64,000 nt of DNA from Cyanobacteria bacterium FACHB-502 (GTDB lineage Bacteria; Cyanobacteriota; Cyanobacteriia; Elainellales; Elainellaceae): contig JACJNZ010000022.1 in the NCBI GenBank assembly GCA_014695325.1, positions 62,001-126,000 on the forward strand, in the 5' to 3' direction. The stretch's first letter is position 1, and each line of letters starts with the position of its first letter. A program made the translations under genes and the position numbers. Shown in pieces: positions 1 to 64,000 of this stretch. Under the pieces are notes generated by a model, which saw only the letters and a list, made by a program, of their open reading frames with translations, was not told the origin of the DNA and made no database searches.

Positions 1-138
1 GCTGCCGTTGCTCAGGCTCCCAGTGCCGATCAATGGATGCAGCAAGAGAGAAACATTTGTCCTCATGGATTATTTGCCACACAACCCTTTACTTCAGGTA
101 AGGAGTACCATGTCATTTCTCCCCGCCTGTTGGGGTAG
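1..138 (+). CDS. C-terminal end of an unidentified protein (5' partial)
   Basis: The first frame is open from the window edge to a TAG at 136-138 and reads as ordinary protein (it includes NICPHGLFATQPF and ends SPRLLG). About 45 residues are present and there is no start in the window, so this is probably the 3' end of a gene beginning upstream. I do not recognise the family. A competing start at base 8 in another frame gives an implausible peptide. The call rests only on coding-like composition and the position at the edge. Confidence 0.45.
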   Translation, partial: AAVAQAPSADQWMQQERNICPHGLFATQPFTSGKEYHVISPRLLG

Positions 139-175
139 GAACCCATCTACAACTTGCTCTCAGCTTCTCGCTAGT

Positions 176-457
176 TCATCGGATCTCGTACGATAGGGAA
201 GTTCTCTCAAACTTACTACGTTGCAGAGGTCTTCCAGCCTCATCTTCTAATTCACAGAAAAACAGCCCTGCCACCTGGATGCCGTCAGGAAACTGGACAA
301 TTAGCATCGGCTCACCGCCACGCATTATTTTTACGGCAACAATCGTACAATACATACCTTGATACTGAGCTGCATCGGGATGGTTCGTTGCGCTGAGCCT
401 GAAATGATGACCAACTGCTGGGTGAAGCAGCCTTTGAACCGACCTAGAAAAAGCCAT
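176..457 (-). CDS. Small hypothetical protein (93 aa)
   Basis: This is a 93-residue ORF with no recognised domain. It has a mixed hydrophobic/polar pattern (MYCTIVAVKIMRGGEPMLIV, then FPDGIQVAGLFFCELEDEAG) that suggests a small beta-rich fold. There is no signal peptide or membrane segment. It lies 69 bp downstream of another unknown minus-strand gene and may be cotranscribed with it. The function is unknown, and whether it is a real gene is moderately supported by the lack of a better frame here. Confidence 0.4.
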   Translation of the reverse strand: MAFSRSVQRLLHPAVGHHFRLSATNHPDAAQYQGMYCTIVAVKIMRGGEPMLIVQFPDGIQVAGLFFCELEDEAGRPLQRSKFERTSLSYEIR

Positions 458-526
458 GATGAAACGTAAGTCCTTTAGTGATTAAAAAGACTGCCATAAA
501 AACTGTTTAGGTTGAAGGGTAAAGGG

Positions 527-910
527 TCAGGAAGCAGCAAATGTAGCAGCTAGAGGGTTCCGTAAGCTAATCCACACGCTGTACCGCTGTTTCGAGACAC
601 TAATGACCGTTGGAATCCCTTGCCCAATTAACTCACAGCCCAATCGATCAGCTTCTAGCCAATCATCGATTCTGAACTCTTTTGCCAGCCTATACAACTC
701 GTTTCCGTACGTTAGTCCATCTTGTATAGCCTGATCCATGTAGAACTTGAACAAGGTGATTTGCTGCTCTGGGATCACATGAGGAGCAGATTCCAGAGTG
801 GTGGTAGAGGAAGGGGTCAGGGCTAGCATCAATTGTTCCTTGCTGTAGTGATAGTAGGCAGTCAAAGGAATTTGCAGCATGGCTAATCGATAAGAAGCTG
901 ATGCTGCCAA
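527..910 (-). CDS. Hypothetical protein (127 aa)
   Basis: This is a 127-residue ORF of unknown family. It is predicted soluble and mostly helical in the middle (QQITLFKFYMDQAIQDGL, then LYRLAKEFRIDDWLEADRLG) and has no transmembrane segment. The ORF ends with AATFAAS. The Met at 910 is the only in-frame ATG near the N-terminus that gives full length, but MLQIPL ten residues in is an alternative start. It precedes the 93-aa unknown gene on the same strand. Confidence 0.45.
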   Translation of the reverse strand: MAASASYRLAMLQIPLTAYYHYSKEQLMLALTPSSTTTLESAPHVIPEQQITLFKFYMDQAIQDGLTYGNELYRLAKEFRIDDWLEADRLGCELIGQGIPTVISVSKQRYSVWISLRNPLAATFAAS

Positions 911-1408
911 AAGGCTAATCCAAAAGCAGGAAATGGATTATTGGTCTAGTCAGTGTTTTTAATAAAAGTCAACCTATATTTATGAACATTTTTGCAGCAC
1001 TTTGAATAATCGAAGGTGCTCTTTAATACATTTATTCACAAATTTCGCTAACTTCATGCTGTATTCTTTGCTGCAATCTTTTCCTGTACTTCCCTATACT
1101 TCAATGCTGGGCTACCTGACCTGCCAGATCCCTGGAGAGAAACGTTTCTTATCAAAACTCCAATGTTTTCAAAACTTAAAAATGTTTCTTAAGCTATGTT
1201 TCTTTCGCTGTTTGGCTGGGAACTCTCGCATAGAGCAATTGCTATAGCAAGGACACTGAATCCAAAATTTGCTGGGATAGATGCTCCCATACTCAGGCTA
1301 TCTAGAGGAGCAAACATACATAAATGAGTAACTCTAATCTGAAACTCTTAGGCAGATGCACGGTTGCTTTGAGCAAATGAAGCGTCTAGATAAACTGCGT
1401 GTGAAGAG
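911..1408. other. Intergenic region upstream of the hybrid kinase
   Basis: About 500 bp, AT-rich, lying between two divergent transcription units. An 81-codon plus-strand ORF at 1002-1247 has low-complexity Leu/Phe/Cys-rich content and no ribosome-binding site, and I regard it as noise. The region should hold the promoters for both the minus-strand unknown genes and the plus-strand kinase, but no -10/-35 pair stands out enough to call. Confidence 0.4.
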
Positions 1409-4400
1409 ATGAACCAACCAAGCCTGGAGAACGGAGTGAATAGTCCTTTTATTAAGGATAGAGCACCTAGATATACCAATTTGCCTCTATTCTTCAAATC
1501 CTTCGCTAAGAGAGCAAGCGTCCTTGTAATCCTGATTGGTTGTGTTGTTCTTCTGGGTTGGTTCTTCAATATCCCAGCATTGAAGAGCATCCTGCCAATA
1601 TGGGTGACGATGAAAGCGAACGCTGCCCTATGTTTTATTCTCAGTGGCAGTGCCCTATGGCAACTTTGTAAACGTACACGACGATCTGCTCGTTATGCCC
1701 AGATTTTTGCTGCAATCGTTTTGGGTATTGCGCTCCTGACTCTAATTCAATATGGCTTTGCAATAAATCTGGGAATTGACCAACTTCTGTTTCAAGAGTC
1801 AGCAACAGCTGTAGCAACTTCTGCTCCAGGGCGGATGGCTGTTAACACTGCCCTAAACTTTTTGTTGCTAGGGTCTGCTCTATTGCTATTAAGCAAGCCA
1901 CGATCGTTTCAACCCGGTATCCAAACATTTACTGGCATTGCATTTTTGCTCTCCCTCCTGGGTTTGCTTGGCTACATCTATGGCATCCAAGAGTTTTATG
2001 GCTTTGGCTCATACACCAAGATGGCAGTTCATACGGCGATCGCGTTCATCCTTCTATGCGCTGGCATCTTTTGCCTGCATCCAGATCAAGGAATTATGAG
2101 CATGATTACCAGTCAGCATGCGGGCGGTATCATGGCAAGGCGGTTGCTTCTTACTGCCATTGGAATCCCCCCCCTCTTGAGTGGAATCATTCTAGTGGGC
2201 TATCGTGCTCAACTGTATAGCAGTGAAGTGGGTTTATCACTCTCTGCCGTGCTGACCATCATCGTGTTTGCGGTTGTGATCTGGGTGAATGCGAGAGCAT
2301 TAGGCGAAATAGATATTCGACGGCAGCAGGCAGAAGAACAGCGCAAGAGTGAAGCACGATTTTGCTCTCTCACCACTGCAACGTCTCAAATTGTTTGGAC
2401 AACTGCTTCAGATGGGCGGGTATTAGAAGATTCTCCCAGTTGGAGAGCGTATACCGGACAAACCTTTGAAGAGTACCGGAACTTTGGCTGGTTGAACGCG
2501 GTTCATCCCCATGATCGAGAACAGGCTGCTCAACGATGGTCACAGGCTGTTGAAGCAAAGAGCTTATATGAAGCTGAATATCGTCTTCGATCAGTGGAAG
2601 GGCATTATCGATATTTCTGGGTACGCGGAGTTCCGGTGCCCGCAAAAAATGGCAGTATTCATGAGTGGATCGGAACCTGTACTGATATTTACGATCGCAA
2701 ACAAACCGAAGCGGCACTGCAAGAGCAAACCAACCTGCTGCAGCTCATCCTCGATTCAATGAGTGACGGGATTGTTGTTGCCAACGAGCAAGGACAGTTT
2801 CTGGTCTTCAACCCAGCGGCCGAGCAAATGTTTGGCAATGGAGCAACTGCCACCAGCAAGGATGAATGGTCGCAGCAATATGGTGTGTTCCTGCCCGATC
2901 GGGTAACGCCCTTTCCGGCAGATGAACTGCCTCTAGTACGGGCAATCCGGGGTGAGGAGCCGAAAGATGTTGAATTCTTTGTTCGCCATGCCCAGGCACC
3001 CCAGGGTCGGTGGGTACTTGCTAATGCCAGACCGTTGAGAGATGAGTCTGGTCAGTTAAAAGGCGGTGTAGTGGTTTGCCGTGATGTCAGCGATCGCAAA
3101 CAAGCAGAGAATGCCCTCAGACAAAGTGAAGAACGATATCGCTCTCTGATAAGCGCAACTTCCCAAATTGTTTGGATGGCAGATGTAGAAGGGCGCATTG
3201 CACCTAATCCCGCCTGGAGAGCTTTTACCGGACAGACTGAAGCTGAGTTTGCTGGCTTCGGTTGGTTAGATGCCATTCATCCGGATGACCGAGAACGAAC
3301 GATTCAGGTTTGGATGCAGTCCGTACAGACAAAGAGTTTGTATGAAACCGAATATCGCATCCGGGCAGCGGATGGAAACTACCGCTATTTTTTGATCCGG
3401 GGCGTTCCGGTTCTGAATCAAGATGGCAGCATCCGTGAATGGGTGGGTACCTGCACTGATATCCACGATCGCAAACAAGCAGAAGCTGCGCTCAAGGAGC
3501 GGGAAGAACAGTTACGGCAATTTATAGAACACACGCCGATTGCAGTCGTTATGTTTGATCAGGAAATGCGCTACCTGATTGCCAGTCGGCAATGGCTGCA
3601 AGACTATAACCTGCAAGCTGAAGACATTGTCGGACGCTCTCACTATGAAATCTTTCCTGAAATTACCGATGAGTGGAGGCAAATCCATCAACGTTGTTTA
3701 AGTGGTGTAGTAGAAAGGCGCGAAGAAGACCCATTCCCCCGGACTGATGGCTCATTAGACTGGGTGCGATGGGCAATCCACCCCTGGTATAGAGAAGGAG
3801 ACGTGGGTGGCGTCATCATGTTTACCGAGATTATTACCGAACGGAAGCAAGCAGAGCAGAAGCTCCGCCAGACGCTAGACATGCTGGATCTAGCCAGCGA
3901 CAGTATCATCATTCGGGATATGAGCGATCGAATCGTGTACTGGAATCAGGGCGCGGAGAACCTCTACGGTTGGACGAAAGCAGAAGTCATTGGTGAGTAT
4001 ATTCATACGTTCTTACAAACCACTTTTCCAAAGCCGTTAGAAGAAGTTCTAGCAGAGTTTTTAGAGCAGGGAAGCTGGGAAGGCGAACTACAGCATATCA
4101 CTTGTGACGGACAGCCCATTATTGTGGCAAGCCGTTGGACGCTGCAACGCGATGCCGCTGGGCAACCCTTTGCCCAATTAGAAATCAATAGTGACATCAC
4201 TCAACGCAAAGAAGCAGAAATTGCTCTACGCCAAAGTGAAGAACGCCTTCAAGCGATTCTCGATAATTCGCCTGCGGTCTTCTACATGAAAGATCCTCAA
4301 GGACAATTCATTACCGTCAATCGTCAATTTGAATCCCTGTTTCATCGCAGTAAAGCTGAGATCGTTGGCAAGCGAAATTGCGATCTGTTTGATTCAGAAC

Positions 4401-5998
4401 TAGCAGATATTTTTGATGCCAACGACCAGAAGGTGTTGGAAGCAGGAACCGCAATGCAATGGGAGGAAGTTGCCCCACATGATGACGGGCTGCATACCTA
4501 TCTATCTCTCAAATTTCCACTTCTAGCTCCCGACGGTTCTCCCTATGCGATTTGCGGTATTTCAACTGACATTACAGAGCGCAAACAAGCGGAGATCGCA
4601 CTTGAACAAACTAAAGAAGCAGCGGAGGCGGCGAATCGGGCAAAAAGTGAATTCCTGGCGAACATGAGCCACGAGCTGCGGACTCCGCTTAATGGGGTCA
4701 TCGGCTATGCCCAAATTCTTCAACGTGCCAAAAGTCTGAATGAAGAAGATCGATCGCGGGTTGAGGTGATTCACCAGTGCGGCTCGCATTTGCTGACCTT
4801 AATCAATGACATTCTGGATCTGTCAAAAATTGAAGCGCGGAAGACGGAATTGTTGCCCACCGATTTTCACCTCCCGGCATTTCTGCAAGGGGTGGCTGAG
4901 ATGTGCCGCATTCGCGCTGAACTGAAGGGGATTCAATTTCGGTATGAATCGGCTCCTGAACTGCCGCTCGGTATCCGGGCTGATGAAAAACGCCTGCGGC
5001 AAGTCTTGATCAACCTGTTGAGTAATGCCATTAAATTTACCGATGCAGGCAGTGTCACCCTCACAATCAGCTTTGCCAGTGAGGGAAAAATTCGCTTTGA
5101 AGTCCGCGATACGGGCATTGGTATTCCGCAGGACAAACTCCAGGCAATCTTTCAACCGTTTGAGCAGGTGAGTGATGCCAAACGACAATCAGAGGGAACG
5201 GGTTTGGGACTGGCAATTAGCCAGGAGATTGTGGAATTGATGGGAAGCACAATCCAGGTTCAAAGTGAGATTGGCGTTGGCAGTATTTTCTGGTTCGATG
5301 TCAACTTGCCTGAAGCAGCAGAGTGGGTCAAAACGGCTCAAGCCGATCGCCATGGGCAAATTATTGGCATTAAGAACTGCAAGCCCAGGATTTTAGTCGT
5401 CGATGACAAATGGGAAAACCGCTCTGTCATTTCTAAGTTGCTTAGTCCGATCGGCTTTGACGTCGTTGAAGCTGCCACTGGGCAGGAGGGCTGGCAGAGA
5501 GCGGTAGAATTTCAGCCAGACTTAATGATCACGGATCTAATGATGCCTCATATGGATGGCTTTGAGTTGATTAAACAGATTCGAGGATCAGAAACGCTTA
5601 AAGACAAGATCATTATTGTTTCGTCCGCCAGCGTGTTTGAGACAGATCAGTACCGTAGCATCGAAGCAGGTGGCGATGATTTTCTACCCAAACCTGTACT
5701 GGCAGCAGAATTACTCCAGAAATTGCAAAAACATTTGCAACTGGAATGGCTCTACGAAGAGCAGCAGTCTTCGATTAGCCCAGTGATGGACAAGGCAGAA
5801 CTCATTGCCCCCCCCGCATCAGAACTAGAAACGCTGTATGAATTAGCTATGAAGGGCAGCTTTAAAGGAATTTTGAAGCAGGCAGCCCTGCTTGAACAGA
5901 TGGATCAAAAATACAGCCCCTTTGCCAAAAAACTGCATCAACTGGCAAAAGGATTTCAAGACCAGGAAATCCTAGCACTTATTCAATCCTACCGGTAA
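1409..5998 (+). CDS. Membrane hybrid histidine kinase: multi-TM, six PAS, HisKA, HATPase, receiver
   Basis: This is a 1529-residue sensor kinase. The N-terminal ~295 residues carry about seven to eight hydrophobic helices, for example SVLVILIGCVVLLGWFF near 37. About six PAS/PAC units follow, starting near residues 320, 445, 575, 700, 820 and 945, most ending in the linker DRKQAE or a variant. PAS1 and PAS3 are near duplicates (TATSQIVW / SATSQIVW). The HisKA box SHELRTPLNG puts the phospho-His at H1088. The HATPase N-box NLLSNAIKFTDAG lies near 1202. The C-terminal receiver (ILVVDD, MITDLMMPHMDGF) has its phospho-acceptor at D1376. It has no DNA-binding output, so it probably feeds a phosphorelay with the REC-kinase 31 bp downstream. 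The ligand is unknown. Confidence 0.93.
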   Translation: MNQPSLENGVNSPFIKDRAPRYTNLPLFFKSFAKRASVLVILIGCVVLLGWFFNIPALKSILPIWVTMKANAALCFILSGSALWQLCKRTRRSARYAQIFAAIVLGIALLTLIQYGFAINLGIDQLLFQESATAVATSAPGRMAVNTALNFLLLGSALLLLSKPRSFQPGIQTFTGIAFLLSLLGLLGYIYGIQEFYGFGSYTKMAVHTAIAFILLCAGIFCLHPDQGIMSMITSQHAGGIMARRLLLTAIGIPPLLSGIILVGYRAQLYSSEVGLSLSAVLTIIVFAVVIWVNARALGEIDIRRQQAEEQRKSEARFCSLTTATSQIVWTTASDGRVLEDSPSWRAYTGQTFEEYRNFGWLNAVHPHDREQAAQRWSQAVEAKSLYEAEYRLRSVEGHYRYFWVRGVPVPAKNGSIHEWIGTCTDIYDRKQTEAALQEQTNLLQLILDSMSDGIVVANEQGQFLVFNPAAEQMFGNGATATSKDEWSQQYGVFLPDRVTPFPADELPLVRAIRGEEPKDVEFFVRHAQAPQGRWVLANARPLRDESGQLKGGVVVCRDVSDRKQAENALRQSEERYRSLISATSQIVWMADVEGRIAPNPAWRAFTGQTEAEFAGFGWLDAIHPDDRERTIQVWMQSVQTKSLYETEYRIRAADGNYRYFLIRGVPVLNQDGSIREWVGTCTDIHDRKQAEAALKEREEQLRQFIEHTPIAVVMFDQEMRYLIASRQWLQDYNLQAEDIVGRSHYEIFPEITDEWRQIHQRCLSGVVERREEDPFPRTDGSLDWVRWAIHPWYREGDVGGVIMFTEIITERKQAEQKLRQTLDMLDLASDSIIIRDMSDRIVYWNQGAENLYGWTKAEVIGEYIHTFLQTTFPKPLEEVLAEFLEQGSWEGELQHITCDGQPIIVASRWTLQRDAAGQPFAQLEINSDITQRKEAEIALRQSEERLQAILDNSPAVFYMKDPQGQFITVNRQFESLFHRSKAEIVGKRNCDLFDSELADIFDANDQKVLEAGTAMQWEEVAPHDDGLHTYLSLKFPLLAPDGSPYAICGISTDITERKQAEIALEQTKEAAEAANRAKSEFLANMSHELRTPLNGVIGYAQILQRAKSLNEEDRSRVEVIHQCGSHLLTLINDILDLSKIEARKTELLPTDFHLPAFLQGVAEMCRIRAELKGIQFRYESAPELPLGIRADEKRLRQVLINLLSNAIKFTDAGSVTLTISFASEGKIRFEVRDTGIGIPQDKLQAIFQPFEQVSDAKRQSEGTGLGLAISQEIVELMGSTIQVQSEIGVGSIFWFDVNLPEAAEWVKTAQADRHGQIIGIKNCKPRILVVDDKWENRSVISKLLSPIGFDVVEAATGQEGWQRAVEFQPDLMITDLMMPHMDGFELIKQIRGSETLKDKIIIVSSASVFETDQYRSIEAGGDDFLPKPVLAAELLQKLQKHLQLEWLYEEQQSSISPVMDKAELIAPPASELETLYELAMKGSFKGILKQAALLEQMDQKYSPFAKKLHQLAKGFQDQEILALIQSYR

Positions 5999-6029
5999 GA
6001 ACCCTTTAATCAGCCCAGCAGTAAAAATT

Positions 6030-7358
6030 ATGAACTCCACCTTTGATCAAAATGCCACCGTTCTAATTGTTGATGATGTTCCTGCGAACTTAGGTGTTCT
6101 GTCTGATACGCTGGATCAAGCAGGATTAGAAGTTTGGGTAGCGCAATCAGGCAAAATTGCTCTGGAACGGGTGAAATATGCTTTACCCAGCCTGATCTTG
6201 CTTGATGTGATGATGCCGGAAATTGATGGGTTTGAGACCTGCCGCCAACTTAAGGCAAATCTAGAGACCAAAGATATTCCCGTTATCTTCATGACAGCCC
6301 TCTCTGACACCGCAAATAAAGTTGAAGGATTTCAACTTGGAGCCGTAGACTACATCACAAAACCCTTCCAGCAAGAAGAAGTGTTAGCTCGCATCAAGCT
6401 GCACTTAAAGCTAAATGACCTGACTGAGAAACTGGAAGAGAAAAATGCCCTGTTAGAGCAAAAAGTTGTAGAAGTGGGCAAAGCCTACTCTGAATTGCAA
6501 CAGATGCAGCTTCAACTGATTCAGAGCGAGAAAATGTCAGGTCTAGGGCAACTGGCAGCTGGGATCGCCCATGAAATCAACAACCCAGTGAATTTTATTT
6601 ATGGCAACCTCACCCATGCCAAAGACTATATTGAGGATGTTATGGGGCTTCTGAATCTGTACCAAACAGAATATCCCAATCCTACTCCTTGCATTCAGGC
6701 AGAAAAGGAAGCGATCGACCTCGATTTCATCCAGAATGATCTGCAAAAGCTTTTCAATTCAATCACTCTTGGCGCACAACGCATTCATGAAATTGTCAAA
6801 TCGATGCGAATCTTCTCCCGCGTCGATGAAACTGACGTTAAGGTCGTAGACATCCATGAGGGAATTGATAGTACCCTGACGATTTTGCATCATCGATTGA
6901 AGCCGACACCAGAACACGCTGCGATCGAAATTGTTAAAGATTATAGTCAACTTCCACCCATTGAATGTTACGCTGGTCAACTGAATCAAGTATTCATGAA
7001 CATTCTGTCCAATGCGATTGATGCGTTAGAGGAATACAACCAGCACCGAACCTTTGAAGATAGCATTAAACAACCCGGTAGAATTCAAATTAGCACTGAG
7101 GTTATCGGCACTAACTGGATTGCGATTCGGATTGCTGACAATGGTTTCGGTGTTGATGAAGACGTAAAAGCAAAGTTATTTGACCCCTTCTTCACAACAA
7201 AACCAGTAGGTAAAGGGACTGGATTAGGATTGTCAATTAGCTATGAGATTGTAGTAGAGAAGCACGGGGGAAAACTCTACTGCCAATCAGCACCACAACA
7301 GGGTACAGAATTTGTCATCGAAATTCCAATGCAACAACAAATCTCTCTTGCAGCTTGA
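6030..7358 (+). CDS. Receiver-histidine kinase (REC + HisKA + HATPase)
   Basis: This is a 442-residue cytoplasmic protein. The N-terminal receiver (VLIVDDVPANLGVL, LILLDVMMPEIDGF) has its acceptor at D59, and K of the YITKPF motif is present. A coiled-coil linker of about 130-170 residues follows. The kinase core has H-box GIAHEINNPVNF with H181, N-box MNILSNAIDAL and G-box GKGTGLGLSISYEIV. This REC-first architecture is common in cyanobacteria for kinases that take phosphate from an upstream hybrid kinase. The gene starts 31 bp after the 1529-aa hybrid kinase, so the two likely form one operon and one relay; the partner assignment is inference from adjacency. Confidence 0.93.
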   Translation: MNSTFDQNATVLIVDDVPANLGVLSDTLDQAGLEVWVAQSGKIALERVKYALPSLILLDVMMPEIDGFETCRQLKANLETKDIPVIFMTALSDTANKVEGFQLGAVDYITKPFQQEEVLARIKLHLKLNDLTEKLEEKNALLEQKVVEVGKAYSELQQMQLQLIQSEKMSGLGQLAAGIAHEINNPVNFIYGNLTHAKDYIEDVMGLLNLYQTEYPNPTPCIQAEKEAIDLDFIQNDLQKLFNSITLGAQRIHEIVKSMRIFSRVDETDVKVVDIHEGIDSTLTILHHRLKPTPEHAAIEIVKDYSQLPPIECYAGQLNQVFMNILSNAIDALEEYNQHRTFEDSIKQPGRIQISTEVIGTNWIAIRIADNGFGVDEDVKAKLFDPFFTTKPVGKGTGLGLSISYEIVVEKHGGKLYCQSAPQQGTEFVIEIPMQQQISLAA

Positions 7359-7414
7359 CCTCTTGCGGTTTGATGCGACACTATCAGGTGTGGTTGTGAT
7401 GCAAAAATTTTCTA

Positions 7415-7940
7415 TTAACGAAGATTCGTACCATTCGTGTTGCACTCAGCAGCAATTCCAAAGATAGCCTCGATAACTTTGGCTTCAGACACACTACTCC
7501 CTGGGTCAATTCTCTGCACTTGTCCTTTGCGAAGCTTATTCATCGCTTCAGTCTTGCTCAACGCGCTTCTTGCAGGATTCACGTTTTCAATTCCATCATC
7601 GGCTTCATAATGCGCTTGATGCTTTGATGCTCCCGCTTAATGATGTCATTCAAGTATTTGCTTTGCCGTAATTCAGTATCCTGGGCATTTATCTCATCGG
7701 CTTTCAACGTCTCGGTGGCTTCAGCTAAGTAAAGCTTCCCGCGACTGGATAAGCCGCATTTGCATTGAGAGTTATAACTCCTAGAGCAGCAGTGTGCTGC
7801 CCTTGCAAACCCTAGCGGGAAACCCCTGCCGCTGCCTTGCTATCCCGCTTTGCACTCCGCATCTAGCCGAAGGTATTGCCTTCTAAATGCATGGCTCGAT
7901 ACAGATACTTCCACGCCCCCTTGATTTTGATATAGCCCAT
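7415..7940 (-). pseudogene. IS6-family transposase remnant
   Basis: Translating the minus strand gives, in shifting frames, pieces typical of IS6/IS240-type transposases: YIKIKGAWKYLYRAM, then SAKRDSKAAA, then SKYLNDIIKREHQSIKRIM, and finally MNKLRKGQVQRIDPG ending in NLR and a stop at 7415-7417. The order matches the family from the catalytic core to the C-terminus, but several stops and frame changes break it and the N-terminus is absent. No terminal inverted repeats were recognised. It fills the 618-bp gap between two opposing kinase genes and is surely non-functional. Confidence 0.8.
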
Positions 7941-7976
7941 TCAACTGTTCACGATTAAGTACTCTGGTGAGTAGGG

Positions 7977-10900
7977 TTATACGTGCGTTGCAACGGTTGC
8001 TTGCACCGGAAGCGTAACGACTAACTCTGCTCCTTGACCCAGTGTTGAATTGACTTCTAGGGTGCCAGCATGTTTCTCAACGACGATCGAACGCACGATC
8101 GCCATTCCTAATCCGGTTCCTTTCCCCACTGCCTTGGTGGTGAACAAATGGTCAAACATCTTCTGTTTGACTTCATCAGACATGCCTATACCATTATCTT
8201 GAATCCGAATCACAGCCTGCTGACCATCTTCAGTTATAGACGTGCGAATGGCAATTTGATTGCGATTGGCTTCGATCTCGGTAAAGCTGCGCCCTTGATT
8301 GGAATCCTCGATCGCATCGATCGCGTTACTGAGGAGATTCATAAATACCTGATTCAGTTGTCCGGCAAAGCACTGAACCAAAGGCAACTGACCGTATTCT
8401 TTGATCACTTCAATTTCAGGGCGAGTTTCGTTGGCTTTGAGGCGATGTTTAAGAATCAGAATGGTGCTGTCTAAGCCATCGTGAATATTAAAGGCAATGG
8501 GGCGATCGCTGTCAGCACGAGAAAAGGTTCTGAGGCTGGTACTAATGTCTTGAACCCGCTTCACGCCTTCCCGCATAGAACCAATGGCGGCGGGTAAGTC
8601 TTTACGGATGTAGTTTAGGTCGATCGCTTCAATCTTATTCTGAATGTCTAGATCTGGATTAGGAAACTTTTGTTGATAGAGATCGATCAACCCAAAGAGA
8701 TCTTGAATGTATCCTAAAGCGGGCTTAATATTGCCGCTTAGGAAGCCGACAGGGTTATTGATTTCGTGAGCCACCCCTGTCACGAGATTCCCTAAAGCAG
8801 ACATCTTCTCACCTTGCACAATTTGCAGTTGGGCTTGTTGCAGATCGGTCAACGCCTGTTGGGCTTGCTGGTAAAGCCGAGCGTTTTCCAGGGAGATAGC
8901 GGCCTGGGCACAAAGGAGATTGAGTACTTCAATGCGATCGCCTGTGAACGCCCCCGCCGTTAGATGGTTTTCTAGATATAAAATCCCGATTAATCTGCTT
9001 TGATTGAAAATCGGAGTACATAAAACGCTCTGGGGAAGCTGTTTCAGGAAATAAGGGTCTCCCGCAAAGGTGGGATGGGCAACAGCCTGATTGATGACCA
9101 GGGACTGCAAGGTATGCCTAACCCTGTTGATAACAGAAGTTGGAATTGCCTGACTGGTGTCAAGCGGAAGGGATTTTAGGATGATGGAAGGCTGTCCGAT
9201 TTGAGCGATCGCCTCGATCACCCACTGATCGTTTTTAGGTAGTAGCAATACACTTCTGTCGGCTCCGGCATTTTCCATCACAACCTGGAGTAGGGCAGAA
9301 AGGAGCTTTTCTAACTCAATTTCACTAGAGAGAGCTTGAGAGGCTTTGAGGATACTTCCCAAGTCAAGTGCTGCTGAGAGACTGGTGCTGTCAGAGGTAG
9401 AGGTGCTAACGGTGTGTAATATAATCGTCTCAGTCGAAGTGAAGCTTTGCTGCCGTTGTTGCAGAATCAGGGTTAGTAATTTGGGGTATTGCTGTTCTAA
9501 AGCATCGACTTTCGCTTTAGCACCCCAGCGACCATAGGCATAATAAGCATCGATGATGTAGGACTGGGCGACTTTTTCTTTACCCCATGCCAAATAGAAC
9601 TTCGCGGCAAGTTCGTTTGCCAATGCTTCTTCGTTCACGTATTCGTTTTCATTCGCAAGGCTGATAGCCCGATCGTAATGGGCGATCGCTTCTGCATAGT
9701 TGCCTAACACCCGATGACGCTCGGCTTCAACCAGATAGTATTTGTGTAAGTGATTCATCGGCGCATATTGTGCCCATTTCTGCACCACCTGTTGATGGGC
9801 TGCTACCTTCTCTAAATATTGTTCCTGCTCCAACAATGGAGCATCAGGATACAACGCCAGGAGCGCAAGGGAGTGATACAGGTTATGAGTTGCCGAAGCC
9901 AGGGTTCCTGTACCACCGCCCGCGTAGTCTACCGCAGTGATTGCATGCTGTAAGGACTGAGCATAGTCTCCGAAATGGTAAGCCAGCATTGTTTTGGCAA
10001 CATAAGCGGTAAATAGGGACATACCGTTGTTTGTTGCTTTGAGATGCGCCAACATTTCGGTTTCATCGAAGCTCTCGCCAATTAACCGAATTGGCTCTGG
10101 AGACAATCCCTGAAAATTCAAAATTAACTGATGCCAAACCTTATCGTGATAAATGGTAAATTCTTGTTTGAATTTCACCATTAGATCGATATGTAATCGC
10201 TGCTTTTGTTCAATCGTTTCCAGATATTGACCAATGCTAAACGCTTTGTCGCAATACAAAAATGTGTTGTAACCTGCGAATTCAATATCACCTGTTTCTA
10301 GCCCACTCTGGATTCCTTCTAATAAGGGGAGCAAGCAGTATTTGGCATGTTCTTTCCAATGTCGAGTAAAGCCATTAAACAGACAGTAAACGTTGCTCTT
10401 AAATTCATTCGCTCTAAATTTTTCCAGGAGTTTCAAGGCAAGTTGCCCAGAGTGATAGCCTGCATCAATATCGCCCATGCCGCAGAGAATTAAGCCATAG
10501 TGACCATAGGCGATCGCCGCCACCCCGGAGTTGCCATGCTCAAGGCACAGATTGACCATCGTTAGAATCACCTGAGCATAGGTCGTAAACGAGGTGACAA
10601 ATGCCGCAGGATTGATTACCATCAACAACCGCAAGGCTGCTAGCTTGTGAGGATCGCTCATCGTTGGCATCTGATCTAAATCTGCTAAGCTCGGCAACTT
10701 CGTCCATCCGTCTGGATTTTCAGGCAGTTGGTAAAGGGAAACGCCCAACTGTTTAACCACATCCAAACCCAGTTCAACTCCCTTCACCATCTGGTTTTGG
10801 GCGTTGTAAAATTGCACTTTTAGCTCATACACTCGTGTTTTATCGAGTAGCGTTTGAGCATGTTCTAAAACAACCTCAGACAGTGCTTGTGCTTCTGGAA

Positions 10901-13382
10901 AGTTAGTATTGAGATACTCTAATTCAACAGTCTGCACATACAAATCCAGCGTCAATGGGTATTGCACAGCCCAACTATCCTGAGCGAGTAGCTTGATTCC
11001 CTGGCGCAAATATTTGAGCGCAGGTTCATAAGCAGTTGATGCCTTTGCCTTGCGTCCCGCTGTCAGGTTCAACTGAGCAAGCTGCTCTTGTTCTGCTCGA
11101 TCTGCAATCAGATCAACCGCAATGTTGAAGTGATTCACAATATCAAAAATCTTTTCTTCCACTCCTGCTGCATCGAGCGAATTCAGCAATAATTGCCCAA
11201 CCTTCAAATGAGTCTGTTGCTTTTGCGATTCAGGAATCAGGGAATAAGCAGCTTGTTGCACGCGATCGTGCAGAAATCTGTAAAGAGGGTTGGCAACAGA
11301 TTCAGTTACGGGTGTAGTCAATGAAAACTGCTCGGTAGCAGTAAAAAACTTGTAGATTTCAGTCGTGGGAAGAATAAACCCTTCTTGCAACGCTTTCCAG
11401 AGATCGGTTGCAGTTTCTGTCTGGGATTTTTCTAAAACGATCGCCAATGTATTGAGATCAAACTGGGCACCAATACAGGCAGCTAGTTTTAAGACTTCCT
11501 GCGTTTCAGGAGGCAGCTTCTGTAGCTGAAGTGCCATAAACTCAACCACATCATTCGTCAAGGCAGCCGCTCTGACCTGAGCAATATCACACTGCCAATG
11601 CCGAGCCTCTAAGTTAAAGGTAATCAGCTTTTCGGCATGTAACGCCTTGAGAAACTGGGTCGTGAAAAAGGGATTTCCTTGCGTTTTTTGATCCACTAAT
11701 TCTGTTAGCGGTTCGGCAATTGCTAGCTCACAACTCAGCGTATCGGCAATCAATTGATTGACATCAAAGCGGCTCAACGGTTTTAGTGTCATCGTATTCA
11801 CCGTTGCCCCTGTTTGCTGAATCGCATCGATCGTCACCATGAACGGATGCACGGGGGAGACTTCGTTATCTCGATAGGCACCAATAACTAGCAAATGACC
11901 TGTATCTTGCATCAGCAGTTGCATCAGCTTGAGCGATGCCGAATCTGCCCACTGCAAATCATCCAAAAACAACACTAATGGATGATCGGCGATCGTGAAG
12001 ACCTGCACAAACTTCTGAAACACTAAGTTAAAGCGGTTCTGCGCAGCACTGCCAGAAAGTTCTGGAACAGCAGGCTGTTCACCGATGATATGCTCCAGTT
12101 CTGGAATCACTTCAATCAGCACTTTGCCGTTTTCGCCAATTGCAGCCAAAATCTTGGTTTTCCACTGCTCGATCTGAGCATCACTCTCACTGAGTAGCTG
12201 CCCCATGAGATCGCGAAACGCCTGAACAAAGGCCGAAAAAGGAATATTGCGCTGGAACTGGTCATATTTGCCTTTGATGAAATAGCCCCGCTGACGCACG
12301 ATCGGCTTATGAACTTCATTCACGACCGCCGTTTTGCCAATACCGGAGAAGCCAGCGACCAAGATCATTTCGGTGCTGCCCGTGCTGACTCGTTCAAAGG
12401 CAGCCAGGAGCGTTTCTACTTCTGTTTGCCGACCGTAAAGCTTTTCAGAAATCAGGAAGCGATCGCATACATCGCGCTCACCTAACTCAAACGGCTTAAT
12501 TTTGCCCGTTTCTTTCCACTGAAAGAGACAAGTTTCTAAATCATGCTTCAGTCCCAATGCGCTCTGGTAGCGGTCTTCGGCATTCTTCGCCATCAACTTG
12601 ATCACAATCTGGGAGAGGACTTCTGGAATCTCCTCTGCCCCCTTACCTAGTTGATGCGGCGGAATGGGCTGCTTCGCTAAATGACAATGCACTAGCTCCA
12701 TCAGGTCAGCAGATACAAAAGGCAACTGCCCCGTCAGCAGTTCGTAAAACGTGACACCGAGGGAGTATAAATCGCTGCGGTAGTCAATTCCCCGGTTCAT
12801 CCGTCCTGTCTGCTCTGGAGACAGGTAAGCAAGGGTGCCCTCCAGCATATTAGGATTCTGAATTTCCTGACTTTCACGGGGTAGCAGCGAGGCGATGCTG
12901 AAGTCAATCAGCTTAACCTGTTTGCTGATGGGATGAATCAGGATATTGGCGGGTTTGATGTCTTTGTGGATCACTCGGTAACGAGACAGTCCATCCAAGA
13001 TCACGGATAGTTGCAGTGCAATGGAGAGAAAATTTGGCAACGAGAAGCTAGACAAGCCTTCTTCCTGTTGTCCTTCTCCTTCTGTTTTTCGATATTCTGA
13101 AAGCGAGACCGCACCAAAATCCTCCATCACCAGCGCATAGGCATTTTCATGAAACTCCAGAGCCAATGGTTGGATGATGCCAGGCAGATCGAGATTTTTG
13201 GCGATCGTATATTGATTGCGGAACTGTACGAGTTCACTGAGGCTAGGAAATGGATTCCGCAGCAATTTGATGACGACTGGATGTTGATCGCCCTCCCGAA
13301 CCCCCCGATAAACCAGAGTTCGAGAACCTGAGTAGAGTAGTTCGCTGATGGCATAGCCAGACAGATTAGCGATCGCATCCAT
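7977..13382 (-). CDS. Ser/Thr kinase - AAA ATPase - GAF - histidine kinase fusion (HstK type)
   Basis: This 1801-residue signalling protein resembles the HstK-type dual kinases of heterocystous and other filamentous cyanobacteria. The Ser/Thr kinase occupies about residues 10-285, with HKDIKPANIL (catalytic Asp near 140), DFS in place of DFG, and SPEQTGRMN in the activation region. An AAA_16-like ATPase follows, with P-loop GFSGIGKT near 343 and LVLFLDDLQWAD as Walker B. Residues of about 650-1330 are helical TPR-like repeats, then a GAF domain lies at about 1340-1510. The kinase core has HEINNPVGF with H1539 and ends in GKGTGLGMAIV. There are no membrane segments. Substrates and signal are unknown. 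Confidence 0.93.
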   Translation of the reverse strand: MDAIANLSGYAISELLYSGSRTLVYRGVREGDQHPVVIKLLRNPFPSLSELVQFRNQYTIAKNLDLPGIIQPLALEFHENAYALVMEDFGAVSLSEYRKTEGEGQQEEGLSSFSLPNFLSIALQLSVILDGLSRYRVIHKDIKPANILIHPISKQVKLIDFSIASLLPRESQEIQNPNMLEGTLAYLSPEQTGRMNRGIDYRSDLYSLGVTFYELLTGQLPFVSADLMELVHCHLAKQPIPPHQLGKGAEEIPEVLSQIVIKLMAKNAEDRYQSALGLKHDLETCLFQWKETGKIKPFELGERDVCDRFLISEKLYGRQTEVETLLAAFERVSTGSTEMILVAGFSGIGKTAVVNEVHKPIVRQRGYFIKGKYDQFQRNIPFSAFVQAFRDLMGQLLSESDAQIEQWKTKILAAIGENGKVLIEVIPELEHIIGEQPAVPELSGSAAQNRFNLVFQKFVQVFTIADHPLVLFLDDLQWADSASLKLMQLLMQDTGHLLVIGAYRDNEVSPVHPFMVTIDAIQQTGATVNTMTLKPLSRFDVNQLIADTLSCELAIAEPLTELVDQKTQGNPFFTTQFLKALHAEKLITFNLEARHWQCDIAQVRAAALTNDVVEFMALQLQKLPPETQEVLKLAACIGAQFDLNTLAIVLEKSQTETATDLWKALQEGFILPTTEIYKFFTATEQFSLTTPVTESVANPLYRFLHDRVQQAAYSLIPESQKQQTHLKVGQLLLNSLDAAGVEEKIFDIVNHFNIAVDLIADRAEQEQLAQLNLTAGRKAKASTAYEPALKYLRQGIKLLAQDSWAVQYPLTLDLYVQTVELEYLNTNFPEAQALSEVVLEHAQTLLDKTRVYELKVQFYNAQNQMVKGVELGLDVVKQLGVSLYQLPENPDGWTKLPSLADLDQMPTMSDPHKLAALRLLMVINPAAFVTSFTTYAQVILTMVNLCLEHGNSGVAAIAYGHYGLILCGMGDIDAGYHSGQLALKLLEKFRANEFKSNVYCLFNGFTRHWKEHAKYCLLPLLEGIQSGLETGDIEFAGYNTFLYCDKAFSIGQYLETIEQKQRLHIDLMVKFKQEFTIYHDKVWHQLILNFQGLSPEPIRLIGESFDETEMLAHLKATNNGMSLFTAYVAKTMLAYHFGDYAQSLQHAITAVDYAGGGTGTLASATHNLYHSLALLALYPDAPLLEQEQYLEKVAAHQQVVQKWAQYAPMNHLHKYYLVEAERHRVLGNYAEAIAHYDRAISLANENEYVNEEALANELAAKFYLAWGKEKVAQSYIIDAYYAYGRWGAKAKVDALEQQYPKLLTLILQQRQQSFTSTETIILHTVSTSTSDSTSLSAALDLGSILKASQALSSEIELEKLLSALLQVVMENAGADRSVLLLPKNDQWVIEAIAQIGQPSIILKSLPLDTSQAIPTSVINRVRHTLQSLVINQAVAHPTFAGDPYFLKQLPQSVLCTPIFNQSRLIGILYLENHLTAGAFTGDRIEVLNLLCAQAAISLENARLYQQAQQALTDLQQAQLQIVQGEKMSALGNLVTGVAHEINNPVGFLSGNIKPALGYIQDLFGLIDLYQQKFPNPDLDIQNKIEAIDLNYIRKDLPAAIGSMREGVKRVQDISTSLRTFSRADSDRPIAFNIHDGLDSTILILKHRLKANETRPEIEVIKEYGQLPLVQCFAGQLNQVFMNLLSNAIDAIEDSNQGRSFTEIEANRNQIAIRTSITEDGQQAVIRIQDNGIGMSDEVKQKMFDHLFTTKAVGKGTGLGMAIVRSIVVEKHAGTLEVNSTLGQGAELVVTLPVQATVATHV

Positions 13383-13508
13383 GTTCTAGTCCTCAGGGCA
13401 AGAAGTCGTTCTGTAGTATGCCCATCGCTAAAGAAAAATATTGCGGTGGCAGCAATATTACTGCTTAAAGGAGGGTAGTCATGAACTGGCAATGTTAATC
13501 TCTCAGCA

Positions 13509-14999
13509 TCATGGCTTTACCTGGCTTTCCCACGTCAAAGAAGCCATCTCCGTCACGAGATCACGGTAATCAGCCGGGCGATAATCCTGAAGCCATTCAG
13601 TGATCGGATTAGACTTGCGGTACGGATTAATCGAGAGATCACCCAGCAATTCATCGTGATAATGCCACATGTGCGTTTGCAGCAGCGAACCGCGTCCAGC
13701 AACAGGCGGGATAAAGCTCCGTTTCCAATGTTTCATCTGGGAAATCTCCTGCCACATCACCTCAGGCTCAGGCAGTTGAATCTTGCCCTTGAGCAAATGA
13801 ATTAACCAGATAACCTCTAAGTGGGTCGTGAGCGAATTGGAAAATGTCGAAGCCCAGCCGATAAATGCCAAACCCGGTAAGTCAGGGTGAATTATATGGC
13901 GGTAAAGATAAGCTCCATCCTCATCCACGGTGGATTGAAATGCTGCCGGCAAAAAGCTGTAGTTGGGCTGCCAACCCGTGCCAAAGATGACAACATCACT
14001 CTCCAAGTGAACCCCGTTTGCCAAATCTAAGCCACTGGGTGTAAATTGCTCGATCGTGGTACGTTGCACTTGAATCGCGCCTTGACGCATCAATTTGTAG
14101 GTTTCGTTTCGTGGGATAAAACCATGCGCGAACACCCCTGATTCAGCCGGATGAGATGGGGTAGAGTTGGATTCCTTCAGTGAATACTGCAACTGCAATA
14201 AAAGTTCTACAAACCGCCAGAAGCCCCAAATCAGCCCGGAAAAATATTTGTGGAAATTTTTCTCCCACTTGTAGGGACGTTGATAGAGCGGTAAAAATCC
14301 ACCGATTAAACGATTTAAGAAAATCACTCTAAAGTCAATCAGTCCCAACACCCGCAGGGGAACGGGCCAGTAAGCATTACGGAAAACTAAAGTGACATCT
14401 GTTGCCCATTGCACAGCATCGGTGGCAATGTCTAAGGCACTCTTGCCAAATCCCACGACTACGACTCTGCGATCCTTCAGCAGGTCAGGTGATTGATAGC
14501 CTGAGGAGTGCAAAACCTTGCCAGAAAAAACTTCTCGGTTAGGAATCGGAGGAATATAGGGGTTAGAGTAAAGCCCAGTAGAAACAACCACAAAATCAAA
14601 CTCTTTTTGAATTGTTTCCCCGGTATCTTGATTCGCGTAGTGCAAAATCCAGCGATTTTCAGGAATTGGTTCAAGCTGCTTAACGATACAGTTGAAACGA
14701 ATTTTGTCGAAAATTTGGAAATGATGGGCGTAATCTTCTAGATAGGCCCAAACTTGCTCACCTGATGGCAAATTAGGATAGTTTTCGGGCATGGGATAGT
14801 CAGGAAATTCATAGAACGAACGGGGAACTTGCAGCCCAAAGGCGTGATATCCTGCCGCCCATACTCCGCCCAATTTCTGGCTTTTCTCAAAAATCTCGCA
14901 AGTCAATCCAGCGTTTTGTAGAAATCTCGCGGCTGTTAATCCAGCCACACCGGAGCCAACAATAGCAACGGTTTTGATATCGCCTGAAATAATTTGCAT
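13509..14999 (-). CDS. Flavin-containing monooxygenase-like protein
   Basis: The protein has two Rossmann nucleotide-binding motifs: VAIVGSGVAGLTAARFL (FAD) at the N-terminus and VVVVGFGKSALDIATDA (NADPH) in the middle. The FMO signature FSGKVLHSSGY lies between them, and the later VIFGTGWQPNYSFLP is the flavin ATG-type motif. This pattern fits class B flavin monooxygenases that oxygenate N or S atoms or act as Baeyer-Villiger enzymes; the substrate cannot be told. The frame is open to 15056, but MQIISGDIKTVAIVG at 14999 puts the first beta strand at the usual distance from the start, so I prefer it. The gene sits 126 bp upstream of the HstK-like gene on the same strand. Confidence 0.85.
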   Translation of the reverse strand: MQIISGDIKTVAIVGSGVAGLTAARFLQNAGLTCEIFEKSQKLGGVWAAGYHAFGLQVPRSFYEFPDYPMPENYPNLPSGEQVWAYLEDYAHHFQIFDKIRFNCIVKQLEPIPENRWILHYANQDTGETIQKEFDFVVVSTGLYSNPYIPPIPNREVFSGKVLHSSGYQSPDLLKDRRVVVVGFGKSALDIATDAVQWATDVTLVFRNAYWPVPLRVLGLIDFRVIFLNRLIGGFLPLYQRPYKWEKNFHKYFSGLIWGFWRFVELLLQLQYSLKESNSTPSHPAESGVFAHGFIPRNETYKLMRQGAIQVQRTTIEQFTPSGLDLANGVHLESDVVIFGTGWQPNYSFLPAAFQSTVDEDGAYLYRHIIHPDLPGLAFIGWASTFSNSLTTHLEVIWLIHLLKGKIQLPEPEVMWQEISQMKHWKRSFIPPVAGRGSLLQTHMWHYHDELLGDLSINPYRKSNPITEWLQDYRPADYRDLVTEMASLTWESQVKP

Positions 15000-15056
15000 A
15001 ATTTTTGATGATTCCACTCCGTCGAAGTGATTACCCCTGAGAATACCAAACTTCAC

Positions 15057-15562
15057 TGAGCTAGCAGGTAGTAACCGGGTGAACGGATGGGTATGTTGCA
15101 GAAAACAAGTGTGCTACGCCTTAAGCTACCCAGATCTGGAGGAGATAAGGCAGGAACAGGGTGTAGAGGTGGACCCCTCGATAATCAATAATCAATCGTT
15201 AATCAATCGTTGGATCTTGAGGTATGCAGTAGAACTGGACAACTGCATTCGATCACACTTAAAGCCCACAAACGATTCGTGGCGGTAGACAAGACTTCCA
15301 TCCCAGTCAAGGGCGGTATGGTGCCATAGTTTGACCTTTTGAACGGATTGACGGTCAGTTCGGTTGCAGTGCGTGCAGTGTTCAGAAGGTGAGCTAAAAA
15401 CAACGGTCATCAGTGCTGAAGACGTTGGTAGAACCATTCAGTTAATTATTGCGCCTGTTGTTCTAATGACAGCCTGCGCCCTGATTCAAAATGCGTGGCA
15501 TTCCAACCGTTGCAACTGACTACAGCCCCCTGTAGGATTTTAACCTGGGCGTGTGGACGCAG
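15057..15562. other. Intergenic stretch upstream of egtD
   Basis: About 500 bp with no convincing gene. A minus-strand ORF at 15192-15437 (81 codons) contains HCTHCNRTDRQ and ALDWDGSLVYRHESFVGFKCDRM. It looks partly protein-like and has a CxxC-type pair, so a decayed or small unknown gene is possible, but there is no family match that I recognise. Short AT-rich repeats (ATCAATAATCAATCGTTAATC) occur near 15184. The promoters of egtD and the flavin monooxygenase should lie here. Confidence 0.3.
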
Positions 15563-15602
15563 GAGGCGATCGATCGCGGCTATCGTTCCCGCCTCTTTTT
15601 TT
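15563..15602 (+). terminator. Terminator-like hairpin in the egtD leader
   Basis: GAGGCG at 15563-15568 can pair with CGCCTC at 15590-15595, directly followed by seven T residues (15596-15602). The loop contains a HIP1-like GATCGATCGCG. It ends 58 bp before the egtD start on the same strand, so it could be a leader attenuator or the terminator of a lost upstream gene. The stem is only 6 bp, so confidence is moderate. Confidence 0.45.
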
Positions 15603-15660
15603 ATAAACAGTCGCTTTCTATAAACGCAGTTTATTCAAATTCGAGCAGGAGATTGCTTGT

Positions 15661-16647
15661 ATGCCAATAGAGCAAAGCCCCCGTCTTCGCTGGATTGAAC
15701 TCGCTCCAACCGAAGCAGCCGTTCATGACATTGATATAATTCAGGGATTGCAGCAGGTTCCGAAAACTCTGCCCTGCCGATATTTCTATGACGATCGCGG
15801 TTCAGCCCTGTTTGAGCAAATCTGCGATCTGCCGGAGTATTATCCAACTCGCACAGAGCAGGCAATTCTGGAAGATTGTGCCTTGGAAATCGCGCAGATG
15901 ACGGGGGCTTGCGAACTGGTCGAACTAGGCAGTGGCAGCTCTCGTAAAACTCGCTTATTGCTGGAGGCATATCAGCAGCTCAATCATCCGTTATACTATG
16001 CCCCGATCGATGTTAGTGCGGGCATCCTTCAAGATACTGCACCCATGCTGCTGCGCCAATACCCTACGCTGAATCTGTGCGGCTTGGTGGGAACCTATGA
16101 GCAGGCTTTATCGAATTTGCCTCCGGTACAGCTCGATCGGCGGATGCTGATTTTCTTGGGCAGTACGTTGGGCAACTTGAATCCGCAGGAGTGCGATCGC
16201 TTCTTCACCCAAATTCAACAGAGCTTGCAGCCGGGGGATTTCTTTTTGCTGGGCGTTGATTTGCAAAAGCCGATCGAGATTGTGGAAGCTGCCTACAACG
16301 ATGCTCAGGGCATAACGGCGGAATTTAACCTGAATATTCTGCACCATCTCAACGATCGCTTTCAGGGGAATTTTGCGATTGATCAATTTGCCCATTCCGC
16401 ATTTTATAACGTTCATCGGCATCAGATTGAGATGCACCTCATCAGCTTAAAACCGCAAAAGGTGCTGCTGCAGAAATTGGGCTACCAGACTTCGTTCTAT
16501 GCACAAGAAACGATCCACACTGAAATCTCTCGTAAGTTTGACTTGCCGACCCTGACCGTTGACCTGAAACAGCGATCGCTCAACTCAGTACACATCTGGA
16601 CTGATCCTCAGAAGTGGTTCGCTCTGCTATTGTGTCAGCGACAATAA
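15661..16647 (+). CDS. egtD: L-histidine N-alpha-methyltransferase (EgtD)
   Basis: This 328-residue SAM-dependent methyltransferase matches the EgtD family in length and motifs. The N-terminus has LPCRYFYDDRGSALFEQIC and LPEYYPTRTEQAIL, which shape the histidine pocket. The SAM motif is ELVELGSGSSRKTRLLL, followed by IFLGSTLGNL and GDFFLLGVDLQK, with the family-typical end HIWTDPQKWFALLLC. EgtD makes hercynine (trimethyl-histidine), the first step of ergothioneine synthesis. It converges on egtB, which lies on the opposite strand about 0.8 kb away with a GNAT gene between. The pairing of the two genes strongly supports the assignment. Confidence 0.93.
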   Translation: MPIEQSPRLRWIELAPTEAAVHDIDIIQGLQQVPKTLPCRYFYDDRGSALFEQICDLPEYYPTRTEQAILEDCALEIAQMTGACELVELGSGSSRKTRLLLEAYQQLNHPLYYAPIDVSAGILQDTAPMLLRQYPTLNLCGLVGTYEQALSNLPPVQLDRRMLIFLGSTLGNLNPQECDRFFTQIQQSLQPGDFFLLGVDLQKPIEIVEAAYNDAQGITAEFNLNILHHLNDRFQGNFAIDQFAHSAFYNVHRHQIEMHLISLKPQKVLLQKLGYQTSFYAQETIHTEISRKFDLPTLTVDLKQRSLNSVHIWTDPQKWFALLLCQRQ

Positions 16648-16702
16648 CCTGCTGGAGTAGCGTTGCTGAACTGAGTCTAAATTGTTGAGTTTGACATTGC
16701 TG

Positions 16703-16738
16703 GGCAGTCCTCTAAATCTCCCATCAATGGGGGACTTT
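16703..16738 (-). repeat. Short cyanobacterial intergenic repeat (copy A)
   Basis: Read on the minus strand, this segment runs AAAGTCCCCCATTGATGGG then AGATTTAGAGG. The same skeleton (AAGTTCCCC, a short spacer, GTGGAGGATTTAGGGGG) appears at 61481-61520 in the opposite orientation. The segment folds as a small CCCCC/GGGGG-type hairpin. Repeats of this form are scattered through many cyanobacterial genomes; their function is unknown. Confidence 0.5.
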
Positions 16739-16740
16739 AA

Positions 16741-16893
16741 ATTCAGACAGAAATTGGAGCGGTTCGGCAGTTCCTCATTATTTCTTACGCAGGAAATTGG
16801 GTGGTCGTGGAACCCGATGAAACCTTTGAAAAGGGCGGCAAGAAACGCGGCTTATTTGCCCAACCGCTAGACAGATGGGTGAGCATTAATTGA
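16741..16893 (+). pseudogene. Orphan C-terminal-like coding fragment (about 50 codons)
   Basis: One plus-strand frame reads ISYAGNWVVVEPDETFEKGG followed by KKRGLFAQPLDRWVSIN and a TGA at 16891-16893. It has strongly protein-like composition but no start codon, and a stop (TAA) lies just upstream at 16738-16740. I take it for the 3' end of a lost gene, though I cannot name the family. It overlaps the 3' end of the GNAT gene by 27 bp on the opposite strand, so the GNAT C-terminus may have been altered at this junction. Confidence 0.3.
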
Positions 16894-17367
16894 AGCCGCT
16901 AGCACCTTGCGGTAAACGATTTTGTCATCACCCGTTTGATAAAAGTCGCGGATGCGTGCCTCCTCGCCATAGCCGCACTTCCGATAAAACGCTCTTGTGC
17001 GATCGAAGTCTGGCAGCCCCGATGTTTCGACGAGCAGTATCCGCCCGCCGCCTATTGCTAACCGTTGTTCAACATGATTGAGTAGGGCGGCCCCCCGTCC
17101 CTGTCGCTGGCGATCGGGTCGAACCCCAATCAGTTGTAGATTCCATGTCCCTTCGGTCATCCGCTCCATTTCACAGTAGGCAATTCCCAGGAGTCCGTCA
17201 TTTTCTTCGGCATCAGTGAGCCAGAAACGATCGCTGTTGTCATGGCTGACAAAGTAATCCCCCAGCATTGTGCTAACCTCATCAAGTTGATCTGGCTGGA
17301 ATAGTCCGGTTGCCTCTGCCAGGGCAATCAGAGCAGCCGTGTCATCAGATGTTGCGAGTCGAATCAT
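16867..17367 (-). CDS. GNAT-family N-acetyltransferase
   Basis: This 166-residue protein has the GNAT acetyl-CoA-binding motif A (LIGVRPDRQRQGRGAALLNH) and motif B region (TRAFYRKCGYGEEARI, DFYQTGDDKIVYRKVL). The start MIRLATSDD is typical of the family. It lies 69 bp downstream of egtB on the same strand, so the two may be cotranscribed. The substrate is unknown; a link to ergothioneine metabolism is only positional. Confidence 0.85.
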   Translation of the reverse strand: MIRLATSDDTAALIALAEATGLFQPDQLDEVSTMLGDYFVSHDNSDRFWLTDAEENDGLLGIAYCEMERMTEGTWNLQLIGVRPDRQRQGRGAALLNHVEQRLAIGGGRILLVETSGLPDFDRTRAFYRKCGYGEEARIRDFYQTGDDKIVYRKVLAASINAHPSV

Positions 17368-17436
17368 GAGAACTCCACGGAATTGAGGGTGATCATCCGT
17401 TGCATCATTTATTGCATCATTGCTGGTATTGCGTCG

Positions 17437-18687
17437 TTACTCGCACAAGCGAATCCCGGAAAACTGCCAGCGTGTAGAAGGCGGAAAGAAATTGCGATAG
17501 CTGGCGCGAATATGGCTGTGAGCGGTGGCACAAGATCCGCCCCGCAACACCATTTGATTACACATAAACTTGCCATTGTACTCTCCCACTGCTCCTGCTG
17601 CTGGCTGATAGCGGGGATAGGGCAAATAAGCACTCTGCGTCCATTCCCATACGTCGCCAAAGAGCTGATCCGGCCGGGTACTGGCGATCGCAGTCATAGG
17701 GTGAAGCTGCCCCGTTTCGAGCAGGTTTCCCTGGATTGGAACTTGAGCTGCAGCCACTTCCCATTCGGCTTCGGTAGGGAGCCGTTTCCCAGCCCAGCGG
17801 GCGTAGGCATCCGCCTCGTAATAGCTCACGTGACAGATTGGCTCATCGGGATTCACAGGACGCATTCCACTCAGCGTCATCATCCACCAGTCGCCGTCGA
17901 TCCGCTCCCAGTACAGCGGAGCCTGCCATTGTTGCGTTTGAGCGATCGTCCACCCTTCTGCCAGCCAATATTCCGGCTTACTGTAGCCGCCATGCTGCAT
18001 AAATTCCAGATACTCTCCATTTGTGACTAACCGCGCTGCCAGCCAGTAGTCTTGCAGATAAACCTGATGCCGTGGAGATTCATTATCAAAAGCGAAGTCT
18101 GAGCTGTCGTGCCCGATCGTATAGAGCCCGCCCGGATAATCTAACCACTGTTCCTGTGCAGCGACCGGAGGCGGTGCGGCGAGTCGGTTCTGCTGATAGA
18201 CCGGACGCAGAGGATTGATCGCGAAGATGTGTTTAATGTCCGTAAGCAGTAATTCCTGGTGCTGCTGTTCGTGGTGCAATCCCAGCTTGATTAGGGGGGC
18301 TAATTCAGGCTGCGAGAGGAGCGATCGCATCGCGTCATCCACATAGGCTCGATAGCGATAAATTTCCTCGACGGTGGGACGAGAGAGCAATCCGCGTTCA
18401 GAGCGAGGGTGTCTAACGCCAATGGCTTCGTAGTAGGAGTTGAACAAGTAGCCAAACTTGGGATGAAACACCTCATATTCGGGCAAGTTGGGCAACAGCA
18501 CAAAGGTTTCAAAAAACCAGGTTGTATGCGCCAGATGCCATTTAGGAGGGCTGACATCGGGCATACTTTGAATACCGTAGTCTTCGATTGCTAAGGGCTG
18601 ACAAATCTGTTCACTAAGCTGGCGCACCTGTTGATACAAGCAGGTCAGGGATTGGGTTGTAGTTTGTTGTGAGGTGGAGATAAACAT
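17437..18687 (-). CDS. egtB: EgtB-type ergothioneine biosynthesis sulfoxide synthase
   Basis: This 416-residue protein has the two EgtB domains. The N-terminal DinB-like part contains PPKWHLAHTTWFFETF and the iron-binding HX3HXE pattern in LHHEQQHQELLLTDIKH. The C-terminal formylglycine-generating-enzyme-like part has WAGKRLPTEAEWE, DVWEWT and the end RGGSCATAHSHIRASYRNFF plus FSGIRLCE. EgtB enzymes use Fe(II) and O2 to join hercynine to a thiol (gamma-glutamylcysteine or cysteine) as a sulfoxide. Which thiol is used here cannot be read. It pairs with egtD, which is convergent nearby. No egtA, egtC or egtE was seen in the window. Confidence 0.9.
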   Translation of the reverse strand: MFISTSQQTTTQSLTCLYQQVRQLSEQICQPLAIEDYGIQSMPDVSPPKWHLAHTTWFFETFVLLPNLPEYEVFHPKFGYLFNSYYEAIGVRHPRSERGLLSRPTVEEIYRYRAYVDDAMRSLLSQPELAPLIKLGLHHEQQHQELLLTDIKHIFAINPLRPVYQQNRLAAPPPVAAQEQWLDYPGGLYTIGHDSSDFAFDNESPRHQVYLQDYWLAARLVTNGEYLEFMQHGGYSKPEYWLAEGWTIAQTQQWQAPLYWERIDGDWWMMTLSGMRPVNPDEPICHVSYYEADAYARWAGKRLPTEAEWEVAAAQVPIQGNLLETGQLHPMTAIASTRPDQLFGDVWEWTQSAYLPYPRYQPAAGAVGEYNGKFMCNQMVLRGGSCATAHSHIRASYRNFFPPSTRWQFSGIRLCE

Positions 18688-18770
18688 TAGCGGCTTCTAA
18701 GGTAGATAGATCAATTAATTTAGTAGAGTTTTTCAAATACTGGTTATAGTCGATCAACAATTCTTCAATG

Positions 18771-18854
18771 CTAAAGCTTTACCAAATCGTCATCCGCTCC
18801 TGCATCCAGCCCCACAACCCGATCGCCCACTTCGTCCTTTGCAGTTAATACGGC
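18771..18854 (-). pseudogene. Response-regulator remnant, second half of receiver domain
   Basis: The minus strand reads AVLTAKDEVGDRVVGLDAGA then DDDLVKL and a stop at 18771-18773. This is the alpha4-beta5 part of an OmpR-family receiver, where the usual end is DAGADDYLVKPF. It belongs with the fragment at 18961-19086 (N-terminal part). The piece between them, which would hold the phospho-Asp, is missing and replaced by a dispersed repeat. The DNA-binding domain is absent. Confidence 0.75.
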
Positions 18855-18881
18855 GTTTTTCACTCCCGTAAGGCACAGCCC

Positions 18882-18925
18882 CTGCACCCCGTTTTTTATA
18901 CTTCAATCGCCTGAACAAGGCTGTA
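18882..18925. repeat. Dispersed 44-nt repeat, copy 1
   Basis: These 44 nt match 42678-42721 at 40 of 44 positions by eye, with the last 25 (CTTCAATCGCCTGAACAAGG then CTGTA) identical. The 5' part, CTGCACCCCGTTTTTT, resembles the second arm of a terminator hairpin. This copy sits inside a decayed response-regulator gene, between its two surviving fragments. Confidence 0.8.
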
Positions 18926-18960
18926 GAATGATTGGTACTTTGTTGCCAGTCGATCGCAGT

Positions 18961-19086
18961 CTACGGCAGATTTCCAATCCTGTTAAACTGGGCAACGGTG
19001 GTCTGGTAACCCTCGCAGTCTAGCTCCAACTGAATAAAGCGTGCTAGCTTGGCTTCATCTTCAATCAAAAGAATAGAGGAACTCAT
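18961..19086 (-). pseudogene. Response-regulator remnant, N-terminal fragment
   Basis: An ATG at 19086 opens MSSSILLIEDEAKLARFIQL followed by ELDCEGYQTTVA, a textbook OmpR/PhoB-type receiver start (acidic pair ED, then KLARFIQLELDCEGY). The frame ends after 41 residues at a TAG at 18961-18963, before the phospho-acceptor Asp. It lies directly after the histidine kinase remnant, the order expected of a former kinase-regulator operon on this strand. Confidence 0.8.
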
Positions 19087-19507
19087 AGATTGGAGAGGGT
19101 AACGATAAAAACGCTCAACGATGCCCGCCTGTTGCGCCAGAGGAATGCCAGCCAGAATCGTTCACTTGAATCATGGTCTGAGTTTCAGCCTGGATGAGCT
19201 TTATTATAATTGGTGCTTGCGGCTCTGAGGATTGAACTGCATTATCAATTAAGTTCACAAGTATTTGTGCCAAACGATCGCAATTGGTTTTGATATAGAT
19301 ATTCAGATTTATTTCAATTTCAGTCGAATGATGGATACATTGTTGACTTAACTCAGCAATTTCATGTACTAAATCGCTTCAACAAATTTCTCTTTGTGGA
19401 AGTGTAAATGACCACTATCGGCTCTTGCCAGATCTAGTCAATCCTGTAATAGCCGGATGATGCGATCGGTTTCAGCCGTTGCAATCTTTAATGCTTCTTT
19501 TTGTGAC
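19087..19507 (-). pseudogene. Histidine kinase remnant
   Basis: The minus strand encodes a broken kinase core. SQKEALKIATAETDRIIRLL is the second helix of a HisKA domain, interrupted by TGA, then LDLARADSGHLHFHKEKF. After more stops come TNCDRLAQILVNLIDNAVQS (HATPase N-box) and MIQVNDSG with a frame-shifted GIPLAQQAGIVERFYR. The H-box is missing because the 5' end is replaced by an IS6-type fragment. Several stops and shifts show that it is dead. Together with the downstream regulator remnant it records a lost two-component system. Confidence 0.8.
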
Positions 19508-19738
19508 CTGCTGAAGTTAGAGCCACGGCGCAATAAGCTTTGGAGATAACCAGTGCTTGACAAAATCGTTTAGTGCTTTTAATCACTTCAAAGCCAAGCC
19601 TTGAATCGTCACGTTGCTTTATTTCCCGATGGCTTTGTTCGATCGGGTTTCCCAACCACCCTCTCACTGGGTGCTCAACGTCTGAACCCAATTCCTCACT
19701 CATTGCTCTGGGATACGAAGCTAGCCCCTTCGTTTTTA
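19500..19738 (-). pseudogene. IS6/IS240-type transposase C-terminal remnant
   Basis: The minus-strand frame reads LKTKGLASYPRAMSEELG, then PVRGWLGNPIEQSHREIKQ and LGFEVIKSTKRFCQAL. These are the last catalytic region and C-terminus of IS6-family DDE transposases (usual form: GNPVEQSHRxIKxR). Only about 80 codons remain. It abuts both the aldo/keto reductase stop codon and the kinase remnant, so its insertion may have truncated the kinase gene. No inverted repeats were recognised. Confidence 0.8.
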
Positions 19739-20716
19739 GCGATGTCCTAGGATGGGATGAGGTTGGTAAGGCTCTTCCAATCGCTGGCACTCTGCGTCGG
19801 TTAACTCAATTTCGAGAGCAGCGATCGCATCTTCCAGGTGATGCATTTTGCTTGCCCCAACAATCGGAGCCGTGATGCCCGGTTGATGCAGTAGCCATGC
19901 CAGCGCAATTTGTGCCGGAGTCACGCCGCGCTCCTGAGCTAACTGAACGACACGATCCACCACTTCAAAATCAGATTCCTGATAGTAAAGCTGATGAGCA
20001 AAGTCATCGGTTTTGGCACGCGTGGTTTCACCCTTCGTTTCCTTCTGCCGATTGCCTGCCAGAAATCCTCGTGCCAGCGGACTCCAGGGAATGACACCAA
20101 TCCCTTCTGCTCGACACAAAGGCAGCATCTCCCGCTCTTCTTCTCGATACACCAGGTTGTAATGATTCTGCATCGAGACAAAGCGCGTCCAGCCGTGGAA
20201 ATCTGCCAGGTACAAGGCTTTGGCAAACTGCCAGGCATACATGCTGGATGCACCAATGTACCGAACTTTGCCCAGTTTCACCAGATCGTGCAGGGCTTCG
20301 AGCGTTTCTTCGATCGGCGTTTCGCTATCCCAGCGATGGATCTGGTACAGATCTACATAATCCGTTTGCAATCGCCGCAGTGACGCATCAATGCTATCGA
20401 AGATATGTTTGCGCGACAGACCGCGATCGTTGGGGTCGTTGCTCATGGGATTAAACACTTTGGTGGCAATCACCACCTGTTCCCGTTTAGCAAATTCCTT
20501 CAATGCCCGTCCTAGAATCACTTCGCTTTCGCCCAGCGAGTACATATCCGCCGTGTCAAAGAAATTGATGCCTGCTTCCAGCGATCGAGCAATGAAGGGA
20601 CGGCTCTCCTCTTCTGGCAAAACCCATTCCCGCCATTGGGGACTGCCGTAGGTCATGGTGCCGAGACAAATGCGTGAAACTTTGAGTCCAGTATTGCCCA
20701 GCCGCATATATTGCAT
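19736..20716 (-). CDS. Aldo/keto reductase
   Basis: This is an NAD(P)H-dependent oxidoreductase of the aldo/keto reductase superfamily (voltage-gated K+ channel beta-like, YajO-like group). It contains NFFDTADMYSLGESEVILG with the catalytic Asp and Tyr, VVIATKV with the catalytic Lys, YVDLYQIHRWD with the catalytic His, and a C-terminal cofactor-site motif GASKMHHLEDA. The frame is open to 20836, but the 40 extra residues are unlike the family; MQYMRLGNTGLKVSRI at 20716 is the standard N-terminus, so I use that start. It ends with LEEPYQPHPILGHR, a natural end, although an IS remnant begins at the stop codon. The substrate is unknown. Confidence 0.9.
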   Translation of the reverse strand: MQYMRLGNTGLKVSRICLGTMTYGSPQWREWVLPEEESRPFIARSLEAGINFFDTADMYSLGESEVILGRALKEFAKREQVVIATKVFNPMSNDPNDRGLSRKHIFDSIDASLRRLQTDYVDLYQIHRWDSETPIEETLEALHDLVKLGKVRYIGASSMYAWQFAKALYLADFHGWTRFVSMQNHYNLVYREEEREMLPLCRAEGIGVIPWSPLARGFLAGNRQKETKGETTRAKTDDFAHQLYYQESDFEVVDRVVQLAQERGVTPAQIALAWLLHQPGITAPIVGASKMHHLEDAIAALEIELTDAECQRLEEPYQPHPILGHR

Positions 20717-20946
20717 AGAAGATTCTGTCCCTAAAGGAGACTCCAACGTTTCAAGCACTCTACAGGATATAGCACCTTCTACAATCCTGCTTCTACCTTG
20801 AGTGAAACCCTGCCACAGGACTGATCCAGGAAGCATTGCTCAACGAGGCGCGACTTTTCTGTTTAAGAGACGTTTGAAAAGTCATCATGATGACCTGAAC
20901 CGCCCCCCTAGGTCTTACTTGTAATGCATGTTCAATAGAATGCAAC

Positions 20947-21888
20947 CTAATAGCAGTTGAGCAATCCCAGTGAAAGGCTTTGGCACAGGATGACTTGTCG
21001 CCGTTTTGCTTCGGCTCGATCGATTACTTGCCGCTTGCGTTCGCCCCAGGGAAAGGTGTTAGGCAACTGAGTTGCAGTGTCGATCGCGTTTTGGGGTTCT
21101 CCCTGGGCGAGCAGATGCTCAGCCGTGTTCCAGATGTCTTCGTACTGCTGCTGAAGTCGTTTTTCTTCCACCGTTTGAATCAGCGAACTTCGGCTATGGG
21201 CCCAGAAGGGATGCTCCTTGATTTGCTGAGCCTGCATTAATGCGACATCGAACTGCTCCAGATTCAGGGCTGCGTGAGCCGTGAACCAGTGCTGGTGATT
21301 ATCAGCCCAGAGTTGCCGCCACTGCTGCATTTGTGCCTGCGCCTTGGGGTAGATTGGGCTGTTCACCGGAATTGCGCCTGCGATTGTCAAAGCCTGATCA
21401 AGCTGATCTATCGGCTGCCAGTACTCGCTCCATGCAATTTCTAAAATCCGTTCTGACCATTGCTGGATGAGTTGCTGTGCCTCATTGTATTGGGCTGCAC
21501 CCACTGTAATCTGGCTTACTGCTTCGATCGCCTGAGCAAATTCTCCCTGTGCTGCGTTTTGTCTCGCTTGTGCAAGCTGAAACATTGCAAGCTTGGTTTG
21601 ACAGTTTCTCAGGTGGAGTTGTGTTGCCCAGTAAACATTTGCTTTAGATGACACTTGCTCTGCCTGAGCAATACACCCCTGGTAATCTCCTGCTGTTTCC
21701 AAAGCAAAGGCAGTGTTTGCGATCGCCTGCTGCTCCCGCTCGAATTGCTGTCTAGACTGTTGGCGCAAGTAAGCATCCGTAGCGATAAAGCATCCCATCA
21801 ATCCCGGAATAACCGCTGCAATAGCCGCAAATGTCAGTCCGGTTGTAATGCTCATTCTGAACAGTCGAGGTACTGCATCCCAGATCAT
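20947..21888 (-). CDS. Membrane-anchored helical repeat protein of unknown function
   Basis: This 313-residue protein has one N-terminal transmembrane helix (LTFAAIAAVIPGLMGCFIA, residues about 18-36). A Gln/Ala-rich, all-helical region follows with TPR-like periodicity (EFAQAIEAVSQI, LNLEQFDVALMQAQQI, GEPQNAIDTATQLP). The soluble part is probably on the periplasmic side or the cytoplasmic face as a scaffold; the topology is unclear. MSITTGL at 21855 is an alternative start. Similar Gln-rich helical segments are known as C-terminal regions of cyanobacterial Ser/Thr kinases, but no catalytic domain is seen here. Confidence 0.7.
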   Translation of the reverse strand: MIWDAVPRLFRMSITTGLTFAAIAAVIPGLMGCFIATDAYLRQQSRQQFEREQQAIANTAFALETAGDYQGCIAQAEQVSSKANVYWATQLHLRNCQTKLAMFQLAQARQNAAQGEFAQAIEAVSQITVGAAQYNEAQQLIQQWSERILEIAWSEYWQPIDQLDQALTIAGAIPVNSPIYPKAQAQMQQWRQLWADNHQHWFTAHAALNLEQFDVALMQAQQIKEHPFWAHSRSSLIQTVEEKRLQQQYEDIWNTAEHLLAQGEPQNAIDTATQLPNTFPWGERKRQVIDRAEAKRRQVILCQSLSLGLLNCY

Positions 21889-22338
21889 GTCCTCATTTCC
21901 CTCATGGATCGAGGTTGTGAGTTTTATTAGATGACAGAATTCGGCTGGCTTCTAGCGAAAATCTGGGAGTTAAAAAAGAACTTAAAGGAGTTGCTGTATT
22001 GGTTTAGCAACTCATGCGATTACTTAGAATTGAGCGAATTTGCACCTGAAATAACAGTGCATATTTCAGATCAGGAAAAACCATTATCTTCCGGAAATCG
22101 AGCTTAACTCCAGGTTCCCGAAGTTAAGGTCAAGCCGCAGCGATGTTGGCGACAACACGCTCATATCACTGGAGCTTGTATTAATGCGAATGCAATCGGC
22201 AGCAGGATGGGTTACCCCAATTGCTGTAAAACCCTCAAGTCAACGCTTTTGAATTTAGCTTAGAATCAGGAATAATCACTCTATTTCCTGAAGATTTACC
22301 TTGAGTTCCCAAGCTGGAGTTTATCCTCGTAAACCTCG
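21889..22338. promoter_or_regulatory. Intergenic leader of the NB-ARC/WD40 gene with two perfect inverted repeats
   Basis: This 450-bp region lies between divergent genes. It contains GAGTTGCT/AGCAACTC (8-bp perfect arms, 10-nt spacer, 21988-22013) and CTTAACT/AGTTAAG (7-bp arms, 12-nt spacer, 22103-22128). These could be operators or leader hairpins. There is no T-run after either on the plus strand. No ORF of interest was seen. Confidence 0.45.
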
Positions 22339-25300
22339 ATGACGTTTGGCAGCCCTGGACGAAGAAGACGCGGCCTCATTCTGACGACGCAAGGTCGGCA
22401 CAAGCTTGAAGCAGCAATTCAAAATGCTTCCGTTCTAGAAGGAGTCAGGCGCATCTCGATCGAAGAGCTTGCTGCTCGTGCCAACCTTGATGCTGGAACG
22501 GTTTCAAGGGTTCTGGATCTAGACAAGAGCGATCGCAATTCAATCAAAAAATTATTTGCCGTATTTGCTCTGGAACTTACCCCAGCAGATTTTACAACTC
22601 CCAGTCCCCCCATCCCATTCGGGAATGCTGAGAAAAGGGTTGATTGGGGTGATGCTCCTGAAGTTAATACTTTCTATGGACGGGAAGATGAGCTTGCTGA
22701 TTTGTCGAGATGCATTGTGACCGATCGCTATCGCTTAGTTACCATTATTGGCAGTGGAGGAATTGGTAAAACAACGTTGTCGGTCAAGCTCGCTGAATCA
22801 GTTCAGGAGCAGTTTGAGTTTGTGATTTGGCGATCGTTGATTAATGCTCCACCCTTAACTGAATTGGTTGTCGATCTGGTGAAAGTTTTGTGTAAACAGG
22901 AAACAACCGATTTGAGCATCAATCGACTTCAGCAGTATTTACGGGAACACCGTTGCTTAATTGTCCTGGATAATATTGAGACTATTTTGCAGGATGGACC
23001 CGAACTAGAGGACTACCCGAACGTTCGCCCTGGCTATTACCGCCAGAACTACAGCGACTACGGCAGCTTGTTTAGCTGGGTGGCGACTGGACGGCACAAT
23101 AGTTGCTTCGTTTTAGCGGGTCGAAAAAGACCGGATGAGTTTGTGACCTTTGATAATGCAAGATTTCGGGTGTATCTCTTGGGAGGGTTAAGTAGCTCAG
23201 TCAGCCAACAGCTAATTCAGGATCAGGGTTTACTGGAAGATTCGGAGCAGGATTTAAGAACCCTGGTTCAACGATACACGGGTAATCCCCTGATGCTGAA
23301 AATTGTAGTCTCCAACATTCAGCAATTTTTTGGGCGCAGTATTTCCAATTTTCTCAAGGGAAGCAACTTTATTCCACCTCGAATTGGTGATTTACTGGAT
23401 AAACAGTTTCAAGGACTTTCAAGCTTAGAAAAGCAGGTGATGTACTGGCTGGCGATCGAGCGTGAGCCTGTTTCCGTGAAAGAGTTATACCCCAACTTTG
23501 AACCCCCGGTCGATCTTGCAGACCTGCTGGCAGCAATCCAGGATTTACAGCAGCGATCGCTGATTGAGAGTTCTCAGAACAAGTTTTTCACACTGCAGCC
23601 CGTTGTAATGGAATACGCGATAGACAAACTCAGCAGACAAGTTTGTAATGAAGTCATCACACAAAGCCCAGGACTTTTACAGACCCATGCACTCATAAAA
23701 GCGCAAACAGTCGATTATGCAAGAGATTTTCAAACCAGAACAATTCTAGGAATGCTAGAGAGTGCTCTCCTTAAAAGGCTCAGAAACACGCCGAGCATTG
23801 TAGAACATTTAACCCGATTAATAGGAACTTTGCAGAGAAATAATTTGACGATGGGCTATACAGCCGGAAATATCATTAACTTACTCTATTACTTGAAAGC
23901 AGATTTGACCAACTATGATTTTTCTGGTTTGACCGTTCGTCAGGCTTATTTGCCTGAGGTGAAGTTACACGAGGTGAACTTTGCCGATGCGGATTTAACC
24001 GAGTCCGTTTTTTCGGAAACGCTGGGACCCATTTCTGCTGTAGAGTTTAGTCCAGATGGCAAACTGCTCGCCACCGGCGATGCCATTGGAGAAGTACGGT
24101 TGTGGCAGGTTGAAAACACTAAACTTTGCTTGATTCTTCAAGGACATGAAGATTGGGTTCGATCGGTTTCGTTTCATCCGACTAAATCCCTAATGGTTAG
24201 TGGAAGCGGTGATTATACGCTGAGAATCTGGAACACTCGAACTGGTCAATGTTTAAGGGTTTGTCGTGGACACAGCGCCCGGATTCGATCGGTGAAAATT
24301 GACCCAACGGGACGATGGGTTGCCAGTGCTGGAGCGGATCAAACCATTCGCCTTTGGGATGTGGAAACGGGAGACTGTTTGAGGATTCTCGAAGGTCACA
24401 GCGATCGGGTTCGTTCAGTAGACATTGTTGCAGTAGACACTGTTGCAGATGCCCAAAATTCTCTGCTCCTGGCAAGTGCCAGTGAAGATCAAACAATTAA
24501 ACTTTGGGATGCCAATACAGGAGCCTGTTTAAGAACATTAACCGGACATACCAACTGGGTGAGATGTGTTGCGTTTCATCCAGAAGGCAAGTTGCTTGCC
24601 AGTGCCAGTTCCGATATGAGCGTTAAACTGTGGAACGTCATGACGGGCGAATGTATCAGAAGCTTGGGTGGACACACAGATTGTGTGCGATCGGTGCGCT
24701 TCAGCCCGGATGGAAAAAGACTGGCTTCGGCAAGCTCCGATGAAACGGTCAGACTGTGGGACACGGATACCGGACTTCACCTGCAAACCTTGCTGGGGCA
24801 CTCGAACTGGGTTCGCTGTATTACTTTTGCTCCTCAAGGTGACGTGTTAGCGAGCGGGAGTGCTGATCGCAGCGTCAAACTTTGGAACGTGGATACAGGG
24901 CAGTGTCTTCGTACTCTTCAAGGTCGCGCTCGCTGGGTTCGTTCTGTCGCTTTTAGTCCCGATGGGAATCACTTGATTGCTGGAAGTGCAGATCACGCAC
25001 TGCGGCTTTGGAATGTTCAGACAGGAGAATGTGTTCGGACGTTTCGTGAACAAACCAATTGGATTCAGTCTGTTGCTTTTAGCCCAAATGGTCATGTGAT
25101 TGCCAGCGGCAGCGGTGACAAAATTGTTCGAACTTGGGATTGCCGCACCGGGCAATGCTTGAGGCAATTAGAAGGACACACCAAACGCGTTTTGTCTGTG
25201 ATGTTCAGTCCAGATGGGAGAATCTTGGCAAGTACTGGAGACGATCGAACCATTCGGCTCTGGGATGTACCTTCAGGGGTGTGCTTGAGAGTTCTTGAAG

Positions 25301-25923
25301 GACACACCGGACGCGTCAGAGCAATTGCCTTTAGCCCAGTGGCTTCTGATCAAAGCCGTCCTCTGCTTTTAGCCAGTGCTGGTGAAGAAGAAATCGTCCA
25401 ACTCTGGAATGCTGAGACTGGCGAATGCCTCAGATCCTTTATCGGGCACACAAATCGAGTCCGATCGATTGCCTTCAGCCCAGATGCAACTTGGCTTGCC
25501 AGCGGTAGCGAAGATAATACGGTTCGACTATGGGATGTGATAACTGGAGAATGCATTGTCGTACTGCTAGGACATACGGGACGAGTCCGCTCTGTTGCCT
25601 TTAGCCCAATTGATCTTACCCTGGCAAGCGGTAGCGAAGATAATACAGTCAAGCTGTGGAATACTCAAACCCGTCAGTGTCTGCATTCACTTGAAGGACA
25701 TACTGAAAAGGTTTGCTCTGTAGCATTCAGCCCGAATGGTCAATTTTTAGCAACTGGCAGCGGAGATGAGTCGATTCGCCTTTGGGACGTGGCTCAAGGC
25801 ACCTGTTTGAAGGTTCTCAAGACCAAAAACCTCTACGAAGGCATGAATATCACCAGAGCCAGGGGTTTAACGGAAGCACAAAGGATCACATTATTGGCAC
25901 TGGGAGCAATTGAAGGAAATTGA
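22339..25923 (+). CDS. NB-ARC (STAND) ATPase with 14 WD40 repeats
   Basis: This 1194-residue STAND-type protein has a HTH-like segment at about residues 33-75 (ISIEELAARANLDAGTVSRV). The NB-ARC NTPase follows, with Walker A GSGGIGKTT beginning at G138, Walker B CLIVLDNIE and LVQRYTGNPLMLKIV in the sensor region. A winged-helix segment comes next, then a short pentapeptide-like spacer (NYDFSGLTVRQAYL). Fourteen WD40 repeats run from about residue 560 to 1165, each ending LWDV-TGECL or similar, enough for two seven-bladed propellers. STAND proteins act as ligand-triggered oligomerising switches; here the WD40 part would be the sensor. No nuclease or protease effector is fused. The gene stands alone next to an IS-rich patch. 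Confidence 0.92.
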   Translation: MTFGSPGRRRRGLILTTQGRHKLEAAIQNASVLEGVRRISIEELAARANLDAGTVSRVLDLDKSDRNSIKKLFAVFALELTPADFTTPSPPIPFGNAEKRVDWGDAPEVNTFYGREDELADLSRCIVTDRYRLVTIIGSGGIGKTTLSVKLAESVQEQFEFVIWRSLINAPPLTELVVDLVKVLCKQETTDLSINRLQQYLREHRCLIVLDNIETILQDGPELEDYPNVRPGYYRQNYSDYGSLFSWVATGRHNSCFVLAGRKRPDEFVTFDNARFRVYLLGGLSSSVSQQLIQDQGLLEDSEQDLRTLVQRYTGNPLMLKIVVSNIQQFFGRSISNFLKGSNFIPPRIGDLLDKQFQGLSSLEKQVMYWLAIEREPVSVKELYPNFEPPVDLADLLAAIQDLQQRSLIESSQNKFFTLQPVVMEYAIDKLSRQVCNEVITQSPGLLQTHALIKAQTVDYARDFQTRTILGMLESALLKRLRNTPSIVEHLTRLIGTLQRNNLTMGYTAGNIINLLYYLKADLTNYDFSGLTVRQAYLPEVKLHEVNFADADLTESVFSETLGPISAVEFSPDGKLLATGDAIGEVRLWQVENTKLCLILQGHEDWVRSVSFHPTKSLMVSGSGDYTLRIWNTRTGQCLRVCRGHSARIRSVKIDPTGRWVASAGADQTIRLWDVETGDCLRILEGHSDRVRSVDIVAVDTVADAQNSLLLASASEDQTIKLWDANTGACLRTLTGHTNWVRCVAFHPEGKLLASASSDMSVKLWNVMTGECIRSLGGHTDCVRSVRFSPDGKRLASASSDETVRLWDTDTGLHLQTLLGHSNWVRCITFAPQGDVLASGSADRSVKLWNVDTGQCLRTLQGRARWVRSVAFSPDGNHLIAGSADHALRLWNVQTGECVRTFREQTNWIQSVAFSPNGHVIASGSGDKIVRTWDCRTGQCLRQLEGHTKRVLSVMFSPDGRILASTGDDRTIRLWDVPSGVCLRVLEGHTGRVRAIAFSPVASDQSRPLLLASAGEEEIVQLWNAETGECLRSFIGHTNRVRSIAFSPDATWLASGSEDNTVRLWDVITGECIVVLLGHTGRVRSVAFSPIDLTLASGSEDNTVKLWNTQTRQCLHSLEGHTEKVCSVAFSPNGQFLATGSGDESIRLWDVAQGTCLKVLKTKNLYEGMNITRARGLTEAQRITLLALGAIEGN

Positions 25924-25993
25924 ATCTTGAGCGAGAGGCTCATTCCGATCCCTCTTTTGTTACTACCATAGAAGAGAAGACGTTCAAGGCACA

Positions 25994-26470
25994 TCAAGCT
26001 GCTTTCAGGTCTGGGATTGAAAGGATCTGGAAGGTATCCATCCAATCCATTAACTGATGTAAGGCTCGTTTGAGTCCAGGCACTGGAAAAACATGTAACC
26101 ATTGTTCTAACCATGCCCATAGTAATCTGGTAGAACCGGACTGAGCGACGAGTCCCGAAGATGATTTCGCAGATATCACGGCGTTGAGTGGGCTATCCGG
26201 CTAAAGGTTGGTCGTAAGCACGCCAGCAGTTGTAGCGCACTCGTTGTCCTTTGGCATGAGCACGCCATGATTGGAACGAATTGGGACAATATAAGGCAAC
26301 TTTAATTGATGTAGAACGCCTGTGACATCGCCACTTTCCCCATATCAGCTATCGGCTAACACCCGTTCAATTACAAATCCCATGGCTCGAATTTCACGAA
26401 TGATCTCCACGGCTATCTGCGATTAGAGGGATCAGTTCTGACAATTTCCTCAACGGCGATCGTTTCCTAT
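25994..26470 (-). pseudogene. IS701-type transposase remnant, central and C-terminal parts
   Basis: The minus strand encodes MGFVIERVLADS, then YGESGDVTGVLHQLKLPYIV and IRSNHGVLMP (the catalytic-core region of cyanobacterial IS701-type transposases), then ICEIIFGTRRSVRFYQIT. A deletion jumps to WAWLEQWLHVFPVPGLKRAL and ends LSIPDLKAA with a stop at 25994. Stops and frame changes occur throughout. The 5' end is cut off where the IS1-family element begins. A separate N-terminal fragment of the same type lies at 28246-28450 on the same strand. Confidence 0.8.
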
Positions 26471-26478
26471 TGTTATAC

Positions 26479-27232
26479 GGCGTTGCATAATTAGAGTATG
26501 AATTAGGGTTGGTTTTCATGCAATGTCCGGAGTGCGGCTCGACTCACATTCGTAAAAACGGCATCAAGAAGGGTAAACAAAATCACATCTGTGTCGATTG
26601 CAAGCGTCAATTTGTTGATCGCTATGAAGCCCACAAAGGCTACAGTGACGAAGTGAAACGGGAGTGCCTCAAACTGTACGTCAATGGCATGGGATTCCGT
26701 GCGATTGAGCGTGTTAAAGGAGTTCATCACACCACAATCATCACTTGGGTCAAACAAGTCGGGGAACGGTTGCCTGATGCCTAGGAACCAGAATCAACGC
26801 CCCAAGTCGCGGAACTTGATGAATTAGAAACCTTTATTGGCTCAAAAAAACAAGATTTGGCTCTGGACAGTGGTTGACCACTTCCAAGCAGGAATTTTAG
26901 GTTGGAGGTTGGGTGACCACAGTGCTGAAACGTTCCGACCCCTCTGGGCGATTGCGAAGCAATGGAGTTGTTATTTCTACGTGACTGATGGATGGAAGGT
27001 GTATCCCCAGTTTATTGACGCAGGCGACCAAATTGTGAGCAAGACGTATATGACCAGAATTGAAGGTGAAAACACAAGGTTGCGACATTATCTGGCGCGA
27101 TTGCATCGCAAAACGTTGTGCTATTCCAAGTCAGTAGAAATGCTGGCACACTCAATTCGGTTGTTACAGCACTATCTCAAGTTCCACGATGTTCCGGTGC
27201 CTTGTTGAGTCATACCCTTAATAAGCAACGCC
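26479..27232 (+). mobile_element. IS1-family insertion sequence with 8-bp target duplication
   Basis: This is a 754-bp element. The left end starts GGCGTTGCATAATTAGAGTA and the right end, read inward, starts GGCGTTGCTTATTAAGGGTA. The first eight bases are identical and the similarity continues over about 23 bp. It is flanked on both sides by TGTTATAC (26471-26478 and 27233-27240), an exact 8-bp target duplication as expected for IS1. The length is typical. The intact duplication points to a fairly recent insertion, although the transposase gene is already disrupted. Confidence 0.93.
26509..27208 (+). pseudogene. IS1-family transposase, disrupted by a stop and a frame change
   Basis: The first part (26509-26784) has the InsA-like zinc finger CPECGSTHIRKNGIKKGKQ with CVDCKRQF, and a helix-turn-helix GFRAIERVKGVHHTTIITWV. 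It ends at a TAG after LPDA, but the same frame continues sensibly (TPQVAELDELETFIGSKK) to a run of seven A (26844-26850). From there the next frame carries the DDE part: NKIWLWTVVDHFQAGILGWR, FYVTDGWKVY, MTRIEGENTRLRHYLARLHR and SKSVEMLAHSIRLLQHYL. Joining needs readthrough of the TAG and a +1 shift at A7. IS1 normally uses a -1 shift at an A-rich heptamer, so this copy is probably inactive. Confidence 0.9.
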
Positions 27233-27319
27233 TGTTATACAATCCTCTAGATTTGCAGTGTCAATCTAGGAAGGAGAGTTTGAGGCAAAATAAAGATAAG
27301 CTCTCTAGATTTTTGAGCT

Positions 27320-28249
27320 CTACAAATCTTGATATGTCAATTGTGCATTTGCCCAATCTGTTTCTTCTAGAAATTGGGCAAAGGTGGTAAGAAGCCCGGG
27401 AAATGCTTCTCGTAAACGGAGAACATCCGCTTGATAGCCTTGCTTTCGATACCACTGAATTAAATCGAACAACGATTTGCGAAATAGAAGTAGGAAAACC
27501 CAGGGAGAGATTTCCTTGTAAATTACAGGACTTCCCTGTGCTCTCGAAAATGCCTCTGCCATTTGTTTAGGGGTTAATACGTCCCCAGCCAGTTCAATGG
27601 CTTGCCCCACATACTGAGAACGGTGCTTCATCACATGGGCAGCCACTCGTCCCATATCTTTTGTTGTAATCAGATGCAGCGGCTTATCGGGTTGAACTGC
27701 AAAGGGAAAAGATCCTTTAAGAATAGACGGTCGGGTGTATTGCTTCCAAAACTCTTCCATAAATAGGCAAGCTCGCAGCATTGTTGTAGGTAAGTTCGCT
27801 TGCTTTAGAATGTGCTCGACTTGATGCTTCTGCTCAATGTGGGGAATGCCAGAATTGCGATCGACTCCTCCCGCAGAATTATAGACAAAATGTCTAATAT
27901 TGGCTTGCCTAGCAGCTTGTGCAACTCGCTCTGCCCTTGCAATTTCTTGTGAGTCAGGCTTGGCAGAATCTGCAGCAGTTCCATGGCAGTAAACGGCTGA
28001 AACCCCTGTAAAGGCTGCTTTTAATGAAGACTCATCATCGAGATCCGCTTCAATTAGCTCAACACCGCTGTTATGCAATTTCAACAGGGAAGGACGCTCA
28101 AGGTCAACTTTACGAGTTACAGCCCGCAGATCAGTCACATTTTGTTCAAGCAATCCTTTGACTGCATTGCTGCCCGTTCTTCCAGTTACCCCTATCAATA
28201 ACACTTTACCGATTGCTGTCCCTGCAGCATCAGACTTTGAAGCGTTCAT
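27320..28249 (-). CDS. NmrA-like NAD(P)-binding protein (atypical SDR)
   Basis: This 309-residue protein has the N-terminal motif VLLIGVTGRTGSNAVKGLL (GxxGxxG dinucleotide-binding loop), AVTRK at the cofactor-phosphate site, and YNSAGGVDRNSGIPHIEQKH in the position of the atypical SDR active site. NmrA-like proteins are redox-sensing regulators or NAD(P)H-dependent reductases such as quinone or isoflavone reductases; the exact role is unknown. The C-terminus is long and hydrophobic in part (SPWVFLLLFRKSLFDLI). The gene sits between two co-oriented IS701 fragments, which suggests it arrived with, or was trapped by, mobile elements. Confidence 0.85.
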   Translation of the reverse strand: MNASKSDAAGTAIGKVLLIGVTGRTGSNAVKGLLEQNVTDLRAVTRKVDLERPSLLKLHNSGVELIEADLDDESSLKAAFTGVSAVYCHGTAADSAKPDSQEIARAERVAQAARQANIRHFVYNSAGGVDRNSGIPHIEQKHQVEHILKQANLPTTMLRACLFMEEFWKQYTRPSILKGSFPFAVQPDKPLHLITTKDMGRVAAHVMKHRSQYVGQAIELAGDVLTPKQMAEAFSRAQGSPVIYKEISPWVFLLLFRKSLFDLIQWYRKQGYQADVLRLREAFPGLLTTFAQFLEETDWANAQLTYQDL

Positions 28250-28450
28250 CTTCGCACACCCTCCAATGCTCTATAACCCAGTTTAGTCCTTGAGAAAAAG
28301 CTGTTCCAGGGAAATGGCATCAGAGACAATGCGGTGAGGAAATGATGCAAACTTTGAGGATCCTCGAGCCCCACTGCTATGGTAATGGCAGGCAGAGATT
28401 TACGTTTGATGTCTGAGATTAGCCCCAAGTGCAAGAGTTTGAAGGCCTCA
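28246..28450 (-). pseudogene. IS701-type transposase N-terminal remnant
   Basis: The minus strand reads SDIKRKSLPAITIAVGLEDP then QSLHHFLT, which matches the N-terminal part of cyanobacterial IS701-type transposases (typical: DRKSIPAIAKAVGL, QGLHHFL). After this the frame degenerates (a PWNSF stretch in place of the usual SPW motif). It ends at the NmrA start region. With the C-terminal fragment at 25994-26470 on the same strand it could represent two halves of one former element. Confidence 0.7.
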
Positions 28451-28563
28451 AAGCTCTACACTTCGGGAAATAACGATTGAAACAATTGGCAGCACTCATT
28501 GAAAAAGGTCAAGGTTGGACGGACTTCACTAGGGGAGGCACAGGGCCTATCTCCGCCCGAGGA

Positions 28564-29409
28564 CTATGCCGTCTCATCTTTCGACATAGACGCTCGCCCC
28601 TCCAGCAACAAAGGAAGCAATAAAAGTTCTACCCCAATCAGCAGCACAACAGAGATGCCAAACACGATCGTTCCAATGGCATTGAGCGAAGGGCTAAGAT
28701 TGGCACCCAGGAAGGTATAGATTGACACGGGTAGCGTGGGTTCAAACCCTGATACAAACCAGGCGATGATAAATTCATCAAAGGAAAAAGTAAATGCTAG
28801 CAACCAGGCTCCCGCAATTCCCGGAATCGCCCAGGGTAGAATCACGCGGTAAAGTGCCTGCCACTCATTCGCGCCCAAATTCCAAGCGGCTTCTTCGATA
28901 TCTTTTGGCATTTGAGCCAGGCGTAGACTGACTAGCGCGATCGCGGTCGGCATCAGAATGACGACATGAGTAAGGAAGACGCTCAGGATTTGCCCTTGCA
29001 GATTGAGACGAGATAGTAGCCCCAGAAATGCGACCCCCAGGATTAAGGGCGGCACCAGAATCGGCACAATGAATAGCGTAGACAAGAAGCTCTTGCCCGG
29101 AAAGTCAAATCGATTCAGGGCGTAGGCAGCAAAGAAGCCAATCGCCGTTGCGGCTGCCGCTGCCAGAGGTGACACAATCAGGCTGCGCTGAAGGGCTTGC
29201 AGCAATCGACCATCCGTCAGCAATTCCTGATACCACTGCATTGTCCATCCTGCCCAGGGCAAAGTTGGAAAACGGGCATCTTCAAAGGAAAACGCGATCA
29301 GGGTGACAATTGGCAGCATCAGAAAAATAAATCCTATTAGCAGGTAGCCCCATCCCGCGATCGCCAGCCCTAAGTCAATGCCCCGTTTCTGCGGTGCGCT
29401 CATGTTCAC
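28564..29409 (-). CDS. potC: ABC transporter permease, spermidine/putrescine type (PotC-like)
   Basis: This 281-residue inner-membrane protein has six hydrophobic segments. It carries the permease EAA loop (EEAAWNLGANEWQALYRVIL then PWAIPGI) that contacts the ATPase. PotC-type permeases pair with a PotB-type partner in polyamine/opine/thiamine-family importers (PepT family). It is the last gene of a six-gene minus-strand operon and overlaps the preceding permease by 4 bp (ATGA). The transported compound is inferred from neighbours to be a cationic or guanidino compound. The pot symbol reflects homology only. Confidence 0.88.
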   Translation of the reverse strand: MNMSAPQKRGIDLGLAIAGWGYLLIGFIFLMLPIVTLIAFSFEDARFPTLPWAGWTMQWYQELLTDGRLLQALQRSLIVSPLAAAAATAIGFFAAYALNRFDFPGKSFLSTLFIVPILVPPLILGVAFLGLLSRLNLQGQILSVFLTHVVILMPTAIALVSLRLAQMPKDIEEAAWNLGANEWQALYRVILPWAIPGIAGAWLLAFTFSFDEFIIAWFVSGFEPTLPVSIYTFLGANLSPSLNAIGTIVFGISVVLLIGVELLLLPLLLEGRASMSKDETA

Positions 29410-30341
29410 TGCTCCGATTCAGCCAGTTTAAATCCAGTTACCAAAATCACAATCATGATGCCAATCAGGAGGGTTGCCAGGGCAGAAGTGCGCGGCAAAT
29501 TGGTAGAAGCCGCATACTCGTTCAGGATGATGGTCGAGAATAGAGGGAATTTTCCCAAAATCGATTGACCTGTACCGCCGCCCAGAATCGTACCCGATAG
29601 CACATCCCCCAGGCTGATAATCAAACCAAAAACTGCGCTGTAAACAATTCCCGGCTTGCTGAGCGGCAGCACGACCCGCCAGAAGGTTTGCCACTGGGTT
29701 GCTCCTAAATTACGAGCCGCTCCCATTAAGGTGCGATCGACGTTTCGCAGCACCAGATAGAGAATCAAAATCATAATCGGGGCAAGGTAGTGCAGCAAAC
29801 CAATGCGAGTGCCCCATTGAGTAAACATGATTTGCAATGGCTCTTTGATCCAGTTCAGTTGCACAAGCAGCGAATTGAGCAAGCCGTTATTGTTGAGGAT
29901 AGTTTGCCAGGCGTAAAGGCGGAGAATATAGCTTGTCCAGAACGGCGTAATTGCCAGTACCAAAAGCAATCTCTGAAGTCGTTCGGGGACTAGAAACACT
30001 AATGCCATCGCAAAGGGATAGCACAGCAGAATACCGACTGCCGCTGTGGTAAAAGCGACCCAGAGCGACTGGGCGATCGCATAGCCATAGCGCGACCGTG
30101 TAAAGAATTGACTGAAAATATCCAGGTAATTCGACAGAGAAAAGCCAGGAACTGCTCGATAATTTTCGACGCTCCAAAATCCAATCCAGATGAGAAAGAG
30201 CAGGGGCAGCAGGAAAAGAATACTGTCGTAAATAACGGCAGGTGCAAGACAAAAATATTTCAGGAGGCTGGTTTCTTGAGGCAGCCAGCGGGCGCGCGAT
30301 CGCCGAGGGGAAATCGGAAGTTGCTTGGTCACAATCGTCAT
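29406..30341 (-). CDS. potB: ABC transporter permease, spermidine/putrescine type (PotB-like)
   Basis: This 311-residue membrane protein has about six transmembrane helices (the first at about residues 30-57, FCLAPAVIYDSILFLLPLLF). Its EAA loop is GAARNLGATQWQTFWRVVLP then LSKPGI. Together with the next gene it forms the heterodimeric channel of the importer. It starts 15 bp after the ATPase gene ends and overlaps the next permease gene by 4 bp, so translation is probably coupled. Confidence 0.88.
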   Translation of the reverse strand: MTIVTKQLPISPRRSRARWLPQETSLLKYFCLAPAVIYDSILFLLPLLFLIWIGFWSVENYRAVPGFSLSNYLDIFSQFFTRSRYGYAIAQSLWVAFTTAAVGILLCYPFAMALVFLVPERLQRLLLVLAITPFWTSYILRLYAWQTILNNNGLLNSLLVQLNWIKEPLQIMFTQWGTRIGLLHYLAPIMILILYLVLRNVDRTLMGAARNLGATQWQTFWRVVLPLSKPGIVYSAVFGLIISLGDVLSGTILGGGTGQSILGKFPLFSTIILNEYAASTNLPRTSALATLLIGIMIVILVTGFKLAESEQ

Positions 30342-30356
30342 TTCCTCACTATTTCC

Positions 30357-31598
30357 TCACTGAATCCGTTCGCCTAGTAAAACGGTGTCCTGAGTTTTCC
30401 AGACGAGTTGCAATCTGGAATTAATCGGAACTGCCAGAGTGTGATCGAGGGCTTCTTGACGAATCATTCGCACTTCGTAGCCCGTGTCGGTTTCCAGAAA
30501 ATAGATCACCTGCGATCCCATAAATTCAAAGCCTCGCAGTGTCGCATCAATTTTGTTTTCTAGTCTGTTTTCCACTGAACCCTCTGTGGAAGCGAGCGCA
30601 ACCCGTTCAGCCGGAACCACGATCGTCACCCGGTCGCCCACCTGGTGCGGCTGCTCTCGCCAGAGTGCCTGCATCGTGCCTTGCGGACAGCGAACCGTTA
30701 CCCGATCTGGACTGACACTGATCACCTCACCGTCAAACAGATTGTTGTTTCCTACAAACTCGGCAACAAAGTGGGTTGCTGGACGGCTGTAAATTTCCGC
30801 AGGCGTTCCCACCTGTTCAATCCTGCCCCCATTCATCACCACGACGCGATCTGCCATCGAAAACGCTTCGTTCTGATTGTGAGTGACATAAATAAACGAA
30901 ATGCCCAACGACTGCTGGAGCCGCTTTAGTTCACCCTGCATCCGCACCCGTAGATGGGGGTCGAGGGCACTCATCGGTTCATCGAGCAGCAGAATTTTGG
31001 GTTCGGTGATCAGGGCACGGGCGATCGCCACGCGCTGTTTTTGCCCGCCGCTCAATTGGCTAATCCGGCGATCGAGCAACGGTTCCAGGTGCATCATTGC
31101 AGCAATTTCTCGCACTTTGCGCTTGACCTCTGCTTTGCGATGAGTCATCAACGTCAGCCCAAAGGCAATGTTTTGCTGCACGTTAAGGTGGGGAAACAAA
31201 GCAAAGCTCTGCCAAACCATTGGTGTATTGCGCTGATGCACCGAAAGAGCAGTAATGTCTTTCTCCTGAAGTCGAATCTCACCCGATGTCATTCCTTCCA
31301 GCCCGGCAATGATTCGCAGGAGTGTTGTTTTCCCGCACCCGCTCGGACCCATAATCGCGATGAACTCCCCTGCCTTGACCCTCAAATCGATGTTCTCCAG
31401 CACCTTGAGCGAGCCAAATTGCTTTGAGACTTCGCAAATTTCTAAATCGTGAGCAGTCGAAGCCGTTGCGCTCTCCGTTAGCGATGAGCCAAGGTTTGCC
31501 CTCGCAGATGGGTTCGATTGCAGCTCGGTCACAGAAGAATGGTTCATAGGAATAAAGATTTGATCGGATGAGGGAATTGGGGAGAAATCAGACATCAA
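30357..31598 (-). CDS. potA: ABC transporter ATP-binding protein (PotA-like)
   Basis: This 413-residue ATPase has Walker A GPSGCGKTT (about 84-92), the ABC signature LSGGQKQ (182-188), Walker B ILLLDEP (202-208) and the H-loop YVTHNQNEA. The last ~110 residues form a TOBE-type regulatory domain. An unusual ~50-residue Ser/Pro-rich N-terminal extension precedes the nucleotide-binding domain; a shorter start such as MNHSSVTEL (residue 18) is possible. It lies 28 bp downstream of the binding-protein gene. It energises uptake by the two permeases encoded next. Confidence 0.92.
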   Translation of the reverse strand: MMSDFSPIPSSDQIFIPMNHSSVTELQSNPSARANLGSSLTESATASTAHDLEICEVSKQFGSLKVLENIDLRVKAGEFIAIMGPSGCGKTTLLRIIAGLEGMTSGEIRLQEKDITALSVHQRNTPMVWQSFALFPHLNVQQNIAFGLTLMTHRKAEVKRKVREIAAMMHLEPLLDRRISQLSGGQKQRVAIARALITEPKILLLDEPMSALDPHLRVRMQGELKRLQQSLGISFIYVTHNQNEAFSMADRVVVMNGGRIEQVGTPAEIYSRPATHFVAEFVGNNNLFDGEVISVSPDRVTVRCPQGTMQALWREQPHQVGDRVTIVVPAERVALASTEGSVENRLENKIDATLRGFEFMGSQVIYFLETDTGYEVRMIRQEALDHTLAVPINSRLQLVWKTQDTVLLGERIQ

Positions 31599-31626
31599 CC
31601 CGTCGCTTCAGCAAGCTTGCTCTCCA

Positions 31627-32832
31627 CTAGCTGGTCTTAAATTCGTTGTAGAGGTCTTGCCAAACCTTTTCGGGCTGATTGACGGGCAGCTGACGGGCAC
31701 GGGTGCGCTCTAGTTGCACCTCTACAAGCGTCTTGTTGGGATTGGCTTTATCTGGAACGTACCCCAGCAGTTGCTTCTCCGCATCGCTCATAAACTGAGG
31801 GGCTTTCAGGTTCGGTGCTATGCCCTTGTAAGCTTTCGCGTTTGCTAGCTTGGCTTGAGTTTCGGGCAGCGTCATGTACTGCACCCACTTCAGTGCGAGT
31901 TCCTTATTTTTGCTTGCAGAGCAGAGCGTTGCGCCTTCGCTCCAGCGAATCGATCCTTCTTGGGGAACGACTGCCGCAAAGTTTGTTTTGCCGTCTGCGA
32001 TCGCATTTTGAATCAACCAGTCTCCCACGGGGCCTGCAATTACGCTTTCGTTGATAAAGGCATTGGTAATGTCTTGAATATTAGGCGTAATCAGCGCCAC
32101 GTTCGGTTTGACTTTAATCAGCCAGTCCTTCACTTGCTGCAACTGCTGCTCTGTCAACGCATAGGGATTTGGGTTGTCGGGAAAGAGTGCAAGACTGGCG
32201 TTGCCCATGTTGGGAAGATACCAGTCAAAAAAGGCAACCTTACCCTTTAGTTTCGGGTTGGTGAGAAAATTCCAGCTAGTGACTTCTTCGGGCTGAATAT
32301 ATTTGCTGTTGTAGGCAATGCCATAGTTGCCAAAGCGAGTTCCCACTGCCATCATTTGATCTTCCAGAAAGAAGCCAGGAAATTTTTGATAGCCAGCCGT
32401 AAAGTTTTGCAGATCGGGAAAATCAGCCGGGTTAAGGGAATCGATCGCGCCTAGCTGCATGAGTTTGGTGACATATTCCCCATCGGAGATAATGCCATCA
32501 AATGTGCCGGGCGGAGACTGATTAAAGAACTGAAGCATTTGTTCGCCACCCACATAGGTTTTGAACTCAACCTTGACGTTATTGTCCTGCTCGAACTTCC
32601 CAATAATCTCCGGCTCGTCATAGCCTGCCCAGGACAAAATCCGAAGCGTGCCGCCGCCACCCGACGCAGCAGGGCTGGCTCCTGTCGAAGCTTGTTCCTG
32701 AGCGTTCGCACAGCTTGTTAGCTTGGTGGTTGCTGCGGTGAGCGTTGCCAGAGACGCATGCTGGATAAACTTACGGCGCGTAATCGACTGCAAAAAAGAG
32801 GCGTTAGAAGAATCCGAGTTTCTGTAGTTCAT
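31627..32832 (-). CDS. potD: ABC transporter substrate-binding lipoprotein (PotD-like, Tat signal)
   Basis: This is a periplasmic binding protein of about 401 residues in the spermidine/putrescine family (GTLRILSWAGYDEPEIIGKF, VEFKTYVGGEQMLQFF). The N-terminus has a twin-arginine motif TRRKFIQ, a hydrophobic stretch and a lipobox-like LTSC, so export by Tat and lipid anchoring are likely. MNYRNSD at 32832 is preferred over the upstream start at 32868 because it gives a standard Tat n-region length. The ligand pocket cannot be assigned by eye. Placement directly after two amidohydrolase genes suggests that their substrate is imported here. Confidence 0.9.
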   Translation of the reverse strand: MNYRNSDSSNASFLQSITRRKFIQHASLATLTAATTKLTSCANAQEQASTGASPAASGGGGTLRILSWAGYDEPEIIGKFEQDNNVKVEFKTYVGGEQMLQFFNQSPPGTFDGIISDGEYVTKLMQLGAIDSLNPADFPDLQNFTAGYQKFPGFFLEDQMMAVGTRFGNYGIAYNSKYIQPEEVTSWNFLTNPKLKGKVAFFDWYLPNMGNASLALFPDNPNPYALTEQQLQQVKDWLIKVKPNVALITPNIQDITNAFINESVIAGPVGDWLIQNAIADGKTNFAAVVPQEGSIRWSEGATLCSASKNKELALKWVQYMTLPETQAKLANAKAYKGIAPNLKAPQFMSDAEKQLLGYVPDKANPNKTLVEVQLERTRARQLPVNQPEKVWQDLYNEFKTS

Positions 32833-32902
32833 AGCAGTGCTAATGAGAGGAAGGATGAAATCGAACAAAACTTGTTGAACAACTTGCGGTGTTTTCTAGG
32901 GC

Positions 32903-34459
32903 TCAGGAAGATAGGGGTAAAATCACTTCGGCAACATTTGCAGGCGAAGGACTTTGATCGCGATAGGCCGTATTCAATCGCTGAATCGGTAATGGCTGAC
33001 TCAGCATTTTTTGAAATGCCGTATCCATCATCGGACGCAGCGTTTGGCTTTGTTGATGCCACTGGTCGCGATAGCTGCGATAGGCTGCCAGATGCTCTCC
33101 CAGTTCTGCCAAAAGGTCGGACTCATTGACCGTCAAAACCTGTCCATCTTTCACAATCAGTTGTCCGTTCACATAAACCTGACGAATCGATCGCCCCCGC
33201 TCCGAATACACCAGATGAATGGGAAGTTGATTGCGCGGGGTAAAGGTCAGGGAGTTGAGGTCATACAGCACAAAATCGGCTTTCATTCCCGGCGCGATCG
33301 CCCCGATCTGGTCTTGCAGCAGTGTGGATCTCGCGCCGCCCCTGGTTGCCCATTTGAGCACATCAGCTGCCCTGGGATAAAACTTGCGATCGCCATCGGT
33401 TGCAGAATGTACTAAGCCCGCCATTTTGATTACATCAAACAGGTTAAAGCTGTCCATGCCATCAGTCCCCAGCGCAAGATTGACTCCGGCTGCCATCAAC
33501 TCGCGAATCGGCGCAATTCCACTGCACAAACGATGATTACTGACGACGTTATGAACCACCGTTGCTCCGGCTTCTGCCACTAAATCAATATCCGCCTGCG
33601 ATAGCCAGACTCCGTGCGCGATCGTTGTTCGGTGCGTCAAAATCCCGTGTCGTTTTGCATAGGCAACGACTGATTCTCCGTAAAATTCTGCGCCGGTCAC
33701 TGCCTGCATTCGGGTTTCCAGCAGGTGCGTGTGAATGGGCACGTTGAATTCTTCTGACAGGGCGGCAATCTGATGCATCAGTTCAGGGGTAACTCGCTGC
33801 GATGCGGAGGGAGCCAGGACGGTGGTAATCAGGTCTGCCTGTCTGTGCCAGTCTCGGTAGAGTTGCCGGAAGACGGATTCCCACTCGGCTGGAGTACAGG
33901 TACTTACTGAAATAAAGCTTTGCTTCTGCTCATCGCTCAGGTGGTCAGCCAGATAAGGAACCGTTTCGTGAAGCGGCTTGTTGATGGCGTGAACCGATAA
34001 ACTTGCCCGCACCCCTAAATCAACGTATGCCTGTGCCACTGCCCCAAACATTTCGGGGGGAGTATAGGGCAATGCGTAGATGTCGTCTTGCATTGTGGTT
34101 GTGCCATGCTTCACCGCTTCCAGGGCTGCGACCATTGTGCAGAGGTAATGCAGGCGGGGGTTTAGTCGCTCGTTAGGGGGCAGATACAGCATCCACTGCT
34201 CTAAAGGCAATGCTTCATAGCCACACTTTTCTAAAACTCCTACGGTCGTATGGGTGTGAGCATCCACAAAGCCAGGAATTAACAAGAGATCAGTCGCATC
34301 GACAATTTGATCGGCAGTAACGTCTAGCTCTGGGGCAATTTGGATAATACGCTCGCCTTCAATGAGCAGATCCACACAGCAAGGCGATAAATCCAAACTG
34401 CCATCCGGTTGTTGAACAAAGGGAAGAACAGTTGCGCGACGAATGAGTTTACGAAACAT
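32903..34459 (-). CDS. ATZ/TRZ-type amidohydrolase 1
   Basis: This 518-residue metal-dependent hydrolase belongs to the amidohydrolase superfamily (chlorohydrolase/deaminase branch, the SsnA/TrzA/guanine-deaminase-like group). Metal-site motifs are VDAHTHTT (HxH), PIHTHLLETR, IAHGVWLS, SNHRLCSG and LGTDGMDSFN. The end has GAIAPGMKADFVLYDL and YVNGQLIVKDGQV, typical of the family. Members deaminate or hydrolyse ring C-N bonds in purines, pterins, triazines or cyclic guanidines. The gene begins 5 bp after its paralogue, with which it shares long identical stretches (VVAYAKRHGILTHRT). The actual substrate is unknown. Confidence 0.88.
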   Translation of the reverse strand: MFRKLIRRATVLPFVQQPDGSLDLSPCCVDLLIEGERIIQIAPELDVTADQIVDATDLLLIPGFVDAHTHTTVGVLEKCGYEALPLEQWMLYLPPNERLNPRLHYLCTMVAALEAVKHGTTTMQDDIYALPYTPPEMFGAVAQAYVDLGVRASLSVHAINKPLHETVPYLADHLSDEQKQSFISVSTCTPAEWESVFRQLYRDWHRQADLITTVLAPSASQRVTPELMHQIAALSEEFNVPIHTHLLETRMQAVTGAEFYGESVVAYAKRHGILTHRTTIAHGVWLSQADIDLVAEAGATVVHNVVSNHRLCSGIAPIRELMAAGVNLALGTDGMDSFNLFDVIKMAGLVHSATDGDRKFYPRAADVLKWATRGGARSTLLQDQIGAIAPGMKADFVLYDLNSLTFTPRNQLPIHLVYSERGRSIRQVYVNGQLIVKDGQVLTVNESDLLAELGEHLAAYRSYRDQWHQQSQTLRPMMDTAFQKMLSQPLPIQRLNTAYRDQSPSPANVAEVILPLSS

Positions 34460-34464
34460 AGTGC

Positions 34465-36000
34465 CTACGAAACATAGTGCAGGGGACGACTAAAACGATG
34501 AATGGATAAAGACTGGCTAACAGCGGTTGACAGCATTTTTTCAACAGCAGGACGAATCCGCTCTGCCTGCTGCAAAATCTGCTTACGATGAACGGCGTAT
34601 TCGGGCAAACGATCCTGCAACTCTGCCACGATATCGGCTTCGTTGACCGTTAACACCCGTCCCTGATCAACCACTAATTGACCATTGATAAAGACTTTGC
34701 GAATCGAACTGCCATTCTCGGCATACACTAGGTGAATCGGTAGTTGATAACGGGGAGTGAAACTGAGGGTATTGAGATCGTAGAGAACCAGATCGGCTTT
34801 CATTCCCGGTGCGATCGCCCCAATCTCGTTGTGCAGCAGGGCAGATCTGGCTCCTCCATAGGTTGCCCATTTCAATATATCTGCGGCTTTCGGGTAGCGA
34901 TCGTAGGAAGTATCCATCGCCGAATGCACCAGCCCTGCGGCTTTAATTACATCAAATAGATTAAAGGAATCATTGGAACTCATGCCGTCTGATCCCAGCG
35001 CAATGTCGACTCCCGCATCCATTAATTCTCGAATTGGTGCAATGCCACTGCACAGGCGATGATTGCTGACCACGTTGTGAATCACCGTTGCTCCGGCTTC
35101 TGCAATCAGTTCAATGTCTTGTGTGGATAGCCAGACTCCGTGGGCGATCGCCGTTCGATGCGTCAAGATTCCGTGTCGCTTTGCATAGGCAACGACTGAT
35201 TCGCCATACAGTTCCGGTCCGGTCATTGCCTGGGTTTTGGTTTCCAGCAGATGCGTGTGAATGGGCACATCGTATTCTTCAGATAGGGTGGCAATCCGGT
35301 GCATCAAATCAGGCGTGACGCGCTGCGATGCAGAAGGAGCCAAAACAGTTGTCACCAATCCTCGATAGCCCTGCCATTTTTGGTAAACCTGACGAAACAA
35401 ATCAACCCACGCATCATCAGAAAGTCCCTGAGCCGCTTCTAGATCCTGCTTCACGTCGGCGGGCAGGAAGTCGCTCAAATAAGGAACAGTGTGGTGCAGC
35501 GGTTGGTTGATTGTGTGGAGCGAGAGACTGACTCGCATCCCGACATCAACATAGGCTTGGGCAACCGCATCAAAAATTTCTGGCGTAACATAGGGCAGCT
35601 CCAGCAAATCATCCTGAATTGTGGTTCCCCCATATTTCACCATCTCCATTGCACCGATTAGCGTGCGGAGGTAGCACAAACGCGCATCAAGGTGCTGGGA
35701 TTGCAATGGCGGGTAGGTATAAAGCATCCATAGCTCCAGGGGCGATGCTTCATGGTTACCCTTCTCCAAAATTTCCATTGAGTGAGCATGAGCATTGACA
35801 AAGCCAGGAATCAAAAGGTGATTTGCTGCATCAATCACTGAGGCGGACGGCGGCGCAGATTCAATGGCAGGAGCAACCTGAGCAATGCGATCGCCCTCGA
35901 TCAACACATCAGCAATCTGAGGCTCTAAGTTCAGGGAACCGTTCGCTTGTCGCGTGAAGGGAAGAACGGTCGCATTTTTAATTAAAACAGTATTTTCCAT
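34465..36000 (-). CDS. ATZ/TRZ-type amidohydrolase 2 (paralogue)
   Basis: This is the first gene of the six-gene minus-strand operon, about 511 residues. It is clearly paralogous to the next gene. Metal motifs are VNAHAHSM (HxH), IHTHLLETK, IAHGVWLS, SNHRLCSG and LGSDGMSSNDSFN. MENTVLIKN at 36000 is preferred; the frame runs to a GTG at 36027, but a ribosome-binding AAGGA lies about 11 nt before 36000. Differences around the first metal motif (HAHSMEILEKGN versus HTHTTVGVLEKCG) and an inserted SSN suggest distinct specificities, for example successive steps or related substrates. Confidence 0.88.
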   Translation of the reverse strand: MENTVLIKNATVLPFTRQANGSLNLEPQIADVLIEGDRIAQVAPAIESAPPSASVIDAANHLLIPGFVNAHAHSMEILEKGNHEASPLELWMLYTYPPLQSQHLDARLCYLRTLIGAMEMVKYGGTTIQDDLLELPYVTPEIFDAVAQAYVDVGMRVSLSLHTINQPLHHTVPYLSDFLPADVKQDLEAAQGLSDDAWVDLFRQVYQKWQGYRGLVTTVLAPSASQRVTPDLMHRIATLSEEYDVPIHTHLLETKTQAMTGPELYGESVVAYAKRHGILTHRTAIAHGVWLSTQDIELIAEAGATVIHNVVSNHRLCSGIAPIRELMDAGVDIALGSDGMSSNDSFNLFDVIKAAGLVHSAMDTSYDRYPKAADILKWATYGGARSALLHNEIGAIAPGMKADLVLYDLNTLSFTPRYQLPIHLVYAENGSSIRKVFINGQLVVDQGRVLTVNEADIVAELQDRLPEYAVHRKQILQQAERIRPAVEKMLSTAVSQSLSIHRFSRPLHYVS

Positions 36001-36460
36001 TATCCTGATCCTTACGAAGGAGAACACAGAATCGAAGCAAATGGTTTAATCGTCGAAGAATACGGTTCATGATGCACTTGAGAGAAAAGATGAATCAATC
36101 CATAGATGCTGAAGAAGAATCAGGTGGAAGTGAGATTTGGAATGAAACCGCATTGCTGCATTAGCAAGTGCCAAACTGAAGACCAAGCTGTTTCAGCCAT
36201 TTTCGGTAAGCAATCGACATTTTGTCGCAGGGAAAATGGAACTCCTGCTGCAAATTGAGCGGCAGCTGAGCGATCGAGGCTGAAGTTTGAATTGAAAAAA
36301 CTGCTAAGAATTTAACGAATCACTAAAATCTTAATTGCCTTAGCCTCACTGTAAAGAAAGGAGCAACTCAAAAAAGTTATTTATAATACAACCGTAACTC
36401 CCTGAACTAGAGTTGCTATTTTGGTAATTAATACATCGAAAGTTGTGTTTTTCAAAGGCC
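36001..36460. promoter_or_regulatory. Divergent promoter region between the uptake/amidohydrolase operon and the Lrp/AsnC gene
   Basis: About 460 bp that must carry the promoters of both directions. The stretch before the regulator gene is AT-rich (TTATTTATAATACAACCG near 36379). I could not define an exact Lrp-type operator. No guanidine-, glycine- or polyamine-riboswitch-like structure was recognised. No ORF is supported. Confidence 0.4.
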
Positions 36461-36940
36461 ATGACTCCAACCAATTCCGTTCCTCCAGCATCGATCGCCC
36501 TCGACGATCTCGATCGCGCGATTATCGGGCTGCTTAAAACCGATGGGCGCATGTCTTTTGCTGAAGTTTCTAAACGGCTGAATTTGCCGGAAGCAACTGC
36601 CCGCTATCGGGTGCAGCGACTCTTGCAGTCCAAGATCGTCAAGATTCACGCTACGCCAAATCCAGAGCATCTGGGTACACCTCGCGTCATGATTGTTCAA
36701 CTCTTTGTGGAAAACGGCAAGATTGATGCAGTTGCAGCCGCACTGGTTGAAATCGACGAAGTTCAATTCGTTGCGGTTACTGCGGGTCATCACAATATCG
36801 TGGTTGATGTTTTCTTTGGAACGCACGATGAGCTGCTCAATTTTTATGCAAAGCTTCACGAAATTCCAGGCGTGATTCGCTATGAGTCGCAGGTCGTGAT
36901 GAAGCTACTAAAAGCTGAGTACAAATATGTAATGAGCTAG
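36461..36940 (+). CDS. Lrp/AsnC-family transcriptional regulator
   Basis: This is a protein of about 159 residues with an N-terminal winged HTH (LDDLDRAIIGLLKTDGRMSF, then AEVSKRLNLPEATARYRVQRL) and a C-terminal RAM-type sensing domain (AVTAGHHNIVVDVFFG, then IPGVIRYESQVVMKLLK). Such regulators bind amino acids or similar small ligands as octamers. ATG at 36461 with AAAGG 5 nt upstream is preferred over the TTG at 36443. It is divergent from the amidohydrolase/ABC operon and precedes the creatininase and ureohydrolase genes, so it is the likely local controller of both. Confidence 0.9.
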   Translation: MTPTNSVPPASIALDDLDRAIIGLLKTDGRMSFAEVSKRLNLPEATARYRVQRLLQSKIVKIHATPNPEHLGTPRVMIVQLFVENGKIDAVAAALVEIDEVQFVAVTAGHHNIVVDVFFGTHDELLNFYAKLHEIPGVIRYESQVVMKLLKAEYKYVMS

Positions 36941-37274
36941 CGTAAATGTTACTTTGCCTTCTCAAAATTGCTCAATTGCCTACTGCATAACGTTTTGGAC
37001 AACCTGTCTATCTAAAAGTCAGGAAAGCTTGATTTGTGGCAGCATCTTTTTCTTCTGCTAAGGTATTCGTAACTAAAGCAATATGTTTTTGCTAAATTCT
37101 TCATCTGAAAATGCAGAAGTATTTTTTCATTGATGAAGAAGCAAAATGAATTGTGGATTTAGTAAGATAAACTCCGATTTTGTATTGAGAGCTACATCAA
37201 CTGCGGCTTCAGTGCATTTATTCTGAACTCCAAGGCAGCAGAAAACGCAGGTCTTGCAAGATCGCTTGTTAAAA

Positions 37275-37316
37275 GGCAGAGCTAGTTAGGCAGAGTTAGT
37301 TAGGTAGAGCCAGTTA
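37275..37316. repeat. Three tandem 14-bp repeats upstream of the creatininase gene
   Basis: Three direct units follow each other without spacing: GGCAGAGCTAGTTA, GGCAGAGTTAGTTA, GGTAGAGCCAGTTA. They end 123 bp before the preferred creatininase start. They could be binding sites for a regulator (the nearby Lrp/AsnC protein is the obvious candidate) or a slippage product. The rest of the ~500-bp gap 36941-37439 holds no ORF. Confidence 0.75.
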
Positions 37317-37439
37317 GATTAAAATCGTTAACCTGCACTTTGGCTCTGTAATAGACGCGAAAAAAGACGCGAAGAATCAATACTTTCAGCGATCGTGATT
37401 TGCTGCTCAACAGAATTCTTGAAAGAAAGCGAGTCTTCT

Positions 37440-38249
37440 ATGCATCCACTAATGATGGGTTCATTGAGTTGGGTTGAGTACCAGCAGCGGCTTCAGGATG
37501 GAAATGCGATCGTCCTGATTCCCTGCGGTGCCCTGGAACAGCATGGTCCTCACTTACCGCTCGGTACGGATGCATTGCTTAGCACCGCGATCGCGCAAAG
37601 CGTGGCAGAGCAAATCAGCGGTATTGTTGCGCCAACCGTCAGCTATGGCTACAAGTCGCAGCCTAAGTCGGGCGGAGGACAGCACTTTCCAGGAACGACC
37701 AGTTTGGATGGCAACAGTCTGATCCAAATGATTCGAGATGTCGTGCGCGAACTGGCGCGACAGGGGGCAGATCAAATTGTTGTCCTGAACGGTCACTACG
37801 AAAATCAGTGGTTTCTCACCGAAGGAATTGAACTTGCCGTGCGCGATATGGGCAGTGCATCAAAACTGCGGGTGATGCGCGTCGAGTATTGGGAGTTTCT
37901 GACCGAGAACATTTTGGCTCAAGTCTTTCCAGACGGTTTTCCTGGCTTTGCGCTGGAACATGCTGCTGTGATGGAAACTTCACTGATGGCGCACTATCAT
38001 CCGAAACTCGTCAGACTCGACCTCATTCCTGACGTTCCCCCTGTGGAATTTCCAGCCTATGACGTCTACCCTCAGCGTCCAGAGTGGGTTCCTGCATCGG
38101 GCGTTCTCTCTTCTGCCAAAGCTGCCACTGCTGAAAAAGGGGCACTGATGGCAGACCATCTCACCCGAACCATTGCAGCCGCCGTTCAACGGGAGTTTCA
38201 ATTGAGTTCAGCCTTAGCTGCATCGAACGGAATGGCTGCGCTTCGCTGA
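37440..38249 (+). CDS. Creatininase-family amidohydrolase, close to true creatininase
   Basis: This protein of about 269 residues has all metal ligands of creatininase: E33, H35 and D44 in LEQHGPHLPLGTD, H119 and E121 in NGHYEN, plus E173 and H174 in FALEHAA. It shares with Pseudomonas creatininase the segments YGYKSQPKSGGG and HFPGTTSLDG, and keeps the active-site Trp in EYWEF (W151). The second active-site Trp is F170 here. The family opens cyclic amides (creatinine to creatine). ATG at 37440 is preferred over a GTG at 37395. The ureohydrolase gene follows after 51 bp, so they likely form an operon. Confidence 0.88.
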   Translation: MHPLMMGSLSWVEYQQRLQDGNAIVLIPCGALEQHGPHLPLGTDALLSTAIAQSVAEQISGIVAPTVSYGYKSQPKSGGGQHFPGTTSLDGNSLIQMIRDVVRELARQGADQIVVLNGHYENQWFLTEGIELAVRDMGSASKLRVMRVEYWEFLTENILAQVFPDGFPGFALEHAAVMETSLMAHYHPKLVRLDLIPDVPPVEFPAYDVYPQRPEWVPASGVLSSAKAATAEKGALMADHLTRTIAAAVQREFQLSSALAASNGMAALR

Positions 38250-38300
38250 ACGATTTATCCGCGCTGATTTTCTCACTTTATTCTCGATTGCCTTTTCTTC

Positions 38301-39359
38301 ATGCAGAATCCTGATATCGTTCCGATTCAGCCGATTAGCGGCACGGTTCTTCCCCGTTATGCGGGTGCCTCTACCTTTGCTCGATTGCCCGAACTGCGCG
38401 ATGTGAACCACTGCGATGTCGCGATCGTCGGTATTCCTTTTGATGCGGGGACGAGTTTTCGTCCAGGGGCGCGATTTGGACCGCAGGCAATCCGTCAAGC
38501 GTCGCGAAATCTGCGGACGCAGTATCATCCTGCCTATAACGTGGAGCCGTTTATGGTGCAGCAGGTTGCCGATGCCGGAGATATTGCCTGTAATCCATAT
38601 CATATTAATCAGGCAATCGAACAGATTGAAGCGGCTGCGACCGAACTTCTAGCACAGTGTGGGGCGATTGTGAGTTTAGGGGGAGATCATACGATCGCCT
38701 ATCCGCTGCTGAAGGCAATTAATCGACGTTACGGACCCGTTGCACTCGTTCACTTCGATGCCCATCTCGATACCTGGGACACCTACTTTGGTGCGCCCTA
38801 CACGCACGGAACCCCATTTCGCCGCGCGGCTGAAGCAGGCTTATTTTTAGACGATGCCTCAATCCATGTTGGCATTCGGGGCCCGCTCTATAGCCGCAAT
38901 GATTTGAACAAAGATAGTGAACTGGGATTCAAAATTGTCCACTGTGATGAGTTTGAAACGATCGGCATCACTGGAGTTGTCGAGCGAATTCGGGAACGGG
39001 TCGGCGATCGTCCTTTGTATTTATCCATTGATATTGATGTGCTCGATCCGGCTCATGCACCGGGCACGGGCACGCCTGAAGTTGCCGGAATGACCAGTCG
39101 CGAATTATTGGGCGTGCTACGCGGACTGGCGGGTCTTTCGGTCATTGCTGCGGACGTTGTAGAGGTTGCACCTGCATACGACCATGCAGAGATTACCTCG
39201 CTTGCCGCTGCCACAGTGGCTTACGAACTGATAAACCTGCTGGCACTCAGTCCAAAACTCAGTCCAAAACTCAGTCCAAAACTCAATCCTCAATCAAGTC
39301 AGAATAATTCGCTCTCAAGTTCCTACCAGAGCGACGAGAACGTTTTATTGAACGAGTGA
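38301..39359 (+). CDS. Agmatinase/arginase-family ureohydrolase
   Basis: This 352-residue enzyme of the ureohydrolase superfamily splits a guanidino group to urea and an amine. All metal ligands are present: H130 (LGGDHT), D153, H155 and D157 (DAHLDTWD), D244 and D246 (SIDIDVLDP), followed by [16 protein letters not shown]. The N-terminal motif [18 protein letters not shown] is typical of agmatinase/guanidinobutyrase-type members. Specificity (agmatine, guanidinobutyrate, guanidine, or creatine-like) cannot be fixed by eye. The C-terminus is extended by a repeated SPKL segment and an Asn/Ser-rich tail. It lies 51 bp after the creatininase-like gene. Confidence 0.9.
39245..39280 (+). repeat. 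In-frame 12-bp tandem repeat at the ureohydrolase C-terminus
   Basis: The unit ACTCAGTCCAAA occurs three times exactly, then degenerates (ACTCAATCC). Being a multiple of three it preserves the frame and encodes repeated SPKL. It lies after the conserved catalytic domain and looks like replication slippage in a dispensable tail. Confidence 0.85.
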
Positions 39360-39561
39360 ATGAATTGCAGAGGTTATTTGAAGCCATTTAATTAAAGATA
39401 GGGTGGTGTATTAAAGAATGCAGCGATCGCGGGAGCGGGTATCATTCGCTTACTTGGTTTTGAAGTGAAACAAGCAGTTGAGCAAGGGCATCTCTTGACC
39501 CTTACAAATCAAGCTTTGCTCTAACAATAGTCCCCAGGAACTTCCAACTTTGGGCGATCGC

Positions 39562-40278
39562 CTAAATGGTTTTAATGCAGAAATATTCCGCATTAGTTGG
39601 TGTGTTGTAATTCGCTTCAACAATCTCAAAACCTGCTCGCGTTAGCATTGCCTCGATAATCCATCCATAAGTGCTGTGTTCTTCCCGTACGTGCATCTCA
39701 AAATCTTTGGCTGTCCACCCTTCTCCAGCGGGTTTAGCAACCTGTTTAATCCAATCATTGATTGATGCTTCGTAGTCTGCGGCTGGAAAGGAGAAGATGA
39801 CATCTCGCAGATAAAACACGCCGTTCGGCTTTAACATCGCCGCAATTCTCAGGAAAGCTGCCATCTTCCAAAAATCGGGGAGAATGTGCAGTGCATTTTT
39901 AGTGACGACGAAATCGACGAATTGGTCTTGATGCTCATAGCTTAGAAAGCCTGCCTGATGAAACTTGAGCGTAGTTACGCCTGCTTTTTGTGCTTTGTTT
40001 TGAGCATTGGTGAGCATCGCCTGTGAGATATCGATCGCGTGGACAGAAGCTCCCGTCAGCGCAGCTTGAATGGCAAAATTTCCTGTGCCCGCACCTAAAT
40101 CAATAACCGTATGTTCCGCAGCAATTCCTAATCGGGTTACTAAAGCCTGTTCCTTTTCGGGTGTGCTCGATGTTTGATTGCGATCGTACACTGCAACCTG
40201 TGCAGCATCCTCAAAGTCGATGCCAGCCATAGTGGATTCATCAAAATACCAGGCAGGAAAAGTGGGCATCGGTTTCAC
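39562..40278 (-). CDS. Class I SAM-dependent methyltransferase
   Basis: This 238-residue protein has the SAM-binding motif VIDLGAGTGNFAIQA, an acidic residue after beta 2 (VHAIDISQAML) and the later FVVTKNALHILPDF motif. The N-terminus (FPAWYFDESTMAGIDFEDA) matches a group of small-molecule methyltransferases of unknown substrate. It converges on the ureohydrolase gene (about 200 bp gap), and there is no evidence that they work together. Confidence 0.85.
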   Translation of the reverse strand: MKPMPTFPAWYFDESTMAGIDFEDAAQVAVYDRNQTSSTPEKEQALVTRLGIAAEHTVIDLGAGTGNFAIQAALTGASVHAIDISQAMLTNAQNKAQKAGVTTLKFHQAGFLSYEHQDQFVDFVVTKNALHILPDFWKMAAFLRIAAMLKPNGVFYLRDVIFSFPAADYEASINDWIKQVAKPAGEGWTAKDFEMHVREEHSTYGWIIEAMLTRAGFEIVEANYNTPTNAEYFCIKTI

Positions 40279-40729
40279 CGAGTCGTAAATCGTCCCATTT
40301 CCGGCAAGGGCGAGGGACTTTGAATTTCTTTTGGTTCAATGTGGGCTGATCTGGGGTTTCTCATTCAAGATCATCTAGCCCCGATCTCCTGACTCCCGGT
40401 GAGCAGCCCGATAATGGGGAAACTGCCCCTTTCCTCCCAACCGTTGATCTGCAAAAGCGGCTCCTTTGAATACCAAAGCATCAATGAGGACAGGGATTGA
40501 GGATAGATCTCGTGGTTTTATTGGTTATTTGTCCTCAATCCGATTCAAATCCTTTTGGTTTAAATCCGGCGTTGCCGAATGCAAATACACAAAGTCACTG
40601 ATTGGAGCAGGGCGGGGAAGGGCGGAAGAATAAGGGCAGTTTTTGTGTTTACACCAGGTCACTTTAATCAATGAAGTTCAATCAGGGTCAATCCATTCAA
40701 TCGAATGAATTCAATTGAATCGATTCAGA
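40279..40729. other. Intergenic region without recognised gene
   Basis: About 450 bp between two minus-strand genes. It holds short AT-rich palindrome-like runs such as ATTCAATCGAATGAATTCAA near 40688, adjoining the 3' end of the GST-like gene. No ORF with coding character, no RNA gene and no clear terminator was recognised. Confidence 0.35.
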
Positions 40730-41536
40730 TCAATCAATGTTGATCGAGGTGGGACCCGATGAGGAACCGCTAGTTGCCCCTGCCGTTGCCGTGAGCGGAG
40801 CTTTGCGAAAATCTGCATAAAGCCGATCGCGCCAGTCCCAAAAAGGCTTGAGCAGCGGATCGTTGATTAGCTCGATCGTTCCTTTGCCTTTAATGGCGGC
40901 AGGCAATTCCAGATACGACCCGATCGGAAACTTCACGTACATGGTCATGGCTGCAACTGCAAAATCTGCCAGCGTCGGCTGATCGCCTAGCAAATAAGGC
41001 TGATCGCGCAGCATCTCGCTCAGGGATTCCAAGCTGCGGTGCATTTCTTTACGGGCAGACTTGATTGCATCAGGGCTAGCTCCTGCCCCAAACCCTACCA
41101 GATCGATCGCCTCACGCGGCACAGACTGAACTAAATTTCTCAAAAATCCGGGGGTTCCAGACGGCAGAGCCGAGGTCAAAAAGGTCGAATCCTGACCGAC
41201 TGCGCTAATCAGCAGTTTTCGAGCATTGATGCCCACCGAATCGTCTGCCCACTGTTCTAAAATCAAACACTGCGATCGCCGCTGCGGCTCGGTCGGAATC
41301 AGCGGGCGTTCGGGATATTTGCGATCGAGGTAAAACGCGATTTCTGTAGAGTCAGCAATCACCTCGTTGCCATCCTTGAGGACAGGAACCTGCCGCTGCC
41401 CCGACATCCGAAAAATGTCAAGCTGCCCAATTCCTGGGGTGATCTCGATCTTGCGATAGGCTAAGCCCTTGTAGTCCAGAATTAGCCGCACTTTTTCACA
41501 GTAATGGGATAGCTCAAACTGGTAAAGCTCCAGCAT
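40730..41536 (-). CDS. Glutathione S-transferase family protein
   Basis: This 268-residue protein has an N-terminal thioredoxin-fold domain (LYQFELSHYCEKVRLILDYK, with the conserved cis-Pro region QRQVPVLKDGNEVIADST) and an all-helical C-terminal domain (LLGDQPTLADFAVAAMTMYV). The SHYCEK segment places a Cys near the usual catalytic Ser/Tyr/Cys position. It ends in a Ser/Thr/Gly-rich tail. Roles could be detoxification or redox; the substrate is unknown. Confidence 0.88.
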   Translation of the reverse strand: MLELYQFELSHYCEKVRLILDYKGLAYRKIEITPGIGQLDIFRMSGQRQVPVLKDGNEVIADSTEIAFYLDRKYPERPLIPTEPQRRSQCLILEQWADDSVGINARKLLISAVGQDSTFLTSALPSGTPGFLRNLVQSVPREAIDLVGFGAGASPDAIKSARKEMHRSLESLSEMLRDQPYLLGDQPTLADFAVAAMTMYVKFPIGSYLELPAAIKGKGTIELINDPLLKPFWDWRDRLYADFRKAPLTATAGATSGSSSGPTSINID

Positions 41537-42008
41537 GGTCGTCTCCTTGTTGATTGACTGTCGCTTTTAACTTAGCAAGTTTCTTCAGGATTCAGGCGAC
41601 CCGTTCTGCATAATTTTTGTGCCGCTGAGGAGGAATTCAAGCGAACTTGATAGGATGCAAAGCAACAATACAAGACGAAAATGCAGCGGAAAGGCAGCAC
41701 AATTCTCGTCATAAAATAAACAATCAATTTTGCGTTTAACTGAGATTTTTGTACCCTTCCCGCCGCATACAGCAAGGCACCTCTGCATTTTTTGTGATTC
41801 ATTTAGCCAGTCCGGGAACAATGAACTCTGTAAACGCCAGTTTACGAAACAGAAGACACCTTGTAGGGCGATCGGTTCAGGGACAACCTATTCTGGACGG
41901 TCGCTTTTCTCACCCTATTTTCGGTCAAATTCTCGTACGGTAATCAAGCGAGCTTTGTAGAAAAACATCGGGTTTGTGCGACAATCGGGATTATTTTATC
42001 CCTAAGCA
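41537..42008. other. Intergenic region between divergent genes
   Basis: About 470 bp that should contain the promoters of the GST-like gene (minus) and the transglutaminase-like gene (plus). Several overlapping ORFs of 60-78 codons occur on both strands, but none has a ribosome-binding site or a recognisable protein pattern. Confidence 0.35.
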
Positions 42009-42659
42009 ATGAAAGCCTATCTGCAAGCGAGCGAAGTGATTGATCACCAGCATCCAGAGGTTCTGGCACTTGCCAGGAAAATTGCAGCCGTACCGATGAA
42101 CGAATCGATCGCTCCAGAAGGAAAACTGCTCCGCATTGCAGAAGGCTGTTTTGAGTGGGTGCGAGACGAAATCCATCATAGCTATGACTATCAGCTTAAT
42201 CCTGTGACCTGTCGCGCTTCAGAGGTGCTTCGGCATCGAACAGGATACTGCTATGCGAAAAGCCATCTCTTAGCCGCACTGCTACGGGCAAACGGCATTC
42301 CAGCAGGGTTTTGCTATCAGCGACTGAGTGTGAATGATCAGGGTGCTCCCTACAGCCTGCACGGCTTTAATGCGGTTTATCTGCCCGAATCCGGGTGGTA
42401 TCGGGTTGATGCCAGAGGCAATCGATCGGGGATTAATGCCCAATTTACGCCACCCCAAGAAAGATTGGCATACAAAATTCGGCTTCCTGAAGAAGCAGAT
42501 TTTCCGGCAATTCTGCCAGAGCCGCTCCCGATCGTGGTCAACGCTTTGCAGTCCCACAAAACCTGGAATGCACTGCTGAAACAGCTTCCCGACGTTCCCC
42601 TGCAAGATGCAAACCGCTATGGATTAAATGCTGAATTACAGCGTTTTTCACTCTTATAA
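42009..42659 (+). CDS. Transglutaminase-like domain protein
   Basis: This is a 216-residue papain-fold protein of the bacterial transglutaminase-like family. The triad is visible as Cys in HRTGYCYAKSHLLAALLRA, His in YSLHGFNAVYLP and Asp in YRVDARGNRSGI. There is no signal peptide, so it is probably cytoplasmic. Such proteins are usually proteases or peptidases rather than cross-linkers. A hairpin terminator and a dispersed repeat follow directly. Confidence 0.88.
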   Translation: MKAYLQASEVIDHQHPEVLALARKIAAVPMNESIAPEGKLLRIAEGCFEWVRDEIHHSYDYQLNPVTCRASEVLRHRTGYCYAKSHLLAALLRANGIPAGFCYQRLSVNDQGAPYSLHGFNAVYLPESGWYRVDARGNRSGINAQFTPPQERLAYKIRLPEEADFPAILPEPLPIVVNALQSHKTWNALLKQLPDVPLQDANRYGLNAELQRFSLL

Positions 42660-42673
42660 GGTACGGGGGTTCA

Positions 42674-42693
42674 GGGGCTGCGCCCCATTTTTT
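42674..42693 (+). terminator. Rho-independent terminator after the transglutaminase-like gene
   Basis: GGGGC (42674-42678), loop TGC, GCCCC (42682-42686), then A and six T residues. It begins 15 bp after the stop codon. The second arm and T-run are part of the dispersed 44-nt repeat also found at 18882. Confidence 0.7.
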
Positions 42694-42721
42694 GCACTTC
42701 AATCGCCTGAACAAGGCTGTA
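42678..42721. repeat. Dispersed 44-nt repeat, copy 2
   Basis: This matches 18882-18925 at 40 of 44 positions, same orientation, with the last 25 bases identical. In this copy the 5' part forms a functional-looking terminator hairpin. It lies in the gap between the transglutaminase-like gene and a convergent hypothetical gene. Confidence 0.8.
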
Positions 42722-42751
42722 AGCGCTGAATTTATCAAGAATGAAATCCAG

Positions 42752-43096
42752 CTACAGCAATGACTCAAACTCCGATCGCAACGCCTCCAGATCTGCCAGC
42801 CGTCCGACGAGCAAATTTTCACTGCCTGCCTCGGCGAGTCGTTTTTTCCAGCGATTGACCTGCTCTGCGTTGTTCAGCCAGAACTGAACGACTGTGTCCA
42901 CCACCCGATCGAGGTTCCAGTTTTGGCGCATTGGCAGAGATTCGACAGATTCTAAAAAAGCGTCTAGCGTACAGTGATAGGAGCCGAAATAAGCTGCGCG
43001 TTCTGTTAGATCAATTCTGTTCTCCTGGCTCTGAAGCTGATGATTAAAAAAGTATAAAACTGGAGATACACCAATAATCTCGAATGTGTATTCCAT
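42752..43096 (-). CDS. Conserved-looking hypothetical protein (114 aa)
   Basis: This soluble 114-residue ORF with high coding quality (MEYTFEIIGVSPVLYFFNHQ start, NRWKKRLAEAGSENLLVGRL near the end) has no domain I can name. It is acidic and helical in the second half. It converges on the transglutaminase-like gene. The start is unambiguous, as the frame closes upstream. Confidence 0.6.
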   Translation of the reverse strand: MEYTFEIIGVSPVLYFFNHQLQSQENRIDLTERAAYFGSYHCTLDAFLESVESLPMRQNWNLDRVVDTVVQFWLNNAEQVNRWKKRLAEAGSENLLVGRLADLEALRSEFESLL

Positions 43097-43362
43097 ACGA
43101 GCCTCTGTTGCTTGAGATGATGTAAGTTGTTTTTATTGTTGAGTGATTCTAACAAAGCTAAATTTAGTTTTTCTAGTTCTTCAGATACATTTTTAAATGT
43201 CAATCTTCAATCTCAATCTTTCACTCTATTTTTTACAAAAATTCAACCGATGCAGTGTTTATCTTCTAAATCAAGTCTTCTAAATCAAGCCTTCTGAAGA
43301 AAGTCTTAAATTCAGCCCGGTTTAACCCATGCCTCACCACTTGACCCTGCTACGCATCCCGC

Positions 43363-44601
43363 ATGACGCAGCCTGACCTCCGCGCCCTCGCACAACAGGG
43401 AAATCCTCAGGCGATCGCCCTCTGGTTAAACCAGACCCTTCAGCCACGCGGAGTCACTGCCAAAGTGCTGACCAGAGCAAGCCTGCTCAAGATTTTGCTC
43501 ATTGCCGATCGCCCTCTGGAACAGCAGGCATTTGTCGAACTGGTCAAGCAGCAGATTCGCGAGCTAGATTTGCCCCATCTTCAGCAGATTAAAGTTTACT
43601 GTCAGCTTGCTGGAAACGATCGTCCGACCTGGATTGCTGAGTTTTCTCCTATTCCATCCGAGTCTCAGAGCAGGGCACTCGTTCCCGTTTCTGCCAGTGT
43701 TGAGGAACCCAGACTGCCCCCCAAAAATCTTTCCTTCACGGTTCTGTTTCCCTATCGGGAGGTGTTGCGCCCAGAGCGATATCAAAGTGCGATCGTACGG
43801 CTGTTGCTGTTTTTGGGGCTTGTGCCGTTGATGATCAATCTGCTAGCGAAACAGGTAAGCCTTGCCCAAACCGCTTGGCTCACGGCAATTTATTATGCGA
43901 TCGTCTGGGGTCTAGTGTTCTACCACCTGATCAAGCCGAGCCGGGTTTCCTGGGGTTATGCGATCGGGTGTGTTCTATTCACGGTGTTTATTAGTATTCC
44001 CGGGCTGCTGCTAGTGCAGCGGATTCCGCCGTTTAGCTTGCTCTATGGGGTAACAGAACAGGGGCTGCCGGGTCGTTTGATCGGGTTTGTGCTGGGGGTG
44101 GGGATTTTAGAGGAAGCTTGCAAGGCAATTCCGTTGCTTTTGCCGCTGCTGCACGCTCGCAGGCTCCCTGAGCCGCCCACGATCGCTTTTTATGGGGCGA
44201 TGTCTGGCTTGGGGTTTGCCGTTGCTGAAAGTGGAGCCTATGCCGTGCAGTATGCGATCGGCTTAACGCGGGGACAGATTGATCTGGGAATGTATCTGGC
44301 AACCCATTCGATTCGCTTTGGGTCGCTGCCGCTCTTTCATGCCGTGCTGACGGGCATCGTGGGCTATTTTATTGGGCTGTCAGCTCGTTATCCCAGTCGC
44401 CGAGCCGCCCTACTGTTACTGGGTTTGACGATCGCCGCCGTTTTGCACGGACTTTATAATGCGGTTTCCGGCGGACTGCCCGGTTTAGGAGTCGTAGGTT
44501 TTAGCATTCTGCTGTTTGTCGCCTACCTCGATCGCAGTTCCCAAATCATGCAGTATCTTGAACAAATTGAGCAGGCCCGATCGCAGCGCCACTCCTTGTA
44601 G
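43363..44601 (+). CDS. PrsW-family intramembrane metalloprotease
   Basis: This 412-residue protein has a soluble N-terminal ~140 residues (NPQAIALWLNQTLQPRGVTA) that resemble a cyanobacterial regulatory extension, then about seven to eight transmembrane helices. Conserved PrsW features are the glutamate pair in GILEEACKAIPLLLPLL, GFAVAESGAYAV, the His in LPLFHAVLTGIVGYFIG, and VLHGLYNAVSG. PrsW-type proteases cleave membrane proteins such as anti-sigma factors; the target here is unknown. An 18-bp direct duplication overlaps the stop codon. Confidence 0.85.
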   Translation: MTQPDLRALAQQGNPQAIALWLNQTLQPRGVTAKVLTRASLLKILLIADRPLEQQAFVELVKQQIRELDLPHLQQIKVYCQLAGNDRPTWIAEFSPIPSESQSRALVPVSASVEEPRLPPKNLSFTVLFPYREVLRPERYQSAIVRLLLFLGLVPLMINLLAKQVSLAQTAWLTAIYYAIVWGLVFYHLIKPSRVSWGYAIGCVLFTVFISIPGLLLVQRIPPFSLLYGVTEQGLPGRLIGFVLGVGILEEACKAIPLLLPLLHARRLPEPPTIAFYGAMSGLGFAVAESGAYAVQYAIGLTRGQIDLGMYLATHSIRFGSLPLFHAVLTGIVGYFIGLSARYPSRRAALLLLGLTIAAVLHGLYNAVSGGLPGLGVVGFSILLFVAYLDRSSQIMQYLEQIEQARSQRHSL

Positions 44602-44633
44602 AAACTAAATGTAGAGTAGAAACTAAATGTAGA
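44598..44633. repeat. Perfect 18-bp direct duplication across the PrsW stop codon
   Basis: GTAGAAACTAAATGTAGA occurs twice back to back (44598-44615 and 44616-44633). The first copy contains the stop codon TAG at 44599-44601. It probably arose by slippage and has no coding effect. Confidence 0.8.
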
Positions 44634-44658
44634 ACCCCTGAGACTCCTCTAACCTGAT

Positions 44659-45996
44659 CTAACCCTGCTCTTGCGTACAAACCACCAGCAATTCTTCGAT
44701 CGCCCCCACCTTCAAGATCGGCACATTTAACGCCTGAGAAAGTTCGCTCACGGTCAGGTCATCCAGAAAGCGCTCGTCATCGTGCTTCAGCATCACCGCA
44801 GGCAGCAGAATTCCGTCCCCGAGGTCGCGTCCGCGCAGCGCGGTTAAAATGTCCTGTCCGGTAATCAGCCCTGTCACGCTGATCTGCTGTCCCCAATACT
44901 GGCTATTCAAGGCAACCAGATCAATCGTCAGTCCTTCCACCTGATTCAATCGCTGGACGATCGGCTGGAAGGCAAACTCCACTGCATTTCCCACAATCCA
45001 AGTGTAGCGGCGTGGCGTAGGCACACGGGGCGGAAGCTTTCTGGCAGCGGTCTGAAACTGCTTTAGAAATTGCTGGATTGAACCCACGCCATTCCCTAAC
45101 TGCGGGTAATCTTCGTAATGCGATTCTGGCGGCAGTTCCTCGCGTCCAATCAAAAACCACTCGTCGGCTAACCAGGCAAAGGTGGTTCCTATCTGCTGAC
45201 GGAATTTTGCCTGTAAGGGCTGTACCTGAGCAATCACTTCTCGCGCTTTTTCCGGTGTGACGGGCACAAGTTCATCTTCGGCAGGACGAAAGCGAGTTAA
45301 GCCAACGGGGACGATCGCCGCCGATGCCACAGTGGGAATCTCGCCTTTGTGAAACTGCGCCAGATCGTGCAAAGTTCGCTCTAGATGCATGCCGTCGTTG
45401 ATGCCCGGACAAACCACCACCTGAGCATGAATTTGCAGCCGATGCTGCTGAAACCAGCGAAGCTGATCGAGCAATTGTCCGGCACGCGGATTCTTGAGCA
45501 GTCGGGTTCGTACTTCTGGCTCCGTGGCATGAACCGAGACAAACAGGGGCGAAAGGCGCATCTGAGCAATCCGATCCCATTCTTTTGAAGTCAAATTAGT
45601 CAGCGTCAGATAGCTGCCGTACAGAAAGCTGAGGCGATAGTCGTCGTCTTTCAGATACAGGCTTTGCCGCTTGCCGGGAGGTTGCTGGTCAATAAAGCAA
45701 AAGGGACAGCGATTGTTACACTGAATTAGCCCATCAAACAGCGCTGACTCAAACTCCAGTCCCAGATCGTCGTCATAGTCCTTTTCGATCTCAACGATGT
45801 GAGCTTTGCCTTTGGCATCCAGTACTTCTAGCTCCAGCACCTCATCTGCGCAGAGAAACTGATAATCAATCAAATCGCGCGGCGGCTGTCCGTTAATTGC
45901 CACCAGTCGGTCGCCCGGCTCAAAACCAACCTCGGCGGCGATCGATTCCGGCAGAACGCGGGTAATCAAAGCAGGACGCAGCGTAGACTCACTCAT
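44659..45996 (-). CDS. TIGR03279 radical-SAM-like FeS protein with PDZ domain
   Basis: This 445-residue protein belongs to a family nearly restricted to cyanobacteria and plastid relatives (TIGR03279, DUF512). The N-terminal PDZ-like part reads RVLPESIAAEVGFEPGDRLV. The cluster motif CNNRCPFCFIDQ (CxxxCxxC) follows, then QPPGKRQSLYLKDDDYRLSF and PAEDELVPVTPEKAREVI. It probably carries a 4Fe-4S cluster and uses radical chemistry on an unknown substrate. The PDZ part may dock a protein. It is monocistronic as far as can be seen. Confidence 0.9.
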   Translation of the reverse strand: MSESTLRPALITRVLPESIAAEVGFEPGDRLVAINGQPPRDLIDYQFLCADEVLELEVLDAKGKAHIVEIEKDYDDDLGLEFESALFDGLIQCNNRCPFCFIDQQPPGKRQSLYLKDDDYRLSFLYGSYLTLTNLTSKEWDRIAQMRLSPLFVSVHATEPEVRTRLLKNPRAGQLLDQLRWFQQHRLQIHAQVVVCPGINDGMHLERTLHDLAQFHKGEIPTVASAAIVPVGLTRFRPAEDELVPVTPEKAREVIAQVQPLQAKFRQQIGTTFAWLADEWFLIGREELPPESHYEDYPQLGNGVGSIQQFLKQFQTAARKLPPRVPTPRRYTWIVGNAVEFAFQPIVQRLNQVEGLTIDLVALNSQYWGQQISVTGLITGQDILTALRGRDLGDGILLPAVMLKHDDERFLDDLTVSELSQALNVPILKVGAIEELLVVCTQEQG

Positions 45997-46472
45997 GGAT
46001 CTTATGAAATTACACCAGCAGCAAAAATAAGCAGCCGTCAGATTCGGTTCTAGATCGACTCAAAATCCCTCAATCAAACCTTTTCCGACCTCTATTTCAT
46101 AGTAGCGTTCTGGTTAGAGCGAAAGAGGCTTCTGGGCAGCCCGAATTGAATCAGTTGCTGAGTGCAGCAGCTTCCATGCGACGCCGATGCCATGCTGAAA
46201 ATTAAACTTTTTGCCGAGGCCATCAATCATCGTCAATCTCTGCGGTTGATTGCGATCGCCCCAACCTTGCACCAAAAAATTCTACCGATCGCAAATCTAG
46301 CCGCTGCTTAATTGAGTAGAGACAGGCATTACAAACCTAGTTAAAACGACGGTGAGAAACATCTACAAGCTCAAATGCTTTCTTGCTTGTTGAGTAAGGC
46401 AACATCCGAGCTAAAAAAATGCCGTGAGTCAATTACTAGCGTCACGCTTTGAGTGCTAATTGACCTGATTTT

Positions 46473-46495
46473 TGTCAAATTTAAGGAATTTGACA
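46473..46495. promoter_or_regulatory. Perfect palindromic site TGTCAAATT-N5-AATTTGACA
   Basis: Arms TGTCAAATT (46473-46481) and AATTTGACA (46487-46495) are exact reverse complements around TAAGG. The size and shape fit a dimeric regulator operator. It lies about 480 bp upstream of the TIGR03279 start. The half-site recurs at 46602 and in direct repeats up to 46653. Confidence 0.6.
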
Positions 46496-46565
46496 GATTA
46501 AAAACGGAAAAATGCCAGTCTGTCTCCGCTCTTTCACTGCCTGTAGCAAATTCACAGCAAAATAA

Positions 46566-46594
46566 GAGGCTTTGCTTCAATACTTTAAAGCCTC
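46566..46594 (-). terminator. Hairpin followed by T-rich tract, possible cyAbrB terminator
   Basis: GAGGCTTT (46566-46573) pairs perfectly with AAAGCCTC (46587-46594), with a 13-nt loop. On the minus strand it is followed by TTATTTTG. It lies about 200 bp after the cyAbrB stop codon. The 8-bp stem is good but the T tract is imperfect. Confidence 0.4.
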
Positions 46595-46611
46595 CCGGTT
46601 CGTCAAATTAC

Positions 46612-46653
46612 CTTGTCGGGCTTATCTTGTCAGGCTTATTTTGTCAAACTTTT
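46612..46653. repeat. Three 14-bp iterons with TTGTC core
   Basis: The units CTTGTCGGGCTTAT, CTTGTCAGGCTTAT and TTTGTCAAACTTTT follow each other directly. A further GTC core at 46602 (CGTCAAATTA) is spaced 13 bp before. The cores resemble the half-site of the palindrome at 46473, which hints at one binding protein for all. Confidence 0.65.
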
Positions 46654-46794
46654 CGCGTTCATCCGTCAGGATGAAGATTAGCTAGAAAAGTGTCATGAGG
46701 TTTGACAGAAGCGACCCTCCTGCCAAATTTGCTTTGCCTCAGACACTTCTCAACTTTGCAAGATTTTGTTTTCCAGAATCAAACCTTCAAGGCT

Positions 46795-47184
46795 TTATTC
46801 CTCGAAATCCTCGCCTTCAAGTTGCTTTAAGCGAATGTGTTTCCGACCGAGAGAGATTTCAAATTCATCTCCTGGCTTCAAATCCATTTGCTTGGTATAG
46901 GCAGCCCCAATCAGCAGATTACCATTTGCCTGAACCGTAATTCGATAGCTGGCACTGCGTCCACCACGACCGTTGCTGCCCTGCTTGCCATCGAGTTCAA
47001 TCTCTTTTGCTTCCAGAAGGGCATTGTAGAACTTCATCATGTTGACGCGCTCTACGCCATTTTTGGTAATGGTGTAATAGCCACACTCTTTCGCCTTTTC
47101 TTCTTTGCTGACGTGCTCTAGTTCTTTAACCTTCGTCAGAAGGGCTTCTCCGGTTAAAGGCTCTATCTTTTTCTTTTTACTCAT
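46795..47184 (-). CDS. cyAbrB-family transcriptional regulator
   Basis: This is a cyanobacterial AbrB-like protein of about 129 residues. The family-typical N-terminus is EPLTGEALLTKVKELEHVSK. The DNA-binding AbrB-like part is C-terminal here (NLLIGAAYTKQMDLKPGDEF, then EISLGRKHIRLKQLEGEDFEE), the arrangement that sets cyAbrB apart from Bacillus AbrB. These proteins control carbon/nitrogen balance genes. An upstream ATG at 47202 would add MIQPKR; MSKKKKIEPL at 47184 is preferred by similarity, but neither has a clear ribosome-binding site. Confidence 0.9.
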   Translation of the reverse strand: MSKKKKIEPLTGEALLTKVKELEHVSKEEKAKECGYYTITKNGVERVNMMKFYNALLEAKEIELDGKQGSNGRGGRSASYRITVQANGNLLIGAAYTKQMDLKPGDEFEISLGRKHIRLKQLEGEDFEE

Positions 47185-47221
47185 TCGTTTGGGCTGGATC
47201 ATTGATTAGGAACGGTGGCAC

Positions 47222-47264
47222 CTCACAGTGAGATACTGCCATGAGAGACTCCTGTGAGATACTA
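47222..47264. promoter_or_regulatory. Short palindrome and direct repeats upstream of cyAbrB
   Basis: CTCACAGTGAG (47222-47232) is a perfect 5-1-5 palindrome. The string GTGAGATACT overlaps it at 47228 and recurs about 26 bp further on. The position just upstream of the cyAbrB start could allow autoregulation. The rest of the gap to 47793 (about 530 bp) holds the promoter areas of cyAbrB and the Rrf2-type gene and no credible ORF. Confidence 0.35.
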
Positions 47265-47793
47265 CGATGGAATACAATTTCGCTGATAATCTCGCTATAG
47301 ATAATTCTGTCATCATTCATCTATCGCTTTGCATCAGCTTTTGAATCTATATTACCGTGGTCAGTCAACTTTTTTCCATGTGATTTGTATTAAAATGCAA
47401 GCTTTTTGATCGACTCAAATGATTTTGACTTTACTAATCCTGATCGATCGTTCTAGCATTACAGAGTCATATTACAAATCTGGATCACCCTGCTCAGGAA
47501 CTAAAAGGTTTCAATATAGCGCAGGTCTGAAAAAGCGGATTACTTTTTTTCTCATGAACTCAGCATCATGCTGCTTGTCCGCCCTCAATAATTTCGGTTT
47601 TAAATAGGCAGGGTCAGCGTTCACCCTAGTTCATCGATTCGCTCCAATAGACAACTCCTTGGGGCTGTCCCTTCCAATTGATAATCAAGCGAAAAAACGA
47701 TTCATTCAGCCTGATCGATAATAGAGTGGCCGCAATCCGATCGCTGCCTTTTCGTAATTGAATTTTATTAAGGATGGCTTATTTAAGGATTGA

Positions 47794-48237
47794 ATGAAGC
47801 TCACCACTCGCGGACACTACAGCGTCAAAGCCCTGCTCGACTTAAGCTTTCAGCCCCGATATCAGCCCACTTCTGTTCGGGCAATTGCTCAACGCCAGGA
47901 CATTCCCGCTCCCTATCTCGAGAAACTGTTAATTGAGCTGCGGCGTGCCGGACTCGTGGAATCGGTGCGCGGGTCTCAGGGGGGCTACAAACTGGCACGT
48001 CTTCCCGCCCAAATTTCCCTCGGTCATATCCTGGAAGCCGTCGGTGAAACGATCGAACCCCTGCCGCGCCTCACACCCGAAGCCAATCAGGTAGAAGATT
48101 GGGTGACATTTACCCTCTGGCAGCGACTTCACACCAAATTAAAAGAAGCTCTCTATAGCATTACCCTCGAAGACCTGTACTACGATGCCCGCAGTCGGCA
48201 GGCAGCTCAGGGCGAATCCGCTAGCTTTGTGGTTTAA
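47794..48237 (+). CDS. Rrf2-family transcriptional regulator without cysteines
   Basis: This 147-residue winged-HTH protein starts with the family pattern MKLTTRGHYSVKALLDLSFQ. It continues with SVRAIAQRQDIPAPYLEKLL and GLVESVRGSQGGYKLAR. IscR/NsrR-type members bind a 2Fe-2S cluster through three cysteines after the wing, but this protein has no cysteine at all. It therefore cannot be a classical FeS sensor. It lies upstream of rplU-rpmA by about 220 bp on the same strand, with no clear link to them. Confidence 0.88.
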   Translation: MKLTTRGHYSVKALLDLSFQPRYQPTSVRAIAQRQDIPAPYLEKLLIELRRAGLVESVRGSQGGYKLARLPAQISLGHILEAVGETIEPLPRLTPEANQVEDWVTFTLWQRLHTKLKEALYSITLEDLYYDARSRQAAQGESASFVV

Positions 48238-48352
48238 TTCCGATTTAAACTTGACACTCCCCACTTCAATTCGCGAGAATGGTCTCTTGGCGTTTAATCG
48301 CTCGGACCAGGTTTAACGGCAAAATGCCCGGACTGCTTGGCGATCGCTCTGC

Positions 48353-48380
48353 AAAAAATGCTGAGTAAAAAATGCTGAGT
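48353..48380. repeat. Perfect 14-bp tandem duplication upstream of rplU
   Basis: AAAAAATGCTGAGT occurs twice back to back, 81 bp before the rplU start. It probably reflects slippage in the leader; its effect on rplU expression is unknown. Confidence 0.75.
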
Positions 48381-48460
48381 AAAGCGTGTTGATAAGGGAG
48401 GGCTGATACCCTGACCGATCGCGCTCCTGGCTACCTGTACGGCAATCTTTGAGGAATATC

Positions 48461-48856
48461 ATGACATACGCAATTATTGAAACGGGCGGCAAGCAGTTTC
48501 GGGTCGAACCCGGTCGCTTCTACGATGTTGAGCGGCTCGCCGTTGATACAGATGGGGCAGTGACGATCGATCGCGTTCTCTTTGTCGAAAACGATGGGGA
48601 GATTTCGATCGGGCAGCCAATGGTTACAGGGGCAACGGTAGAGGCAACGGTGCTGCGTCATTTTCGCGGACGGAAGGTGCTGATCTACAAAATGAAGCCT
48701 AAGAAAAAGACTCGCAAAAAGCGGGGACACCGTCAGGAAATTACGCGCCTGATGATCAATTCGATCTCGCTAAATGGTGCGATCGTGGCGGGAAGGGCAG
48801 CGGCTCAAGCAGCATCTGAGGCTGAAGCAGCACCCGAAGCGGTAGCCGCCGAATAA
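48461..48856 (+). CDS. rplU: 50S ribosomal protein L21
   Basis: This protein of about 131 residues starts MTYAIIETGGKQFRV, the standard L21 N-terminus. GAGG at 48451-48454 is the ribosome-binding site for ATG 48461; an in-frame ATG at 48449 is too early. KMKPKKKTRKKRGHRQ is the 23S rRNA-binding part. The C-terminus has an Ala/Glu-rich extension (SEAEAAPEAVAAE) that is longer than in E. coli. It is followed by rpmA 94 bp later, the usual L21-L27 order. Confidence 0.97.
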   Translation: MTYAIIETGGKQFRVEPGRFYDVERLAVDTDGAVTIDRVLFVENDGEISIGQPMVTGATVEATVLRHFRGRKVLIYKMKPKKKTRKKRGHRQEITRLMINSISLNGAIVAGRAAAQAASEAEAAPEAVAAE

Positions 48857-48950
48857 TTCGGGCTAAACTCGATCGCAGGCAGTTCGCATTCATTCTGAAT
48901 CAGGATTTATCCTGGTCAAAGTTCTACCCTAGTCAACATTCGAGGAAACG

Positions 48951-49238
48951 ATGGCTCACAAAAAAGGGACGGGCAGTACCCGTAACGGTCGAGATTCTAA
49001 TGCTCAACGGCTGGGCGTGAAGCGCTTTGGTGGTCAGGTTGTGCGTGCTGGCAATATCCTGGTACGGCAACGGGGCACGAAGTTTCACCCCGGCGTCAAC
49101 GTTGGGCGCGGCAACGACGACACGCTGTTTGCCCTGGTCGATGGCGTGGTCACTTTTGAACGCAAAGGCAAGAGCCGCCAAAAGATTAGCGTTTATCCGG
49201 CTCCTGCAACGGCTCCGGTTGAAGCGGCAATGGTTTAA
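48951..49238 (+). CDS. rpmA: 50S ribosomal protein L27
   Basis: This is a 95-residue protein. [20 protein letters not shown] is the conserved L27 N-terminus that reaches into the peptidyl-transferase centre, with no cleavable leader of the Firmicutes type. [20 protein letters not shown] is the family signature. A GAGGAAAC sequence lies before the ATG. A strong terminator follows about 100 bp downstream. Confidence 0.97.
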
Positions 49239-49336
49239 TCCCAGGCTGTACTGGCTTAATTCTGAGAATTAAATTTCAGTTTGAAATTCAGTTTCACAGC
49301 TTGAATACTCACCGCTTGAATACATTTGACATTGGA

Positions 49337-49364
49337 GGGTAGGCTCATGGGTCTGCCCTTTTTT
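49337..49364 (+). terminator. Rho-independent terminator of rplU-rpmA
   Basis: GGGTAGG (49337-49343) pairs with TCTGCCC (49352-49358) with two G-T wobbles and an 8-nt loop, directly followed by TTTTTT. It ends the ribosomal operon. Confidence 0.75.
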
Positions 49365-49453
49365 GTTTCATGAACCTTTATGACAAGAACCTTTATTCAA
49401 TTTATAAATTGAACAGCCTTCCCCTCATCGCCCAACCCCTTTTCCCGGAGCGT

Positions 49454-50500
49454 CTACCCCTGTGCCTTGTCCTGAACCTGCGTTGATTGCAGGAAAGTGT
49501 CTAGATCCGAGAAGAGCCCGGCATAGGTTTGGGTTGGCAGATCATAACCTTTAAGATGTACCGTTTTGGGGATAAAGACTTCGGGTTTCACTCCTGCCTC
49601 AACGAGATAGCGATAGGTCGTTTCTCCTAAGGCAATATCCATCCCAATTTGCTTTGTAGAAGACTCTAGCCGAAAGGCAGCATTTACCGTGTCACCCAGG
49701 GCGGTATAGTCGGGTCGATCGCCTGTGCCCGTATTGCCGACCATTGCGTATCCGGTATTCAGCCCTGCACCAATGCGAATCGGAGCAGGAAGCGGATAGG
49801 TTTCGTGAAGCTGACTCGTCATTTTGTGTAGAGTACTGAGGGCATGGGCAACCCGCATCATTTCACCCGGACTGATGCCCTGCGCGCCGTGAATCCAAAC
49901 TGCCATTACCGCATCGCCGATATATTTATCGACCCAGCTTCCATAATCGCGAATAATATCACCTGCACAGCGAAACCAGGTTCCAATTACTTCCGACAGT
50001 ACTTTTTCGTCAATCTGGCGCGTCATGCCTGAAAAGTTGCGAATGTCTACAACCAGCACGGAAATCAGGCGACGGACATGCAGCGTAGCGGTAGCAGTAA
50101 ATTCTTGAGAGTCATTGCCCAGAGTTGGGGCACTGGAATCAGAATTGGGAGCAAAAAACTCTAGCTCGGTTTGCCCAAACGTGAGCCGATCACCATTTTG
50201 CAGCGTCACAGGAACACTGACTCTCCGCCCATTGACAAAAGAACCATTGCGACTGCCCAGATCGATCAGATAAAAATCGCCAGTTTCCATTTGCTGAAGC
50301 AGCGCGTGGTTTCGGGAGATCCAGCGATCGGGCAAGACAAAGTTATTGTCGTCGCCTCGCCCGACTCTCCAGCAGTTGCTCCCAACAAGTGAAAAGTAGC
50401 GGTTTCCCGACTCTGTATGCAGGATTAGATGGGGAACAGACTGTCCATTCACAGCAGTTTCACAGACCGTATTGTTGCCGTGTGACGCATTCTGACGCAT
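49454..50500 (-). CDS. FHA-domain adenylate/guanylate cyclase
   Basis: This is a 348-residue protein. The FHA domain is at about residues 35-115 (WRVGRGDDNNFVLPDRWISR, then RNGSFVNGRRV), which binds phospho-Thr. The class III cyclase domain is at about 145-325: LVVDIRNFSGM supplies the first metal Asp, VDKYIGDAVMAVW the second, and TALGDTVNAAFRLES the transition-state residues. The substrate-specifying residues were not aligned, so ATP versus GTP is open. It may link Ser/Thr phosphorylation to cyclic nucleotide signalling. It converges on rpmA. Confidence 0.92.
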   Translation of the reverse strand: MRQNASHGNNTVCETAVNGQSVPHLILHTESGNRYFSLVGSNCWRVGRGDDNNFVLPDRWISRNHALLQQMETGDFYLIDLGSRNGSFVNGRRVSVPVTLQNGDRLTFGQTELEFFAPNSDSSAPTLGNDSQEFTATATLHVRRLISVLVVDIRNFSGMTRQIDEKVLSEVIGTWFRCAGDIIRDYGSWVDKYIGDAVMAVWIHGAQGISPGEMMRVAHALSTLHKMTSQLHETYPLPAPIRIGAGLNTGYAMVGNTGTGDRPDYTALGDTVNAAFRLESSTKQIGMDIALGETTYRYLVEAGVKPEVFIPKTVHLKGYDLPTQTYAGLFSDLDTFLQSTQVQDKAQG

Positions 50501-50715
50501 TTGCTCGGCTACAGGACTCTCAGCCTTTGAATTATAGAGAGCCTTGCGTCAAATATAATCCGCGTTGATCAGGATTTTTCCCCTTTAATCTAACCTACCT
50601 ATCATTTAGGACTATATTTTTTCTGCGATCGGTTTGATGAGTTGCAAGACAAAGCAATCACAATCGGTTTATACCGAACTTATTGCAAAACCTGAATTAT
50701 TTTGCTACACGAGCA

Positions 50716-51453
50716 TCACAGTACGGAGATTGCAGCCAGCCAGAATAGCCCATCTACCAGAATCGTACTCAAAACTGCACCGCCTAAAGTCCACCAGTGA
50801 AGCTGTTGTGACCGCAGCGGTAAACCTCCGACCAGCAGCAGCACAGATCCCAACCCGATCGCCCAACTTATTCCCCAGGGCGTTTGCATTTGAGTGATCG
50901 CGCTCTGGAAAATGGGCTCCATTAGATGAGGCTCAACCTGCACAAGCTGCCGCCACTGCGGAATCAGGTTGACTGCATAAAAATAGGCATCGGTCATGGC
51001 AGTGCCAAACAGCGACCCTAGATAAAACCAGTTACCAATGCGGTCTTGCCCGCGCCGTAAACCTGCGATCGCAAAAGGCAGCCCAACGGATTCGACTGGC
51101 AAATGCAGCAACGGCTCCCATCGCAGCCAACCCCAGTAGATCGAACCTGCTAGCCATGTCCAGGTAAAGCCCATGAGCAGATCCCCCCATTCCGCTGACC
51201 GGGGACGCGATCGCAGCCATGCACTGAGCCAGAACCAGCCGCCCGTCATCACTAGGCTAAACCAAGGAGCCGATCGCACCAAGGGAGCCTGAAAAAACAC
51301 CGGGATCGACACCAGGAAGGCAGAAGCCAGCAGGAATCGCCAGGTTAAGGGCAGCCGCTCAATGAGCGGAATTGAAATTGGGAGTTCTTCCAGTCCGGCA
51401 GACTCAAGCGGACTCGACAGGGAATACAGCTTTCTTGAAGACAAGGGGTACAA
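50716..51453 (-). CDS. DUF3120 membrane protein
   Basis: This is a 245-residue integral membrane protein with about six hydrophobic helices. The segment GSIYWGWLRWEPLLHLPVES, then GLRRGQDRIGNWFYLGSLFG and TDAYFYAVNLIPQWRQLVQV is the signature of DUF3120, a family found in cyanobacteria with no known function. The N-terminal ~30 residues are hydrophilic and cytoplasmic. It is divergent from uppP. Confidence 0.85.
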   Translation of the reverse strand: MYPLSSRKLYSLSSPLESAGLEELPISIPLIERLPLTWRFLLASAFLVSIPVFFQAPLVRSAPWFSLVMTGGWFWLSAWLRSRPRSAEWGDLLMGFTWTWLAGSIYWGWLRWEPLLHLPVESVGLPFAIAGLRRGQDRIGNWFYLGSLFGTAMTDAYFYAVNLIPQWRQLVQVEPHLMEPIFQSAITQMQTPWGISWAIGLGSVLLLVGGLPLRSQQLHWWTLGGAVLSTILVDGLFWLAAISVL

Positions 51454-51730
51454 CGGCTTTTCTAATCTTTTAGTTCAACTTTTTTAACATATCACAAATT
51501 TATCCCCCTGGGGGGCATCCGCGTGAAGATAATTTTGCGATTGCCCTTCGGATTTTTAGGCTGACCTAAAATTTTGCTGAAGACGATCGCGCAAGGCAGC
51601 ATAAGTACCAGGAAGCCTGTAAGCTGAACGAGAACAGAACTGTTCTTGTACCGCTTTTGATTGCTGCTTTTGCTTGTCTATAGCTGTCCGGAGCTGTCCG
51701 GTACGTCAGAACTGATACGAGAGAACTGTT

Positions 51731-52549
51731 GTGGAACTAATTCAAGAACTTTTTCAAGCCGTGGTTTTGGGTCTTGTGCAGGGAATTACCGAATTCCTAC
51801 CCATCAGCAGCACTGCCCATTTATTAATTGTGACGCAGTTATTTGGTTGGACTGCCCTCGGACAAAAGTATTTTGTCGATGCAATTCAGTTTGGCAGCGT
51901 GATCGCGGTCACTTTCTACTTCTGGAAAGATATTCAGAAAATCCTGTCGGGCGCATGGCAGGCATTTCAGCAGAAAGACTGGGGGCGGGAAGAATGGAAG
52001 TTGCTGGTGGGTATTGCGATCGGGACAATTCCCGCGCTGGCAGTCGGCTATGCGGTTAAAGATATTGTGCCGGAAAGCGCGGTTGTGATCGCAATTACGT
52101 CGATCGTGATGGCGTTGCTGCTGGGTTTTGCTGAGAAAGTGGGTAGCCGGAAGCGCGGCTTTGACGACCTGCAAACGCGAGATGGCATTCTGGTGGGCTT
52201 AGGGCAGATGATCGCGCTGATTCCAGGGGCTTCGCGATCGGGGTCAACGCTCACAACCGCTCTTTTTTTGGGATTAGAACGCCAGACGGCAGCACGGTTT
52301 TCTTTTCTGCTGGGTATTCCGACGCTGGCGATCGCGACTCTGTTTCAGGCAAGAAAAGCGTTTGGCAGTCTGGACAGTTTGCTGGCGTTGCTTGTCGGCA
52401 TTGTCTCGACGTTTATCTTTTCCTACCTGGCGATCGCCTGGTTACTGCGGTATTTGCAGAATAAGAATACCTGGGTGTTTGTCTGGTATCGTCTGGCGTT
52501 TGGTGCAGTTTTGCTGCTCTCGGTTGCTGCTGACGTGTTGCAGCGTTAG
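51731..52549 (+). CDS. uppP: Undecaprenyl-diphosphatase (UppP/BacA)
   Basis: This is a 272-residue polytopic membrane enzyme with a GTG start. The catalytic motifs are GITEFLPISSTAHL (residues about 18-31) and PGASRSGSTLT. It recycles undecaprenyl pyrophosphate to the monophosphate carrier for peptidoglycan and other envelope glycans. Its TAG overlaps the convergent sodC stop codon by a few bases, so the two transcripts must overlap at their 3' ends. Confidence 0.95.
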   Translation: MELIQELFQAVVLGLVQGITEFLPISSTAHLLIVTQLFGWTALGQKYFVDAIQFGSVIAVTFYFWKDIQKILSGAWQAFQQKDWGREEWKLLVGIAIGTIPALAVGYAVKDIVPESAVVIAITSIVMALLLGFAEKVGSRKRGFDDLQTRDGILVGLGQMIALIPGASRSGSTLTTALFLGLERQTAARFSFLLGIPTLAIATLFQARKAFGSLDSLLALLVGIVSTFIFSYLAIAWLLRYLQNKNTWVFVWYRLAFGAVLLLSVAADVLQR

Positions 52550-53091
52550 GTTGTGGGGGTAATCGTGCCGCAGCCGATTCTACCGCCTGCATTGCCCGTC
52601 GGCTGTCCAAAATCGTCGGCTTTTTCGTGCAGGATTACGGCTCGTCCGGCGATTGGGTAGTCTCCGTTGCTGAGGGTGAGTCCGGGCAGCGTGGCGCGGT
52701 AGGTTGCCCGACCCTGACTGATTTCAACGTTGCCCAGATCCCCAGCATGGGCATTGGCAAAGCCATCCCGAACCAGTAATCCATGCTTAACGTTGTCGGG
52801 ATTGTAATGTCCCCCGGCAGCATTTCCTTCGTCTGCACAGCTCCCAGACTCATGGACGTGAAAGCCGTGTATGCCGTCAGGAGCCTGAGTCAGGTTTGCT
52901 TCAATTTCCAGTCCGGCATCGGTTTCCTTAAAGTTCACAACGCCCGCAACGGTTGCGGGATCGCTTGTACCCTGAAGAATTGCCTGCGCTGTGCCTGCGT
53001 TCGGGGTCGGCTGCTGGTTGCAAGCCAGCGTCATCATTAGCAGCAGAACGGTTCCCAGTCTGGTTATCCATCTCCAAATTAAATTTGCCAT
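52546..53091 (-). CDS. sodC: Cu/Zn superoxide dismutase, lipoprotein form
   Basis: This is a 181-residue protein. The N-terminal signal ends in a lipobox-like LACN (TVLLLMMTLAC), so it is probably a periplasmic lipoprotein. Metal ligands are in GFHVHESGSC, AAGGHYNPDN, FANAHAGDLGN and VILHEKADDFGQ; the C-terminal NAGGRIGCGTI completes the disulfide. It removes superoxide in the periplasm. Cu/Zn SOD is less common in cyanobacteria than Fe, Mn or Ni types. Confidence 0.93.
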   Translation of the reverse strand: MANLIWRWITRLGTVLLLMMTLACNQQPTPNAGTAQAILQGTSDPATVAGVVNFKETDAGLEIEANLTQAPDGIHGFHVHESGSCADEGNAAGGHYNPDNVKHGLLVRDGFANAHAGDLGNVEISQGRATYRATLPGLTLSNGDYPIAGRAVILHEKADDFGQPTGNAGGRIGCGTITPTT

Positions 53092-53151
53092 CGGTTCTTC
53101 AATCCTATTTTTAGATTGGTGAACCTATTGTCGATGAGCCGTCGCAGGTTT

Positions 53152-54291
53152 TCAACCGGGATACCAGATCGACTCTACCTGTCGGGCAACTTGCAAGGCA
53201 CGATCGCGATTGCCTTCATCGAGCAAAACCGTGACGTGACCTAATTTTCGACCAGGGCGCGATTGCGATTTGCCGTACCAATAAAGGTGCGATCGGGGAA
53301 TTTGAGCGATCTGCTGCCGTTTTTCCAAGTAATCTGACGCTGCCGTTTCGTAGCCCAGCAAATTCACCATTACCGCTCCATTCACGGTCAGAGCAGGACT
53401 TCCAAGGGGCAAACCGCCAACTGTGCGAAGCTGCTGCTCAAACTGCGAGGTGATGCAGGCATCCAGCGAATAGTGCCCTGAATTGTGGGTGCGGGGAGCC
53501 GTTTCATTCACCAGCACTTTACCGTCCTGCGTTAGAAAAAACTCAATGCCCATTATGCCCACGTAGTTCAGTGCCTTCAACAGCGATCGGGCGATCGATT
53601 CCACCTGCTCCACAACGGATAAATCAAACTCGGGTGTGACAATCACGCGCTGACAGACCTGATTTTCCTGCTGGGTTTCCACCACGGGATAGACAACAAT
53701 TTCCCCAGTTTGCGATCGAGCCACCATGACTGCCAACTCGCGATCGAAGGGCACAAATTCCTCCAGCACCCAGTGAGACAGCGGATTGGCAACCGAAATT
53801 TTTTGCAGGACAGCTTCTAGGACAGCTCGATCGCGGCAGATAAACGTGCCCTGTCCGTCATAGCCCAGTCGTCGGGACTTGAGAACTACGGGGTAGGCAT
53901 CGGGCAATTGGGCAGGATCAAAGGCGGCAAAGGCGGGCGTGGGAAGACCCCGATCGCGCAAAAAGCATCGCTGCTCATATTTGTCCAGGAGGGGGGCAAG
54001 GGAGTCGAGGCTGGGAAAGAACCGCACCTGACTGAGAGAACGCAGTGCCTCTAAATCAACAAATTCGTTTTCAAAGGTGATCACGTCGCTAAACTCTGCC
54101 AGTTTTGCAGTTGCAGCAGCATCAGCGATCGGGGCAAAAACGGTGTGAGCGGCGATCGACACGGCAGGATCAGACGGACTGGGAGTTTGAATTGCCAGCG
54201 CGAGATTAAGTCGTTGAGCGGCATCTGCCATCATCCATGCCAATTGTCCGCCGCCGATAATGCCGATCCGCTGATTTATGGGCTGATTCAC
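53152..54291 (-). CDS. purK: N5-carboxyaminoimidazole ribonucleotide synthase
   Basis: This 379-residue ATP-grasp enzyme starts with IGIIGGGQLAWMMADAAQRL. The ATP-grasp core includes YPVVLKSRRLGYDGQGTFIC, VLEEFVPFDRELAVMVARSQ and the metal-binding end GIEFFLTQDGKVLVNETAPR with THNSGHYSLDAC. It converts AIR with bicarbonate and ATP to N5-CAIR in purine synthesis. It starts 12 bp after a pentapeptide-repeat gene on the same strand. Confidence 0.95.
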   Translation of the reverse strand: MNQPINQRIGIIGGGQLAWMMADAAQRLNLALAIQTPSPSDPAVSIAAHTVFAPIADAAATAKLAEFSDVITFENEFVDLEALRSLSQVRFFPSLDSLAPLLDKYEQRCFLRDRGLPTPAFAAFDPAQLPDAYPVVLKSRRLGYDGQGTFICRDRAVLEAVLQKISVANPLSHWVLEEFVPFDRELAVMVARSQTGEIVVYPVVETQQENQVCQRVIVTPEFDLSVVEQVESIARSLLKALNYVGIMGIEFFLTQDGKVLVNETAPRTHNSGHYSLDACITSQFEQQLRTVGGLPLGSPALTVNGAVMVNLLGYETAASDYLEKRQQIAQIPRSHLYWYGKSQSRPGRKLGHVTVLLDEGNRDRALQVARQVESIWYPG

Positions 54292-54303
54292 AGATTTTTC
54301 CTA

Positions 54304-54819
54304 CTAGCGACAGCCTAAAGATTCGCGGGTCATCACTCCCGTTTTTGGATTAATGCCGCTTGCGGACTCACACAGAGCTTTAACTTGCGCCCTGTCCAGA
54401 ATGGCATTGGTAAAGTCTGCTCCAGTAATGTCTACGTCCTCCAAGATCGATCGCAGCAAAATCGATTCGACTAATACGGCTTCCCGTAAAGATGCCCCTT
54501 TGAAATTCACCTGATCTGCCATTGCATTGGTCAGGTCTGCCCCCCGCAGGTTTGCCTTTGTCATGGTCGAAGCACTAAAGACCGCGCCTCGCACGTCTGC
54601 GTCTTCAAAATTGGTCTGCTCCAGATTGGCATTCGAGAATTCTGACCCCTGAAGCTCTTGCCCGGAAAAGTCGCGCCCTTTAAGCTGAGCATTGCTAAAT
54701 GACTGCGGTGCTGTCCAGTCTGCCCGGGCAGGAGAACACCAGAGCGTGAGCGTCATTACAAACGTCAGCAGAGCAGAAATTAACCGCTTCGCCGTTCCCC
54801 GCAGGGGTAATTGCCACAT
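54304..54819 (-). CDS. Secreted pentapeptide-repeat protein
   Basis: This protein of about 171 residues begins with a signal peptide ([20 protein letters not shown], with ARA-type cleavage before DW). It has pentapeptide repeats of the A(D/N)LxX kind ([40 protein letters not shown]) that fold as a right-handed quadrilateral helix. The frame is open to 54975, but that start overlaps the TPR gene and would hide the signal peptide; MWQLPLRG at 54819 is preferred. The likely location is the periplasm or thylakoid lumen. The function is unknown. Confidence 0.85.
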
Positions 54820-54926
54820 AAAGTTTCGGGAATCAATTTTTCTATCTTGACAGATAGCGCGATCGAATTTTAGCCGATCGGTTAAAGGGAAATTTTCTTT
54901 TGCGCTGGTTCTGTCCTGGCAATATT

Positions 54927-55904
54927 CTAGCGACGCTGTGCCTGCTGTAAAAGCTGAGCCGCACTGTTTGCCCATTGGCGATTACCCTGCATCGAGAATA
55001 AATCGGTGGCGTACTGCAATACCCGCCGTGCGTCGGCATAATTACCCTGCCGCAGAAAAACTAACCCCGCTCCGTAGTAGGCATTGGGATAGTTGGGGTT
55101 TGCCTCTGCCGATCGCCGGAAGGCGTTGAGCGCGTCATTCAATTTGCCCTGCTGATACAGAATTGATCCCAGGCTGTACTGCGCTTCAGGATAGCGGGGA
55201 TTGAGCGCGATCGCCTGCTGAAACGCTTTTAGCGCGTCGGGGGTGCGTCCCTGCTGGAGGTAAATTAATCCCAAATAGTAGGATGGCTCTGGCGCATTGG
55301 GGCTGAGTCGAACTGCCTGCTGAAAATAGGGCATTGCTGCCTGACTGTTGCCCTGCTGCCGCAGCACCAAGCCCAGATTGTAGTGCGCCAAGCCCAGATT
55401 CGGGTCAAGCTGAAGCGATCGCTGCAAATACTGCTGCGCCAGGGGAAAATTGTTGCCTTCTAGCAGAGCCGCGCCCAAATTAGCATAGGCAAGCGACAGT
55501 GCTGGATCTACCTGGATCGCCTGGTAAAAAGCGTTTGCTGCATCCTGAAGCAGTCCTTTTTGCCGATAAGCAAGCCCCAAATTGTAATAAGACGCGGCAA
55601 AGCGAGGATCAAGGGTGACAGACTGCCGGAACGCTGCGATCGCCTGATCGACCTGTCCCTGCTGGATATATTCCAACCCCAGATTAAGCTGCCCTTCGGG
55701 GGTCATGGCTGCGCCGGACTGATTATCAATGCTGAGCGTCGGCAGGGATTGCGTCAGCCCCATCGCAGGGAAAAAACTCAGGAGAATTGCACCCAGCACC
55801 GCTGCCCCTGAACTGGTAGGACGTCTGCGCGGCGATCGAATGCGCTTGCTTTGGGGGGTTGCTGGAGCGGAAAGGAAGAGAGGAGCCTGCCAACGCCGAT
55901 TCAT
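54927..55904 (-). CDS. TPR-repeat protein, exported
   Basis: This is a 325-residue protein with an N-terminal hydrophobic segment ([20 protein letters not shown], residues about 31-50) that is a signal peptide or anchor. About six to seven tandem TPR units follow (typical: [20 protein letters not shown], then [20 protein letters not shown]). TPRs mediate protein-protein binding; no catalytic domain is present. It precedes the secreted pentapeptide protein and purK on the same strand, with a short gap of about 107 bp to the preferred pentapeptide start. Confidence 0.88.
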
Positions 55905-56035
55905 AGAGAATTTGCCTGCACTTTAAGATTGACCAGAATAATTCAAATGATTCAAATGATTCAACAGAACAATTGATCAGAAATTGATTCAGGAATTGAT
56001 CAGAAACGGGAAGAGACGGTGAAGGAAAGAAAGGT

Positions 56036-57028
56036 TCAGGATTGCTGAGAGCAGTCGCGATTGGCGATCGATCCATCGGGCAGGGTGGTGCGGCAAAGTT
56101 TGACCGTATCAAGGCTGACGCCCTGCAAATTGACACCGCTGAGATCGGCACGCCGCAAATTAACGCCATTCAAGTTCACCCCGCTCAGATTCGCTCCGTT
56201 CAGGTTGACCCTGGCAAGATTTGCTCCTTCTAAATTTGCCCCCGATAAGTCGGCGTTACTGAGATCGGCTTCTGCCAGATACGCTTCGCCCAAGTCGGCA
56301 TTGCTAAGATTGGCATTCGTTAGATTGGCACTGCCCAGGTTGGCATCGCGCAAATTCACCTTGATTAGTCCTGCCCGCGTTAAATCAGCTCTGGGAAGGT
56401 TCGCCCGCACCAGATTCGCAGCCTTGAGGTTGGCATTTCGCAAATCAGCACTGCCCAGATCGGCACGGCGCAGATCGGCTTCTTGCAGTTCGGCTCGATT
56501 GAGATTGACTTCGCTCAGGGTCGTGTCCTGCAAGTTGGCTTCTTTAAGATTCGCCCGCACCAAATTGGCACCCCGCAGGTTAGCATCCCGCAGATTAGCT
56601 TTGCTGAGGTTGCTGTCGCCCAGGTAAGCCAGGCTTAGGTTTGCCCCGGTTAGATTGGCTTCCTTGAGCAGCACACTGTTGAGGATGGCTTCGCTCAGCA
56701 CTGCCCCGCTTAAATTGGCTTTAGTCAAATCTGCCTCACTCAAAATCGATCGCGTCAGCGTCCCATTTTGCAGGTTTGATCGCCTCAGGTCGGCATCCCG
56801 CAGCGTCGCATCTTCGAGATTGACCGTTTGCAGGTCTGCCTGTTCCAAATCGGCTCCGTCCAGATCGCACTTGGGGCACGATCGATCCTTCAGCAGCGCT
56901 CGAATTCGGTGATCCCGTGCAGCTTCGCGAGAGACTGCCATTCCGATCAGACTGGCAAGCAGCAGAAAGAAAATGCCCAGAATCGAAAAGGCTCTGATAT
57001 CTCGTTTGTCGATCGTGCGGGCTGCCAT
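56036..57028 (-). CDS. Membrane-anchored pentapeptide-repeat protein (330 aa)
   Basis: One N-terminal transmembrane helix (FSILGIFFLLLASLIGMAVS, residues about 14-33) is followed by about 50 pentapeptide units of A(D/N)LxX type over residues 55-305, and a short tail with Cys (CRTTLPDGSIANRDCSQQS). A CPKCDLDGADLEQAD segment begins the repeats; the CPKC pair could form a disulfide or bind metal. The long regular beta-helix suggests a scaffold or ruler. The function is unknown. Confidence 0.9.
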   Translation of the reverse strand: MAARTIDKRDIRAFSILGIFFLLLASLIGMAVSREAARDHRIRALLKDRSCPKCDLDGADLEQADLQTVNLEDATLRDADLRRSNLQNGTLTRSILSEADLTKANLSGAVLSEAILNSVLLKEANLTGANLSLAYLGDSNLSKANLRDANLRGANLVRANLKEANLQDTTLSEVNLNRAELQEADLRRADLGSADLRNANLKAANLVRANLPRADLTRAGLIKVNLRDANLGSANLTNANLSNADLGEAYLAEADLSNADLSGANLEGANLARVNLNGANLSGVNLNGVNLRRADLSGVNLQGVSLDTVKLCRTTLPDGSIANRDCSQQS

Positions 57029-57116
57029 GAGGATTTAACCGTGAGTGGGTAGCGATTTGTGCCGAACGTTGATCAGCGACGATGCCAGGAAACGAACTGA
57101 ATTGTAGTCTACTGGA

Positions 57117-57698
57117 TTAAATTTGAGACAAAATCCAGTCGATCGCCCCAGACAAATCAGCCGCTACATAGTCAGGCTGGGTCAGATGCTGATAAGTTCC
57201 CGTCAAGACTCGATCGCCAAATCCCGTCTGAACAAGAATCCCAGTACAGCCTGCGTTGTGAGCCAGATCGATATCCGTTGCTTTGTCGCCAATCATAAAA
57301 CTGCGGCTTAAGTCTAGATCATGAGTCCAGGCAGCCCCCACCAGCATTCCCGTATTGGGTTTGCGCCAGGTTGACCAGCGATCGAACGGAGATACAATTC
57401 CGCCTTCCGGGGGGCTGAGCGTGGGACAAAAGTAAACCGCATCCAGCTTTGCGCCCGCTTCAACATGCAGCAAATGCGCCAGGCGATCGTGCAGTGCCTC
57501 GACGTGGGAATCTGAATAATAGCCCCGCGCCGGACCCGATTGATTGGAGACGAGACAGCAAAAAATCTGGCGATCGTTTAACCGCCGCACGGCTGCCGCT
57601 ACTCCCTGAATCAGGCGCAAATCCTCAACGCGATACAAATAGCCTGCTTCTTCGTTCAGCACTCCGTCGCGATCAAGAAATACGGCAGGTCGAGTCAT
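57117..57698 (-). CDS. HAD-family phosphatase, GmhB-like
   Basis: This is a 193-residue HAD phosphatase of the HisB-N/GmhB type. FLDRDGVLNEE carries the nucleophile and acid Asp, LVSNQSGPARGYY is motif II, and FMIGDKATDIDLAHNAG is motif IV. GmhB removes the C7 phosphate of heptose bisphosphate for LPS. The Cys/His zinc loop of E. coli GmhB is not visible here (YFCPTLSPPEGG has one Cys). It lies 18 bp after lpxB, fitting a role in envelope sugar metabolism; the substrate is inferred. Confidence 0.85.
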   Translation of the reverse strand: MTRPAVFLDRDGVLNEEAGYLYRVEDLRLIQGVAAAVRRLNDRQIFCCLVSNQSGPARGYYSDSHVEALHDRLAHLLHVEAGAKLDAVYFCPTLSPPEGGIVSPFDRWSTWRKPNTGMLVGAAWTHDLDLSRSFMIGDKATDIDLAHNAGCTGILVQTGFGDRVLTGTYQHLTQPDYVAADLSGAIDWILSQI

Positions 57699-57716
57699 AG
57701 AGCCATATTCCTGCCC

Positions 57717-58910
57717 TTATTCCATTCCGGGAAGCAAATCCAAAATTTCCCGCGCTGCCCGATCGCTCACGCCCACCTCGCCTAATTGCTGCCGCATTCG
57801 CCCATAGTCCGCGAGAATCTGACTGCGGCGATCGGGGTTCAGCAAAAATTCCAGCGATTCTGCCACAATGCAATCGGGGGTTGCCTGCCGCTGGAGCAGT
57901 TCGGGGACGATCGGCTGCATCAGCACCAGATTCACCGGAGAGATAAAGGGGGCGGCGTATTTAAGCAGATTCTCAGCAATCCAGGCAGTCATGGGATTGA
58001 GCCGATACATCACCACCTGCGGCACATTCAGCAAAGCCAGCTCCAGGTTCACCGTGCCCGATTTGGTAATTGCCAGATCCGAAGCCGCCAGCACTGCCTG
58101 GGTTTGATCCGCGACCAGCCGTGCCCGAAGTCCGTAAGATTGGATTGACTGCTCGATCGCCTCCCGGTAGGTTTCCAGCGACAGGGGAATCAAAAACTCA
58201 ACCTGGGGCAGTTTTGCCTGAAGTTTTTCCTGGAGTTGACGCGCCGCCTCAAACATCACAGGCAGAATGTACTGAATTTCCTGACGACGAGAGGCAGGAA
58301 TTAAGGAAATCACCGTAGCCTCTGGATCCAGGTTTAGTATCGTTCTTGCTTCTGAGCGACTGGGCGCATTTTGCATTCGATCAATCAGGGGATGCCCGAT
58401 CCAGGCGACCTCGCTGCCCCATTTCCGGTAGTAGTCTGCCTCCGCCGGAAAAATTGCCAGCAGGCGATCGGTGGCTCGCACGATCCGCTGGGTGTTTGCC
58501 GAACTCATCGACCAGACCCACTCCTGCGGTGCGATGTAGTAAACCGTGGGCACAGACGGAAAAAAGCGGCGCGTAAAATTGCCGATACCGATATTAGGAC
58601 CAAAATAGTCAATCATCACCACCAGATCAGGCGGATTCTGGCGTAGCCATCTTTTCACCTGTCGCTGCGCCCGAATCGTCGGCAGCACGTATTGCACTGA
58701 TTCTAGAATGCCGATCGAGCCGATCGCACTGGTATCCGCCAGCAGTTTCGCCCCTGCCTGGGCCATGCGATCGCCCCCGGTCGCGACAATTTCCAGATCA
58801 ATTCCGGCGGATTCTGCCTGACGATACAAAGCTTCGACTAGCAGCGCACCTTGCAAGTCGCCCGATACTTCACCTGTACTGATAAAAATTCGCCGTTTGG
58901 TTCTAATCAT
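57717..58910 (-). CDS. lpxB: Lipid-A-disaccharide synthase
   Basis: This is a 397-residue glycosyltransferase of family GT19. The N-terminus IFISTGEVSGDLQGALLVEA is diagnostic. Further motifs are VVMIDYFGPNIGIGNFTRRF, YYIAPQEWVWS and ITKSGTVNLELALLNVPQVV in the UDP-binding region. It joins UDP-diacyl-glucosamine and lipid X to the lipid A disaccharide on the inner membrane. It overlaps the lpxA 3' end by 8 bp, so the genes are cotranscribed and probably translationally coupled. Confidence 0.96.
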   Translation of the reverse strand: MIRTKRRIFISTGEVSGDLQGALLVEALYRQAESAGIDLEIVATGGDRMAQAGAKLLADTSAIGSIGILESVQYVLPTIRAQRQVKRWLRQNPPDLVVMIDYFGPNIGIGNFTRRFFPSVPTVYYIAPQEWVWSMSSANTQRIVRATDRLLAIFPAEADYYRKWGSEVAWIGHPLIDRMQNAPSRSEARTILNLDPEATVISLIPASRRQEIQYILPVMFEAARQLQEKLQAKLPQVEFLIPLSLETYREAIEQSIQSYGLRARLVADQTQAVLAASDLAITKSGTVNLELALLNVPQVVMYRLNPMTAWIAENLLKYAAPFISPVNLVLMQPIVPELLQRQATPDCIVAESLEFLLNPDRRSQILADYGRMRQQLGEVGVSDRAAREILDLLPGME

Positions 58911-59730
58911 CCTCGCGTCTCTGCATTGCCTTCCCCGGCAGCGAGCCCCGCCGCCCCAGCGAATGACTCAGCCGCAAAAACTGCCGCAGATGCTCGATCG
59001 CCTCATGATCTGGCAATAAATCAAGCTGTTCGAGCGCTTGGGTAAAGGGCAAGCCCGATCGATAAAGCGTACGGAAAGCTTTTTTGAGGGACTGCATCGT
59101 TTTGCCGCCATCTAAATCAGCAAAGCCCGCGCGCTGGAGCCCGACTTTGTTGAGCGATCGGACTCGTGCCGGATTGCCCTCAACCAGCATAAAAGGAGGC
59201 ACGTCGCGATGAATTCGACTCATGCCGCCCACCATTGCCAGCCGTCCAATGTGGACAAACTGATGCACCCCCAGCACACCGCTGATTCGTGCCTGGGATT
59301 CGATATGGACGTGACCGGAAAGGGCAACGCTATTGGCAATGATTACCTGATCGCCGATCACGCAGTTGTGACCTACATGGGCATACGCCATCAGCAAATT
59401 TTGATTGCCGATAACTGTCGCTTCGCCTGCCAGCGTTGCCTGATTGATGGTGACGTACTCGCGAATCACATTGTCATTGCCGATCGTGACCCGATTCAGC
59501 GAGCCGTCGTATTTCAAATCTTGCGGTTCTAAGCCAATCGCCGCACCGGGGAAGATTTTGTTGCGTTCGCCGATCTCGGTTTCGCCGTCGATCACGGCGT
59601 GATGACTGACGATCGTACCTGCCCCAATCCGTACCCGTTCGCCAATTACCGCATAAGCCCCGACCTGCACCGTGGGATGGAGTTCGGCGCGGGGATGAAT
59701 CACAGCAGTCGGATGAATCAGAGTAGTCAA
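58903..59730 (-). CDS. lpxA: UDP-N-acetylglucosamine acyltransferase
   Basis: This is a 275-residue left-handed beta-helix acyltransferase. It starts with hexapeptide repeats (IHPTAVIHPRAELHPTVQVG), has IFPGAAIGLEPQDLKYDG, the catalytic His in MAYAHVGHNCVIGD, and a helical C-terminus. It puts the first acyl chain on UDP-GlcNAc in lipid A synthesis, using the ACP substrate. It lies about 96 bp after fabZ. Confidence 0.96.
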   Translation of the reverse strand: MTTLIHPTAVIHPRAELHPTVQVGAYAVIGERVRIGAGTIVSHHAVIDGETEIGERNKIFPGAAIGLEPQDLKYDGSLNRVTIGNDNVIREYVTINQATLAGEATVIGNQNLLMAYAHVGHNCVIGDQVIIANSVALSGHVHIESQARISGVLGVHQFVHIGRLAMVGGMSRIHRDVPPFMLVEGNPARVRSLNKVGLQRAGFADLDGGKTMQSLKKAFRTLYRSGLPFTQALEQLDLLPDHEAIEHLRQFLRLSHSLGRRGSLPGKAMQRREDD

Positions 59731-59826
59731 GGGTTTTGAGCAGAGGGTAGGGATTGGAAGATGCAGGAGAAAGCCGTGACTCGACGTTCAGGATTGAAGG
59801 CGAAAGAATTGACTTCAAGGTCAAAC

Positions 59827-60348
59827 TTAAAGGTCAACCAGAGAAAACATTAGTTCCCCTTCAGCGGCAAGCTGCCCATCGACTTCGGCACGACCCTGCA
59901 TCCAACCAAAACGACGATGCTTGACCCGCAGCAGTTCCACAGTCATCACAAGTTGATCGCCGGGAACCACCGGACGACGAAACCGAACCTTATCGATTCC
60001 GGCAAACATAAACAGCCCTTCGGGCAGATCGGGCATCTGAGTCAGCACCACTCCGCCCACCTGCGCCATCGCTTCCACAATCAACACACCCGGCATAATC
60101 GGCTTACCTGGAAAATGCCCCTGAAAGTGCGGCTCGTTAAAGCTGACATTTTTAATGCCGATCGCCGACTTACCAGGAACATACTGAATAATGCGATCGA
60201 CTAGCGAGAAAGGATAGCGATGCGGCAAAAGCTGGTGAATTTCTTCGATCGATAGCGTGGCACGCGCAGCCGGGGTGTTGTTAGAGTTAGCTTCAGCTTC
60301 CGCAGTGAGATGAGCGGTATTCGTCGGGTCGTCAGTCAAAATAGCCAT
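59827..60348 (-). CDS. fabZ: 3-hydroxyacyl-ACP dehydratase FabZ
   Basis: This is a 173-residue hot-dog fold dehydratase. [20 protein letters not shown] is the family start, and [20 protein letters not shown] holds the catalytic His, with the active-site Glu in EAMAQVGGV. An extra ~30-residue N-terminal extension (Thr/Asn-rich) is present. It removes water from hydroxyacyl-ACP in fatty acid synthesis and shares substrates with LpxA, with which it is clustered. Confidence 0.96.
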
Positions 60349-60416
60349 GAGTCAATCCAGGTGTAAGACGGCAAGAAGGGTGAAACGCCCCAGTCAACAA
60401 TCGGTTGGCAAACAGG

Positions 60417-61316
60417 TTAAGCAAACAAAAGAGCAGCCAGACGGGCAGCAAACTGAGTGTGTAACTGGTGGCTGGCTTTGTAGGCAAGGATATGAGCGCG
60501 GGGGAAAGTTCCCAGCAAACTCAAATCTCCTACTAAATCTAAAAGTTTATGACGGACTGGCTCATTTGAAAATCTTAATGGAGGATTGACCCATCCGTCT
60601 CGGCTGCAAACCAGAGCATTGTCAAGACTACCACCTTTGATGAGTCCCTGCTGTCTGAGGGAGTCGATCTGCTCTGCAATCCCAAAGGTTCGTGCCGGAG
60701 CGATCGCCTCCCGGAAACTTTCGCGATCGGGCGACCAACTTTGCCACTGATTACCGATCGCAGGCAAATCAAAATCAATGCCGTAGGTAAACCGCAGCTC
60801 ATTTGCCGGAAATGCTGAGATAAAGGCATCGCCCTGACTCAAGGTAACTGGCTCGGTCAGCACCGATTGGGGACGCTCCGCCTCCTGAGCCATGATTCCG
60901 GCTTGCTCGATCGCCTCTACCCAGGGCAAAGCCGAACCATCCAGCAAGGGCACTTCCGCCGCGTCTAGCTCAATCCGGGCATTATCAATCCCCATGCCGC
61001 TAAGAGCTGCCAGCAGATGTTCTACGGTTCGCACGGTTGCTGTACCGCTTTCCAGTTCGGTTGAGAGCAGCGTTTGTCCCACGCAATCGATTCGGGCGGG
61101 AACCGTGGGGCGATCGGGCAGATCAACTCGCACAAAGCAGCGTCCAGATCCGGGTAGGGCAGGCAACACCCGCAGGCAAACCGAATTTCCCGAATGCAGA
61201 CCAATCCCAACTCGCTCAAACGAGCGTGCCAGCGTGTGCTGAAACACCTGACCTGGTGAAGCAGGAAAACCGGAAGATAAACGAGACGTGGAGGCTTCAA
61301 GCATGTAGTTAAGCAA
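60417..61316 (-). CDS. lpxC: UDP-3-O-acyl-N-acetylglucosamine deacetylase
   Basis: This is a 299-residue zinc deacetylase, the committed step of lipid A synthesis. Family motifs are [17 protein letters not shown], the zinc His in [38 protein letters not shown] with GGSLDNALV, and [15 protein letters not shown] with [14 protein letters not shown]. The start may be MLEAST a few residues later. It lies between bamA and fabZ on one strand, the arrangement typical of cyanobacteria. Confidence 0.96.
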
Positions 61317-61557
61317 TACAGCAATAAATCAGGCTGATGCAGAGAAATGGCTCGAAACGGAAAATGGCAGATTTTTTAGAATAGTTGGCGGCTGTGAAGT
61401 AACTCTCAGCTTGGAGGAATCCTCGTGATCTGTATTGCCTCCCTAGCGGGTCATTTTGGGGAACCGAGCCAAGGGATTTCGACTTTCAAAGTTCCCCAAA
61501 AGTGGAGGATTTAGGGGGGCAATGTGGAACATGGAACACTTCTTCGGTAGCCGCCTC
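61317..61557. other. bamA-lpxC intergenic region with short repeat (copy B)
   Basis: This 241-bp gap contains GGTCATTTTGGGGAACC and, at about 61481-61520, AAAGTTCCCCAAAAGTGG with AGGATTTAGGGGGGC. The latter resembles the repeat at 16703-16738 in inverted orientation. It can fold into G-rich/C-rich hairpins. It may be a mini-repeat that spread into the operon, possibly with a terminator- or RNA-processing-like effect between bamA and lpxC. Confidence 0.45.
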
Positions 61558-64000
61558 CTAAAATCCCTGCCCGATGCCAAACACAATGCGGTTATCCCCC
61601 TGGTCGTTGATCGCATAATCCACTCTGACTAAGCCCAGCGGCGTTTGCACCCGAACTCCCAAGCCGTAATCGAAACCTGATCCCGGTTTATCACGAATTC
61701 CTGCTGGATCGCCTGGAACATCTGAGGCAGTGCCCAGATCAGAGCCGACATCAAGGAAGAGTGCGCCACTGACGATCGAAAAGACCGGGAAGCGATACTC
61801 TGCCGTTGCCTGTAGGAAGCTGCTGCCGCTGCCCAGGTCACCGGGTCCGTAGCCTCGCACCGAGTCTGTGCCGCCCAGCGCGAACGCTTCATAGGGTGGG
61901 AAGTCGCCGATAATCGTACCGCCCTGCACGTTGAATGCGAGCGTTTGCGGACATTGTTCTGCCGTCGGATTTTCCTGCTGGCAGCCTTCGGTCAGGCGCA
62001 GGAATCGTACTGGAAGGAAGTAGCTGTAGCTGGCGCGCACTCGGTTAAACGTAATTCCCGCGATCGGAATTGCCTGCTCTGTACTAAAGCGCAGCACCGA
62101 ACCACTGGTGGTTTGAATTGGGTCATTGCGTCGATCGCGCACCGCCGAGAACTGGAGCGTCAGCAGATTATCAATTCCCGACTCGTTGTAGCTCAGCAGG
62201 TTGCCAAATTCATCGCGAGGCGTTAGCTCACCGTCTACATCGCGCACTGAGACGTTCTGATACTGCAAACCCAGACTTGCCCGCCAATCATCACCTAGCG
62301 GACGGCTGAAACTAATACCGCCACCATAGCGACGAATCCGGGGGCGATCGCCGTTCGGAAGCGTCACTTCTTCGTCGCCTCCGTCAAAGATGAGCGAGAT
62401 TGACTGTCGCCCAAACGCATTAAGCGTGTAGGAAGTCCGGTTCGGGTCCCCGCCGATCCAGGGATCGGTAAAGCTGAGATCAAACAGCAAATCGCGCTCG
62501 CCAAGCTGGACTTCTGCGCTCAAGTCCTGGTCATTGCCACCCAAGTTAGTTTCCTGGAAGCTGACCGAACCGAACAGACCGCTTGCCGAGCTGACGCCAA
62601 ATCCGGCTGCCAGCGACCCTGTATTTCGCTCTTCGACATTCACCGTAACATCCACAGTCCGTGGATCTTGCCCCGGATTGAGGGCAATATTCAGACTCTC
62701 AAAAATGCCTAACCCAAAGGCACGCTGGAGGTCTGCGCGAATCTGGTTCTGGTTAAACACATCCCCCGGCTGCGACTCAAACTGGCGGGTAATGATAAAG
62801 TCCCGCGTCCGTCCCTCAACCGGATTGCCTTCTTCGTCAACCGGCTGACCTTCTTCGAGAAACTGGATGCCAATTTGCTCGATCACGCCCTCTGCCACTT
62901 CCAGCGTCACTGTTCCATCCGGCAAAATTTGCGGAGCTGAAATGACCTGCGCCAGCACGTAGCCATTGTCCTGATACAGACGGTTCAGGTTTTCAATTCC
63001 CACCTGCAACTGCCGCAGATTGACGATCGACCCCACCTGATTGGCAAAAATTGTGTCAACGGCTTCCTGAAGGGGAACCTGCTCGTTTTGATAGGTGACT
63101 TCAGTACCCTGCTCTTGCAGCACGCTCCCGCTCAGCTCAACCGATTGAAACAGTGGATTCGGCTGCACCAAAAAAGTAACGCGCACACCGAGGGGGGTAT
63201 CTTCGGGAACTGCCCGCACGTTCGAGAAAAATCCTGTGGCAAAAATGGCGTTGATATCCTGCTGAAGCTGCGATCGGGTGGTGGTTTGACCAGGAAGGGT
63301 CTGGATTGTGCCATACACCTCATTCAGCAAATCGCCTTCTGCCCCGGTTACCAGCACTTCTGACACTAAGACTCTGGGTTCGGGCTGCTCTGCCTGGGGT
63401 GGCGTTGCACCGCCCGGCGTTTGTTCCGTTCCAGGAGTTTGCCCGGTTCCAGGAAACGGGGGAAGGGTAGGCGTTGTGCTGTCAGGAGCTTGCTGCGTTC
63501 CAGTTCCAGGGAAAGGCGGCAGGGTGGGAATATTGGTTCCGGGAGCGGGGGCAGGGGTTTGAGCATCGGACTGAGCTGGCTCGACATCGACATCAACACC
63601 TAATCCAGGCTGAGTGTCGATCGGCACATTAAGCTGGTTGGGGCTTTCCGGCTCCGGCGTCTGGGTTCCCGGTGGGGGAGTCTCCGGGGAACTGGGCGGC
63701 TCGTCAATTTGAGCGTCCTGCTGCGAGCCGGGGTTGGGCGGAAGCTGAGAGATGCGCTGCGAAGCAGTTCCCCCTCTGAGGTTATCGGGTGCAAACTCGA
63801 TTGGCGTTGCCTCAGGCACTGTTCCTGATGGGAAAACGGTAGTTCCAGCAGACCCAGGCGGCATTGCGGCAATCAGCGGCTCTGAATGGGGGGAACCCCC
63901 AGCATTGACGCTGGCAGCCTCCGCTGCATTAATCGAGGACGGGTTTGCAGCGATCGAGTTTGCAGGACGCAGGTCTGTTGCTTCGGTTTGCTCCGTAGAA
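61558..64000 (-). CDS. bamA: Outer-membrane assembly protein BamA/Omp85 (5' partial)
   Basis: At least 813 residues, with the frame open to the window edge, so the start and signal peptide lie outside. A Pro/Thr/Gly-rich linker comes first, with TLPPFPGTG repeated twice. Three POTRA domains follow (VLVSEVLVTGAEGDLLNEVY; PLFQSVELSGSVL; VEQIGIQFLEEGQ), as is usual for cyanobacterial Omp85. The C-terminal beta-barrel has the lid motif GGTDSVRGYGPGDLG and ends RIVFGIGQGF with a terminal aromatic. It inserts beta-barrel proteins in the outer membrane. It is first of the bamA-lpxC-fabZ-lpxA-lpxB group. Confidence 0.95.
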   Translation of the reverse strand, partial: STEQTEATDLRPANSIAANPSSINAAEAASVNAGGSPHSEPLIAAMPPGSAGTTVFPSGTVPEATPIEFAPDNLRGGTASQRISQLPPNPGSQQDAQIDEPPSSPETPPPGTQTPEPESPNQLNVPIDTQPGLGVDVDVEPAQSDAQTPAPAPGTNIPTLPPFPGTGTQQAPDSTTPTLPPFPGTGQTPGTEQTPGGATPPQAEQPEPRVLVSEVLVTGAEGDLLNEVYGTIQTLPGQTTTRSQLQQDINAIFATGFFSNVRAVPEDTPLGVRVTFLVQPNPLFQSVELSGSVLQEQGTEVTYQNEQVPLQEAVDTIFANQVGSIVNLRQLQVGIENLNRLYQDNGYVLAQVISAPQILPDGTVTLEVAEGVIEQIGIQFLEEGQPVDEEGNPVEGRTRDFIITRQFESQPGDVFNQNQIRADLQRAFGLGIFESLNIALNPGQDPRTVDVTVNVEERNTGSLAAGFGVSSASGLFGSVSFQETNLGGNDQDLSAEVQLGERDLLFDLSFTDPWIGGDPNRTSYTLNAFGRQSISLIFDGGDEEVTLPNGDRPRIRRYGGGISFSRPLGDDWRASLGLQYQNVSVRDVDGELTPRDEFGNLLSYNESGIDNLLTLQFSAVRDRRNDPIQTTSGSVLRFSTEQAIPIAGITFNRVRASYSYFLPVRFLRLTEGCQQENPTAEQCPQTLAFNVQGGTIIGDFPPYEAFALGGTDSVRGYGPGDLGSGSSFLQATAEYRFPVFSIVSGALFLDVGSDLGTASDVPGDPAGIRDKPGSGFDYGLGVRVQTPLGLVRVDYAINDQGDNRIVFGIGQGF

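Follow-up and report, generated by a model that had tools for sequence, protein, structure and literature searches.

A divergent two-module locus in Cyanobacteria bacterium FACHB-502 as a candidate cluster for scavenging nitrogen from a guanidine-bearing ring compound

Introduction

Most of the present map of guanidine metabolism was drawn by tracking guanidine riboswitches. In creatininase we take E34, H36, D45, H120 and E122 to be the metal ligands and Trp174-Asp175 to lie over the substrate, and the polyamine contacts of PotD are presumably W34, Y37, D168, E171, W229, W255 and D257, with the numbering likewise assumed. Rieske oxygenases include SxtT and SxtDIOX, enzymes of saxitoxin-type guanidinium compounds, and NdmA, an enzyme of methylxanthines. 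Among the ureohydrolases, PMC9772407 and PMC10833137 assign roles to Arg72 (the Arg cap) of GbuA and Tyr157 (loop A) of GpuA, and PMC11410670 gives Thr97 and Trp305 as specificity residues of GdmH.

Here we analyse a locus within a 64,000-nucleotide stretch (the window) of contig JACJNZ010000022.1 from Cyanobacteria bacterium FACHB-502. We tentatively read it, at a probability of roughly 45%, as a two-module cluster that draws nitrogen from a ring compound with a guanidine group.

Results

Locus layout

A preliminary description had proposed a six-gene minus-strand operon facing a plus-strand set of regulator, creatininase-like and ureohydrolase genes. All nine genes are confirmed at the positions given there or close to them, with clear Pfam matches in a scan of the nine window proteins (Table 1). 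The minus set reads ahA, ahB, potD, potA, potB, potC from 5' to 3' on its own strand, with gaps between neighbours of -4 to 34 nt, short as in one operon, while the plus set reads lrp, crn, ureo, with 51 nt between the last two. The two sets do lie on opposite strands but diverge from a common 415-nt spacer rather than converging, and the locus thus consists of two divergent modules, lrp-crn-ureo and the amidohydrolases with a PotDABC-like importer. As had also been proposed, no M24-type creatinase was found among the nine window proteins in the Pfam scan. The start of crn is most likely ATG 37440 rather than GTG 37395, ATG being found at this position in six of seven aligned relatives and GTG in L012, and lrp probably starts at ATG 36461, a position that is ATG in all eight aligned rows.

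Table 1. Features of the locus, in window coordinates.
Feature	Position	Strand	Evidence
potC-like permease	28564..29409	-	PF00528
potB-like permease	29406..30341	-	PF00528
potA-like ATPase	30357..31598	-	PF00005 and TOBE_2 PF08402; PotA model 361 bits, below the cut-off of 482
potD-like substrate-binding protein	31627..32868	-	PF13416; best PDB matches Lmo0810 and PotD
ahB, second amidohydrolase	32903..34459	-	PF01979, 168 bits
ahA, COG0402/TRZ-ATZ-type amidohydrolase	34465..36027	-	PF01979, 170 bits
Rieske oxygenase remnant (last 35 residues)	36164..36268	-	tblastn, 97% identity to the L008 Rieske protein
Operator-like element GTTATTTATAATAC, upstream of lrp	36376..36389	.	kept among loci
lrp, Lrp/AsnC-type regulator	36443..36940 (probable start 36461)	+	PF13404, PF01037
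crn, creatininase-like hydrolase	37440..38249 (ORF opens 37395)	+	TIGR04448, 367.6 bits
ureo, ureohydrolase with guanidino-acid-hydrolase residues	38301..39359	+	PF00491, 325 bits

Upstream of lrp, the pattern GTTRTYTNTAATAC occurs once per locus in all seven loci with the lrp-crn arrangement; as it was taken from the alignment of those same loci, it describes conservation and is no independent test. With up to three mismatches allowed, a longer form occurs once in the window, against 0.16 expected. We considered an NtcA site, which the element resembles, and rejected it, as GTT stands in place of GTA and the gap to a TATTTT box, counted by eye, is 27 nt, longer than the spacing that we take to be known for NtcA promoters, and hence name the element operator-like only.

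Two modules, joined in three genomes and separable in others

Two other genomes (L006 and L009) carry all nine genes in the same order, so that the arrangement is more than chance, and to this extent the expectation that the two halves cluster elsewhere was borne out. Each half also occurs alone. Rieske-lrp-crn-ureo stands without the importer in three further cyanobacteria (L007, L008 and L012), and crn is followed by ureo in five of the six fetched relatives with the Rieske-lrp-crn arrangement. The cyanobacterial locus L010 has Rieske, lrp and crn with neither importer nor ureo; no ureohydrolase was found in the remaining 1 kb of its contig, nor in its genome (G386) at E<=1e-70. Conversely, AhB-PotDABC occurs without crn in L108 and, as far as the contig end, in L106, and the genomes G411 and G389 carry a ureohydrolase orthologue without any cluster neighbour.

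Of 36 family genomes (the order-level set is identical), 7 hold an AhA/AhB-type gene, and 4 of these are among the 6 with a Rieske/lrp-type crn (hypergeometric P 0.008, with related genomes counted as independent; P 0.05, likewise uncorrected for relatedness, when all 9 crn genomes are used). Searches of a phylum-wide sample of 386 genomes yielded little, because it contained few relatives (crn in two at E<=1e-30, AhA in one at E<=1e-90).

The Rieske fragment in the spacer (Table 1) is the leftover of a lost gene that accompanies lrp-crn in relatives, where it is full-length in L007, L008, L009, L010 and L012 and reduced to fragments in L006. This loss of an oxygenase from the creatininase/ureohydrolase half lay beyond what the earlier reading could see. 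Of proteins with solved structures, SxtDIOX (214 bits), SxtT (206) and NdmA (131) come nearest to the L008 protein, a likeness that may reflect a general cyanobacterial subfamily, since Rieske paralogues at 41-45% are spread through the family. Relatives elsewhere adjoin Bmp/PnrA-type importers or urate genes, which suggests that both modules may handle related compounds.

AhB is 63% identical to AhA, which reaches no NCBIfam equivalog cut-off; against 8-oxoguanine deaminase (PRK08203, cut-off 532) AhA and AhB score 241 and 215, and against N-ethylammeline chlorohydrolase (PRK06038, cut-off 609) 250 and 240. By tree and motifs, the AhA clade was seen, among the 36 family genomes, in the three full clusters only. 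Relatives of AhB occur in importer-only and urate-type clusters: those at 65% lie beside an HIUase-family gene, an amidase and a different importer (L103, L105 with L141), with an OHCU decarboxylase also in L105, and one at 41% adjoins a PuuE allantoinase (494.6 bits, cut-off 424.6). Both the urate-type clusters and the PotDABC-AhB unit L108 come with flavin reductase and GntR genes. FACHB-502 has a urate-type operon of its own on another contig (L139). For the amidohydrolases, membership of a guanidine route, as first proposed, thus sits poorly with relatives in urate/allantoin-type clusters and comes near the case that the preliminary description had itself named as refuting it.

These observations bear on the strongest rival explanation, namely that two unrelated nitrogen-scavenging modules, a purine-type importer/deaminase (e.g. 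for 8-oxoguanine- or guanine-like bases) and a guanidino-acid module, are adjacent by chance. We take this possibility seriously while doubting it. Each module does occur without the other, AhB relatives sit in urate-type clusters and beside PuuE, the flavin reductase and GntR genes are shared by such clusters and L108, and transposase-like ORFs, read by eye from the beginnings of proteins that had no family scan, lie on both sides of the L104 cluster. However, the modules are joined in identical order in three genomes, the only ones of the 36 family genomes in which the AhA clade was seen, AhA/AhB co-occur with Rieske/lrp-type crn beyond their overall frequency, and the Rieske relatives themselves keep company with importers or urate genes.

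Crn and the guanidine-I riboswitch

Crn passes the equivalog cut-off of TIGR04448 (367.6 against 235 bits) and is 48% identical to the solved creatininase 1j2t. The metal ligands are kept in the window protein and in all 80 loci examined (the best 80 of 219 relatives). Trp174-Asp175 is Phe-Ala in the window, and in the same best 80 of 219 position 174 is Phe in 69, Tyr in 7 and Ile in 4, with Ala at position 175 throughout. Word searches of open papers found no assayed member of the clade. We class Crn as creatininase-like and do not file it as creatininase (EC 3.5.2.10).

Rfam was run on 34 of these 80 loci, selected partly for short length. A guanidine-I riboswitch (RF00442) lies upstream of crn, on the same strand, in 20 of the 24 non-cyanobacterial loci tested, with scores of 73.7-90.2 bits (gathering score 63) and 2.9-4.7 kb between riboswitch end and crn start. 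The first gene follows after 14-57 nt in 8 of the 20, those with a binding-protein gene called; the remaining 12 have their next called ORF about 1.0-1.2 kb further on. Among the 24, L019, L073, L081 and L083 gave no riboswitch. The crn gene of L019 lies only 1.7 kb from the locus end, and those of the other three stand in a different neighbourhood. The riboswitch of L054 is immediately preceded by genes for urea carboxylase (1588 bits, cut-off 1304) and for allophanate hydrolase (791 bits, cut-off 511). None of the 10 cyanobacterial crn loci tested has the riboswitch, and Rfam gave no guanidine riboswitch at E<=1 in window positions 26000-42000, so that the guanidine link reaches the window by homology only; 28 of the 36 family genomes carry an above-threshold guanidine-I riboswitch elsewhere. 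A word search of open papers found none joining creatininase, guanidine and riboswitch.

Neighbours of crn were counted by tblastn (E<=1e-12, within 6.5 kb), on which presence rests because the ORF caller took wrong-strand ORFs in many GC-rich loci; the counts are lower bounds, many contigs being cut, and describe neighbourhood rather than co-transcription. Within the best 80 of 219 relatives, a biuret-hydrolase-like isochorismatase is near crn in at least 59 loci and a ureohydrolase in at least 6, never both; an FA_desaturase-type enzyme in at least 58 and a Rieske oxygenase in at least 6 (one being fragments), again never both.

True creatinine catabolism, in which creatininase would give creatine and the ureohydrolase, in place of creatinase, would release urea and sarcosine, is very unlikely. 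The equivalog score and the identity to 1j2t would suit it, but the window protein and all 80 relatives examined (best 80 of 219) have other amino acids at both substrate-covering positions, non-cyanobacterial clade members are tied to guanidine-I riboswitch operons, and creatine carries a methyl group on its substituted nitrogen, which sets it apart from the guanidino acids associated with the ureohydrolase family. We also rejected a plain creatinine pathway as the neighbouring partner genes do not fit.

Ureohydrolase and importer

The best PDB match of ureo is 3-guanidinopropionase (272 bits, against 155 for GdmH, so that it is much closer to GpuA). Equivalents of Arg72 and Tyr157 are present in the window protein and in all seven orthologues; the Arg cap position is Ala in two agmatinases and His in PAH. 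The same Arg and Tyr also occur in five of five paralogues at 45-47% identity, and as PMC10833137 describes a Tyr in a fungal GBase too, Tyr157 alone is not diagnostic. In a small FastTree of 18 sequences, ureo falls outside the GpuA and GbuA groups on its own branch, and its C-terminal motif is agmatinase-like. From these residues we infer that ureo probably hydrolyses a guanidino acid. The first proposal of a guanidino or cyclic-guanidine substrate is therefore favoured for the creatininase-like/ureohydrolase half by these residues and by the riboswitch found in 20 of 24 non-cyanobacterial relatives tested, against the absence of the latter from all 10 cyanobacterial loci tested.

For the importer, the families and gene set are as proposed, but most of the presumed polyamine contacts of PotD are lost: in an alignment read by eye, W34, Y37 and W255 are kept and D168W, E171P, W229G and D257E have changed, which makes polyamine import doubtful. 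Uptake of agmatine or polyamines coupled to an agmatinase, with the creatininase-like gene incidental, is the least probable reading, for although ureo exceeds two NCBIfam agmatinase cut-offs (PRK02190, 326 against 302 bits; TIGR01230, 245 against 174) and a PotDABC-like importer is at hand, that binding site is altered, ureo has the Arg cap known from guanidino-acid hydrolases, crn precedes ureo in most fetched relatives, and E. coli SpeB Trp68, at the agmatinase entrance, is Thr (weak evidence, as PMC8125230 describes Trp68 as not conserved in other agmatinase structures).

Discussion

Our preferred reading, that the locus scavenges nitrogen from a guanidine-bearing ring compound, starts from what was computed: the genes present and their conservation, the modular build, the remnant of the oxygenase, the patterns of residues and the riboswitch linkage of Crn relatives. 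Which substrates are used, in which order the steps follow and how the modules are connected is our interpretation. Crn would hydrolyse the amide bond of a cyclic acylguanidine, i.e. an O=C-N-C(=N)-N unit as in creatinine, glycocyamidine, 2-aminoimidazolones or 2-aminopyrimidinones, to give a guanidino acid, which ureo would split into urea and an amino acid; urease, encoded elsewhere (its alpha subunit is present in the FACHB-502 genome), could then turn urea into ammonia. In relatives, the Rieske oxygenase may oxidise a precursor first, and FACHB-502, with this gene decayed, would need a substrate that has been oxidised beforehand. The importer most likely brings in an amino-substituted heterocycle that the deaminase-type amidohydrolases would deaminate, and its operon has been joined to the core route in three genomes, perhaps because both draw on the same compounds or on related ones. 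The preliminary description is thus partly supported: the evidence favours a guanidine-type substrate of crn/ureo and the co-clustering of the halves, and is weaker where the halves are separable and the amidohydrolases have urate-type relatives. Its idea that one imported compound would pass through all the enzymes is hypothetical.

Here we speculate further on a cyclic-guanidine logic, unlikely as it is in full: an oxygenase (Rieske or fatty-acid-desaturase-like) would prepare the ring, Crn would open an acylguanidine or acylurea bond, and a matching hydrolase would remove the freed nitrogen group. A ring with an amino group would give a guanidino acid and, through ureohydrolase, urea, while one with an oxo group would give a ureido acid for a biuret-hydrolase-like enzyme. 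The ring could, for instance, be a 2-aminoimidazolone or a 2-aminopyrimidinone, with guanine and the products of its oxidation as examples, and such compounds would also account for the deaminases and for the urate-pathway genes next to relatives of these. If so, Proteobacterial Crn would be part of a guanidine-I riboswitch pathway of which word searches of open papers found no description.

A clade that NCBIfam labels as equivalog 'creatininase' follows guanidine-I riboswitches in most of the non-cyanobacterial loci tested and has recurring partners. This argues against a literal reading of the label and narrows substrates and enzymes to a short assay list. In one lineage, the coupling of cyanobacterial Crn to a ureohydrolase would free urea from ring guanidines without creatinase.

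Comparison with known systems

Relatives of the lost Rieske protein, like those of AhB, occur in the urate/allantoin clusters (HpxO, HIUase, OHCU decarboxylase, PuuE), whereas none of these families is among the nine window proteins scanned. SxtT/SxtDIOX and NdmA are the closest solved relatives of the L008 protein, while the window holds only a Rieske remnant. The nickel guanidinase GdmH of Synechocystis differs in that ureo is nearer GpuA and window positions 26000-42000 have no guanidine-I riboswitch. The guanidine-I riboswitch operons (guanidine carboxylase/allophanate hydrolase; GdmH) resemble the locus through the non-cyanobacterial Crn relatives behind the riboswitch, which the same positions lack. 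In contrast to GpuA and GbuA of P. aeruginosa (3nip, 3nio), ureo sits on a separate branch with an agmatinase-like C-terminal motif and a creatininase-like partner, but it has these as best PDB matches and shares the Arg72 and Tyr157 equivalents and the metal-binding motif. Pseudomonas creatininase (1j2t; TIGR04448) differs from Crn at Trp174-Asp175 and in context, non-cyanobacterial Crn relatives sitting in guanidine-I riboswitch operons, and shares with it the family, the metal ligands, Tyr121, Glu122, Trp154, Glu177 and His178.

Gene content and conservation of the cluster

All nine genes named in the preliminary description are present in the window, with intact reading frames and clear Pfam families. 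Neighbouring genes of the minus-strand set are spaced by -4 to 34 nt, the creatininase-like gene (crn) and the ureohydrolase gene (ureo) by 51 nt, and a spacer of 415 nt separates the two divergent sets.

Location and content of the cluster genes and of related features (G000, genome of the window, which lies on its contig C16; L-numbers, fetched loci; C-numbers, contigs)
Feature	Location	Strand	Assignment or content
Nine-gene cluster	window 28564-39359		
Two amidohydrolases (ahA, ahB)		minus	Amidohydro_1 in each (Pfam)
PotD-like binding protein		minus	SBP_bac_8 (Pfam)
PotA-like ATPase		minus	ABC_tran + TOBE_2 (Pfam)
Two importer permeases		minus	BPD_transp_1 (Pfam)
lrp		plus	AsnC-type regulator (Pfam)
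crn		plus	Creatininase (Pfam)
ureo		plus	Arginase (Pfam)
Rieske remnant	window 36164-36268	minus	last 35 residues, 97% identity to L008
Large NTPase and WD40-repeat protein	window 22339-25923		by eye, from translation
Short transposase-fragment-like ORF	window 26837-27208		by eye; just past the left flank of the cluster
Genes beside crn at L013	L013 15482-20236		two Rieske proteins with weak glycine-betaine-monooxygenase matches (164-165 bits, cut-off 670); second creatininase-family gene (31%); type III glutamine synthetase (597 bits, cut-off 470)
L131, parallel cluster	G000:C55:120000-138000		Lrp regulator (47%), second ureohydrolase (46%), SsuA-like binding protein, RutB/BiuH-like isochorismatase (below both cut-offs)
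L139, urate-type operon without ahB	G000:C67:68000-87900		two HIUase-family genes, amidase, racemase-like protein, two-binding-protein importer
Guanidine-I riboswitch on C67	G000:C67:56157-56283		about 21 kb from L139
L155, Rieske paralogue	G000:C34:590000-602000		SxtT/NdmA-type Rieske adjoined by Bmp/PnrA-type importer genes (Pfam)
Additional guanidine-II match	L050 68-115		

A pattern-based scan of genome contigs with the creatininase-like protein (Crn) returned 219 relatives, the best 80 of which were kept (16 cyanobacterial loci and 64 others, classed by title). The nine genes recur in identical order in Phormidium tenue FACHB-886 (L006, the same as L102 of genome G401) and in cyanobacterium FACHB-471 (L009, the same as L104 of G408). 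The plus-strand set also stands without the importer at L007 (a 6-kb contig), L008, L012 and L010, with no ureohydrolase detected at the last of these, and minus-strand genes stand without crn at L108 (potC-potB-potA-potD-ahB, with a single amidohydrolase) and at L106 (potD-ahB as far as the contig end). This conservation pattern shows two modules. Among 36 family genomes, that of the window included, crn is found in nine, ureohydrolase orthologues of 87-100% identity in seven (G411 and G389 carry one without crn) and amidohydrolases at least 60% identical in seven. The crn gene is of the Rieske/lrp type in six of the nine, and four of these six also carry such an amidohydrolase (hypergeometric P 0.008, or 0.05 with all nine crn genomes used, shared descent being ignored in both).

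The plus-strand module is further marked by the element GTTRTYTNTAATAC, present in one copy 67-85 nt before the lrp start used in the alignment at 7/7 loci, a count that describes conservation since the pattern was derived from the same seven loci. With up to 3 mismatches allowed, a longer form matches the window once (0.16 matches expected), and the element is absent from L013, L108, L106 and L131 at up to 1 mismatch.

The creatininase-like enzyme and its partners

Crn passes the NCBIfam creatininase model (367.6 against a cut-off of 235) and is 48% identical to creatininase 1j2t. The metal ligands and Trp154 are all conserved in the window and in 80/80 loci (best 80 of 219). Trp174-Asp175, which we take to sit over the substrate in creatininase, are replaced by Phe-Ala in the window, and in every one of the same best 80 of 219 position 174 is F, Y or I and position 175 is A. 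A 36% relative from another cyanobacterial family (L005, G101:C19) has a third pattern, Trp-His. In a FastTree phylogeny the Rieske/lrp-type Crn proteins form one group of seven tips including the window (support 0.98), with L011 and L013 next to it (0.88) and weak deeper nodes; the crn loci of these two carry a desaturase-type enzyme and an isochorismatase.

The partners of crn, counted by tblastn within 6.5 kb at the best 80 of 219 loci, are exchanged between settings. An isochorismatase lies near crn at 8/16 cyanobacterial and 51/64 other loci, and a ureohydrolase at 6/16 (one of them, L025, a 45% paralogue) and 0/64; none of these 80 loci has both within that distance. Likewise, an FA_desaturase-type enzyme is found at 3/16 cyanobacterial and 55/64 other loci and a Rieske protein at 6/16 (fragments at L006) and 0/64, again never together at these 80 loci by the same search. 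Isochorismatase-type enzymes of the BiuH/RutB kind take off carbamoyl groups, whereas ureohydrolases take off amidino groups as urea. Because the chemistries of the partners differ in this way, the swap fits a role of Crn as ring opener, which would yield either ureido or guanidino acids depending on the setting. We infer that the desaturase-like enzyme works as an oxygenase.

Guanidine-I riboswitches upstream of creatininase-like genes

Of the 80 crn loci, 24 non-cyanobacterial and ten cyanobacterial ones were searched with Rfam at gathering thresholds. A guanidine-I riboswitch precedes crn on the same strand at 20 of the 24 non-cyanobacterial loci (7/7, 11/12 and 2/5 in successive batches), including L022, L024, L034, L050, L054, L057, L071 and 13 more, and is missing by Rfam at L019, L073, L081 and L083. 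From riboswitch end to crn the distance is 2.9-4.7 kb, and the first gene starts 14-57 nt past the riboswitch where called (8/20 loci). Taken protein by protein, L071 encodes an SsuA/NMT1-type binding protein, an FA_desaturase-type enzyme, two SDRs, an EamA transporter, Crn, a BiuH-like isochorismatase (278 bits with the BiuH model, under the cut-off of 370), a lactonase-like protein and importer subunits; at L054, urea carboxylase and allophanate hydrolase lie ahead of the riboswitch. Riboswitch-led operons of this kind (FA_desaturase-type, SDRs, creatininase-like, BiuH-like) come from Pseudomonas, members of the Burkholderiales and other taxa. L041 carries a guanidine-I riboswitch on each strand, two in all.

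By the same Rfam search, the riboswitch was found at 0/10 cyanobacterial crn loci (L015 and L025 among them), and window 26000-42000 gave no match at E<=1. It occurs above threshold elsewhere in 28/36 family genomes, with two copies in the genome of the window, on C23 and C67. In the literature searched, we found no description of riboswitch-led crn operons, no paper combining creatininase, guanidine and riboswitch, and none combining cyanobacteria, creatininase, agmatinase and guanidine; most subscription papers lay outside the search, so such a description may exist. Creatininase is used in none of the papers that the search listed, and a text search of a guanidine-biology review (PMC12186494) gave no word starting with 'creatin'.

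A lost Rieske oxygenase and its relatives

A full-length Rieske oxygenase gene is divergent from lrp at L007, L008, L009, L010 and L012, is reduced to fragments at L006 and survives in the window as a C-terminal remnant. Orthologues of at least 77% identity occur in 4/36 family genomes, each at the crn locus, and the genome of the window otherwise matches with a 42% paralogue alone, on C34. The L008 protein has domains PF00355 and PF19112, and its nearest solved structures are SxtDIOX (214 bits), SxtT (206) and then the methylxanthine demethylase NdmA (131). We surveyed the neighbourhoods of all 11 other matches (41-57% identity), and in seven the neighbours are Bmp/PnrA-kind importer genes or urate-pathway genes. 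Importer genes of this kind adjoin the Rieske gene at L155 (Pfam), and similar ones, by eye, at L159, L161, L165 and L166. At L154 its neighbours are a permease (PF02653) and an amidohydrolase with about 30% identity to AhA (PF01979), and near the Rieske gene of L163 lie HpxO (616 bits, cut-off 500), HIUase and OHCU decarboxylase. Neither kind of neighbour was seen at the paralogues of L160, L162, L164 and L167. From these neighbourhoods, purine-like substrates are therefore as plausible as guanidinium toxins for the oxygenase subfamily, and the repeated placing of the Rieske gene after the importer suggests a purine-like substrate for the cyanobacterial SxtT/NdmA-type subfamily.

Amidohydrolases

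Neither AhA nor AhB reaches any listed NCBIfam equivalog cut-off. Among the 36 family genomes the AhA clade is confined to the three full nine-gene clusters, and in the tree AhA branches off before all AhB. Relatives of AhB (65%) at L103 and at L105 with L141 are accompanied by an HIUase-family gene, amidase, flavin reductase, GntR and a two-binding-protein importer. The HIUase of L103 is over the Pfam cut-off and under that of NCBIfam (83.7 against 87.45), a racemase/arylmalonate-decarboxylase-type gene was found at L103, where it was scanned for, and only L105 carries OHCU decarboxylase (186 bits against a cut-off of 96). Flavin reductase and GntR likewise accompany the PotDABC-AhB unit of L108, and a 41% relative adjoins PuuE allantoinase. 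At L107, the third locus with a single AhB relative, neither a urate-type nor a PotDABC setting was seen.

Discussion

The preliminary description proposed that one imported guanidino or cyclic-guanidine compound has its ring opened by the creatininase-like enzyme and then yields urea through the ureohydrolase, or is deaminated by the amidohydrolases. This proposal is partly supported, and its strongest new support comes from the riboswitch operons, which lie beyond the window and in non-cyanobacterial genomes. For the crn-ureo half, the best reading is a predicted opening of a cyclic acylguanidine ring, after which urea would be released; a urease is encoded in the genome. The best reading of the importer half is that it would take up an amino-heterocycle, perhaps a purine-like one, and deaminate it. 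The joining of the halves in three genomes suggests, rather than shows, a common substrate class.

Compared by eye in an alignment with E. coli PotD, the PotD-like protein retains W34, Y37 and W255, has lost D168, E171 and W229, and has D257 replaced by E, all of these being residues that we take to be PotD contacts. Among PDB entries the ureohydrolase scores highest with 3-guanidinopropionase (272 bits), followed by guanidinobutyrase (258) and proclavaminate amidinohydrolase (250), against 223 and 213 bits for agmatinases and 155 for guanidinase. The window protein and 7/7 orthologues keep the GpuA Tyr and the GbuA Arg, which caps the acid end, but so do 5/5 paralogues at 45-47%. In a small tree the protein takes a branch of its own, and its C-terminal EVAPAYD-EIT motif is like that of agmatinases. 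Labels of 'agmatinase' are unreliable here: the human enzyme of that name acts on guanidino acids and not on agmatine (PMC9772407).
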